Shown: one piece after another, positions 1 to 36,622 of the stretch
Layout: each line of letters begins with the position of its first letter
How positions within the stretch are numbered: position 1 is the stretch's first letter
Source of the DNA: a virus
Reading direction: 5' to 3' (one strand)
Length of the DNA stretch: 36,622 nucleotides
IMG/VR virus record: IMGVR_UViG_3300029309_000119
Location: 1 to 36,622 of that record
Position numbers and translations under genes: made by a program
The notes under the pieces: generated by a model
Databases searched by the model: none
What the model saw: only the letters and a program-made list of their open reading frames with translations
Told to the model about the DNA's origin: nothing

Positions 1-3000
1 ATTAGCATTATAAATGTGAGCATCTGTACTATTGTTAAATATTTGAAGAAACTCAGTACCACCATCTTTAAATCTAACGTCTCCACCGTCTGCATCAAGG
101 CTAATGTCACCAGCAACGTCCAAGGTTAAGTCGCCTGATGGATGTAATAGGTTGCCGTCTAGCTGAAGGTTGTTGGTTATCTGTGTAGAGCCATTAACCT
201 TGAGCCTGAATGAGCTATCTGCTGCACCACCCAGCCCCACGTTCTCGCCACTGTCTATGAATATGGCTGTGGCATCGGCTGCTGTCTGAATTGAGGTAGA
301 CGCATTTACTACATCATCAATAGAGGCTTTTTTCAGTGCATTGTCGGTTGCATCAAAGATCATGAACGTGTCAGCAGAAACGGCTGTAGCGCTCGTTAAT
401 CCTGAGATGATGCTAGGGTCTAGGTGTTCCTCTGAAATCGCGCTGTCGGCTATCTTAGCGGCTGTAACGGCATCTGCTTTGAGGTGTACTGTATCTACTG
501 TGTCATTGACTGGCACATTGATATTAGTCTGCGTGAAAGTCATCACCTCTAGGATCGCACCTGATTCTGGCGCTGTATCCATTGTTAAGGTTGTGCCGCT
601 TACGCTGTAATCTGTTTTCTGCTGGTATACACCATCCAAGAATACCTGGGTGTTGTTCTCCGAGACTGGCGATATAGATAGTGTGAACTCTGTGCCTAGG
701 TTTCCGCTGCTGTTGCCATTACAAGTAAACTGATCGTGATTCAGATTGCTTCCTGAGACTGCTGCCCTAACGCTGTAAATAATGACATCACGCCCTGACG
801 GGAGTGCTGCATCAAGCGTCACTGTGGTGCCACTCAACGTGTAGTCTGAGGGGTTCATAAAGACACCCTCTACAAAGACAAATAGATTATCTTCGCTGTT
901 AGGTGCTTGGCTTAACGTAAAGTCTGTGGTCGTAGAGTTTGATGTTGTAAACGTATTGACTGTGAAGGTGTTTGAGCCACCGCCACCACCGATCTCGCCC
1001 CAGGCATCGGTATATCCTTCAAACCTTCCTAGTGTACTGTTGTATCGGATCTGACCTGTAGCAGGTGTAGGCCTTTGTGCTGTTGTACCTACAGGCAATC
1101 TAATTGCATCTGTGGCTGTCCCCACATCTAAGCTAACAGCTGGTGAGGCAGTTTTTATACCTATGCGATTATTTGAAGTATCTACCTTTAATACGTTGGT
1201 GTTGACGGTCACATCTCCTGTAACCGCCAACGTGCCTAGAGTACCTATAGTGGTGACATTTGATAAGGTATCTAGTGCGCTCTCAAAGTATGTCTCAAAG
1301 TCAGTAAGGGCAACCTGTTTCATGGTGCCTGCATCATTGACTACTAATCTGTCTGCATCTGCCAGCGTAGTGCTTGTGGCAGAAGTAGATCCATCAATAA
1401 TATTTAATTCTGTTGTTGTGGCTGTTACACCATCCAGCTTATTGATCTCTGCGGTAGTAGCTGTCACACCATCAAGGATGTTAAGCTCTGCTGCTGTTGA
1501 GGTAATAGCTGTACCACCAAGGGTAATCCCTGTAGTAGTAAGGTCTCCCATTATTAAATTACCAGCTGCATATCCTGTAGCTGATGTATTAACTGTGGTA
1601 GTTGGAGCTGTTTGTGTATCTACAAACAATCTAAATGTGTTATCTACAGAGGCATCGTAGTAAATACCTGCATACTTTGTGGTGCTGGATTCTACGTATT
1701 TGCCGTAGAAGCCAAAATCTGTGCTATTGCCTGTATTAGCATTTGTCAAACCAGTAAAGTTGTTGTCTGTAACCACTGACCCTGTTTGGGTTGTCGTACC
1801 AGATACTGTTAAATTACCTGTAACAGTAAGGTCATTGCTGATCGTTACATCGCTAGGCAATCCGATTGTTAGTGTATCTGTAGCGCTTACTGCTACGTCT
1901 ACTTCATTGTTTGTGCCTGATACCGTAAATGTGTCGCCACCAGAGATCGTCTGTGTGTTTGACCCATCTGATAATGTAAAGCTGGTGCTAATCGCCGCTG
2001 TGCTTGCAGATGTGATCCTACCTTTGGCATCTACAGCTATTACTGGTATGGCTGTCGCAGATCCGTAGGATGCGGCTGTAACGCCTGAGTTATCTAGGGC
2101 CACCGTGATTGTGGTGTTGCCCAAGTTGGTCATGGTTGCAGAACCATCTACGTCACCGTCTATGGTGATAGTTGGATCTGCTACATTGAAATCTAAAGTA
2201 CCGTCCGAATCCTCGTAAGTAACTGAGATGCCAGATTCTGTATTGCTTGAAACCATCGCGCCAACGATGTCTTGCACTCTCTCAGCTTGGAGGGAAACTG
2301 CTCCACTAGATACAGAAAAGTCAGTAGCATTAAAACTAGCAACACCCTTATTACTTGATGTCGCATCTTCTCCTGCGATTGTGATTGTTCCAGATGACTC
2401 TGTGACATCTATACCCTCTCCAGCGCTGAACGTAATGGTGCCGCCTAAAGAGGTAGCTGTAGAGTTGCTTCCATCGGTGACGGTGATTGAACTGTTTGCT
2501 AGCTTAGCGTTAGCAATAGATCCTGCAAGCATGGCATCAGTAATGACTCCACTGCCTATAACTAGATCTATAGTGCCATCAGAATCTTGGTAGGTAGCTG
2601 ATATGCCTGTCTCTGTGTTACCAGAGAACATTGCGCCTACGGTGTCTTGTATCTCTTCTGACAGATCTATATTCGCTGACCCGTCAAAGGACACACCATG
2701 AATCGTCCTGGCTGTAGCAAGCGTATTAGCGGATGCTACGGTTCCAGATGTTAGGGCGATTGTTCCTGTGGTAGCTGGCAATGTGATTGTGACATTACCG
2801 CTGAATGCGCTGTGTGCAGGAGCTTGTAGCCTTGCATAGTGAGCATTGGAGGACTCACAGTAGAAATCTATCCTAGATTGTGTGCCGCCGTTCTTAAGTG
2901 CTATAGCTCCTTGAGAGATCTGCACCCCATTCGTAGAGCCACCACCCACACCCAAAGATGTGGTGATATTGACTGCGCTTGGCAGGCCTACTGTTATTGT

Positions 3001-6000
3001 ACCTGAGCTTTCTCCTACCTCTACTTCATTTGAGGTTCCACTAAATGTGATAGTGCCGCCAAGGGCTGTAGCTGTTGAGCTAGATCCATCTGACACCGAT
3101 ATAGAAGAGTTGCTTAGTAATGAGTTGCCTATGCTTCCAGCTAGCTTAGATGCTGCTATTGAACCTGCTAGCATTGCATTTGTTACTGTTCCTGTATCTC
3201 CTGTGCCAATTAAATCTCCTGAGCTTGTCGGTAGGTCTACTGTAATATTTCCGCTGAACTCTGAGTGTGCAGGCGCTCTTAGTCTTGCATAGTGAGCGTT
3301 GCTAGCTTCACAATATAAATCCACGGCTGAACGAGTACCGCCATTTTTTATTGATACTGTGCCTTGAGATATACTAACCCCATTACTACCACCAAACGTA
3401 GATGTGCCAGTAAAGCTAGGATTTGCAGCATTATTTATTGCAGGGCTTGTGAGTGTTTTGTTTGTTAGTGTATCTGTAGTTGTTCTACCAACAAGCGTGT
3501 CAGTAGTAGCAGGCAAAGTTATTGTTACATTGCCACTAAAATTTGCATGTGCAGGAGCTTGCAACCTTGCATAGTGCGCATTTGAAGCTTCGCAATAAAA
3601 GTCTATTCTGGATTGTGTGCCTGCATTCTTTAAACTTAAAGCACCTACACTAAGTGTAGATCCATTGGCTCCTCCTACATTGAATGGCTTGTTTGATGTT
3701 AAGAAGCCACCTGAATTGTTCCATAGAATAGTCGGCTTGGAACTTGATCCACCAAACTCTAAACCTGCACCGTCTGTAGCTGCTAGTGATGACGCATTCT
3801 TAGCAAATCTTATAGTGGAGTCTTCAACATCAAGGTTAGCTGTATTTAGGGTTACTGTTGTACCCTGGACAGTAAGATCACCTGTAACTACTAAATCGTT
3901 ACCAATGGTGACATCATCTGGTAATCCTATTGTGATACCAGCAGATTCTGAGCCTGACCCAGATACCTCTATTTCGTTTGTGGTGCCTGTTACAGTCGCA
4001 ACATAGTTACCTGTGGTGTCAGTACCTAATGCTACAGAATTTGCCTGTATGGTCGCTGTAAGCGTTCCTGAGGCTAGGTCTGTGATAGTTACTGAGCCAC
4101 CAAGATCTCCTGCTAACGTAATCGTGAAATCATCTACATTAGCGTCAATCGTTCCATCTGAATCTTGATAGGTGAGAGCAATCCCGCTTTCTGTGTTAGA
4201 AGAAAGCATAGCCCCTACTATGTCTTGGATTCTTTCTGCCTGAAGTGTTACCGCTCCGCTTGATACAGCGAAGTCTGTAGCGTCAAAGGAGGCGACACCT
4301 TTGTTAGAGTCGGTGGCATCCTCAGCACTGATGGTAATTGCTGCAGTCTCGCTACCACTTCCAGATACATCAATCCCTTCGCCTGCTGCGATTGTAGCGA
4401 CATAATTACCCGTTGTGTCTGTACCAAGGGCCACCGAATTTGCTTGAATCGTTGTAGAGATCGTGACGTTTCCTAGGTCAGTCATTGTCGCGCTACCCGC
4501 AACATCACCTGACAGAGCTATCGTTGGATCATTTACATTAAAATCTAAGGTTCCGTCTGAATCTTCATAAGTGACTGATATGCCGCTCTCTGTGTTGGAG
4601 CTGACCATTGCACCTACAATATCTTGTACTCGTTCTGCGTTTAGGGTTACGTCACCTGAGCTAACTGTGAAATCTGTGCTGTCAAAAGACGCGATACCCT
4701 TATTAGAATCTGTCGCATCTTCTGCTGATATGGTTATGGCTGCTGTTTCAGAGCCTGAACCACTGACATTGATACCCTCACCAGCCGTTGCCGTAGCAAT
4801 ATAATTACCAGTGGTATCTGTCCCTAAGGCTATAGAGTTGGCTTGTATAGTTGTGGTAATCGTTACATTGCCCAGGTTAGTGATCGTGCCACTACCTGCG
4901 ACATCACCGCTTAGGGTGATCGTAGGATCTGCTACGTCAAAGTCCAGCTTGCCGTTTGTGTCATCGTATGTAACAGCAATACCGTTCTCAGTATTACTGC
5001 TGACCATAGCGCCTACAATGTCTTCTACTCGCTCTGCTACTAAGCTAACTGCACCAGAAGATACAGAGAAGTCCGTACTATTGAACGAGGCAATACCTTT
5101 GTTGCTATCAGTTGCGTCCTCTGCAGATATGGTGACTGCTGCCGTTTCTGACCCACTGCCACTAACGTCTATGCCTTCACCTGCAGCGATAGTTGCTATG
5201 TAGTTACCAGTAGTGTCAGTACCAAGCGCTACACTGTTCGCCTGGATTGTTGCAGTCAGGGTTGCAGATGCCAGATCTGTAATTGTGACAGATCCACCCA
5301 GGTCTCCTGCGAGGGAGATAGTGAAGTCATCTACGTTGAAATCTAATGTTCCGTCAGAGTCCTCATAGCTGACAGCAATGCCTGATTCGGTGTTGCTAGA
5401 CACCATAGCGCCTACAGTATCTTGGATCACCTCTGCTAGCGCTGTGCCGTTGACTGTAATTGCATCAGCTTCTAGGGTGCCATCTATGTCCGCATTACCC
5501 GATATATCCAGCGTAGCAGCGTCTAATTCCCCTGTTAATGTGACATTTCGGAATCCTGCGATGTCTGAGTTAGCGTCTACTGCAACCGCCTTAGAAGCGA
5601 CTACAGTGCCTACAGTGGTGCCATCTAAAAGATTGATCTCTGCTGTAGTAAGCGTTGCGCCATCAAGTATCTCTAACTCTGGCTCTGTAATGCTGGCACT
5701 GCCAATAACAAAGCTAGTACCTGTGATGGTAGTACCTGTAATTGTGGTGCCTGTAATTGCTGCTGGTGTATTTGCTCCAATCACCATGCCATCTGCTGAC
5801 CCGCCGTCTATATCAGGCGTGTTGATGTCAGGGGTGGTTATAACAGGCGATACGAGCGTTTTGTTGGTCAGGTTCTGTGTACCCGTTAGGGTAGCGACAG
5901 TCGCATCAATATTTACAGTAAGAGTATTGCCACTGCCAACCGTGGATATGCCCGTACCACCTGCTATGTTTAAAACTTCTGTGTTTAGATCTATGTTGAG

Positions 6001-6420
6001 AGGCCCGCCTGAATCTCCTTGATAATCAAGGTCTTGGGCATCTATTTCTGCGTCTACATACGCTTTGATTGATTGTTGTGTTGCAAGAGCAGTATTGCTG
6101 TTACTGCCTAAGTTGTCTTCATCCAGGATAGTTGTAGCGACTACTCCAGATCCACCTAGCTGTACATTGTGTAGCTTCTGCGTTAACGACTGTGCTGCTG
6201 TTGCATTTGTGACAGTCCAGTTGTCGTTGTTATTGTCATATATTAAAAGCGCACCACCATTTGATGCTGCAAGTGTTACGTCAGCGACTGACTTAGAAAG
6301 TATTGTATTAGGGCCTGCTAGTCCTTGTGTGCCTGCTGTTACTACACTGATTGCACTTCCATCTACGACTGTAACTTGATTAGCCGCCTGAGTGCTGGTG
6401 ACTGATACCTTTGCTACCAT
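1..6420 (-). CDS. Giant repetitive phage appendage/tail-fibre-like protein (partial, C-terminus off the left edge)
   Basis: An uninterrupted reading frame runs from the ATG at 6420 to base 1 (2140 codons) with no stop, so the C-terminus lies outside the window. The ATG overlaps the previous gene's stop as TAATG. The translation is rich in Gly, Ser, Thr, Asp and Ala and almost free of Cys, as expected of beta-structured tail fibres. Seen in it: an N-terminal segment that looks like a virion anchor, about three and a half tandem 133-residue repeats, three copies of a module containing DFYCEASNAHYARLQAPAH, the fibre motif AELNILDG repeated with variants, and two related beta-sandwich-like segments encoded near 490-960. 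Its likely role is a virion appendage that contacts the host. I infer this from composition and repeats; the exact family is unknown. Many open frames on the opposite strand are by-products of this composition. Confidence 0.85.
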   Translation of the reverse strand, partial: MVAKVSVTSTQAANQVTVVDGSAISVVTAGTQGLAGPNTILSKSVADVTLAASNGGALLIYDNNNDNWTVTNATAAQSLTQKLHNVQLGGSGVVATTILDEDNLGSNSNTALATQQSIKAYVDAEIDAQDLDYQGDSGGPLNIDLNTEVLNIAGGTGISTVGSGNTLTVNIDATVATLTGTQNLTNKTLVSPVITTPDINTPDIDGGSADGMVIGANTPAAITGTTITGTTITGTSFVIGSASITEPELEILDGATLTTAEINLLDGTTVGTVVASKAVAVDANSDIAGFRNVTLTGELDAATLDISGNADIDGTLEADAITVNGTALAEVIQDTVGAMVSSNTESGIAVSYEDSDGTLDFNVDDFTISLAGDLGGSVTITDLASATLTATIQANSVALGTDTTGNYIATIAAGEGIDVSGSGSETAAVTISAEDATDSNKGIASFNSTDFSVSSGAVSLVAERVEDIVGAMVSSNTENGIAVTYDDTNGKLDFDVADPTITLSGDVAGSGTITNLGNVTITTTIQANSIALGTDTTGNYIATATAGEGINVSGSGSETAAITISAEDATDSNKGIASFDSTDFTVSSGDVTLNAERVQDIVGAMVSSNTESGISVTYEDSDGTLDFNVNDPTIALSGDVAGSATMTDLGNVTISTTIQANSVALGTDTTGNYVATIAAGEGIDVSGSGSETAAITISAEDATDSNKGVASFDATDFAVSSGAVTLQAERIQDIVGAMLSSNTESGIALTYQDSDGTIDANVDDFTITLAGDLGGSVTITDLASGTLTATIQANSVALGTDTTGNYVATVTGTTNEIEVSGSGSESAGITIGLPDDVTIGNDLVVTGDLTVQGTTVTLNTANLDVEDSTIRFAKNASSLAATDGAGLEFGGSSSKPTILWNNSGGFLTSNKPFNVGGANGSTLSVGALSLKNAGTQSRIDFYCEASNAHYARLQAPAHANFSGNVTITLPATTDTLVGRTTTDTLTNKTLTSPAINNAANPSFTGTSTFGGSNGVSISQGTVSIKNGGTRSAVDLYCEASNAHYARLRAPAHSEFSGNITVDLPTSSGDLIGTGDTGTVTNAMLAGSIAASKLAGSIGNSLLSNSSISVSDGSSSTATALGGTITFSGTSNEVEVGESSGTITVGLPSAVNITTSLGVGGGSTNGVQISQGAIALKNGGTQSRIDFYCESSNAHYARLQAPAHSAFSGNVTITLPATTGTIALTSGTVASANTLATARTIHGVSFDGSANIDLSEEIQDTVGAMFSGNTETGISATYQDSDGTIDLVIGSGVITDAMLAGSIANAKLANSSITVTDGSNSTATSLGGTITFSAGEGIDVTESSGTITIAGEDATSSNKGVASFNATDFSVSSGAVSLQAERVQDIVGAMVSSNTESGISVTYEDSDGTLDFNVADPTITIDGDVDGSATMTNLGNTTITVALDNSGVTAASYGSATAIPVIAVDAKGRITSASTAAISTSFTLSDGSNTQTISGGDTFTVSGTNNEVDVAVSATDTLTIGLPSDVTISNDLTVTGNLTVSGTTTQTGSVVTDNNFTGLTNANTGNSTDFGFYGKYVESSTTKYAGIYYDASVDNTFRLFVDTQTAPTTTVNTSATGYAAGNLIMGDLTTTGITLGGTAITSTAAELNILDGVTATTAEINKLDGVTATTTELNIIDGSTSATSTTLADADRLVVNDAGTMKQVALTDFETYFESALDTLSNVTTIGTLGTLAVTGDVTVNTNVLKVDTSNNRIGIKTASPAVSLDVGTATDAIRLPVGTTAQRPTPATGQIRYNSTLGRFEGYTDAWGEIGGGGGSNTFTVNTFTTSNSTTTDFTLSQAPNSEDNLFVFVEGVFMNPSDYTLSGTTVTLDAALPSGRDVIIYSVRAAVSGSNLNHDQFTCNGNSSGNLGTEFTLSISPVSENNTQVFLDGVYQQKTDYSVSGTTLTMDTAPESGAILEVMTFTQTNINVPVNDTVDTVHLKADAVTAAKIADSAISEEHLDPSIISGLTSATAVSADTFMIFDATDNALKKASIDDVVNASTSIQTAADATAIFIDSGENVGLGGAADSSFRLKVNGSTQITNNLQLDGNLLHPSGDLTLDVAGDISLDADGGDVRFKDGGTEFLQIFNNSTDAHIYNAN
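2780..3645 (-). repeat. Three dispersed copies of a fibre module
   Basis: A segment reading GTQSRIDFYCEASNAHYARL followed by a short QAPAH..FSGN stretch is encoded three times. Its core lies at about 3566-3604, 3286-3324 and 2832-2871, each time followed by a beta-strand stretch like NVTITLPATT. The middle copy is the most diverged (RSAVDLYCEASNAHYARLRAP). This is probably a duplicated structural knob or strand module in the appendage protein. Confidence 0.75.
3900..5433 (-). repeat. Tandem 399-nt (133-residue) repeats inside the giant appendage gene
   Basis: Units begin with a variant of ERVQDIVGAMVSSNTESGI, encoded at about 5402-5433, 5003-5035, 4605-4636 and 4207-4238. The spacing is close to 399 nt each time. 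Each unit continues through GDLGGSVTITDL or GDVAGS-type text, IQANSVALGTDTTGNYVAT and ISAEDATDSNKG. The fourth unit is truncated. Two more unit starts occur at about 2629-2660 and 2255-2287. The copies are far closer in protein than in codon use. Confidence 0.85.
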
Positions 6421-6773
6421 TATCTGCTGACTCCACGTCTAACTGAGTAGGTGCCTTCTAAGATCTTAAACTTAACGCCTGCACTGTTGCCTATGATTAG
6501 GTCATAAACGCCGTCTGAAGCGCTCATACTGGCTGTATCGGAAGCTGGTATAGTGAGGGTGACAGTTCCTGCTGAACCGCCAAAGGCTATTCTACCGTTG
6601 GCTACGGTAAGGGTGAGGACTTCTGAAGAGCTGTCTTCATCAGATCGTAGATCCATCTCACCTGTTGTATAACCAGTGAGATTTGTAAGAGCGTTATCTG
6701 AACCTCTTAAGGTAAGGGTCTTAGAAAATGTAGCTCCTTGCTCTATTATAAAATGGTGAAAACCTGCACTCAT
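6420..6773 (-). CDS. Small phage structural protein, probable adaptor next to the appendage gene
   Basis: A 117-residue acidic to neutral protein with no Cys and a beta-rich pattern. The N-terminus (FHHFIIEQGATFSKTLTLRG) resembles the start of small phage proteins encoded just upstream of tail-fibre genes, which are often baseplate- or fibre-associated. The C-terminal half reads like a beta-sandwich ending in a strand (LEGTYSVRRG). The start ATG at 6773 has only a weak ribosome-binding sequence. The stop codon shares a base with the start of the giant appendage gene, implying translational coupling and a linked job. No catalytic motif is visible. The family name is not certain. Confidence 0.7.
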   Translation of the reverse strand: MSAGFHHFIIEQGATFSKTLTLRGSDNALTNLTGYTTGEMDLRSDEDSSSEVLTLTVANGRIAFGGSAGTVTLTIPASDTASMSASDGVYDLIIGNSAGVKFKILEGTYSVRRGVSR

Positions 6774-6886
6774 ACTCTGTCCTGTAAAATATATTCATGG
6801 TTTCTACCAATTTATCAGCATCTGCTTTATGTAATCATAGCATTATTTGACACTGCTGTGCCTTGCTACATCCCACAGAATACTTA

Positions 6887-7279
6887 CTACTTCTTCTGTG
6901 TACTTTTCTTAGGACGACCACGCTTCTTTGGAGCAGGCTTTTCTTCTTTCTCTTCTGGCGCTTCTCCACCTTCCCAGGCTTCATTCACATCTGGTGTTGA
7001 TGGATCATCAGCGACATAATGACCTTGATCGTTTCTTGCTCTTTTTGGCTCTTCTGATTCGTCTTTGTCCTCTTCCATTTCTACAGGCTCGCCAACTTCG
7101 TCAGGCATATCATCTTTGATTTCTATTGCCCAGCTATTAGCCACAAAGGTTTCCATCATGGCTTCTTGCCAATCTTCCTTTGCATCAATTTTTTCATCAG
7201 CTTGATATAGCTTTGTCTCTGTACCAAGCTCGTTTGTAGCACCTGCTTTTGGAACTATAATTTTGTATTTCTTACTCAT
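6887..7279 (-). CDS. Small acidic phage head-region protein with AT-hook-like C-terminus
   Basis: 130 residues. The N-terminal part (about 1-55) could form a small globular domain. A very acidic stretch of Glu and Asp follows (about 58-78), then a conserved-looking segment (RARNDQGHYVADDPSTPDVNEAW) that I recall seeing in other marine phage proteins. The C-terminus is basic, KKRGRPKK, an AT-hook-like motif that can bind the minor groove of AT-rich DNA. The start ATG at 7279 has a good Shine-Dalgarno AAGGAG. It is the first gene after a terminator-like hairpin that follows the capsid genes. A head-completion or DNA-associated virion protein is possible, but the function is unknown. Confidence 0.75.
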   Translation of the reverse strand: MSKKYKIIVPKAGATNELGTETKLYQADEKIDAKEDWQEAMMETFVANSWAIEIKDDMPDEVGEPVEMEEDKDESEEPKRARNDQGHYVADDPSTPDVNEAWEGGEAPEEKEEKPAPKKRGRPKKSTQKK

Positions 7280-7290
7280 TGCTTCTCCTT

Positions 7291-7318
7291 AAAAGAGGGG
7301 GGCAGTTACCCACCCCCC
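7291..7318 (-). terminator. Terminator-like G6/C6 hairpin after the capsid genes
   Basis: On the minus strand, GGGGGG (7318-7313), a 10-nt loop and CCCCCC (7302-7297) are followed by TC and four T residues (7294-7291). This fits an intrinsic terminator or attenuator between the 149-residue head gene and the next gene. The short T-run suggests partial readthrough. Confidence 0.6.
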
Positions 7319-7331
7319 ATTACCTTTTGCG

Positions 7332-7781
7332 TTAAGCGCTTGAGCTACTGTCAGCATCAACGTTATGCCTTGGATGACCTTTTACAATCATCGCAGAGCA
7401 AGGTGTGCCAGTAGAGTGGGAGCCAGTAAAGTCTGCCACTACTCTGATATACCTTGATCCACCAACATAACCGATGCCTGTCACTGCAGGAGCTTCAGCA
7501 TTATCGTCAAAAGTGGCGAATATACCGTTGCTGTCTACAGATCCATCAGTAACTGAGCTGCTAGAAGTGACCGCAGTGTAGGTAGAATCGTCTGAGCTTT
7601 CCTCAAGTTTGAAATCAATCTTGACTGAGCTAGACAATGTAACCCCTTCTGCACCCATATCAACGATAGCCATAGCGCCTTCAAAACCTTGAAGGTCTAC
7701 ACCTGTACCGTTGGCATCGGCTGTTCTAACAGCAGGAGCAAGCGATTGAACCGCAAGTAAATTATTTGCTAAATCTTTCAT
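7332..7781 (-). CDS. Phage virion structural protein downstream of the major capsid gene
   Basis: 149 residues, beginning MKDLANNLLAVQSLAPAVRT, with a strong GGAGG ribosome-binding site just upstream of the ATG at 7781. The sequence is rich in Ser, Thr, Val and Asp with alternating hydrophobic residues. This is typical of small beta-sandwich capsid-associated proteins such as decoration or head-tail connector components. It lies 9 nt after the major capsid gene and before the terminator-like hairpin, so it is probably expressed at a similarly high level to capsid. It carries a serine-rich C-terminus (DADSSSSA). I do not recognise a named family. Decoration or head-to-tail joining is an inference from position. 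Confidence 0.75.
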   Translation of the reverse strand: MKDLANNLLAVQSLAPAVRTADANGTGVDLQGFEGAMAIVDMGAEGVTLSSSVKIDFKLEESSDDSTYTAVTSSSSVTDGSVDSNGIFATFDDNAEAPAVTGIGYVGGSRYIRVVADFTGSHSTGTPCSAMIVKGHPRHNVDADSSSSA

Positions 7782-7790
7782 GCTGCCTCC

Positions 7791-9008
7791 TTACGCTGAG
7801 ATATTTTGTTTAACAATAGCCTCTGCCTGTATGACCTGACCACCAACTCTACGTCTTGCAACATATCTAACATTGCCTGAAGTAGCTTGTGTGAACGGAT
7901 CACGTGACACGCTGAGGTTTACCCTGTCTACAATCATGTAGGCTCTGTTGAAATCACCAAAAATAATTGGCTTTGCACCCGCAGCCACATCTGGCATATC
8001 GGTTGCTTCAACATATGGAAATCCTAAAATAGTATTAGGAACTCCAGCCTGCAAAGACATACCTGCTTGGAACACATATTGTCCCGCAGTATCTTTGAGC
8101 TTTCTGATTGCAGCTAATGTACTTCTATTGAAAACAAAAGTACCTGATCGGCTGTATTCTGCTTTGATTGAATGAACCAAGCTAATTAGTCCATCAGCAG
8201 TGAGTAGAGTACCGCTACCAGAGTTTACTGAGCTAACATTTGAGTTAGTCAATAGCCCTTCTGGTTTGCCTACTGCGTCACCACTTACAAATGCAGTACC
8301 TTCAGCTTTTGCAAATTGCTCTGCAAATTCTGATTGCATTTCAGCCTCTAAGTCAAAGACTGTATCTTCTAAGTCCTGCTCAGAAATATCAATCAGAGCG
8401 TAATGCTCATGAGCTGGTATTTCTTCCAGACCTACCTGATAACCAGTAGTCTCAGATCTTGTTCCTGATTCTGAAACCCACTGAGCAGCGAATTGTCCAG
8501 TTCTTTTAGGAACCTGGATGCTTCTTTGCCCTGTGCTTCTGACCCTTGCAATACTTCTGATCGGTGAAATCTCTGTTACTGTTTTAAGTAACTCTCTCAC
8601 GTACTCAGGAGGTGCAAGATAACCGCCTGTAGAGTCATTACTGACTGTTAAGGCTTTAACTTCCATCTCGTTTAGGCTTTCTTTACCTTTACGGATGTAG
8701 TTATCAAACGCTGCTAGAGTTTCGTCAACTTGCTTGCTGTCAAACCCAGAGTTAGGCCTTTTAATAAAGGTCTCCAAGTTCTCCAACTTCTCATTAACTT
8801 GCTCTTGAGCGCTTTGCGATTTTGTGATCTCTTGATTAATATCTTCAAGACTGTCCAATTTCTCTTCAATCTTTCCGATCTTCGCATCAAGATCTGCCAC
8901 AGCTTCGCCTTTTTCAAGTCTCTCCAGCTTTTCGTCATTGGCTTTTTTGAAATCTTCAAACGCCTTGCCGAACTCCTGGACGACTTCTTTGACATCTAAA
9001 TCTGCCAT
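7791..9008 (-). CDS. Major capsid protein, HK97 type with N-terminal delta domain
   Basis: 405 residues. Residues 1-115 form a charged, heptad-like coiled coil (many Glu and Lys, few aromatics) that matches the scaffold-like delta domain of HK97-type capsid proteins. The body starts near KALTVSNDSTGGYL (about 119-131), the usual place for cleavage by the prohead protease. It continues with family-like features (PPEYVRELLKTVTEISPIRS, and a C-terminal stretch including FGDFNRAYMIVDRV). The length fits the family. The start ATG at 9008 follows a GGAG site. It is encoded directly after the prohead protease. Many copies would assemble into the icosahedral shell. Confidence 0.93.
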   Translation of the reverse strand: MADLDVKEVVQEFGKAFEDFKKANDEKLERLEKGEAVADLDAKIGKIEEKLDSLEDINQEITKSQSAQEQVNEKLENLETFIKRPNSGFDSKQVDETLAAFDNYIRKGKESLNEMEVKALTVSNDSTGGYLAPPEYVRELLKTVTEISPIRSIARVRSTGQRSIQVPKRTGQFAAQWVSESGTRSETTGYQVGLEEIPAHEHYALIDISEQDLEDTVFDLEAEMQSEFAEQFAKAEGTAFVSGDAVGKPEGLLTNSNVSSVNSGSGTLLTADGLISLVHSIKAEYSRSGTFVFNRSTLAAIRKLKDTAGQYVFQAGMSLQAGVPNTILGFPYVEATDMPDVAAGAKPIIFGDFNRAYMIVDRVNLSVSRDPFTQATSGNVRYVARRRVGGQVIQAEAIVKQNISA

Positions 9009-9017
9009 GTGCGTCTC

Positions 9018-9992
9018 CTATTTTGAGGTTAATTTTTCGGTTAAGTTTTTTATGGCATCTACCAATTCTGCATTACCACTCTCAACCTCTCGTTGATCGG
9101 AAAATGCTTGATTCACTGCTTTTGCAGCAACCTTCGCTTCTGAACGTGACAACTGAAATGCCTCTCGCATACCGTTCTCCCATTCTCTGATAGAGATTTC
9201 CTCGCCCTTCACCGACTGAATCGTAGCTTTCGGATTCATTGGAAAAGTCACAAGACTGATCTCCATTAGATCTACTTCTTTAATAATACGCTTTCGTGAG
9301 CGCTTATCGTAAGAAACCATGTCAGGGTTAGCTCTAAAGCCTATTGATAGACCATTTAAAGCTCCCATCTTAAGTAATTCGTAGGCATCTCTGCCTGCTG
9401 TTGTTTTTAATGCTAGCCTACCTTTGACGTACAAACCTTTTGCGTCTTCTTCTATTGAGTCATATACACCTATTGGCATATCTGACTTGTGCTGATATAA
9501 CAGCTTCACATCTTTTGGTTTGCGTTTTTTAAGGCTTTTGATAAAGGCACCGTTCTTAATAACGTCATTACCTAAATCAGTGTTATTGAAGACACTGGCA
9601 TACCCCTCAAATTCTCCAGTCTCTTTGTTTTCGTCTTCGTCTTCGTATGCTTTGATTTCTGATTGAACAGTTATGACTGTATTGAAATCGTCTTCATCTA
9701 AATCTTTGATCGTAGGTGAGTCACAACCACACTTGCCACTTACTTCTGTACCTGTAAGCTCTGTGTATTGATCGTGTGTAGCACATGGCATATAGACGGT
9801 GGTGCCGTCTTCATCGTGTGAATGGAAACCCTGGCAACCTATTTCTTTTGCCCTCTCCTCAGCTTCCTCAGCGGTGGTATATACATCCCGCCTTATTTCT
9901 TGCTTGCTGTCTTCCTCACTGGAATCCTTCGTATTGAAGGTGTAATCTCTATCACTGACGGCCTGCTCTAGTTTTTCAAACATATTAGCCAT
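9018..9992 (-). CDS. HK97-family prohead protease with extra N-terminal Cys/His domain
   Basis: The chosen start is the ATG at 9992, because AGGAG lies six bases before it. The ATG at 9998 has no spacing from that site. This gives 324 residues. The protease core spans about 125-270 and includes FEGYASVF, LLYQH (His168) and ALNGLSIGF (Ser216), the conserved His/Ser pair of this serine protease family. Residues 37-90 form a separate domain with Cys53, His57, His59, Cys70, His73, Cys88 and Cys90, a possible zinc site. The tail after about 275 is helical and could act as scaffold. It should cut the capsid delta domain during head maturation. Confidence 0.88.
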   Translation of the reverse strand: MANMFEKLEQAVSDRDYTFNTKDSSEEDSKQEIRRDVYTTAEEAEERAKEIGCQGFHSHDEDGTTVYMPCATHDQYTELTGTEVSGKCGCDSPTIKDLDEDDFNTVITVQSEIKAYEDEDENKETGEFEGYASVFNNTDLGNDVIKNGAFIKSLKKRKPKDVKLLYQHKSDMPIGVYDSIEEDAKGLYVKGRLALKTTAGRDAYELLKMGALNGLSIGFRANPDMVSYDKRSRKRIIKEVDLMEISLVTFPMNPKATIQSVKGEEISIREWENGMREAFQLSRSEAKVAAKAVNQAFSDQREVESGNAELVDAIKNLTEKLTSK

Positions 9993-10068
9993 AGCCATCT
10001 CCTGTATATTCCTTAATCATTGTACTGCAATTATTCCATTTTGCATACCATATGCACTTTTATGTATT

Positions 10069-10902
10069 CTATGGTAGCACATCATCTTCTTCATCAGCGT
10101 AAATAATAACACACCGACAATTTATAACGTTCTTAGCGCCTCCTGCTGGATCTCCAGCATAATCCATCTCTGCACCACCTACGTTAAACTTACCATCCAT
10201 GTGAACTCGCTGACCATTGGCCTCGCTATGTGTTGATCTTGTTCTTGAGTCGTTTACTGCCACCCATTGCTTAAACATGTTTATGCCCAGATCATTACGG
10301 ATAGTGTTGTGATAATTGTGGCTGGCAAATGATGCGGCATTGTGTACTTCCGTCCTAGCAATCATTGCAGCTCTGGCTGTTGACAGAGGTATGATCGTAT
10401 CTCGGATCTTCTTAGCTGTTGCAGCGTAGGTTAGGTTCTCTTCCCTGGCATCTATAAGTAGCTTGTTAATGCGATTTGCTATGGTGGTGGGTATGCCAGA
10501 TAGAACTAGCTCTCTGCCTCTAAAGTAATCATTGACTAGCTTCTCAATATCTATGAGCTTGCCAAATACAAAAACATCATCATGCTGCTGCTTCCTGCCA
10601 CCCTCATATTGCTCCTCATAATACTTGTAGGTATTTATTATCATCCTACGTAGGAAGGATACAAACAGTGGTGATAGATCTTGATATAACGCCCTAGAGA
10701 AAAGCCTGGGGCTAAATCGTCCTGTCTCTTGATAAGACATGGCTGCTTCTTGAACATGCTCTCTTAATAACTTACGGACGTTAGAATACAGAAAGCGCTC
10801 GTAGTTGGTTCGCATTCTAAGCGCCCTACGGACTTCTTGTCTGGAGTCTACTTTGCCCCGTCTAAATGATCGTAATTCTTTTAGTTCTGGAGCTTCATTC
10901 AT
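10069..10902 (-). CDS. MuF-like minor head protein
   Basis: 277 residues. The C-terminal half carries the Mu gpF-like head-morphogenesis domain: ARTEVHNAASFASHN, WVAVNDSRTRSTHSEANGQ, and a terminal GGAKNVINCRCVI. The N-terminal half is helical and basic, as in portal-associated head proteins. Members of this family attach inside or near the portal and help early head assembly, and some carry toxins; none is seen here. Its ATG overlaps the portal stop by one base, and the two genes are commonly paired. The 70 nt after it (9999-10068) hold no gene. Confidence 0.87.
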   Translation of the reverse strand: MNEAPELKELRSFRRGKVDSRQEVRRALRMRTNYERFLYSNVRKLLREHVQEAAMSYQETGRFSPRLFSRALYQDLSPLFVSFLRRMIINTYKYYEEQYEGGRKQQHDDVFVFGKLIDIEKLVNDYFRGRELVLSGIPTTIANRINKLLIDAREENLTYAATAKKIRDTIIPLSTARAAMIARTEVHNAASFASHNYHNTIRNDLGINMFKQWVAVNDSRTRSTHSEANGQRVHMDGKFNVGGAEMDYAGDPAGGAKNVINCRCVIIYADEEDDVLP

Positions 10903-12965
10903 TAGGTCTTAGAGCTTAGGGGATGACCCTTGGGAAATAGATCTGTGTCATGTCTGCCAGATCGGAACTTACCAGTGCGCAAAGCTCTAAGGTAAGAATT
11001 AACTCTGGCAAATGCCCACTGCTCCTCACTGTTAACAGTTGGTCTTACACTTGAGGGGTTCGTTCTATAGGCCCCCACACCTCTACGAAATACTGCTGAT
11101 AGCGTTCTAAGGTTTGTTTTCTTCGTAGGACTATCGCCATATTTCTCGTTGTGATCGTCTACCTTTTTCTTAAGTCCTTTTCTTACTGCCTCACTAAGCT
11201 GCTTCTCTTCAGATACTGCAATATCAATATGGTCTTGTAGATCTAGCTCTTTGTTTTCTTCTCTCTCAATCTGATCGCGCTTTTTCTTTGACCAGCTAAA
11301 GCCAGCGTCACCACCCCACAATGCCCAAGCTATTCTGCCTGCACTAGGGTAGCCTTCTTCCCCAACGTTGAACCCTTGACCTTGCTTATCCACTTCATGC
11401 CTTGAGAAGAAACTGTACATTCTCTTCACTGTGGATATAGACAGTTTTTCTTTATTAATTATTTGGTTGGCTCTTGCAACTCCAATGGATGTACCGCCTC
11501 TATTGTGTTCTTTTCTCCATTTCAGACCTCGTTCTGCTTCTGACACCATCCCGTCTGTAGGTATTGTATTGATGTCAGACAGAGCCTTTGGGTAGTATTC
11601 AAATACGTCCTCTATGTCCTCTTGCATTTTTATAGCATCAATGATGCCTTTTTCTTCTTCATCGTCCTCTAGCTCTTCTACTATGTCCTCTTCTTCATCT
11701 TCTTGAGGATCTGGTGCTGCCTCTTCTCCAATTGGGAACAGGGTAGCTGATATGTATAAACCGTCTGCACCGTCAATAGGTGAGTATCCTAGCTGCTCTC
11801 TGGCTTCATTCCTGGTTAAGATACCTTGAGCAACAGCTTGAGAAACATTGGCATATATGAGCCTTCTACGTTCTGACAAAGCTGGTATCTCATCTATGTC
11901 ATAGCAAAACTCTATACCCTCACCGAACATAGGCACTAGCCACTCATTCATATCTGACTCTACCTTTCTTAGTAAAGGTATAATTGTCTCTTCATATAAG
12001 GCTAGCCTTGCTTCTTGTACGTTGGCATAGGTCTGTGCATCTGGCACTCCTACTAGCTGACTTGGTACTCCAAAGCACATCGCAATCTCTGTCGCTGATA
12101 AGTGCTTAAGGTTTATAAAGTCCATGTCTTTTGGAGACAGCCCCATCTCTTTCCAGTCAAAGTCACCCTCTAAGAGCAATGGTCTTCCAGCGTTATTTGT
12201 TCCAGAGAATCTATTATTTAGATCTGTAAGTAGCTGTTGTCTTTGCCCCTCTGTAAGATTTACTGCATAACCCGCATCATCCCTCGGCTTGAATACAACC
12301 GCCCCACTTGGACGTGCGCCATTGTTAAGTAGATTAATATTATGTGAGCTGGTCATATTGTGCTGATCCACTTCTACTGCTGCTGCGCTAAGTGGACTAC
12401 AACCATAGAAGTCATCAAGTGGATTCCATAGTTTGACGTGCTTAAGTTCGCTGAACCCTGTATCTTGGTCTACGTCATACCGTGATTCCACCTTGCCATT
12501 TATCATATAGTCATAGTGACTTGGGATGATCTTGCCTGATGGAGCCTTTATCTCTACACGATCTGGTCTAAGTAGATGTAGTTCTCTAGGTAGTTGACCG
12601 CCTGCTTTAAGTACATACGCATTGCCTGAAAGCATAAGAAAGCCATATAAACTGTTGAAGAATTCTGAGTAGGATTGTAATGGGTTAGGTCTGGCTAAAA
12701 GATCTATGAGAGGGTGTCGCTCAATAACAGCATCTCCTGCCTTGAGCTTAAAAGGAACAGCTGCAGCACCTTTTGATATTTCATTCACACATCGGTATAC
12801 GATGGCGTTTTTCATGTAGCCTTCTTTGGCTAAGTCTTGATACTTGTAGTTCTTGCCAGCGTCATTGACACCAAAGTATCCAACCATACTGCCAGTCATC
12901 ATCTTTTCTTCTTCTGGCTGCTGCACGTTGAATAAACGTTGCAAGAATGTTCTATTGTCTGCCAT
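10902..12965 (-). CDS. HK97-type portal protein with long C-terminal extension
   Basis: 687 residues, much longer than a typical HK97 portal (about 400). Residues 40-410 match the portal family in order: YRCVNEISKGAAAVPFKL, HPLIDLLARPNP, LSGNAYVL, HLLRPDRV, the HLSATEIAMCFGVPSQLVG segment, and a C-terminal EAREQLGY. An acidic linker (about 418-445) follows, then two further domains. One (about 470-560) includes GLKWRKEHNRGG and GYPSAGRIAWALWGGDAG. The other (about 615-685) includes VFRRGVGAYRTNPSSVRP, QWAFARVNSYLR and DTDLFPKGHP. I have seen such stretches in phage proteins as separate domains of unknown role. The portal forms the DNA channel at the head vertex. Confidence 0.9.
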   Translation of the reverse strand: MADNRTFLQRLFNVQQPEEEKMMTGSMVGYFGVNDAGKNYKYQDLAKEGYMKNAIVYRCVNEISKGAAAVPFKLKAGDAVIERHPLIDLLARPNPLQSYSEFFNSLYGFLMLSGNAYVLKAGGQLPRELHLLRPDRVEIKAPSGKIIPSHYDYMINGKVESRYDVDQDTGFSELKHVKLWNPLDDFYGCSPLSAAAVEVDQHNMTSSHNINLLNNGARPSGAVVFKPRDDAGYAVNLTEGQRQQLLTDLNNRFSGTNNAGRPLLLEGDFDWKEMGLSPKDMDFINLKHLSATEIAMCFGVPSQLVGVPDAQTYANVQEARLALYEETIIPLLRKVESDMNEWLVPMFGEGIEFCYDIDEIPALSERRRLIYANVSQAVAQGILTRNEAREQLGYSPIDGADGLYISATLFPIGEEAAPDPQEDEEEDIVEELEDDEEEKGIIDAIKMQEDIEDVFEYYPKALSDINTIPTDGMVSEAERGLKWRKEHNRGGTSIGVARANQIINKEKLSISTVKRMYSFFSRHEVDKQGQGFNVGEEGYPSAGRIAWALWGGDAGFSWSKKKRDQIEREENKELDLQDHIDIAVSEEKQLSEAVRKGLKKKVDDHNEKYGDSPTKKTNLRTLSAVFRRGVGAYRTNPSSVRPTVNSEEQWAFARVNSYLRALRTGKFRSGRHDTDLFPKGHPLSSKT

Positions 12966-14272
12966 TAGCTAATCCTCCAGGATACTTCTCCTCTTGACTT
13001 ACTAAGTTCTGTAAGCCCCCACACCAACGCATCTAATCGGTCTGGACTGGACTGGGTATCACCTGTATAGGTACACATCTGCGATTCTAGCTCTGGAAAG
13101 ACCCCAATGTGGTGTACTCTGTCTTGTTCATATAAAGCGGATATTGGCTCAGCTCTGACAATCTTACCTCGTGTCGCCCGTACTTGACGATAAGCGGTAT
13201 TAGGATCTATATTCCTGATTGCTCTTTCCACTAAGTCTCCACCGTTGTTTACCTCCGCAATAACACGGTCAGCGCCCCAATCATAGAACGCATCTACTAC
13301 TATTCTACACCACTTGTCTACAGAATGCCTACCTGAGAGATCCTCTAGGATGTAGAAGTGATTTTGGTAGTCTTTGCCTACGACCAATATACCAGTCTCA
13401 TCGCTATTCTTGTTTGATGTTACAGCAGGATCTACTGCTATAATTATTTGCGTTAATTCTTGGTCATGATCCTGCGGCATCCTAGATCTATCTATCATTC
13501 CCATCTGCCATAATGCACCTTCATGACTTTCTATAAGCTCTGCATAAAGCTCCTGCCTGCCCAGAGTTGTACCCTCGTATCGTTCTCTTAGCATCTTAAG
13601 TGCTGACTCTGCTAGATTGTCTTCATTCTCAAATGTGTTACCCCTAGTGATCGTTGTATCTTCTCTCTCTAATAATGACTTCACTAGCTTTGTAGGTCGC
13701 GGGGTAGTGGTAATTACACACTTAGGATCATCTCCTAAACGCAGACCAAACATGAGTTGGTCAAATGCTTCAGGGTATCGCCATGCCGCAATTTCGTCAC
13801 ACCATGCTCTATGAAACTGAGGCCCTCTTAATCGCTCTGGTTCTTGTGCTGCATACCCAGTTATCTTTGACCCATTCCACAGACGTATCTCATTCACTGT
13901 AGAGGCATATCCAGCTTGGTCTTTGCTTTGAAGCAGACACTCTTTGGGAATAATATTAAGTAGACCTGATGGCCCCCCAAAACACACTCTCCGTAAATCA
14001 CCATGAGTAGGTGCCACAACAGCAACTTGTACTTTTTCATGCGTGCAGGCATAGATCGCAGCATCTTGTGCGCCAGTGCGTGTTTTACCCCAACCTCTGC
14101 CAGCCAGGATTAACCAAACATTGTAACCGCCTCTTGGCTTCAGTTGTTTTGGTCTTGCTGTTTCCCGCCACTCAGTGCGTAACTGAACCGCCTTCTGCTC
14201 GCTTAGCGTCCTCAAGCTCGTCAAGCAATTCCATAGCTCTTCTGAAGCTGGTATTTTCTTTGATGTCTGCAT
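12965..14272 (-). CDS. terL: Terminase large subunit
   Basis: 435 residues. The N-terminal ATPase has Walker A AGRGWGKT (57-64) and Walker B RAWCDE (155-160, Asp159 and Glu160), with the coupling motif near VITTTPRPT. The C-terminal nuclease (RNase H fold) starts at IIIAVDPAVT (Asp281) and continues through ADRVIAEVNNGGD. It cuts and pumps concatemeric DNA into the prohead through the portal, which is encoded immediately next with a one-base overlap. The only ATG upstream of the ATPase lies 101 nt inside the small-subunit gene. No Shine-Dalgarno site is visible there, so the start is less certain than the identity. Confidence 0.93.
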   Translation of the reverse strand: MQTSKKIPASEELWNCLTSLRTLSEQKAVQLRTEWRETARPKQLKPRGGYNVWLILAGRGWGKTRTGAQDAAIYACTHEKVQVAVVAPTHGDLRRVCFGGPSGLLNIIPKECLLQSKDQAGYASTVNEIRLWNGSKITGYAAQEPERLRGPQFHRAWCDEIAAWRYPEAFDQLMFGLRLGDDPKCVITTTPRPTKLVKSLLEREDTTITRGNTFENEDNLAESALKMLRERYEGTTLGRQELYAELIESHEGALWQMGMIDRSRMPQDHDQELTQIIIAVDPAVTSNKNSDETGILVVGKDYQNHFYILEDLSGRHSVDKWCRIVVDAFYDWGADRVIAEVNNGGDLVERAIRNIDPNTAYRQVRATRGKIVRAEPISALYEQDRVHHIGVFPELESQMCTYTGDTQSSPDRLDALVWGLTELSKSRGEVSWRIS

Positions 14273-14741
14273 TTATATTAATGTTTGATGTTGATTCACC
14301 TAGGGCAAGTTTGGCCATCTTCTGAGCTACCATTGCTGCATTGGACAGTGTAAGGATCTGAGATGGTGACATACCACTCTTCTCCTCCATCACTGCATGA
14401 TAGTTCTTCTCTACTTGTTTTGAGATAGCGCCTAGTACATGTTTTGCCACCTTCACAGATTCTGAGTCAATACCCTTGCTCTCATGAACAAGCTCCTTGG
14501 CTCTTCTATGATCTAGCTTTGATAGGTACTCTTCTTGGAATCTATCTCTCTGCCCTTTCCAATCTGCATCTTGTGCCGCTCTGTATAAAGTTGTCTTAGC
14601 AACTCCATGCTTCTTAATTAATTCTTCCAGGGTAAATGTCTGCCTCTTATCATCAGAAAGCTCTATCCCTTGCACAAATTCATTGCGTATCAGCTCCTTA
14701 AGATTAGGTGTAAGTTTCACTGTCATAGATTTTTTAGCCAT
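14172..14741 (-). CDS. terS: Terminase small subunit-like DNA-binding protein
   Basis: 189 residues. Residues about 38-62 form a helix-turn-helix (FTLEELIKKHGVAKTTLYRA) like those of phage small terminases, which recognise the packaging site. A central helical region (about 75-150) could drive ring oligomerisation. The charged C-terminus would contact the large subunit. It is the first gene of the leftward head operon and sits just upstream of, and overlapping, the large terminase gene. A promoter candidate lies at 14765-14793. The family is assigned from the HTH, length and position. Confidence 0.82.
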   Translation of the reverse strand: MAKKSMTVKLTPNLKELIRNEFVQGIELSDDKRQTFTLEELIKKHGVAKTTLYRAAQDADWKGQRDRFQEEYLSKLDHRRAKELVHESKGIDSESVKVAKHVLGAISKQVEKNYHAVMEEKSGMSPSQILTLSNAAMVAQKMAKLALGESTSNININADIKENTSFRRAMELLDELEDAKRAEGGSVTH

Positions 14742-14764
14742 ATTTTCCCAAGCATTCCCTCAAC

Positions 14765-14793
14765 ATAATATCCCAAAATGCACTACAAATAAA
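14765..14793 (-). promoter_or_regulatory. Candidate sigma70-type promoter for the leftward head operon
   Basis: On the minus strand, TTTATT (14793-14788), a 17-nt spacer and TATTAT (14770-14765) precede the small terminase ATG. The -10 is good and the -35 weak. A GGG half-site in the context ATTTTGGGAT (14779-14770) lies between them, so a repressor bound there could block the promoter. Confidence 0.5.
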
Positions 14794-14810
14794 CATTCCA
14801 AATCGTATCT

Positions 14811-14852
14811 ATTCCGTTATGGGTTTGACACTCTTTTGTGATTTGGTATGAT
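14811..14852 (+). promoter_or_regulatory. Early rightward promoter with adjacent operator-like motif
   Basis: TTGACA (14825-14830), a 16-nt spacer and TATGAT (14847-14852) form a near-consensus sigma70 promoter about 30 nt before the first early gene. The motif ATTCCGTTATGGG (14811-14823) abuts the -35 box. It recurs exactly at 19730 and with one change at 22318. Confidence 0.75.
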
Positions 14853-14885
14853 AGGGGGGTAAATTGAAAACCGCAGGAGGTTATA

Positions 14886-15068
14886 TTGAAGACTACAGTG
14901 AATATCAATGCCAGTTTTGTCTACGAGGATGGTGAAACATATGAGGACAATTTCTATCGCTGGCACTTAGCTCAAACTCTTGAGCGTGAACTACACAGCA
15001 TGATGCCTATATCTGAAGAAGATAGCCGTGAGGCATTCACATCTAGATGGGGGCATAAACGATCATGA
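14886..15068 (+). CDS. Small unknown early protein
   Basis: 60 residues. The start is a TTG at 14886, five bases after a strong AGGAGG, and no in-frame ATG fits. The core FVYEDGETYEDNFYRWHL resembles a segment of the other small early protein at 23497-23676 (FHYDKNDSYESNFNRWYA), so the two are probably paralogues. It is the first gene of the early operon, 34 nt after the -10 box, where phages often place small host-takeover proteins. It overlaps the next gene by ATGA. The function is unknown. Confidence 0.7.
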   Translation: MKTTVNINASFVYEDGETYEDNFYRWHLAQTLERELHSMMPISEEDSREAFTSRWGHKRS

Positions 15069-15280
15069 ATGATTTAGTAGATTTTCTGACGTTAAGAAAC
15101 ATGCAGTATAATTATCATGAGTTTCTACAGAGCTATAAGACAAAAGATAAAGCTCTAGAGTCTATGTCTAGGATCTATCCTTCTAGGTGTATGCCAGCCC
15201 TAAAAGCATGGGTTGAAGAAACTGAAATACCCTTTGATGGGGAGGAGGTATGCAATGGAGTTCATACAAGCACAGTATAA
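15065..15280 (+). CDS. Small unknown early protein
   Basis: 71 residues, starting at the ATG that overlaps the previous stop as ATGA. The composition is ordinary, with aromatic residues in the first third (NMQYNYHEFLQSYK) and two Cys. No motif is recognised. It overlaps the next gene by 26 nt, which fits a tightly packed early operon. The function is unknown. Confidence 0.6.
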   Translation: MNDLVDFLTLRNMQYNYHEFLQSYKTKDKALESMSRIYPSRCMPALKAWVEETEIPFDGEEVCNGVHTSTV

Positions 15281-15437
15281 GTATAAGTGCCATATGTACG
15301 ATGTTTATCGTATGAGCAATGTAGAGTATCCATGTCCACAGAAATCATATAGAGATGATCATGGTAACTGGATCTTGTGTGACTTTAGAGACAGCTATAT
15401 AGCCTTAGTGAGGCCATGTGGGAGAGTCAGCATATGA
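15255..15437 (+). CDS. Small unknown early protein
   Basis: 60 residues from the ATG at 15255, chosen because GGAGGAGG ends six bases before it; an upstream in-frame start lacks such a site. It is rich in Tyr, Asp and Cys (KYKCHMYDVYRMSN, YPCPQKSYRDDHGNW). Four Cys in total (CHM, PCPQ, LCDF, PCGR) could allow metal binding, but the spacing matches no motif I know. Its stop overlaps the replication protein start as ATGA. Confidence 0.6.
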   Translation: MEFIQAQYKYKCHMYDVYRMSNVEYPCPQKSYRDDHGNWILCDFRDSYIALVRPCGRVSI

Positions 15438-16045
15438 GTATTGAGGCATTTAACCGAGCCTGGAATCTTGAAGGGTTGACACCAACACGGAAATTAGTGC
15501 TGCTTTGTCTAGCTAATTTTGCAGATGAAAAGAATACTTGTTATCCTAGTCATGGATATATAGCAAAACGGGTAGGTCTTAAAGACCCCAAAGGAGTTCA
15601 GAGAATAATTAAAGAGTTACAGTCATTTGGCTACTTATCAATAAAGCCAAGATTTAATAAAGAAGGGGGTCAGACATCTAACCTATACACTCTGCACCTC
15701 CCCCCCTATGGCACTGTAGCCACCCCCCCTAGGGTTGTAGAACCCCCCAACACTAAAGAAGATACTAAAGACAATAAATATAGTCATCAGTTTCAGATGT
15801 TTTGGAAGCAGTATCCACGAAAGGTTAATAAGTTTGGTGCAAGTAAGAGCTTTAAAAGGTTGTCTGATAAGGAGAAGATTTTAGCTGTCAAGGCTGCAGA
15901 GAACTTTAAGCTAGAGTGTGACCTATTAAAGACAGAAGAACATTTCATACCTCATGCACAAACATGGCTCAACAACCGACGCTATGAAGAGCATCAACAA
16001 GCCCCACAGCCAATCAAGAGGACAGCTGGGCAGATAGCAGGATGA
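15434..16045 (+). CDS. Winged-helix replication initiation-like protein
   Basis: 203 residues from the ATG at 15434, which overlaps the previous stop by ATGA. Residues about 10-85 are a winged helix as in phage replication proteins of the lambda O or helicase-loader type: LTPTRKLVLLCLANFAD, then CYPSHGYIAKRVGL, and a wing ending in SNLYTLHLP. A Pro/Thr-rich linker follows (about 88-112). The C-terminal domain (about 115-190) has FWKQYPRKVNKFGASKSF and PHAQTWLNNRRYEE, seen in phage replication proteins that probably recruit a helicase. The gene lies in the same operon as the primase-helicase. An origin might lie nearby, but I cannot point to iterons. Confidence 0.75.
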   Translation: MSIEAFNRAWNLEGLTPTRKLVLLCLANFADEKNTCYPSHGYIAKRVGLKDPKGVQRIIKELQSFGYLSIKPRFNKEGGQTSNLYTLHLPPYGTVATPPRVVEPPNTKEDTKDNKYSHQFQMFWKQYPRKVNKFGASKSFKRLSDKEKILAVKAAENFKLECDLLKTEEHFIPHAQTWLNNRRYEEHQQAPQPIKRTAGQIAG

Positions 16046-17751
16046 AAGTTTTAAGCATGTTTGACGGTATGAGCTGTGGTCAAATGGCTCTAGATCGTTT
16101 AGGTATTCCTGTTGAAACTTACTATGCTAGTGAAATTGACAAGTATGCAATTGAGGTGTGTAAGAAAAACTACCCTAATACCATACATGTTGGAGACATC
16201 TCTAATCTAGATCCTGCAGACTTTATGGATGTAGACCTTATGCTTGCCGGCAGTCCATGCCAGGGGTTTAGTTTTGCAGGAAAGCAGTTGGCTTTTGATG
16301 ATCCAAGGTCAGCACTTTTCTTTGAGTTCATACGATTACTAAAAGGTATTAAGCCTAAGTATTTCTTATTGGAGAATGTGATGATGCAAAGAGAGTTCCT
16401 TGATGTCATCACTCAGCAAGTATCAGCTATTTACCCTGAGCATCAAGAACCTGGGGAACTATTTGGTGGTGTCATAAAGCCTATACTTCTTAATAGCAGC
16501 TTGGTAAGTGCGCAGTCTAGACAGCGATACTATTGGACAAACATAAAAGGCATTAGAGAACCTGAGGATCGGGGCATAGTTTTAAAAGACATCTTAGAAG
16601 ACAACTTAGAGTTTGGTGAAGCTCCTAATTATCTCAATGGAATGTTTGGTGATCAAAGACGTGGGGACATGGTTAGTGATGAGAATGAGAAGGCTAATTG
16701 CCTGACTGCATCAATGTATAAAGGTCAGATCAGCACCTTTGTAAAAAGAAGCAACAAGCCACAACAGGTAGGCCTCAATGTTGAAGAAGTCAAAGTAAGG
16801 AAGCATGAGGTAGATATTGAAGGCTTGCAAAAACTATTGAGATCTTCCAAAGAATCTATCGGTATCACCAATAAAGAATTAGCAGAAGAATTAGAGTTGC
16901 CATTAACAAAGGTTGAGCATTGGTTTAGGACTGATGCTAGCTTTGCAATTCCTACTGATGATGTATGGATAAAGCTCAAAAAAACCTTGGATATTGAGAC
17001 CGATGCCTTTGATCAACAAGTATTGGATTTTGAATTTAGAGATGGTGTCTATGAAAGCACACAACGAGTTTATAGTGAGAATGGAAAATCACCTACATTG
17101 ACTGCTGCAAGCTCTGATCAACTTATAGAGATGCACATAGATCCAACAAAACCTAAACAAATAGGTATTGCTGTAGATATAAATGGTCATGACCAACTCA
17201 AAAGAGTCTACTCCCCTGAAGGTAAATCACCCACCTTAACTACAATGACAGGTGGACATAGGCAACCAAAGATCATCAAAGGTGCTGCAATAAGAGGTAG
17301 ATACACTGAGGATGGCATACAGCAAATGCTTGAGCTAAGAAGTGATCAAAAAGCAAACAGCATAACTACTGTACCAACAGACAGCATAGTATCTGAAAAA
17401 CTATCAGGAGCTATGGATACACATACAGAAAGTGGTCTTAAGATCCTAGAGAATTTAGAAGAAGGTGAAGTTGCTGCTACACACTTAACAAATAGTGCCA
17501 CCTTTGGTAACTCTGTATCTGACAGTGGTAAGGCTTTCACCCTTAGGGCTAGTAATCCAAATGGCATAGTACAAAGGGATGAAAACCTGCAATACAGAAA
17601 GCTGACACCTTTAGAATGTGAGCGATTACAGACAGTTCCCGACAACTACACAGATTGTGTTTCTAACACACAGAGATACAAGATGCTTGGTAATGGATGG
17701 ACAGTGGACATGATCTGCCACATTTTAAGTTACATGGAATTAGATGATTAG
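16042..17751 (+). CDS. dcm: DNA (cytosine-5) methyltransferase with HTH-like insert
   Basis: 569 residues. Conserved C5-MTase motifs: I (MFDGMSCGQMALDRLG), IV with catalytic Cys73 (GSPCQGFS), VI (LLENV, Glu111), VIII (QSRQR, 158-162), IX (RKLTPLECERLQ, about 519-530) and X (YKMLGNGWTVDMI, about 546-558). The target-recognition region (about 180-515) is unusually long. It holds an HTH-like stretch (about 256-318, including ITNKELAEELELPLTKVEHWF) and five short repeats of the form K-S/A-x-x-L/I-T, for example GKSPTLTA. It transfers methyl groups from S-adenosylmethionine to cytosine, probably protecting phage DNA from host restriction. No partner endonuclease is seen, so it is an orphan. The start overlaps the previous stop (ATGA). 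Confidence 0.9.
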   Translation: MKVLSMFDGMSCGQMALDRLGIPVETYYASEIDKYAIEVCKKNYPNTIHVGDISNLDPADFMDVDLMLAGSPCQGFSFAGKQLAFDDPRSALFFEFIRLLKGIKPKYFLLENVMMQREFLDVITQQVSAIYPEHQEPGELFGGVIKPILLNSSLVSAQSRQRYYWTNIKGIREPEDRGIVLKDILEDNLEFGEAPNYLNGMFGDQRRGDMVSDENEKANCLTASMYKGQISTFVKRSNKPQQVGLNVEEVKVRKHEVDIEGLQKLLRSSKESIGITNKELAEELELPLTKVEHWFRTDASFAIPTDDVWIKLKKTLDIETDAFDQQVLDFEFRDGVYESTQRVYSENGKSPTLTAASSDQLIEMHIDPTKPKQIGIAVDINGHDQLKRVYSPEGKSPTLTTMTGGHRQPKIIKGAAIRGRYTEDGIQQMLELRSDQKANSITTVPTDSIVSEKLSGAMDTHTESGLKILENLEEGEVAATHLTNSATFGNSVSDSGKAFTLRASNPNGIVQRDENLQYRKLTPLECERLQTVPDNYTDCVSNTQRYKMLGNGWTVDMICHILSYMELDD

Positions 17752-17793
17752 ATAAGAGTATGTCATAATGGAATAACAGTAAGGAGTAAATTG

Positions 17794-19515
17794 ATGGATA
17801 CATTAAATGATGCAATTAGACAAAATAACCTACAGCCTAAACACACTGATGTAGGTACACAGAAGATCAAATGTCCAGAATGCCAAGGGCCTTCAGGATC
17901 TCACAAGCAGAGCGATAGACCACTTAGCTTTACAGTAAACCATGACTCAAGTGCTGTTTGGCACTGTCACCATTGTCAATTCACTGGCAACTGGTTCCCT
18001 AAAGATCCTAATTATAGGTTTGCTAATCCAGCACCAAAGAAGATCTATACAGTACCCAATCCTCAACCAACTGCTAATAATAACAGCCTAATAAACTTTA
18101 TGAAGTCTCGGGGTATTAGTGAAGCAACAGTAGAGAACTACAAGCTCTATCAACAAGATGGGTGGTTCTGCTTTCCATACTTTGACGAACGAGGAGATCT
18201 TGTAAATGTCAAATCACGCTCTGCTGACAAACGTTTTAAACAGGAAGCAGATGCGAAAAGCGTACTCTACAACTATGACAACTGCCACAAACTTGATGAA
18301 GTTATATGGGTGGAAGGTGAGATGGATGTACTCAGCTTAGCAGAAGTTGGTTACAACAATGCTACAACATTGCCTAATGGTGCGCCAAAAGAATTCAAGG
18401 GTGATGAAAACGATAAGAGATTTATAGCATTACAGAATAGTCCATTAGAGCTGACTAAGGTGATCATCTTTACTGATAACGATGAAGCAGGTAAAGCTCT
18501 ACATAAAGAAATACTACATAGGTTTGGCAAGGACATCTGTTGGTATGTAAGGCTTCCTCAAGGAGTCAAAGATGCTAATGAGATGTTAATGAAACAAGGA
18601 GCTGTAGCCCTCAAAGAAGCTGTTGAAGGAGCTGTGCCATATCCTATAGATGGTCTTTATACAGCCAGGGATTATTATCACACCTTACAAGAGATATATG
18701 ATGGTAAGTATGAGAGGCCTATAGACTTTGGCATTAGAGCCTTAGACAAGATCTATAAGATCATGCCAGGAACATTTCATCTATGGACTGGTGTTCCTAA
18801 TCATGGAAAGTCTATGTTTTTAGACTTCTGCTTAATTAGTTTAGCCCGAAGGCATGGGCATAAATTTGCTATATTCTCACCTGAACATAGCACCCAAATG
18901 CACATTAGAAGGCTTGTACAGATGGTAGTTGAGAAGTCTTTTGATGAAGGCTTCAACAATAGGATGTCTAAGCAGGAGCTTAATGATGCTTTGGCTTGGA
19001 TTTATAAGCACTTCTATTTTATAGAAACAAGGGATGCAGTGCCTAGTGCTGATCTAATACTTAAGATAGCTAAGTCTGCATGTCAAAAGTTTGGAATTAA
19101 TGCTTTGGTTATAGACCCATACAATGAGGTAGATGCCTCTAGGAAAGGTAATCAAAGGGAAGATGAGCATATTAGAGACTTCATATCTCTATGCAAAAGG
19201 TTCGGAAGACTACACAACTGTACAGTATTTGTGGTTGCTCACCCTACCAAGCAACAGAAAAACAACAAAGGGACATTTGATCCGCCAACTGCATATGATG
19301 TAGCTGGGGCCGCACATTGGCATAACCAAAGTGATGCAGTAATCACAGTGCATAGAGACTTTGAACAAAACTCTACTTCTATATTGACTAGGAAGATCAG
19401 AGAGCAAGGTCTTTATGGTGAGATAGGAGAAGCTGAGTTTGTGTACAACATGTCTAAGAGGACATATGAAGAGCGATCCTATGATGAACCATTATCTCAT
19501 TATAACTTTGATTAG
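17794..19515 (+). CDS. Bifunctional DNA primase-helicase, T7 gp4-like
   Basis: 573 residues from the ATG at 17794; an AAGGAG site is nine bases upstream, and a TTG one codon earlier is the alternative. A zinc-binding domain has Cys27, Cys30, Cys58 and Cys61. The TOPRIM primase domain has EGEMD (about 174-178) and DNDEAG (228-233). The C-terminal RecA-like helicase has Walker A GVPNHGKS (333-340), FAIFSPEHS, ALVIDPYNE and VFVVAHPTKQ. It would prime and unwind at the replication fork. No DNA polymerase is seen in the window. Conserved neighbours are a replication-initiation protein upstream and a recombination pair downstream. Confidence 0.92.
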   Translation: MDTLNDAIRQNNLQPKHTDVGTQKIKCPECQGPSGSHKQSDRPLSFTVNHDSSAVWHCHHCQFTGNWFPKDPNYRFANPAPKKIYTVPNPQPTANNNSLINFMKSRGISEATVENYKLYQQDGWFCFPYFDERGDLVNVKSRSADKRFKQEADAKSVLYNYDNCHKLDEVIWVEGEMDVLSLAEVGYNNATTLPNGAPKEFKGDENDKRFIALQNSPLELTKVIIFTDNDEAGKALHKEILHRFGKDICWYVRLPQGVKDANEMLMKQGAVALKEAVEGAVPYPIDGLYTARDYYHTLQEIYDGKYERPIDFGIRALDKIYKIMPGTFHLWTGVPNHGKSMFLDFCLISLARRHGHKFAIFSPEHSTQMHIRRLVQMVVEKSFDEGFNNRMSKQELNDALAWIYKHFYFIETRDAVPSADLILKIAKSACQKFGINALVIDPYNEVDASRKGNQREDEHIRDFISLCKRFGRLHNCTVFVVAHPTKQQKNNKGTFDPPTAYDVAGAAHWHNQSDAVITVHRDFEQNSTSILTRKIREQGLYGEIGEAEFVYNMSKRTYEERSYDEPLSHYNFD

Positions 19516-19718
19516 TTTAAGTAGAAGCTGTTTGGATCTACCAAACCATTTGTAAATTCATAGATGATGAGCATCTCTCTTTTTCTTGGTATGCGCTGCC
19601 CTAAGATGTACTTTGCTAGTGTCCCTTGTGGGAACTTATGGCCAGTTGCTACATATACCTCAGATATAAATCTATTCTGTGTGTATTTGTTTTGCTGTAG
19701 AAATGTTTGCAGATTCAT
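19512..19718 (-). CDS. Cro/CI-like repressor, small HTH protein
   Basis: 68 residues from the ATG at 19718; a GTG one codon earlier is possible and no clear Shine-Dalgarno is seen. The order of features fits an XRE/Cro-type helix-turn-helix: MNLQTFLQQNKYTQNRFISE (first helices) then HKFPQGTLAKYILGQRIPRK (recognition helix region). It is the only leftward gene inside the rightward early region. It faces the operator-like repeats at 19730-19777 and is divergent from the nuclease gene at 19814. It probably represses that promoter and its own, and perhaps the two other early promoters that share the motif. Its end overlaps the primase-helicase stop by four bases. Confidence 0.8.
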   Translation of the reverse strand: MNLQTFLQQNKYTQNRFISEVYVATGHKFPQGTLAKYILGQRIPRKREMLIIYEFTNGLVDPNSFYLN

Positions 19719-19721
19719 CAC

Positions 19722-19777
19722 TTGTTTTAATTCCGTTATGGGATTACAATACCCAATATGGGTTTATTTTAACCCAT
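19722..19777 (+). promoter_or_regulatory. Early promoter and operator cluster between repressor and nuclease genes
   Basis: A promoter candidate reads TTGTTT (19722-19727), a 17-nt spacer and TACAAT (19745-19750). The motif ATTCCGTTATGGG (19730-19742) sits inside the spacer. Next come the palindromes ACCC-AATAT-GGGT (19751-19763) and ATGGGTT-TATTTT-AACCCAT (19758-19777). Alternating GGG/CCC half-sites are typical of binding sites for a dimeric repressor. The layout fits autoregulation by the adjacent Cro-like protein. Confidence 0.7.
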
Positions 19778-19813
19778 TAAGGAATACATTGATACTAAAA
19801 TTGAGGATATACA

Positions 19814-20605
19814 ATGACAGATAATACATTTGAACAACATGGGATTAGCCATGTATCACCTTCCATGCTCAACCTCTATGTGGATAACAGAGAGAAGTGG
19901 GCAATCAAATACCTACTTAAATGCCCTACATCACAGAAGCCTGTGTTTTGGAGGGGTACAGCAGTAGACACTGCATGTGGCAGACTCTTTGGAATGCTTG
20001 AAGATCAAGAGCAAAAAGACAAAGAAGATTGCCAGATCTTAGCTGTAGAACAATACTTTGGTCTTGCACAGCACTATCAAGAAGAAGGTCTAGAGATAGA
20101 CACTGATGAGGTCACAAAAGAGGCTCAGCACCTAGATACTTATGTTGAGCTGGCTTTAGATCATTACTCTGCTTTAGGCAAGCCTGCTGAATATCAAAAA
20201 CCCATACAACTTGAATTAGAACAATGTCCTGTACCCATTATAGGATACCTAGATTTCTTATATGAGGATGAAAGGCGTGTAGTTAGAGATCTAAAAACTA
20301 CAGCTAGAAAACCTGATCTAAGGAAGTCTGTGGCTAGGCAGCTTGCTGTTTATGCACAGGCAGAACAAGCACATCCCATAGTTGATTATGTGTATGTCAA
20401 TTCTCGGGCTAGAGAAGTGATGTCTATTGAAGTCAATGATTGGGAGTCGCATCTATTGGACGTGAGGGGGATCTTGCACAGCATGAATAACCTTCTGTCT
20501 ATATCAAATGATACTAAAGAAATAATAGGTCTGATGTATCCCGACTATGAAAAGTGGTCTTGGGATGTTGAAGAAATCGCCTATGCTAAAACCGTTTGGA
20601 GGTAA
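19814..20605 (+). CDS. RecB/Cas4-like PD-(D/E)XK exonuclease
   Basis: 263 residues with a GAGGA ribosome-binding site. The nuclease core shows an RG motif (RGTAVD, about 47-52), Asp147 in GYLDF, the D-x-K pair Asp159 and Lys161 (RDLKTT), and the helix motif Q176-LAV-Y180 characteristic of RecB/Cas4-type nucleases. The family cuts or resects DNA ends. The next gene, four bases away, encodes a likely single-strand annealing protein. The pair therefore looks like a Red- or RecET-type recombination module acting on phage DNA. It is the first gene after the repressor-controlled promoter. Confidence 0.85.
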   Translation: MTDNTFEQHGISHVSPSMLNLYVDNREKWAIKYLLKCPTSQKPVFWRGTAVDTACGRLFGMLEDQEQKDKEDCQILAVEQYFGLAQHYQEEGLEIDTDEVTKEAQHLDTYVELALDHYSALGKPAEYQKPIQLELEQCPVPIIGYLDFLYEDERRVVRDLKTTARKPDLRKSVARQLAVYAQAEQAHPIVDYVYVNSRAREVMSIEVNDWESHLLDVRGILHSMNNLLSISNDTKEIIGLMYPDYEKWSWDVEEIAYAKTVWR

Positions 20606-20609
20606 TAAA

Positions 20610-21287
20610 GTGAAAGATACTTTGATACAAGCTATTGAAGAAGTAGCATCCTTGACACCTAAGGATAAACAAAAGGTGAGTGGTGGAAAGTTATACACAA
20701 TGGTACACACCAGGGTTGAGGCTTTTCGTAAACACTTTGGAGAGCATTCTAGGATTGAAACAGAGATCATAGATTGTGACCTAGAGGTGGTAAGAATGAA
20801 GGCCACTGTGTCTGTAAAACTTGATGGAGACTGGGTTGTGCTTGGCACAGGTCATGCTGAAGAGTTCAGAGGACAGGGCATTGTCAACAAGACGAGTGCT
20901 TTGGAGAACTGTGAAACAGGCTGCATTGGACGTGCATTAGCTTCAGTAGGAATACATGGTGGAGAGTTTGCTTCTGCATTTGAAGTAGATAATGCCATTA
21001 ACAACAAGCAAGAAGCCCCAGATCTTACAAAGGGATATACCATTATAGGATCTAAGGGAACTGCAACAGGTACAGCTCCTACCTCTGATACGTGGTTTGC
21101 TATGTTTCAGATCATGGTTAAGAACCCTGAAAACCCTACATGTAAGAAGATCTATGAGTCTAATAAAGACACTGTACATAGAGCTTTCACAGAAGCTAAA
21201 GATAAGAACTTGTCATCTACAGTAGAGGGTATAGCTCAACTGATGACTGCTTATCATGATGATTTTGCCAATGAAGAAAGTTCCTAG
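20610..21287 (+). CDS. Probable single-strand annealing or recombination protein
   Basis: 225 residues from the GTG at 20610, which has GGAGG seven bases upstream; reading frames further 5' overlap the nuclease gene and lack a site. The central segment (about 55-140) includes RIETEIIDCDLEVVRMKATV, LGTGHAEEF and NCETGCIGRALASVGIHGGE. That last stretch resembles the SAIGRAL-type motif of Erf/Sak-like annealing proteins. A flexible linker (Gly/Thr-rich, about 145-160) leads to a helical C-terminus. Position beside an exonuclease supports a role in annealing homologous strands. The exact family is inferred. Confidence 0.65.
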   Translation: MKDTLIQAIEEVASLTPKDKQKVSGGKLYTMVHTRVEAFRKHFGEHSRIETEIIDCDLEVVRMKATVSVKLDGDWVVLGTGHAEEFRGQGIVNKTSALENCETGCIGRALASVGIHGGEFASAFEVDNAINNKQEAPDLTKGYTIIGSKGTATGTAPTSDTWFAMFQIMVKNPENPTCKKIYESNKDTVHRAFTEAKDKNLSSTVEGIAQLMTAYHDDFANEESS

Positions 21288-21588
21288 TCTAGACGATTGT
21301 GTGCTTTTGACCCTAGCTAGTGATGGCAAGTATTGGACGTTTTGGAATATCCAAGACAAAATAAATGCTACTTGGGGTAAATACTACGGACAGCCTACGA
21401 TAAGTGCAGCGATTCGTAACCTAAGAAAAGACTATGCTAGGGAGCGCTATGGGTTTCCTTCCTATGGTGAGGTTGTAGAGAAACGATCACGCCTCACTGG
21501 GAAGGGGTATGAATATAAATTAACAGCCGTTGCTTTGGCAGCAGTTAAGGAGAAGATGAATGGAAGAAAGAAAGAAGGAAAAGAATAA
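21271..21588 (+). CDS. Small winged-helix-like protein
   Basis: 105 residues from the ATG at 21271; upstream in-frame ATGs at 21256 and 21259 exist, and no start has a clear ribosome-binding site. The order DDCVLLTLASDGKYWTFWNI, then PTISAAIRNLRKDY, then a strand-rich RLTGKGYEYKLT is that of a winged helix: helix, recognition helix and wing. It overlaps the recombination gene by 17 bases and the next gene by 29. A DNA-binding regulator or accessory recombination factor is plausible; no specific family is recognised. Confidence 0.6.
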   Translation: MKKVPSLDDCVLLTLASDGKYWTFWNIQDKINATWGKYYGQPTISAAIRNLRKDYARERYGFPSYGEVVEKRSRLTGKGYEYKLTAVALAAVKEKMNGRKKEGKE

Positions 21589-21925
21589 AGGCTATCTGTG
21601 GCAAGAGACAGAAGCAAAGGTGATTCGCAAAGGCTACATGCACGAGATGTTGCGAGATGGTCAAGATGAGTACCTCAGCATTGTTAAAACCACAGTTCAA
21701 GGCAAAGATAAGTATGAGTTGATGATGTCACTTGGATTGCTTTATGTAAATGATGAATCAGACAAGCGATCAGATAAGACTCCAGACATATCGGGGCCTG
21801 TTCGTATTCCAACTGACTTCAAGAAGATGAAGTTTGGTGGTTACAAAAAGATCCAAGAGGATGGTAGGGAAGGAACTTCTTGTAGTCTCATAGAGGCTAA
21901 AGAGAAGAATGACGAACGATTCTAA
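21560..21925 (+). CDS. Unknown early protein
   Basis: 121 residues, starting at an ATG with AAGGAG about six bases upstream inside the previous gene. It is highly charged, with a basic N-terminus (MEERKKEKNKGYLW) and a mid-region likely to be helical. A segment DKTPDISGPVRIPTDFKKMKFGGYKK resembles stretches I have seen in small phage proteins of unknown function. Its stop is directly followed by the next start. The role is unknown, but the context suggests replication or recombination. Confidence 0.6.
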   Translation: MEERKKEKNKGYLWQETEAKVIRKGYMHEMLRDGQDEYLSIVKTTVQGKDKYELMMSLGLLYVNDESDKRSDKTPDISGPVRIPTDFKKMKFGGYKKIQEDGREGTSCSLIEAKEKNDERF

Positions 21926-22246
21926 GTGCCTAAAAAGAAACGATATACCAATCGTGCATTCTTAGAGTTTGTTTCTTCACTGCCATGTATGTTGCGATCT
22001 TTTGATGCAACTAATGATTGCTCAGGGGGAGTGCAAGCACACCACTTGCTCAAACCCTGGGATGGCTCACGCGGAATGAGCCTCCGAGCAAACGATAAAA
22101 ATGTAATTCCTTTGTGCTACAAACACCATGCAGAACTGCATGACAAGATAGGATCTGAGTATAAGTTTTTTTTTAAATATGGTCTTGAAGAAGACAGTGG
22201 ACAAGAGTATTCTCGTAGCTTGTTTGAGATCTTCTCTAACAAGTAA
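21926..22246 (+). CDS. HNH-like nuclease domain protein (DUF968-like)
   Basis: 106 residues, starting with a GTG directly abutting the previous TAA. Key residues: Cys21, Cys32, His39-His40 (VQAHHLLKPWDG), Asn59 (DKNVIPLC), Cys64, His67-His68 and His72 (CYKHHAELHD). The His/Asn/His order with paired Cys is that of an HNH-type (beta-beta-alpha metal) fold found in small phage recombination nucleases. It would cut DNA, possibly at recombination or replication intermediates. It is the last gene of the second early block and is followed by a hairpin. The DUF968 assignment is from memory. Confidence 0.75.
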   Translation: MPKKKRYTNRAFLEFVSSLPCMLRSFDATNDCSGGVQAHHLLKPWDGSRGMSLRANDKNVIPLCYKHHAELHDKIGSEYKFFFKYGLEEDSGQEYSRSLFEIFSNK

Positions 22247-22272
22247 ATCATTCTACTTCATCTTCCTCTCCC

Positions 22273-22304
22273 AAAGTGCTGCGGCTTACCCACCAAGGCA
22301 CTTT
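22273..22304 (+). terminator. Weak terminator-like hairpin
   Basis: AAAGTGC (22273-22279) and GCACTTT (22298-22304) form a 7-bp stem around an 18-nt loop, followed by ATTGTTT. It lies between the HNH gene and the next promoter. The stem is modest and the T-run interrupted, so termination would be partial at best. Confidence 0.4.
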
Positions 22305-22309
22305 ATTGT

Positions 22310-22338
22310 TTGCAATAATTCCGTTTTGGGTGTATATT
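22310..22338 (+). promoter_or_regulatory. Third early promoter with operator motif in its spacer
   Basis: TTGCAA (22310-22315), a 17-nt spacer and TATATT (22333-22338) precede the gene at 22371. ATTCCGTTTTGGG (22318-22330) sits in the spacer and ends two bases before the -10. This is exactly the arrangement at 19722-19750. Confidence 0.65.
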
Positions 22339-22370
22339 AGATCTGTAAATTGATAATTAAAGGAGAAAAC

Positions 22371-22529
22371 ATGCAACTTACAGAAACTGAAATCCTAGCG
22401 ATTCTAAGAAACAATCGTATTAGTGAATGTACTGAGCAAGAAAAAGCACAAGTTATGGCTTATGCTTTTGGTGAAGACTTTATGGCTTCTGATGATAAAG
22501 GATCTTTGAAGGAGGTCACAGCATCATGA
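22371..22529 (+). CDS. Small unknown early protein
   Basis: 52 residues, with an ATG six bases after AGGAG. The sequence (MQLTETEILAILRNNRISEC and an acidic end) is mostly helical and has one Cys. It is the first gene after the third early promoter. Its stop overlaps the next start as ATGA. The function is unknown; the ribosome-binding site and coupled stop support it as real. Confidence 0.6.
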   Translation: MQLTETEILAILRNNRISECTEQEKAQVMAYAFGEDFMASDDKGSLKEVTAS

Positions 22530-22765
22530 GGTTATATAAAATAGTGTTAGCCAAGCACACTAAAAAATATGGCTTAACCCCTGACACCAACATTTTTGAT
22601 CTAGAAAAGAAAATGTCCCCCCAAGACCATCACGAGCTGATGATGGCAATGAAATACCCTAATGGTAAAGTTCAAGGCATATCTGTCTATGATGGAGGCA
22701 ATGTCTGTGAATGTGGTGATGTAGATTGCCCTAATGAGTATGACCATTGTACACATGGTTGCTAA
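22526..22765 (+). CDS. Small protein with Cys-rich C-terminus
   Basis: 79 residues, preceded by GGAGG. The N-terminal two-thirds are ordinary (RLYKIVLAKHTKKYGL, then PQDHHELMMAMKYPNGK). The last 20 residues hold five Cys and two His (CECGDVDCPNEYDHCTHGC), a plausible metal-binding cluster. No family is recognised. It is followed after three bases by the nuclease gene. A zinc-binding adaptor or regulatory protein is possible. Confidence 0.6.
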   Translation: MRLYKIVLAKHTKKYGLTPDTNIFDLEKKMSPQDHHELMMAMKYPNGKVQGISVYDGGNVCECGDVDCPNEYDHCTHGC

Positions 22766-22768
22766 TCA

Positions 22769-23125
22769 ATGAAGCCAAGCAGCGCTAAGTCAAAAGGCAG
22801 AAGGCTACAGAAGTGGTTTGCAGATCTGCTTGTAGATCGCCTCAAATTGCACCCTGAGGACTTAGAGTCGCGCCCTATGGGTAGCCAAGGGGAGGACATT
22901 ATATTGGGCGTATACTCACGCCTAGACTTCCCTTACAGCGTTGAATGTAAGAACCAAGAAGCTGTGAATGTTTGGAAGGCTTATGACCAAGCATCAGAAA
23001 ACAGCGGGATCTATGAGCCTTTGGTGGTGATTAAGCGGAATAGATCTAAGCCTTTGGTAGTGGTAGATTCAGAACACTTTGTGGAACAACTAGCTACCAT
23101 CAAGAGACTGAAAGGACAGATTTAA
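22769..23125 (+). CDS. Small PD-(D/E)XK nuclease, resolvase-like
   Basis: 118 residues with no obvious ribosome-binding site, three bases after the previous stop. The N-terminus is basic (AKSKGRRLQKWFADLLVDRL). The nuclease signature is Asp43 in GEDIIL, then Glu59 and Lys61 in VECKNQ, the D...ExK core of the restriction-endonuclease fold. The pattern and size match small phage nucleases often annotated as Holliday-junction-resolvase-like. It probably trims branched phage DNA before packaging. It ends in TAATG, overlapping the next gene's start. Confidence 0.8.
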   Translation: MKPSSAKSKGRRLQKWFADLLVDRLKLHPEDLESRPMGSQGEDIILGVYSRLDFPYSVECKNQEAVNVWKAYDQASENSGIYEPLVVIKRNRSKPLVVVDSEHFVEQLATIKRLKGQI

Positions 23126-23319
23126 TGGAAATGACTTACATAGGATATAAGTTAACCATGTCGCCACACGGCATACAGTTCAGCGACAATGAACATAAGC
23201 TGACACTAGATACACTTAATGAGCAGCATGACTTTGAGTCTGGTGATATTTTTGTATTGTATACTGATACAGAGGGTAAGGTCTGCTTAAAGAAAAGACC
23301 GCCATCGGAGGGAGAATGA
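23125..23319 (+). CDS. Small unknown early protein
   Basis: 64 residues, with a start overlapping the nuclease stop by one base. The sequence is beta-rich by alternation (YIGYKLTMSPHGIQFSDN, then SGDIFVLYTDTEGKVCLKK). It may be a small beta-barrel, but no motif is recognised. Its stop overlaps the next start (ATGA), so it is translated in a coupled series of small genes. The function is unknown. Confidence 0.55.
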   Translation: MEMTYIGYKLTMSPHGIQFSDNEHKLTLDTLNEQHDFESGDIFVLYTDTEGKVCLKKRPPSEGE

Positions 23320-23495
23320 AACTTGAATTTAACAAAGAAAAGGCAAACACACAGACAGTGCAATTTAGGATAGATCCTGACACCAATAAGATGCTTACTG
23401 CGTTACGTAAGCACTATGACGTTACGACTGGGGTGTTGATAAAAAAGATGATAGAGATGGCTTACGAGTCATTATCTGACATTGATAGGGGGTAA
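23316..23495 (+). CDS. Ribbon-helix-helix-like DNA-binding protein
   Basis: 59 residues, starting at the ATG that overlaps the previous stop, with GGAGGGAG six to eight bases upstream. The order is a short strand (QTVQFRIDPD), a helix (TNKMLTALRKHYD), a turn with VTTG, and a second helix (VLIKKMIEMAYESL). That is the ribbon-helix-helix pattern of Arc/MetJ-type dimers, which insert the strand pair in the DNA major groove. It could regulate early genes. There is no sign of a toxin partner. Confidence 0.6.
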   Translation: MKLEFNKEKANTQTVQFRIDPDTNKMLTALRKHYDVTTGVLIKKMIEMAYESLSDIDRG

Positions 23496-23496
23496 T

Positions 23497-23676
23497 ATGG
23501 AAGAGTTCCATTACGACAAAAACGATAGTTATGAGTCCAACTTCAATCGTTGGTATGCTATGAATAATAAAGAAAGAGATATATATAGAGAGCCTAAGCT
23601 GTCTCCACTGGAGGCAAGGGCGGTGTTTGATGATCTGTACTCTGATCTTTGTTTTCGTCAGCAGCAGTATTCTTAG
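23497..23676 (+). CDS. Small unknown protein, paralogue of the first early protein
   Basis: 59 residues from the ATG at 23497, chosen because the frame upstream overlaps the previous gene and AGGGGG lies just before it. The core FHYDKNDSYESNFNRWYAMN parallels the 14886-15068 protein (FVYEDGETYEDNFYRWHLAQ); both are followed by a short charged helix. Its 3' end overlaps the converging gene at 23594-23902 by 83 nt. The function is unknown. The repeat of this small fold at both ends of the early region suggests a shared job. Confidence 0.6.
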   Translation: MEEFHYDKNDSYESNFNRWYAMNNKERDIYREPKLSPLEARAVFDDLYSDLCFRQQQYS

Positions 23677-23902
23677 CTTCCTCTCTGATACGCTCTGACC
23701 TATACTTAATGTTAAGTCCCGCTAGGGTGGAAAGACGATTTCTTTCATCGTTACCTTTGTCTGTCAACACATAGATGTCACCTTGCTTTGTGACGTAGCC
23801 ATCTTGTTCTATTTCTTGTAGTGCATCGGTAGGGGCTTCCTCATTGAACATGACGGATAGGATCGTGCCTAATCTTTTAGATTGCGTCTTACTCAATGCC
23901 AT
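23594..23902 (-). CDS. Small winged-helix-like protein at the end of the late operon
   Basis: 102 residues, with its start two bases after the lysozyme stop. The N-terminal half has an HTH-like order (MALSKTQSKRLGTILSVMF, then GYVTKQGDIYVLTDKGND) as in small winged helices; the last third is disordered, acidic and Pro-rich (DHQTPPLPPVETA). It is the last gene of the leftward late operon and converges on the early gene 23497-23676 with an 83-nt overlap. The function is unknown. A regulator is possible. Confidence 0.6.
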   Translation of the reverse strand: MALSKTQSKRLGTILSVMFNEEAPTDALQEIEQDGYVTKQGDIYVLTDKGNDERNRLSTLAGLNIKYRSERIREEAKNTAADENKDQSTDHQTPPLPPVETA

Positions 23903-23904
23903 AC

Positions 23905-24372
23905 TTATACATCGTACCAGTCCTTACCTTGCCACAGTAAAGCCTCTGCTTCTCTGCGTCTTTCCAATCCAGGTAGGACTACCTTTTCTCCGTTCACTGT
24001 TGCTTTGTTCCACCTACGCATCTGCGCTGGCACTTCGCTTTTTTTGTTTTCATTCAAAACCTTAAGTAATGTGCTTGCATTTAAGTTCCCACCACCTAGA
24101 TTAAATGTCCATGCTACCAAGGCATCAAACTCACACTGCTCCAGTGGCACTTCTACAGCGTTGTTCACAATAGACTCAAACTGCTCTAAATCCTGATCCA
24201 ACAGAGCCTCTGCGCCCTCTTGTGTTATTTGCATGCCTTCGTGTGTAGTACCAGTATGGCCATATCCTATGGTTAATTTTGATGCGCTACAAAGGTATGC
24301 CTTGAGTTCACACCCTTCAAATTTTTTGATAAGGGCTTTACCCTCTTCACTTATTACTCTCATGTCTGCCAT
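23905..24372 (-). CDS. Endolysin, T4-type lysozyme with Glu-Cys-Thr triad
   Basis: 155 residues from the ATG at 24372, seven bases after GGGGAG and directly after the previous stop. A longer frame to 24486 overlaps the nuclease gene and looks artificial. The phage lysozyme (GH24) catalytic spacing is intact: Glu19 (FEGCE), eight residues, Cys28 where many have Asp, five residues, then Thr34 (LTIGYGHT). A Cys in that position is known in some phage lysozymes. It would cut peptidoglycan at the end of infection. No signal peptide or SAR segment is visible, so release probably needs a holin. Confidence 0.92.
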   Translation of the reverse strand: MADMRVISEEGKALIKKFEGCELKAYLCSASKLTIGYGHTGTTHEGMQITQEGAEALLDQDLEQFESIVNNAVEVPLEQCEFDALVAWTFNLGGGNLNASTLLKVLNENKKSEVPAQMRRWNKATVNGEKVVLPGLERRREAEALLWQGKDWYDV

Positions 24373-24373
24373 G

Positions 24374-24787
24374 TCATACTCCCCAGGTGCCGTCTTCTCT
24401 AACTCTGGCAATCTTTGTTTTGCCGTAGTAAGGACACGCCAGACCTTCTTTAATAAGGATGTCAGAGACATTGATACCATCCACAAAAAAATGCCCTAAA
24501 ACTCTGCCATACTTGTCGCGTTCCAAACTTTGTAATCTTACGTCACCTACTAATAATTCTTTTAATCTTGCTTTTGCTTTTAATCCTAGCTCTTTTTCTG
24601 CTGCTCGTTCTGGATACCTCTTAAGATTGATACGCGATTCTGCTGTGTCAATTTCTGCAATTCTTACTGCAACATTGTGCAACTTCATAGAAAAGCCTAG
24701 GTCTACCCAGGATAGCCGCACTGTATCTCCATCTGTGATGTATTTAACTTCACACATATATGTGAACAGTGTAGGCTGATTAGACAT
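24374..24787 (-). CDS. Staphylococcal-nuclease-like (thermonuclease) protein
   Basis: 137 residues. The SNase residues all align by spacing: Asp19/Asp21 in YITDGDTVRL, Arg42, Asp47, Thr48 and Glu50 (VRIAEIDTAES), and Arg95 (ERDKYGR). No signal peptide is seen, so it probably acts in the cytoplasm, or in the periplasm after holin triggering. SNases cut single- and double-stranded DNA and RNA with calcium. It lies in the lysis cassette between a small membrane protein and the lysozyme. It could help clear host DNA at lysis or act in packaging; that is inference. The ATG shares a base with the previous stop. Confidence 0.85.
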   Translation of the reverse strand: MSNQPTLFTYMCEVKYITDGDTVRLSWVDLGFSMKLHNVAVRIAEIDTAESRINLKRYPERAAEKELGLKAKARLKELLVGDVRLQSLERDKYGRVLGHFFVDGINVSDILIKEGLACPYYGKTKIARVREDGTWGV

Positions 24788-24975
24788 CACTTGATGACTT
24801 TATCATCTCCAGGCTTCTGTTTCGCAAACCCAAAATTTAGCGCAGCTAAATCTATCAGCTTGTACAGCTTCCCGATCCAAGCATCGTCCTTTGGCGTTGG
24901 GGTGCTAGCAGCTACAATGCTTGCTATACATACCACAGCGGTGATGCCTTGTACTAAGTTCATTATGATTTCCAT
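24787..24975 (-). CDS. Small membrane protein, candidate holin
   Basis: 62 residues with a strong AGGAGG five bases before the ATG. One hydrophobic segment (about 4-25: IMNLVQGITAVVCIASIVAAS) is followed by TPTPKDDAWIGKLYKLID and a short amphipathic end. It resembles small proteins in other marine phage lysis regions. One membrane helix, position between spanin-like and lysozyme genes and size suit a holin or antiholin; no family is certain. Stop and next start overlap by one base. Confidence 0.55.
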   Translation of the reverse strand: MEIIMNLVQGITAVVCIASIVAASTPTPKDDAWIGKLYKLIDLAALNFGFAKQKPGDDKVIK

Positions 24976-25013
24976 AATTTCCTCCTTATATGTAGACTAA
25001 AGTGTAACACAAA

Positions 25014-25394
25014 TCAGTCTTTTTTCTGATTTTCGTCTTCTTTGTCGTCATCGTCTAGTGATCTGTAATATTTTATGATAGCTAGGACATCCTTGATATA
25101 TCGCTTTTGTTCTGCCGTATTCATGCTCAGGTTCTCATAGCCTTGCGTAGTTAAGGCGTAATAGGCTTGAGCTGGTGCAGAGCCTTCCTCCAGTGCCGCT
25201 AAATATTCGTCCATGATTTCAGGTGTTAGGACTCGCCACTGGATGTCTACCAATTGTACCTCTAGGGGGAGAGGAGGATGATAGAGAGGAGCAGGCTCTG
25301 ACACCGTGACTACCTCTATTGGTTTAGTCGTAGGCATCAAAGAACATCCTGTGGATAAGATGAGTATTGATGCTAGGGCTGCTAGCCTAGTCAT
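25014..25394 (-). CDS. Lipoprotein, candidate outer-membrane spanin (Rz1-like)
   Basis: 126 residues. The N-terminus is a short hydrophobic signal ending in the lipobox LSTGC (Cys17), so the mature protein would be lipid-anchored in the outer membrane. It continues with a Pro-rich stretch (PAPLYHPPLPLEVQ), a helical middle, and a very acidic C-terminus (DDDDKEDE). Gene order just after a TM/coiled-coil protein and before lysozyme matches Rz/Rz1 pairs. It is longer than typical Rz1 proteins (about 60 residues). It would bridge to the inner-membrane partner and disrupt the outer membrane. It overlaps that gene by eight bases. Confidence 0.7.
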   Translation of the reverse strand: MTRLAALASILILSTGCSLMPTTKPIEVVTVSEPAPLYHPPLPLEVQLVDIQWRVLTPEIMDEYLAALEEGSAPAQAYYALTTQGYENLSMNTAEQKRYIKDVLAIIKYYRSLDDDDKEDENQKKD

Positions 25395-25773
25395 ATTGAC
25401 TCGGATCTGTGAGCGCGATCAGATCTTCCTTGACCTTCATAGTGCCTTTGTTGACTATGTTCTCAATAAGTCCTGGCTTACTAAGCGCTAGGTTATCCAT
25501 GTTGTGCCTCGCAAACGTATTCTTGAGCTTGGCTACTTCTCTTTGTGATGCTTGGTTTTGCTTTTGGAGATCTGCTATTTGGGTTTCTCTTTGCTGCTGT
25601 GTTTCCAAATAGTTTTTGATTGATTCGTTTTGCTTCTGTATCTCGCCTTGTAATACGACTGCATTAGCTTTGAGTTGGGTAATCTCTTTAGATTGAAACT
25701 GAATATAGAACCACATTCCCCCTAGCAGGGTGATGGATGCGGCTGCAAATATTAAATTAAATTTTAAACCCAT
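25387..25773 (-). CDS. Inner-membrane spanin-like protein (Rz-like)
   Basis: 128 residues. One N-terminal membrane helix (about 6-26: LIFAAASITLLGGMWFYIQF), then a long coiled-coil-rich region (about 30-90, with Gln, Glu and Lys). The C-terminal segment RHNMDNLALSKPGLIENIVN looks like spanin-type ends I recall in other phages. The order, inner-membrane protein with coiled coil followed by a lipoprotein, matches the two-component spanin system that fuses inner and outer membranes at lysis. It directly follows the cyclase gene by 14 nt, linking the lysis cassette to the curli/cyclase cluster. Confidence 0.75.
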   Translation of the reverse strand: MGLKFNLIFAAASITLLGGMWFYIQFQSKEITQLKANAVVLQGEIQKQNESIKNYLETQQQRETQIADLQKQNQASQREVAKLKNTFARHNMDNLALSKPGLIENIVNKGTMKVKEDLIALTDPSQYD

Positions 25774-25787
25774 TTTGGTATTGTAGG

Positions 25788-27617
25788 TTATTTTTTAAGT
25801 TTTAGCACCTTGCCATCTATGAGTGGTGCGTAGATTGTTATTTCGTCTTCTTTGCCTTTCACCTTAATCTTATCTACATACACACACGCTATCTCATTTT
25901 GTATGAGATCATAGGTATCCTGGGGCAGCAGTATTGGGGTGTCCTGCTTTCTTGTTTCTCCCTCTAACCTTGCGCCTAGATTTACTGCATCACCAATGAC
26001 AGAGTAATTCATTCTCATGGATGAACCTGTATTCCCAACAATACTTGGGCCTGTAGAAATGCCAGAACCAAACATAACAGGAGGCAGATCTAAACCTTGG
26101 TTTTTAAGATCTTGATTGAGCTTTTGACACAGTAACTCAAGTTCTATAGCAGTCTTAACAGTGATGATCGCATGGTCTTCTCTAGGTATAGGCGCACCTG
26201 CCCATGCCATGATGCAATCGCCCATGTACTTATCTAGCGTTAATCCATTGCTGATTACCACTTTAGTCATTTCATCTAAGAAATGATTGATTAGACTTAC
26301 AAGACCTTCAGGATCACCCTTCTTCATATACATCTCTGAGATAGGGGTGAATCCCACGATGTCTGAAAACAGATAGGACATGGTTTTATTTTGACCACCA
26401 AGCACCATTAGATCTGGGTTTTTAACAATAATATCTACATACTCAGGACTTATGTATGTGCCAAACTGATCTTTGATTTGTTGTCTTAACTTGTACTGTT
26501 CCCGAAACCTTATGTAGAAGCTGACAGATGCTGTAATAAATTGTGATATTAGAGTCCATGTGACATCTATCAATGCCCCAGACTTTATTAGAAACACACC
26601 ACTAGCACCAACACCTAATATAGATATGAGTGATAATCCTAAGCCAAGATATAAGCCTAGGAAATTTACCATTATAAATACTGCGAATGTACCAAGGGCA
26701 AAGATAAGCAATTCATACAACAAAGCATTGGAAGGTATGCTAGGCATAGGTTGGCTTGAAGCATGTATAATTGTTTCTGCTACTGCTGCTTGAATTTCTG
26801 CTGGAGTCAAAAGACCTATAGGTGTTGCTGTCATTGGAAGGATGCCTTTAGCCTTTAGGTTTACAACAACCATCTTGCCTTCTACATCCATCTCTGTGAG
26901 TGATGTTCCACGTGGAACAGTCCAATTGATCCAAACTCTTCCATACTCATCTGTAGGTATTGGGTTGAGTTGCTTCACTCTAATCTCTTCTATGCCAAAT
27001 TCATTAGTCTTAATAACATATGTATCTGTGCCTGTGACTGATTTAAGCATCTGTGTGGCAAAAGCTGCTATCCATCCATCTGGACTACGCATCAGAAGAG
27101 GCATTCTTCTTAACAGGTTATCCACATCTACTGGTGCTGATACGATTCCTTGCAAAGCATTCTCTCTAAGCATGGGAATGTTCTGCTTTACACCTTTGGC
27201 TTCTATGCCTCCAACCTCGTCACCTAGGATTACTGTGCCTTCTGTAGTGGGTATATCCTTCCAATTCTCTGTCTCAAACATAGCCAAAACACTTGGATAG
27301 TATGATAGGGCTTCTGCAAAGACTTCATCACCACCAAGCCTATCTTTCTCAGGGAAAGAAACCACCCAAGATACTGAGGTTGCACCTTTATTAAGTAGCT
27401 CTACATGAAGGATGCCTAGTTCTTCTCTGCTCCAAGGCCATTGCCCTTGTTTCTCAAGATCTTCTTCTGTGATATTCAATAAGACTATGTTGCCTGTCTG
27501 TTCCTTTGGTTCAATGAAGGCATCAAATGTTCTTAGCTTTATGATCTCAACAATGCTGACTTGATATATAAGTGGTGTTGCAAGAGCTGCCATGAGAAGT
27601 ACAACAAACTTCTTCAT
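25788..27617 (-). CDS. CHASE2 class III nucleotide cyclase (probable adenylate cyclase), membrane-bound
   Basis: 609 residues, with an ATG overlapping the FecR stop (ATGA). The order is an N-terminal membrane helix (4-20), a periplasmic CHASE2-type sensor (about 30-285), three membrane helices (about 298-316, 318-345, 350-368), then a cytoplasmic class III cyclase. Catalytic residues are metal Asp419 (FSDIVGFT) and Asp467, with substrate Lys463 (LDKYMGD). Ser539 occupies the position that is usually Asp or Thr. Transition-state residues Asn546 and Arg550 (DAVNLGAR) follow. Lys463 favours ATP, hence cAMP. FecR-CHASE2-cyclase pairs are known in bacteria. In a phage late operon such a gene is surprising; whether it signals to the host, or senses the envelope, is inference. 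Confidence 0.93.
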   Translation of the reverse strand: MKKFVVLLMAALATPLIYQVSIVEIIKLRTFDAFIEPKEQTGNIVLLNITEEDLEKQGQWPWSREELGILHVELLNKGATSVSWVVSFPEKDRLGGDEVFAEALSYYPSVLAMFETENWKDIPTTEGTVILGDEVGGIEAKGVKQNIPMLRENALQGIVSAPVDVDNLLRRMPLLMRSPDGWIAAFATQMLKSVTGTDTYVIKTNEFGIEEIRVKQLNPIPTDEYGRVWINWTVPRGTSLTEMDVEGKMVVVNLKAKGILPMTATPIGLLTPAEIQAAVAETIIHASSQPMPSIPSNALLYELLIFALGTFAVFIMVNFLGLYLGLGLSLISILGVGASGVFLIKSGALIDVTWTLISQFITASVSFYIRFREQYKLRQQIKDQFGTYISPEYVDIIVKNPDLMVLGGQNKTMSYLFSDIVGFTPISEMYMKKGDPEGLVSLINHFLDEMTKVVISNGLTLDKYMGDCIMAWAGAPIPREDHAIITVKTAIELELLCQKLNQDLKNQGLDLPPVMFGSGISTGPSIVGNTGSSMRMNYSVIGDAVNLGARLEGETRKQDTPILLPQDTYDLIQNEIACVYVDKIKVKGKEDEITIYAPLIDGKVLKLKK

Positions 27618-28738
27618 TGTCCTTGCCTAATTCTTATTGTGGAACTAGATCCACCATTGACTGTTACAGTTCTGCTAATGCCATTCTGTATGAATATGAC
27701 TGTGTATGATCCACCAGCATCTAGATCTAACCTAATGTTATCTTCTACTTGCCTTCTAAGAGAAACTCTTTGCTGATCTACAATGGTGATAATGCCTGTC
27801 TCAGAGTCTTGCCCGAGCTGTGTACCCTTGATGGAAACTGATGTTGCTACTTGGTCAAGCTGATCCTCTTCTTCTATGTCACCTAGCTTGTCTATTATCT
27901 GAAGAAGATCCTCCAAGAAGTTTACATCTAGGTAGTTTATATCCAGCTCTGTGAAGTCTAGGTCTGCTTCATTATCTAAGAAGTCTTCTGCTAGTAGGTC
28001 TATGTCTAGGTCTTCAAAGGCCAGGTAATCATCGGCTGATTGTATGGCATTCTCTGTCTGTTGAAATTCAGCGTTAGCCTTAGGAGGGCTTACAATAAGC
28101 ATGTTATCAATAAGATCTAGTGTTAGATCCAAGATAACAGGATCTGTAGGGCTAGTTTCAAACACCTCTACAGTTGTAGCTTCAAATGGTTTATTTAATA
28201 GAACCTCGCCCATTGCAGTGGAGACTAAGATCTCGCCACTAGACAAGCCAGTTATAGGATCGGGAAGCAACATAATTAAGCTAGATCCTAGCTCTGTCAC
28301 TGTGATTGCTAGGGAAGTACCACGAATTGCTATGTCAGCAGATGGTGTTTTGAGCTTTATGTTTCTTTTGTCTATGCGTCCGAGCTTGCCTGTGACGAAT
28401 CGCGCAGTGCCTTGGGCAAAGTTTATGGCTAACTTAGAATTGCTTGGATCATTAGAGTAGACATACTCATCTACTATTAGTGAAGAATGCTCTGTGAGAC
28501 GTACTATAGTCTCATCTAAAAAGGTTATAGCTAACCTACCCTTGCTAGTTCTTACATCATCTAGGGGCTGTATGGGGACTTCTAGAAGAGCATCTATAGG
28601 CTCTTCCCTATATATACGAGCTACTCCACGCAGCTCAGATACTGCTCCAATATCAACAACTTGTGCTTCCGCCTGCATCGTTTTGGATGATGCAAACAGT
28701 GCCACTATTGCCATTAGTAATAATCTTGAGCCAATCAC
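27614..28738 (-). CDS. FecR-domain exported protein
   Basis: 374 residues from a GTG at 28738. The first 25 residues look like a signal peptide (SRLLLMAIVALFASSKTMQAEA). A FecR domain spans about 60-150 (DDVRTSKGRLAITFLDETIV, and IKLKTPSADIAIRGTSLAI). A very acidic middle (about 238-296), then a Gly/Thr/Arg-rich beta-like end. FecR domains are periplasmic and usually relay envelope signals. This gene sits between the curlin and cyclase genes, so it could be the periplasmic partner of the CHASE2 sensor. It overlaps the curlin gene by 86 nt, and no ribosome site is visible, so its start is less sure than its identity. Confidence 0.85.
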   Translation of the reverse strand: MIGSRLLLMAIVALFASSKTMQAEAQVVDIGAVSELRGVARIYREEPIDALLEVPIQPLDDVRTSKGRLAITFLDETIVRLTEHSSLIVDEYVYSNDPSNSKLAINFAQGTARFVTGKLGRIDKRNIKLKTPSADIAIRGTSLAITVTELGSSLIMLLPDPITGLSSGEILVSTAMGEVLLNKPFEATTVEVFETSPTDPVILDLTLDLIDNMLIVSPPKANAEFQQTENAIQSADDYLAFEDLDIDLLAEDFLDNEADLDFTELDINYLDVNFLEDLLQIIDKLGDIEEEDQLDQVATSVSIKGTQLGQDSETGIITIVDQQRVSLRRQVEDNIRLDLDAGGSYTVIFIQNGISRTVTVNGGSSSTIRIRQGQ

Positions 28739-29369
28739 TGACCAACGTACTCTCTTGTTTAATAGTAAACGCTCTACTGTTACCTGTTTGATCTAAGTAG
28801 AAATATCCACCAGCTTTTCCAGATCCTTCAAAATCAACAGTGTTTGAGTCACCATCTATATCAACATAGTTAGTGCCTGTCTCATAATTGATGTCAAAAT
28901 CTAGGTCATTGCTATCGCCATTGATTACCCAATCTAGGTCTAAGGTATCTGCTAATGCAGACGTACCAACGTTCAAGTCAAATGTATTACTGCTGCCTGT
29001 AACATCAATATTGTAATTACCTGTGTCAGCACCATAGGTATTAGTGGGATCTACTTGTATTTTAAATACGTTGGAGTCTCCATCAAATTCTGAGAACCAT
29101 GTGATGCTACTTCCTGTAATATCACCTAGGAATTGGTTACTGTTACCGATTTGATTGATGTCCATTGTGAGTGATGCTGTATCAAGATCAAGAGCAGTCA
29201 TAGAGCCTGCAACTGCATTGAGTCCACCAATGATGTTGCTGTTACCCAACTGTTCTACATCTAAGTTTAAAGTAGCGCCAACTTGATCTATATAGATCTC
29301 GTTGTCAGCACTATAGACTGAAAAGGGATAACACCCACATGCAAGGATTAATAATAAACGTCTCATCAT
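28653..29369 (-). CDS. Secreted curlin-repeat protein (CsgA/CsgB-like)
   Basis: 238 residues from the ATG at 29369, six bases after GGAG. The signal peptide is about 1-20 (RRLLLILACGCYPFSVYSA). The rest holds eight or nine repeats around a turn such as Q-x-G-N/D-S-N, centred near residues 31, 42, 75, 97, 125, 151, 173, 196 and 220, with spacing of mostly 22-28. Examples are DINQIGNSNQF, FDGDSNVFKI and LDQTGNSRAFTI. Curlins have the same Q-x-G-x-x-N/Q style of repeat and stack into amyloid. Two Cys near the end (226 and 238) are unlike CsgA. It lies next to csgG and csgF homologues, suggesting it is their cargo. The cargo role is inference; the repeats are plain. Confidence 0.8.
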   Translation of the reverse strand: MMRRLLLILACGCYPFSVYSADNEIYIDQVGATLNLDVEQLGNSNIIGGLNAVAGSMTALDLDTASLTMDINQIGNSNQFLGDITGSSITWFSEFDGDSNVFKIQVDPTNTYGADTGNYNIDVTGSSNTFDLNVGTSALADTLDLDWVINGDSNDLDFDINYETGTNYVDIDGDSNTVDFEGSGKAGGYFYLDQTGNSRAFTIKQESTLVSDWLKIITNGNSGTVCIIQNDAGGSTSC

Positions 29370-30208
29370 TCTATACTCCAAAAACCCTTGTTGGAGCCTT
29401 CCTGTATGAGCTGCAATACCGCAGTTTCAATGGCAGCTTGTAAAGCTAGGTTGACTGACTCATTCCTTACCAATCCACCTTCAATCTCCACAAGTTCTGT
29501 GCCTTGCGTTATGAAGCGAAATACATCTTGTGAAATAGACGCTGATAGTATCGTCTTAGTCACAAGGACTTCCAACAATACGCTACCTGTAGATACAGAT
29601 ATAATGCGAAGAGAAATTATTACTTCATCTTCCCTATATTCTCTGGAGTTACCCAACCCCAGGAACCTCGCACCTGCGCCTCCTGACGAAACGTTACTTT
29701 CATATCCTACCACAGATCCACGTATTAACAAACCTGCGAACTTCAGAGGCATCAATTCTTGTTCATCTTCAAACTGTTGACGAGTATTTCTAATGAGCTG
29801 TCTTTCTTTTGTAAGGTTATCTAGACCTATCCTTTCAACGACATTGAAGAAGCCACCATTGTCTTCACCTGCTCTATGTAAAGCTCGCACAAGGTAGAGA
29901 TAAGGTGCTTGTGTTATTGCTGTAGAGAAGCTGGCATATTGGCCATTAGAAAGTCTTGCTCCAGTCTGATCTGTAAAAGCATCTGCATAGACTGCAACAG
30001 TAGGTTTAGCCTTGGGTTTGCCTATTGCAGAAAGTTCTTTGATAACTATGGGAGCTATCTCTGAGGCTTCTATGTGCTTAATAGGTGGGAGGTTGTTGTC
30101 TATAGGATCAAACATCAAGGCACAACCATTTAGGAGCATAGCCCCTACAAAGGTTATGGTGATCTTAAAAGGTGAACGAACCCAGGGGTAGAGAGATAAC
30201 TGTAACAT
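29366..30208 (-). CDS. csgG: CsgG-like curli secretion channel, outer-membrane lipoprotein
   Basis: 280 residues from the ATG at 30208; a GTG three codons earlier (30217) is the alternative, and neither has a good ribosome-binding site. A hydrophobic signal ends in the lipobox LLNGC. The body follows E. coli CsgG closely: ASFSTAITQAPYLYLVRAL, GLDNLTKERQLIR, GSVVGYESNVSSGGAGARFLG, RIISVSTGSVL, TKTILSASISQDVFRFI and AAIETAVLQLI, ending GFWSIE. Family members form nine-fold pores that export curli subunits. Its 5' end overlaps the csgF-like gene by about 44 nt, and its stop overlaps the curlin start. In E. coli csgF and csgG are also adjacent. Confidence 0.93.
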   Translation of the reverse strand: MLQLSLYPWVRSPFKITITFVGAMLLNGCALMFDPIDNNLPPIKHIEASEIAPIVIKELSAIGKPKAKPTVAVYADAFTDQTGARLSNGQYASFSTAITQAPYLYLVRALHRAGEDNGGFFNVVERIGLDNLTKERQLIRNTRQQFEDEQELMPLKFAGLLIRGSVVGYESNVSSGGAGARFLGLGNSREYREDEVIISLRIISVSTGSVLLEVLVTKTILSASISQDVFRFITQGTELVEIEGGLVRNESVNLALQAAIETAVLQLIQEGSNKGFWSIE

Positions 30209-30689
30209 TGCCTTCACTATCGGTTATGGTGAGGGTTATCATATCTCCCTCAACGATGTAACTAATCGTATTACCAAGTAGTTCAAGAATGCCCTGCGTC
30301 TGCGGGTTCTCTCCAAATAACTGATCTACCAACTGTCTTGATAGCTGAGCATAGATACGTGATTCCAAATTACGTAAGAATCTAGCAAGCGTAGTGTTCT
30401 CTTCTTCTCGCTTAAGCTGTTCTTTATATGCTTTGATCTCTTCTTTGATCGCTTTCTTGCGATTAAATTCTTGATTTTCTATTGTGAGGTAGTGGCTGGA
30501 TTGATTGATACCACTAAAAGATGGGGACTTGAATTTGTGTACCATCTGATCTGCCATAGCATTCTGGACAAACATTCCAGCAAACAATATGACTCCGATA
30601 GCCGATAATATTTTTATAATAAGAGTTTTCTCTTTCTCTTTTTTAACTTGGTCTAGCTGTTTCTTACTAGGTCTGCCTCTCTTTGCCAT
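30165..30689 (-). CDS. csgF: CsgF-like curli assembly factor with unusual N-terminal extension
   Basis: 174 residues. The segment MVHKFKSPSFSGINQSSHYL (about 49-68) matches the start of mature CsgF, which plugs into the CsgG pore. A helical stretch (RFLRNLESRIYAQLSRQLVD) and a beta-rich end (TISYIVEGDMITLTITDSEG, then VTVISLPLGSFTF) also follow CsgF. A membrane-like segment (about 22-42) ends in AMA (44-46), a likely signal-peptidase site. Unusually the N-terminus is basic and carries KRGRPSKK, an AT-hook-like motif, so the n-region is some 20 residues longer than in a normal signal peptide. The stop overlaps the csgG-like gene. E. coli CsgF is about 138 residues. Confidence 0.85.
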   Translation of the reverse strand: MAKRGRPSKKQLDQVKKEKEKTLIIKILSAIGVILFAGMFVQNAMADQMVHKFKSPSFSGINQSSHYLTIENQEFNRKKAIKEEIKAYKEQLKREEENTTLARFLRNLESRIYAQLSRQLVDQLFGENPQTQGILELLGNTISYIVEGDMITLTITDSEGNVTVISLPLGSFTF

Positions 30690-31039
30690 TAGTCTTTTCT
30701 CTGGTCATCCCTGTCTGCTTTAGCCAATCTATCTGACTGCATCAGTTGGGGTACACCTAGTATAGTCTTTAAAAGGGTATCTTGTCTAATTATCTCATTG
30801 TCTACGGATCTAACACGATCTATCAATGCCACCAAAATACCATGCTGAGCGTCTAATTTTGCGCCTAGCCTTTGCTCAATCTCACTAATTTGTGCAGATA
30901 CCTTATCATCTAAGACGTCTACTTTAGCTTCCATGCCATCTATAATTTTATTAATTAACTTCCATATGAAAAGACCTAAGCCAAGGGCTGCTGCTATCGG
31001 GAATCCAACCTCATTGATTAGTTGTACTACGCTGTCCAT
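30689..31039 (-). CDS. Small membrane protein with coiled coil, holin-like candidate
   Basis: 116 residues from the ATG at 31039, one base after the previous stop; a longer frame to 31096 overlaps that gene and lacks a ribosome site. One membrane helix (about 8-30: NEVGFPIAAALGLGLFIWKL), then a long coiled-coil region (DGMEAKVDVLDDKVSAQISE onward). It resembles small membrane proteins common near marine phage lysis genes. Its stop overlaps the csgF-like start by one base. It could be a holin or a membrane anchor for the neighbouring export genes. No specific family is recognised. Confidence 0.6.
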   Translation of the reverse strand: MDSVVQLINEVGFPIAAALGLGLFIWKLINKIIDGMEAKVDVLDDKVSAQISEIEQRLGAKLDAQHGILVALIDRVRSVDNEIIRQDTLLKTILGVPQLMQSDRLAKADRDDQRKD

Positions 31040-31040
31040 T

Positions 31041-31592
31041 TCATGTGTTGTCTGTTGTCCATTGCTCCTTTGTAAGTACACTAGACTCAAAGCCATTATC
31101 GTCAGTGCCTAATTCCGTATGATTAGCAGTTGTTGTGCGTTTTTTCACGTACTCATAACCTGCAGCTTCTTTGTCAATCTTGACTGCGGTGATTTTTTGC
31201 AAAGGTGTTGTGGTAAATAAATTTTCGTTGACACCTATAGAGAACTCTTTGAAATAGCCCTTATTTCGTTCATCCTCAGGTGTCCATACAAACTCTACTG
31301 TAAACTCTGAAAGGTTAGATCTTAGGTTGTTGTTTTTTGTATTAGACAGCTCCCAGGCTTCACCTTCTTTACCCCTCAATTCTGGCAAGGCCACTACAAA
31401 AACGCATACTAGCTTGTTGTCTGATGTTCTTATTGCAGCATGTACACGCCATCCATTAGCTTTCACCAACCCATGAAACTGTGCTAGCGATCTACCCATT
31501 GCAGATGCCACTACAGAAAATTGACTTTCATGCAGCTGACCAAAAGTCAGGTTTGTGGTAGTCCCGTGTACCCGTAAGAGCTTATCGCTCAT
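31041..31592 (-). CDS. Unknown phage protein in the tail region
   Basis: 183 residues, with its start overlapping the previous stop as ATGA. No signal peptide or membrane helix. The sequence alternates helical (SVVASAMGRSLAQFHGLV) and strand-rich parts (VHAAIRTSDNKLVCVFVVAL, then EFTVEFVWTPEDE). No motif is recognised. Its place between tail-tip and curli-type genes suggests a virion or late-assembly role, but nothing in the sequence proves it. Confidence 0.65.
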   Translation of the reverse strand: MSDKLLRVHGTTTNLTFGQLHESQFSVVASAMGRSLAQFHGLVKANGWRVHAAIRTSDNKLVCVFVVALPELRGKEGEAWELSNTKNNNLRSNLSEFTVEFVWTPEDERNKGYFKEFSIGVNENLFTTTPLQKITAVKIDKEAAGYEYVKKRTTTANHTELGTDDNGFESSVLTKEQWTTDNT

Positions 31593-31711
31593 TTTTTAGG
31601 TTTCATTGGCTTCTCTGGTTTGCCGTATGCACTACCTGCCAATTTCTTTGATGGCTTTTTTTGCATTCCTTTTTGGGGCTTTTTACCGCCCTGGTGCGCT
31701 CCGTATGGCAT
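31589..31711 (-). CDS. Short basic protein
   Basis: 40 residues with a clear GGAGG site upstream of the ATG at 31711. It is Lys-, Pro-, Gly- and Gln-rich (MPYGAHQGGKKPQKGMQKKP), probably disordered and able to bind nucleic acid. Such small basic proteins are frequent in phage late operons, but the job is unknown. Its stop overlaps the next start as ATGA. Confidence 0.65.
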   Translation of the reverse strand: MPYGAHQGGKKPQKGMQKKPSKKLAGSAYGKPEKPMKPKK

Positions 31712-31720
31712 ATATTCCTC

Positions 31721-31951
31721 CTATTCTTTTGGGTTATCTGTCTTGATACTTAGTATCATTGCCAGTCTCTCCAGATCCTCTCTGCGAAACTTGCTCGGTT
31801 CTATTGTAGCATTTTCTAATAATTCTGACACAAGGACGTTTAGTAACCCTATAGTCATGTCTCTAAACTCGCCCTCTGACATGCTTTCATAAGCAGCTAA
31901 TCTCTTTACCAGCCAGCCTTTGTTTTTTATATCTTCTGGATTCATTGGCAT
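31721..31951 (-). CDS. Small helical protein
   Basis: 76 residues, mostly helical and charged (MNPEDIKNKGWLVKRLAAYE onward), with no motif recognised. A GAGGAG site lies inside the end of the tail-tip gene just before the start. It could be a tail or late-assembly helper. It is a co-transcribed small gene of unknown function. Confidence 0.6.
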   Translation of the reverse strand: MPMNPEDIKNKGWLVKRLAAYESMSEGEFRDMTIGLLNVLVSELLENATIEPSKFRREDLERLAMILSIKTDNPKE

Positions 31952-31953
31952 AA

Positions 31954-34900
31954 TTAACTCCTCGCAATACTGTGTGTGCTTGTAGAATGGCTATAGTTAC
32001 CAGTTTGCGACCCACCTGTTGTTCTTCCTAATATGATTTGCGAGTCTGTTCTATCCACCAGCTGTATTTTTGGTGTGCTAGATACTGCTGTTACATTTGA
32101 TACAAACAGCTCACACCAAAGCCAAAGTGTTCCTGTAGTTGTTTGTGATGCCTGTGGTATGTTTAATTCAAGCTCATTAACTAGAACACTAAACCCACCG
32201 CTAAACGTAGTTGCTGTCCCAAATTGACTAAGCGCTAGAACTTCACCAATGTCACCGTTTGTTACTTGGCTGTATGACGATGAGCTACTACTAATCCCTG
32301 CTGATACATAAATTAATAAATTACCGCCTGTGCTTCCTTTGCCAGATGATGTAAATGTCAAATTGCCTGTCACCCCAAATTGGAAATTTTTAAGGGTGAT
32401 CTTGTTGTATCCTCCTGATTGTACCGATTCTATAAAAAATGCAGATGGTGCTACCTTATGACCAGAGTCATATGATGAACTTCCGTAGGTAGGCAACCCA
32501 GTAGTTCCAATGAGATATGATTTTCCTGTAGCATCTGTGCCATTTGGTAGCCCCCTAGCAGAGTTGTAAGCTGCAGAACTAGAGTTGATGCTTAGGGTGC
32601 GGCTGTTCCCAGTAAGGCTATTGTCTACAAAGGTTCCAGAGCCTGTACCAATACCAGATATTTCACCGTCATTATTAATTGTAATTCCGCTATTGAGCAG
32701 ACCAGACTCTGCTAGATTTTCAAATGAGCTTCCATTCCAACGTGGCAATATGCCTACAGTGCTGCCAAACGTACTGGCTATATCTATTCCAAACCCACCC
32801 CTAGCAGGAGGCACGGTGGTTCTTATATTCAGTGTTCCACTTGTAAAATCTGGTATGCCAGTAGCCGATGATACGTCCTGCCCAAAACCACCTACACTCT
32901 TGCTGACTGTTCTTTTAACATCTCCAGCTGTTGTAAGTCCTGCTGTCAGCCTAGATCTAATACTGCCGCCATCAGTAAGGGTGTTCATGGTAGGGTTGCC
33001 CGTACCATTGTTGCTGTAGGTCAAGCTGCCATCTGTATTCATCTGAATACGAGTGTTTATAAGTCCGTTTGCAGCCGCAAGGTTTGACCCAATTTGGGTG
33101 CTGCCTTTTTTAATTTGTAAGCTAGTGCCGCTATACGCTAAAGAGAGATCGCTGTTTCTAACGTCCTCATCGCTGAGAGATGTACCACCACTATCAACCA
33201 AATTAGTGCCAAGAGTAGCTCCGACTGTAGCTCCGCTAGCTGGTAGCGTAGAAAAGACTTTGCCAGTTCCTGCTAAATTGCCACTAGATATTTTGTCATT
33301 AGAGAATACAGTGGTGCCAGTGCCTGTGTTGGTGAGCCTACCGTTGGTATCTACACCTATGCTTCCGTTCTTTATTTCATTAGCAGTGAGATTTGTAGAG
33401 CCATCTGTATCAAATAGATTAGTTCCGAACCTAGCCCCGACTGTAGCTCCATCATCATAGTCAAGACCTAAGTTACTCTTAGTAACATCTACTGACGTGT
33501 TAGATGAGCCAATACCAGATATAGATATACGCCCTACGTTTGTGGTCGTGTCTAACGCTATACCAATGACATCATTAAAAACACGCGATCCAGAACCAGT
33601 ACCTATACCACCTATAACCCCTGTGGTGGTGTTTATTGAAATACCGTCATTTTTAATGCTTACGCTTGCATCATCAGGCGCTGTGCCTGCCCTTAGACGA
33701 ACTAACTTAGTGAGTTCTGCCGATGTAAAAGGCTCTAGCAATGTGAAGCTAGATGCGTTGTTGTTTTTTAAACCTATCTTTCCATCTGAACTACTAACAC
33801 TATCAAACTCTGTTTTATTAGCTCCGTCAAAATAATCAAGAGAGAGATTAGATTTAGTAACATCTATAGTGTTATTACTCCCTCCGATACCTCCTATGCT
33901 TATACGCCCTATGTTGGTGATTGTATCTAAATCTATATCTATGATGTCGTTGAAGATCCTAGAGTTGTTACCTGTTCCTATGCCCCCTATTTTCCCAGTT
34001 GTGCTGTCTATAGATATAGCATCATTTTGTAGGTCTGTATTAGATTGTGCTGATCCCGCTACCGTGTGTTGCACGGTGGCGTATGAGCTATAGATTCCAT
34101 GTATGTTAAGGTGCCTTACCCGCACATCATATTGCTGCCCTGTCTGCACCCCTGGTATGAAACCAAATGTAAGGCCTTTGGGTATCATAGGCTGTATTGT
34201 ATATTCACTATCAGAGGTGAGCTTGTAAGATAGTTCTGTGCCTGTCACTAGCTCAGATGTAGAGTTTGTCCAGTTAGCTCTAATTATTTTTTGATTTACT
34301 ACATAGACGTTAAAGGTGAGCGTGGTTGCACTTAAACTGGATGGCGCTCCTGGTGTTCTGGAATCATCTGATATATCAGATCCTTCATCTGGCACAGTGC
34401 CATATTCGTTGAATACATGATTGAACACAGAGCTGTTGTTTTCTTTAAGTTCTAGCTTTGTTGCAGCAGCTGGTGTCTCATCACCAACCATCTCCATGTT
34501 TGTAGAAATAACTTCAAAAACTTTATTTGTATATCCTAGTCGTTCATTAGTTACATACACCCAATCTCCAGGCTGTAACTTTAAAAACTCCATAGTGGTC
34601 ACTAATGACAGAGCAACACTTTGTCTACCATGACGCAACGCAATCTTTGCTAATCTGTCAGCCATACTTGATGTAGTCGTGTAGGGCAGTTGAATTTCTT
34701 GTTGCTTTACATAGTTTGCAGAGCTTTCACCACTGGGTGTATCTGCTGATAAAAACGTAGAATCCTGAAACACAGCACCGTCAGTACCTGTAAAGTTTTG
34801 ACTTGCATCTACATAAATCGGTTTGACAGTGTTATATAGCTCTCCGTTATTAGGTCGGGTGCTAACTTGTGCAGGTGCTAGTAGCTTATCGTCTGTGATA

Positions 34901-35946
34901 GTAAGAGATGGTGTTTGTGCAGCCCCAACAAACAAACTAAATTTTCCATTCACATATGTCATTTTTCCAGCACAAGATGACAACAGCCCTTCTAATACAC
35001 CGTCAGGAGATGCAGACATGTCTGTAAATCCGTTAGCGGTATACCGATCTTCGGTGCTTGAGTTATCAGCTAGCGTGACATCTTGATCGCAGGTGTTAGC
35101 TGCTGAGGCAAAGCCACCTGCTGATGTACTATCATTAAGTTCTGATGCTTCTGCCTTTAATCCGTAGGTTGTATTGCTCAGATAGTCTCTGATACATAGA
35201 GCAGGGTTAGAGGTAAATGCAGTAGAGTTTGTCCTTGGATCAAAACACTTCTTGCCTTTGACTTTAAATGTAAGGGTAGGCGGCTGAGGTAGCTTCTCTG
35301 TGTCGTATACCATCTGTACATACACGTATGCACAGTCCTTATATATATGTGTAGTTGGTATTGATCCACTTAGCTGATTACGCAGAAACCCATCTGCTGT
35401 AGTTTGTGATCCGTTGTTAAATGAGAATCTCATTAAGGTACCACTGCTATCTAGCTTGTTATCGTTATCTGAATTTTTAAGCGATGATAAATTGACGTTA
35501 AATACCTGCTTACCGCCAATAGTAGATGTGGTTGTATTGTTCCCGATAACCACGTTTTTACCATTTATTCTTAAGGCTTCTAAGCTCTGTATTTCGTGAC
35601 CAGCAACAATCGCAACCATGTGTAAAAGATGATTGTCTGTGCCAGACGTTTGCATATGCACAATCGTGCCACCAACAATACATTCGCCATACACAATCTG
35701 TCTTGCAGCTGTAGCGTTTCTAGTGGTGACTTTTGTGCCAAAGTTTTTATTGTTTGCTTCTATGCCTTTGGATGTCAGCATAGAAAGACCTGAAGATATA
35801 AGTGTAGTCGCAAATGTTACTGCCGCCATAGCTGCAGCACCTGTTAGACCAAATGCACTAAACGCAGTTGCTCCTACTCCTCCTGTTGAGGCAACTACAA
35901 ATACAACGAGTGCAGCTACAACAGCAGCTTTAATGGCTTTAGCCAC
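31954..35946 (-). CDS. Tail-tip / host-specificity protein, lambda J-like
   Basis: 1330 residues. The N-terminus (about 1-60) is rich in Ala, Val and Gly and hydrophobic, like the tail-embedded start of many J-type proteins. A tail protein body follows: RQIVYGECIVGGTIVHM, CIRDYLSNTTYGL, and LKLQPGDWVYVTNERLGY (about residue 455). A fibronectin-III-like segment is at about 535-635 (PGAPSSLSATTLTFNVYVVN onward). The C-terminal half (about 640-1330) is repetitive and beta-rich; it probably carries the receptor-binding part. It follows a DUF6950-like gene with an 8-nt overlap, a usual tail-tip order. The homology is to the family, not to a particular phage. Confidence 0.88.
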   Translation of the reverse strand: MAKAIKAAVVAALVVFVVASTGGVGATAFSAFGLTGAAAMAAVTFATTLISSGLSMLTSKGIEANNKNFGTKVTTRNATAARQIVYGECIVGGTIVHMQTSGTDNHLLHMVAIVAGHEIQSLEALRINGKNVVIGNNTTTSTIGGKQVFNVNLSSLKNSDNDNKLDSSGTLMRFSFNNGSQTTADGFLRNQLSGSIPTTHIYKDCAYVYVQMVYDTEKLPQPPTLTFKVKGKKCFDPRTNSTAFTSNPALCIRDYLSNTTYGLKAEASELNDSTSAGGFASAANTCDQDVTLADNSSTEDRYTANGFTDMSASPDGVLEGLLSSCAGKMTYVNGKFSLFVGAAQTPSLTITDDKLLAPAQVSTRPNNGELYNTVKPIYVDASQNFTGTDGAVFQDSTFLSADTPSGESSANYVKQQEIQLPYTTTSSMADRLAKIALRHGRQSVALSLVTTMEFLKLQPGDWVYVTNERLGYTNKVFEVISTNMEMVGDETPAAATKLELKENNSSVFNHVFNEYGTVPDEGSDISDDSRTPGAPSSLSATTLTFNVYVVNQKIIRANWTNSTSELVTGTELSYKLTSDSEYTIQPMIPKGLTFGFIPGVQTGQQYDVRVRHLNIHGIYSSYATVQHTVAGSAQSNTDLQNDAISIDSTTGKIGGIGTGNNSRIFNDIIDIDLDTITNIGRISIGGIGGSNNTIDVTKSNLSLDYFDGANKTEFDSVSSSDGKIGLKNNNASSFTLLEPFTSAELTKLVRLRAGTAPDDASVSIKNDGISINTTTGVIGGIGTGSGSRVFNDVIGIALDTTTNVGRISISGIGSSNTSVDVTKSNLGLDYDDGATVGARFGTNLFDTDGSTNLTANEIKNGSIGVDTNGRLTNTGTGTTVFSNDKISSGNLAGTGKVFSTLPASGATVGATLGTNLVDSGGTSLSDEDVRNSDLSLAYSGTSLQIKKGSTQIGSNLAAANGLINTRIQMNTDGSLTYSNNGTGNPTMNTLTDGGSIRSRLTAGLTTAGDVKRTVSKSVGGFGQDVSSATGIPDFTSGTLNIRTTVPPARGGFGIDIASTFGSTVGILPRWNGSSFENLAESGLLNSGITINNDGEISGIGTGSGTFVDNSLTGNSRTLSINSSSAAYNSARGLPNGTDATGKSYLIGTTGLPTYGSSSYDSGHKVAPSAFFIESVQSGGYNKITLKNFQFGVTGNLTFTSSGKGSTGGNLLIYVSAGISSSSSSYSQVTNGDIGEVLALSQFGTATTFSGGFSVLVNELELNIPQASQTTTGTLWLWCELFVSNVTAVSSTPKIQLVDRTDSQIILGRTTGGSQTGNYSHSTSTHSIARS
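33430..34040 (-). repeat. Duplicated module in the tail-tip protein
   Basis: Two copies of a roughly 75-residue segment are encoded at about 33820-34040 and 33430-33660. Each contains I-D/N-TTG-x-IGGIGTG, SRIFNDI or SRVFNDV, ITNIGRISIGG or TTNVGRISISG, and DVTKSNLSLDY or DVTKSNLGLDY. Related shorter stretches (GIGTGSG) recur further downstream, indicating repeated duplication in the receptor-facing half. Confidence 0.75.
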
Positions 35947-36358
35947 GTGGCACCCTCCATGCTTTTATTGTTAGTGAAGGATCTTTGGTAGCTATACCGT
36001 CATCAGTTGGTGCAAGTATGTTAAAACCATCATGAATACCTGCCAACTCGCTTTCCTCTTTGAACAGGATAAGATCTCCTGCTGTAGCAAATGCAGGCTG
36101 TATAGTTTCTAGTCCTGCTTCTTTGCATGCTTTACTCAAAGCACCATTTAACGTTTTGCCATAATCTTTGATTGCTTTCATTGCTGTCGCTTCGTCTTTC
36201 CACTTAAGCTCCTTTGGTATAACGTTCTTACCTGATATGGCTTTGAGTGCAGCGTTAGCGAATATACAACAGTCCCACTTCCCCCATGCAAAGGGTGTTT
36301 CTTTGTGTTCCTCTATAAACTCTGTCAGAAGAACTTGCCAGTCGCTCTTCTTTTTCAT
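35939..36358 (-). CDS. Tail-assembly protein, NlpC/P60-like (DUF6950-like)
   Basis: 139 residues. The N-terminal segment TPFAWGKWDCCIFANAALKA carries a conserved-looking Cys pair in the spot where NlpC/P60-type phage proteins have their catalytic Cys; a His occurs later in AGIHDGFN. Members of this tail-assembly family lie just before the J-like protein in siphoviruses. It may cut peptidoglycan during entry, or act only structurally; the second Cys and His would need structure checks. The start overlaps the previous gene's stop by one base and its end overlaps the tail-tip start by eight. Confidence 0.75.
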   Translation of the reverse strand: MKKKSDWQVLLTEFIEEHKETPFAWGKWDCCIFANAALKAISGKNVIPKELKWKDEATAMKAIKDYGKTLNGALSKACKEAGLETIQPAFATAGDLILFKEESELAGIHDGFNILAPTDDGIATKDPSLTIKAWRVPRG

Positions 36359-36622
36359 TATCGTGTATCAAACCTTATGTCTGGATTAAACCCAGGATTA
36401 CCACCACCAGTTATTCTTGCTGCACTACCAGTGTTGCCTTCTCTTCCCCAGATAATCTCCATATCTTGTATGGAATTGACTCTGTTGAATCCTGTGTCAT
36501 TAGTGTCTACAAACTTTTGACTGTTTTTTGTGTATCTAAGGTTGCAGGGTCTTTTAAGATCAACCAATCTATTTTCTGCATTTACCGAAATAGTTGCACC
36601 ATCTGCGGTGTCATTAATTGTC
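36358..36622 (-). CDS. Phage tail-assembly protein (partial, N-terminus off the right edge)
   Basis: An open frame enters the window at the right edge and stops at TAA 36360-36358, with 87 codons visible. No stop breaks the frame up to the edge, so the true start probably lies outside; an in-frame TTG at 36567 could only give 69 residues. The end is Gly-, Arg- and Asn-rich (GREGNTGSAARITGGGNPGF, then PDIRF). It lies directly before the NlpC/P60-like gene, where siphoviruses encode tail-tip assembly proteins. The family is not recognised. Confidence 0.7.
   Translation of the reverse strand, partial: TINDTADGATISVNAENRLVDLKRPCNLRYTKNSQKFVDTNDTGFNRVNSIQDMEIIWGREGNTGSAARITGGGNPGFNPDIRFDTR

Follow-up and report, generated by a model that had tools for sequence, protein, structure and literature searches.

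In bacteria that make curli, a pore, a docking protein and the cargo jointly carry out export and surface assembly. In viruses, a csgFG cluster was reported earlier (PMC7029224), and a module that also comprises FecR, a 'histidine kinase' and an adenylate cyclase has been described in pelagiphage podo- and myoviruses, with superinfection defence, aggregation or uptake proposed as its role (PMC9599517). For Methylophilales phage Melnitz the proposed role is a lysis pore, and neither fibres nor clumping were seen in the infected cells (PMC9004378). When we searched annotated phages with CsgG or with the cyclase, full-length matches came only from Pelagibacter phage HTVC008M (two records) and four Melnitz strains, and these phages carry the order csgF-csgG-curlin-FecR-(curlin)-cyclase.

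The stretch of DNA analysed here (the window) is the complete 36,622-base IMG/VR virus contig IMGVR_UViG_3300029309_000119, which ends on both sides inside tail genes, indicating a nearly complete but open genome. It encodes HK97-type capsid genes, TerL, a portal and a J-type tail tip. The block of interest lies on the minus strand, where the J protein (31954-35946; PHROG 5616, 1.7e-80; PHROG 31, central tail fiber J, 3.6e-40) is followed by a protein without assigned function, the first gene of the module, and then CsgF, CsgG, a curlin-like protein, FecR and a CHASE2 cyclase. Beyond the cyclase, and outside the module, the same strand carries an Rz-like inner-membrane spanin (25387-25773; PHROG 739, 1.3e-13), an Rz1-like outer-membrane spanin lipoprotein (25014-25394; PHROG 812, 6.8e-15), a small transmembrane (TM) protein (24787-24975; PHROG 9685, function not annotated), a nuclease and a phage lysozyme (23905-24486; PF00959, 3.8e-42). 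The small TM protein, which is also kept in relatives that lack the csg genes, is a candidate holin.

A sequence-only reading of this DNA had described five tightly packed minus-strand genes lying between tail-tip and lysis genes. All five open reading frames are indeed present and abut or overlap one another, with J upstream and the spanins and lysozyme downstream. Among relatives the median gaps inside the five-gene block are -50, -32, -128 and -1 bases, values taken from the longest open reading frames that may therefore overstate the overlaps, the starts of the module genes being uncertain. The same reading had raised the possibility of a chimeric join with bacterial DNA. This is excluded by a contig from a separate metagenome (L002), in which J, the flanking gene and the block through the cyclase occur in identical order and at about 90% identity.

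The calls of CsgF, CsgG, FecR, CHASE2 and cyclase made from the letters alone are borne out by profile matches, all of which lie above the curated Pfam cut-offs. The CsgF-like protein (30165-30689, minus strand; PF10614, 5.4e-19) has a signal peptide behind a basic N-terminal extension, and its N-terminal segment VHKFKSPSFSG aligns, weakly (E 0.09), with E. coli CsgF MTFQFRNPNFGG in solved CsgG-CsgF complexes. The segment is conserved among relatives and is a candidate CsgG-binding element, its E. coli counterpart sitting in the pore. The CsgG-like outer-membrane pore lipoprotein (29366-30217, minus strand; PF03783, 1.8e-45) has the lipobox LNGC and probably starts at an internal GTG; its profile aligns with the solved E. 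coli CsgG (2e-63) along most of that protein. As the earlier reading had stated, we found no CsgE in the record, which may be incomplete; the modules of Alphaproteobacteria and of other viruses likewise have none (PMC9599517).

The third of these genes encodes a curlin-related repeat protein and candidate cargo (28653-29381, minus strand), with a signal peptide ending near ...VYSA and a conserved C-terminal pair of cysteines. Its identification as a curlin-type cargo holds through its relatives, 7 of 19 of which match Curlin_rpt (PF07012, best 8.6e-6) when aligned, and through a viral curlin profile that retrieved 16 repeat proteins of CsgA/B type from bacterial csgFG loci, 11 of the 36 being positive, whereas about 750 kb of control DNA yielded none. 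It is weaker for the protein of the window taken by itself, which gave no Pfam match above the cut-off. An AlphaFold2 model is all-beta (pLDDT 79) and has no significant fold match in the PDB; many parallel beta-helix proteins appear among the insignificant matches, and the E. coli CsgA fibril is matched only at E 2.1. In many repeats Asp or Ser replaces the Gln/Asn of curlin. Given these substitutions, the missing Pfam match and the lack of a significant fold, amyloid formation by this protein is uncertain. Of the features of a type VIII system, the window has a CsgG-family lipoprotein, a CsgF with a CsgG-binding N-terminus and, via the profile of its relatives, a predicted secreted curlin-repeat subunit, but no CsgE gate.

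The sequence-only reading overlooked the sixth gene of the block, which is invariant and precedes csgF (30689-31096, minus strand; 'Hol' family; PHROG 18771). Its product is a short inner-membrane protein of 135 aa, predicted to form one TM helix followed by a coiled coil, with no Pfam family above the cut-off. Relatives lie upstream of csgF in 68 of the 68 viral loci with enough flank (loci drawn largely from the 80 best among at least 586), and among 50,697 phage records they occur only in six that bear csg genes; we conclude that this gene is a member of the module. A TM/coiled-coil protein of 95-135 aa, labelled 'hypothetical' in the isolates, precedes csgF throughout. We equate it with the published 'HK' (PMC9599517) by position, not by sequence, and no kinase family or domain was found in it in the window phage, HTVC008M or Melnitz. 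The doubt thus falls on the published 'histidine kinase' feature, not on the membership of the window in the viral T8SS module. In other phage groups, large TM proteins adjoining the module (L009, L020 and L055) have the look of GTA-type holins, yet gave no Pfam match.

How constant the module is can be judged from 89 viral loci collected by CsgG, mostly the best 80 of at least 586 CsgG-related stretches in IMG/VR. Counting only loci with available flank, in a sample that leans toward close relatives, CsgF was present in 78/78, curlin in 83/83, FecR in 77/77 and the cyclase in 45/49, and the gene order was the same throughout. In the CsgG tree the viral sequences stand apart from bacterial CsgG (SH-aLRT 99), with the CsgG of the window inside the viral clade. 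The T4-like phages share a single deep branch, and the J-linked sequences are scattered over the remainder and enclose those of other phage types, a topology that fits transfer of the module between phage types; it is plausible that the J lineage serves as its reservoir.

The claim that the genes form a new combined system does not stand, as HTVC008M and Melnitz share the order and the module has been published for podo- and myoviruses (PMC9599517). The window has the viral T8SS order, csgF-csgG-curlin-FecR(-curlin)-cyclase, on a single strand, and HTVC023P-type podoviruses, pelagimyophages, HTVC008M and Melnitz carry the same families in the same order, with the small gene or genes first. The block is thus a viral type VIII (curli) secretion module, already published in kind. 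It shares homologues of CsgG, CsgF and curlin repeats with bacterial curli, from which it differs in that no CsgE was found and in that its CsgG belongs to a separate viral clade. Unlike the viral T8SS of PMC9599517, it occurs in a phage with an HK97-type capsid and a J-type tail, between J and the spanins, and has a single small upstream gene and a single curlin gene. What is new is its fixed site in a lineage with a lambda-like, J-type tail, an alternative gene set at that site, a first gene without a kinase domain, and the recognition of FecR and the CHASE2 cyclase as a bacterial pair of their own.

The periplasmic FecR-domain protein (27614-28738, minus strand; PF04773, 3.4e-10) gave, for residues 30-210, a model that matches the cell-surface-signalling domain of PupR (6ovk; E 6e-5, probability 1.00); no confident model was obtained for the C-terminal region. 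The CHASE2-class III adenylate cyclase (25788-27617, minus strand; PF05226, 1.7e-29, and Guanylate_cyc PF00211, 1.9e-17) is laid out as an N-terminal TM segment, a periplasmic CHASE2 domain, further TM helices and a cytoplasmic cyclase domain. In the alignment it keeps all six catalytic residues known for class III adenylate cyclases (D419 and D467 for metal, K463 and D543 for ATP selection, N546 and R550 for the transition state), and the PDB entries that match it best, 6fht and 3r5g (CyaB), are both adenylate cyclases. We rejected a Pycsar defence role, the match to PycC being of the generic cyclase-domain kind (8e-16), with no effector among the proteins scanned. Several J-lineage phages without the cyclase keep FecR adjoining Rz, so the cyclase is accessory.

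In 96 Alphaproteobacterial-class genomes FecR lies within 2.5 kb of 30 of the 102 CHASE2 genes, against about 0.5 expected, and in 18 of the 30 pairs it precedes the cyclase gene in the same orientation. No FecR, CHASE2 cyclase or gene 1 occurred within about 8 kb of any of the 36 bacterial csgFG loci, and the CsgG genes of the 96 genomes had no FecR/CHASE2 neighbour save in viral contigs. A scan of genome contigs returned only seven matches, all in the viral gene order and in MAG bins. A bacterial source of the entire five-gene operon was thus not found in the 36 chromosomal loci and 96 genomes. FecR and the CHASE2 cyclase form a separate gene pair in bacteria, to judge from these neighbourhoods, and since that pair never lies near csgFG in the loci examined, the viral operon unites two bacterial modules. 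In S. meliloti, the CHASE2 cyclases CyaD1, CyaD2 and CyaK respond via outer-membrane NsrA, and removal of CHASE2 leads to constitutive cAMP (PMC7529298, PMC13001267). These cyclases and the bacterial pairs resemble the phage FecR-cyclase in domain make-up and adjacency, and in the passages drawn on here FecR is not reported as part of the NsrA pathway; the phage pair differs from the bacterial FecR and CHASE2 pairs in being joined to csgF-csgG-curlin. Taken together, the bacterial pairs and the NsrA case suggest that the phage genes may form an envelope-to-cAMP relay.

Using the J protein rather than CsgG as anchor, and counting each metagenomic contig once with ten duplicates merged, we found the csg module at one and the same site, between the tail tip and the Rz/Rz1-lysozyme genes, in 42 of 46 contigs. 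The remaining four have an unrelated set at that site, comprising two predicted secreted proteins (one of 371 aa and rich in Asn/Thr, the other of 744 aa), a TM/coiled-coil protein and a lipoprotein of 67 aa, where secretion was judged by eye from signal-like N-termini and two of the four contigs end inside the set. No contig carries both sets, and none of those with 3.5 kb of flank carries neither; most of the J seeds were taken from phages with csg, which biases the frequencies and, to a lesser degree, this exclusivity. Rz, Rz1, the small TM protein and the lysozyme are intact wherever covered, with or without csg. The closest comparison is between contigs L268 (alternative set) and L279 (csg), whose J N-termini are 87% identical and whose neighbours on both sides are the same. 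With the 744-aa protein as anchor, 69 loci had the alternative set and none had csg, with lysozyme in 46 and Rz in 40 of the 69. That another predicted secreted set can take the place of the module while the lysis cassette stays as it is points to an exchanged function that concerns the cell surface or an exported product, and not lysis.

We consider it reasonably likely that the curlin-like beta-solenoid is exported by CsgG and CsgF and reaches the infected cell's surface, while FecR and, where present, the cyclase serve as an envelope sensor. The module would be made late in infection alongside the tail and lysis genes; CsgG lipoproteins would form an outer-membrane pore with CsgF docked inside, through which the curlin-related beta-solenoid would pass out and coat or decorate the cell. 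Periplasmic FecR and the inner-membrane CHASE2 cyclase, the latter an accessory, may monitor the envelope, most likely the pore or the cargo, and convert its state into cAMP, and the product of gene 1 would be an obligate inner-membrane partner. The net effect would most likely be an altered surface of the infected cell, leading to exclusion of rival phages or sticking of cells, rather than an effect on lysis. Late infection may leave little time for a useful coat, which counts against this reading, and the missing CsgE gate and the lack of fibres and clumping with Melnitz (PMC9004378) have also been counted against it.

Control of lysis timing, one of the roles considered in the sequence-only reading, seems to us improbable. 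As proposed for Melnitz, the CsgG/CsgF pore, working as a gated pore or in the manner of a pinholin, would depolarise the cell and trigger lysis (PMC9004378). The module does adjoin the spanins and lysozyme in the J lineage, and gene 1 resembles small one-TM membrane proteins and matches a holin PHROG, if weakly (E 0.0016). However, relatives that lack both the module and gene 1, with J up to 87% identical, have a complete lysis cassette of spanins, small TM protein and lysozyme, and a pore would leave cargo, FecR and cyclase unexplained. CsgG is moreover an outer-membrane protein, from which depolarisation of the inner membrane is not expected. We give similarly little credence to a fibre that is associated with the virion or released, acting after lysis, for instance by keeping progeny or host cells attached to one another (sibling capture), as proposed for pelagimyophages; the late-operon position next to J and the lysis genes would suit it, yet lysis frees the protein anyway, so that a dedicated outer-membrane pore is not needed, and Melnitz shows no clumping (PMC9004378). 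Very doubtful is a CsgG pore for uptake that admits nutrients, cofactors or iron chelates, with FecR sensing iron (PMC7029224, PMC9599517). Such a pore would agree with the absence of a CsgE gate from the record, but CsgF and the invariant curlin gene would have no part in it, FecR has CHASE2 cyclases as its bacterial partners, and the window proteins scanned included neither a FecA-like receptor nor a sigma factor.

Returning to surface export, we tentatively suggest, as a possibility somewhat short of an even chance, that the position separating the tail tip from the spanins is reserved for surface-export modules that can replace one another, where both sets would do the same surface job and the curli set would add an outer-membrane-to-cAMP relay.

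The module is common, with CsgG relatives in at least 586 IMG/VR stretches, nearly fixed in the J lineage, and replaceable by a different set of predicted secreted proteins. That some 5 kb of a genome of less than 40 kb is devoted to curlin-like export implies that changing the host surface must pay. The six genes are a natural set that ties an outer-membrane pore to a predicted cAMP enzyme, and the natural relatives with and without csg make superinfection exclusion, sibling capture and lysis timing, all published proposals, separable from one another.

An alternative four-gene set, found in 69 viral loci, occupies the csg site between the tail-tip J and Rz/Rz1-lysozyme genes in J-lineage relative L268 (14500-18386) and comparison locus L281 (9073-12967). 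Its members are an Asn/Thr-rich predicted secreted protein matching PHROG 20531, a 744-aa predicted secreted protein with no family assigned and no match in annotated phages, a TM/coiled-coil protein and a small lipoprotein.

In the window, a minus-strand 183-aa protein (31041-31592), found only there and in metagenomic contig L002 among the loci scanned, lies between J and the csg module. CsgF (30165-30689, minus strand) carries a Lys/Arg-rich extension, AKRGRPSKKQ, ahead of its signal peptide, and many of its relatives have other basic extensions. A 62-aa TM protein (24787-24975, minus strand; TPTPKDD motif), a candidate holin matching PHROG 9685 (function unknown), is conserved between Rz1 and lysozyme.

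One record, OR851715.1 ('Salmonella phage S.Kent 1-2-1'), is a 1.5-kb 'phage' entry without annotation. Its CsgG groups with bacterial chromosomal CsgG in our tree, and it is probably bacterial contamination. The viral csg gene order also occurs in MAG-binned contigs L085, L086, L088, L089 and L091, which are probably viral contigs placed in bacterial bins (Maricaulis, Neomarinimicrobiota, Rhodobacteraceae, Flavobacteriaceae and Pelagibacter).

The cyclases of L088 (6672-8708) and Methylophilales phage Melnitz (L004; 12685-14736) both bear a C-terminal extension and have GDxVS in place of GDAVN, lacking the transition-state Asn; these enzymes may be impaired.

Follow-up and report, generated by a model that had tools for sequence, protein, structure and literature searches.

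A group of phage genes encoding CsgF, CsgG, curlin, a FecR protein and an adenylate cyclase was described in 2022 as a viral type VIII secretion (T8SS) module, found in podophages of the HTVC023P type and in pelagimyophages, for which an alphaproteobacterial origin and transfer between virus families were inferred (PMC9599517). The first report of csgGF genes in phages is claimed in PMC7029224, and those of the Melnitz phages have been discussed elsewhere, where a role in lysis was proposed for CsgGF, acting as a gated secretin or pinholin (PMC9004378). In bacteria, the CHASE2 cyclases of the Campylobacterota cluster with FecR-domain outer-membrane proteins (PMC9239204), and in S. meliloti the CHASE2 cyclase CyaK has as its receptor the outer-membrane protein NsrA, via which CyaD1 and CyaD2 are also activated (PMC7529298, PMC13001267). 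The S. meliloti CHASE2 cyclases act through Clr, constitutive cAMP alters the exopolysaccharide, and a FecR-domain gene near cyaD1 was dispensable for the signal tested (PMC5498481).

We analysed a viral DNA of 36,622 nucleotides (IMG/VR record IMGVR_UViG_3300029309_000119, hereafter the window), and we are almost certain, from sequence comparison, that it carries a further member of the published phage curli module, with a membrane cyclase as one part. The module identity, the gene order, the intact active site of the cyclase, the purifying selection acting on it and the ancestry shared with the modules of marine phages are all established at the level of sequence. What is new is that the module occurs in a lineage of lambda-like siphophages, directly upstream of spanins and endolysin (the literature searched, the coverage of which was partial, yielded no earlier description from a siphophage), together with sequence evidence that bacteria keep the FecR–cyclase pair apart from the curli genes and that phages have the two joined. 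On balance, we favour the view that the cyclase is the signalling arm of this curli-type (type VIII secretion) module, which a lambda-like siphophage carries among its late accessory genes.

The genes concerned lie on a single strand and, in order of transcription, encode a J-like tail protein, small proteins, a 135-residue protein with a transmembrane segment and a coiled coil, CsgF, CsgG, a curlin-like protein, a FecR protein, the cyclase, the inner and outer spanins, a staphylococcal-nuclease-like (SNase) protein and lysozyme (Table 1). The stop codon of the FecR gene overlaps the start of the cyclase gene by four bases (ATGA), and the inner spanin gene begins 14 bases past the cyclase stop codon. 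As in the viral T8SS, genes for CsgF, CsgG and a curlin-repeat protein (the last assigned by homology) stand together, with FecR and adenylate cyclase genes downstream in the same order. The initial annotation, which had reported a complete membrane nucleotide cyclase gene in a phage late operon, is confirmed in its reading frame, domains and late-gene setting, tail protein J lying on one flank and the spanin, SNase and lysozyme genes on the opposite one; its title leaves the upstream CsgF, CsgG, curlin-like and FecR genes unmentioned. CsgG also matched the NCBIfam CsgG model (E = 1.5e-42), under the equivalog cut-off. Pfam identified neither CsgE nor CsgD of the canonical bacterial curli operon in those window proteins that were tested. 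The SNase-like gene (24374-24790) overlaps the lysozyme gene, and occupies the same place in relatives such as L013, L019 and L020.

Table 1. Positions of the module and flanking genes in the window, with the evidence for each assignment.
Feature	Position	Strand	Evidence
Lambda J-like central tail protein, siphophage marker	31954..35946	-	phrog_5616, phrog_31 central tail fiber J
Small protein, 135 aa, one TM segment and coiled coil	30689..31096	-	Hydropathy; conserved position; phrog_18771, function unknown
CsgF, 174 aa	30165..30689	-	Pfam CsgF E 5.4e-19
CsgG, outer-membrane curli pore lipoprotein, 283 aa	29366..30217	-	Pfam CsgG E 1.8e-45
Curlin-like repeat protein, 242 aa; GxSN-type repeats, C-terminal Cys pair	28653..29381	-	Homology to HTVC008M/Melnitz curlin-repeat proteins and related contigs
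FecR-domain secreted protein, 374 aa	27614..28738	-	Pfam FecR E 3.4e-10; phrog_37870 E 1.7e-64; N-terminal hydrophobic segment; HTVC008M/Melnitz homologue
CHASE2 and class III nucleotide cyclase, predicted adenylate cyclase	25788..27617	-	Pfam, AF2, PDB fold matches, catalytic residues
Inner-membrane (Rz-like) spanin	25387..25773	-	phrog_739 Rz-like spanin E 1.3e-13
Outer-membrane (Rz1-like) spanin lipoprotein	25014..25394	-	phrog_812 Rz-like spanin E 6.8e-15; lipobox-like ILSTGC
Phage lysozyme (endolysin)	23905..24486	-	Pfam Phage_lysozyme E 3.8e-42

The curlin-like protein was not recognized directly by Pfam or NCBIfam, and its AlphaFold2 (AF2) model, which is all-beta with a pLDDT of 80, gave no significant match to the PDB (best E = 0.03; CsgA fibril E = 1.5). 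The assignment therefore rests on homology to the HTVC008M and Melnitz proteins, the Melnitz homologue itself matching Pfam Curlin_rpt, and on the bacterial csg loci, where the HMM of the curlin-like family also matches proteins adjoining CsgG.

A sister contig, L171 (IMGVR_UViG_3300030116_001845), carries genes for the neck, tail terminator, major tail, tape measure, distal tail and J proteins, followed by the same module, and gave no match to a tail sheath; this set of tail genes, together with the J protein of the window, identifies the phage as a lambda-like siphophage. The window, a linear fragment, has no exact repeats at its ends and, judged from L171, is without several kilobases of tail genes. 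A very large truncated reading frame (1-6420, more than 2100 residues) lies between the head genes and the missing tail genes; it was considered as the tape measure and rejected, because L171 has a tail-fibre-like protein at this place and encodes a 696-residue tape measure within the region that the window lacks. Assignment of a host failed, since the terminase is nearest to that of a Microcystis phage (54%), the capsid to that of a Rhizobium phage (47%) and J to that of a Roseobacter phage (31%), and the window contains no tRNA.

The cyclase gene starts with ATG and encodes 609 residues, with the CHASE2 sensor (residues 11-308, E = 1.7e-29) and the Guanylate_cyc catalytic domain (residues 411-594, E = 1.9e-17), both above the curated Pfam cut-offs, on one membrane protein, as is characteristic of the CHASE2–class III architecture. 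Hydropathy indicates a single N-terminal transmembrane segment and a cluster of such segments at about 296-350, and the AlphaFold2 model (mean pLDDT 89, from a 50-row alignment) has three long helices in residues 298-385, an arrangement that fits a periplasmic CHASE2 domain and a cytosolic cyclase domain. The modelled cyclase domain resembles Pseudomonas CyaB (3r5g; TM 0.88-0.89 by target) and Spirulina CyaC (1wc1; TM 0.85-0.87).

The residues of interest are Asp419, Lys463, Asp467, Ser539, Asn546 and Arg550, and the numbering in the initial annotation was confirmed. Its statement that both metal-binding Asp residues (419 and 467), the substrate Lys463 and the transition-state pair Asn546 and Arg550 are present was borne out in full. 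When conservation was scored across 87 phage relatives and the best 80 bacterial loci, the catalytic residues were found to be kept in 84-86 of the 87 and in 80 of 80, respectively, the two Asp residues and the Lys being invariant wherever aligned. Ser539 had been taken to replace a usual Asp or Thr, but Ser is the commonest residue at this position in phage (Ser 71, Thr 13) and bacterial (Ser 53, Thr 27) relatives alike, with Asp occurring once overall, so Ser539 is the norm for the family. In an alignment to solved structures, the guanylyl cyclase Cya2 (2w01) has Glu at the position of Lys463 and Gly at 539, whereas Lys and Thr occupy these positions in the adenylyl cyclase CyaB (3r5g); the combination of Lys463 and Ser539 in the phage enzyme thus makes ATP the likely substrate. 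Production of another cyclic nucleotide (cGMP, or cCMP or cUMP as in Pycsar), or the feeding or blocking of a nucleotide-signalling defence, seems very improbable to us. The residue at 539 is neither Asp nor Thr, and the cyclase domain is hit by the PycC models of PADLOC (E = 8.4e-16), but the similarity extends no further than the class III fold common to both, no gene for a Pycsar effector turned up beside the cyclase gene, the membrane CHASE2 architecture is unlike the soluble PycC, Ser539 is shared with the family and Lys463 marks the use of ATP. An effect on nucleotide-sensing defences, raised in the initial annotation, accordingly finds no support.

The cyclase is under purifying selection, judged from comparison with its counterpart in L171: the two are 89% identical, with dN/dS about 0.056, and for the catalytic part the identity is 96% and dN/dS about 0.023, below the 0.065 of the CHASE2 part, although these ratios are approximate because dS is near 1.4, close to saturation. 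The expectation that the enzyme should be active is probably correct, given this selection and the residues kept in its relatives; it appears to be a complete, intact and probably active membrane class III enzyme, and we hold with good confidence that it is an active adenylate cyclase. No measurement of the activity of a phage cyclase was found in the literature searched. It is highly unlikely that the protein is an inactive relic, for which the loss of the catalytic Asn in the Melnitz homologue might be cited: the catalytic residues are all intact in the window cyclase, the dN/dS of its cyclase domain is low, and Asn546 is kept in 84 of the 85 phage relatives scored, Melnitz being the sole loss. 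The Melnitz cyclase (L007, 9923-11974), in which Ser stands in place of the transition-state Asn and residue 539 is Asp, is unlike the other scored phage relatives and may be inactive or altered, so cyclase activity may be dispensable in some phages.

The initial annotation supposed CHASE2 class III cyclases to be rare or unreported in phages, but they are already published (PMC9599517), and are annotated in known isolates. A tblastn search of annotated phages with the window cyclase found Pelagibacter phage HTVC008M (37%), in which the gene bears the annotation adenylate/guanylyl cyclase, and four isolates of the methylophage Melnitz (30%), and a profile search found relatives encoded on at least 472 IMG/VR contigs, a frequency understated by a single-protein search for near relatives, which gave five viral loci only. 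Matches to Acinetobacter phage 'MD-2021a' were set aside as probable host contigs, being flanked by mfd and isc genes. The order CsgF, CsgG, curlin, FecR, (curlin), cyclase is kept in nearly all viral loci that are long enough, including L171, and both HTVC008M and Melnitz carry it with a curlin gene between FecR and the cyclase; in some viral loci the cyclase occurs without curli genes on a short contig. The window thus shares genes, order and homologous proteins, and a single phage clade of cyclases, with the pelagiphage T8SS (HTVC008M and HTVC023P-type; PMC9599517, PMC7029224), but differs in belonging to a lambda-like siphophage, in having no second curlin gene between FecR and the cyclase, and in placing the module directly before the lysis genes. 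The Melnitz curli cluster (PMC9004378) has the same order, whereas Melnitz is a myophage and its cyclase is the more divergent one described above.

A phylogeny, which had been proposed as a check on the cyclase, places the phage enzymes in one group apart from the bacterial ones and not among inactive homologues, the catalytic residues being kept save for the Asn546 to Ser change in Melnitz. In this quick tree of 76 rows, with SH-aLRT as the sole measure of support and bacterial rows drawn from the best 80 loci, a branch with support of 99 divides 22 phage cyclases from 54 bacterial ones; 20 of the 22, including those of the window and HTVC008M, form a group (support 99), and the window cyclase groups with nine others (support 100), several of which are on podophage-like contigs. 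The tree indicates that the window cyclase shares ancestry with the pelagiphage cyclases. In two further loci, L001 (4755-9587) and L005, the genes from CsgF to FecR are on one strand and a shorter cyclase is divergently transcribed; the L001 cyclase forms a separate branch of the tree.

The bacterial counterparts appear as two separate units. Among the best 80 bacterial loci, which encode the nearest cyclases, a FecR gene lies just upstream of the CHASE2 cyclase gene in at least 13, and no csgF, csgG or curlin gene was found nearby. Conversely, a match to CsgF was found in 6 of 385 genomes (from the class of an alphaproteobacterial MAG), and at the five such loci inspected within 20 kb, CsgG was present in all five and curlin in four, with neither FecR nor a convincing cyclase. 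These data suggest that the FecR–cyclase pair and the curli genes are separate in bacteria and were joined in phages, although the small number of bacterial loci limits this claim. As in the phage, the FecR and CHASE2 cyclase genes of Alphaproteobacteria and Campylobacterota (PMC9239204) are adjacent, but the bacterial FecR proteins are often larger, and can bear TPR, cadherin or RTX domains, and the bacterial cyclases are only about 26-33% identical to that of the window.

On the mechanism that we propose, the cyclase would act as a membrane homodimer converting ATP to cAMP, with the secreted FecR protein, whose gene overlaps its own, as a putative periplasmic partner. By analogy with NsrA and CyaK and with the Campylobacterota pairs, FecR would relay the state of the outer membrane, envelope or secretion to CHASE2, and we consider it slightly more probable than its opposite that FecR is the input partner, a reading weakened by the dispensability of the S. 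meliloti FecR-domain gene. In S. meliloti, too, an outer-membrane partner drives a CHASE2 membrane cyclase, but that system is bacterial, with no curli genes reported, and NsrA is a large beta-barrel, in contrast with the 374-residue phage protein. The most likely source of the signal would be the CsgG/CsgF pore or curlin export, although that the state of curli or pore is what is sensed we suggest only tentatively. The cAMP might then act late in infection through a host regulator of the Crp/Clr type, assumed because tests of window proteins against Pfam gave no domain that binds cyclic nucleotides.

Such action on the host could also be the whole of the function, with the cyclase reshaping metabolism or surface polysaccharide through Crp or Clr independently of the curli genes, with which it would merely be co-inherited. 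The Clr-dependent effects of cAMP on exopolysaccharide in S. meliloti (PMC5498481) and the occurrence of bacterial relatives without curli genes are in keeping with this, but the tight retention of gene order with FecR and curli in several types of phage points to a joint function, and we think the idea unlikely. Of about the same standing, or a little better, is a role for the module in timing lysis or in envelope permeability, the CsgG/CsgF pore acting within the lysis programme or close to it, and the cyclase tuning the time of lysis. Spanins, SNase and lysozyme directly follow the cyclase in the window and, among its closest relatives, in L013, L019, L020, L025 and L026, as do spanins and lysozyme in L015, L016 and L017; the Melnitz authors' proposal (PMC9004378) is of this kind, and the small protein encoded before CsgF could be a holin. 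However, the pelagimyophage modules do not adjoin lysis genes, accessory genes are often located between tail and lysis genes, so that position is weak evidence, and the conserved curlin-like proteins would not be needed by a bare pore. The combined proposal, of a circuit built by phages from two bacterial systems that senses envelope or secretion and times lysis via cAMP, we regard as a long shot.

If the phage makes both cAMP and a surface-fibre apparatus, as the signalling-arm reading would have it, the late stage of infection would bring changes in host signalling and in the host surface. Among marine phages the gene set is widespread, and it also lives in lambda-like siphophages beside ordinary lysis genes; given a host, such siphophages may be more tractable than SAR11 phages for studying the function of the cyclase.

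Two minor observations concern other genes. The 135-residue protein, which stands before CsgF in most viral module loci, looks holin-like and may correspond to a gene named as a histidine kinase in PMC9599517. Elsewhere in the window, positions 16042-17751 encode a C5-cytosine DNA methyltransferase of 569 residues, in which a long central region interrupts the match to the family, and within which there is weak similarity to a helix-turn-helix (aMBF1-like) domain.
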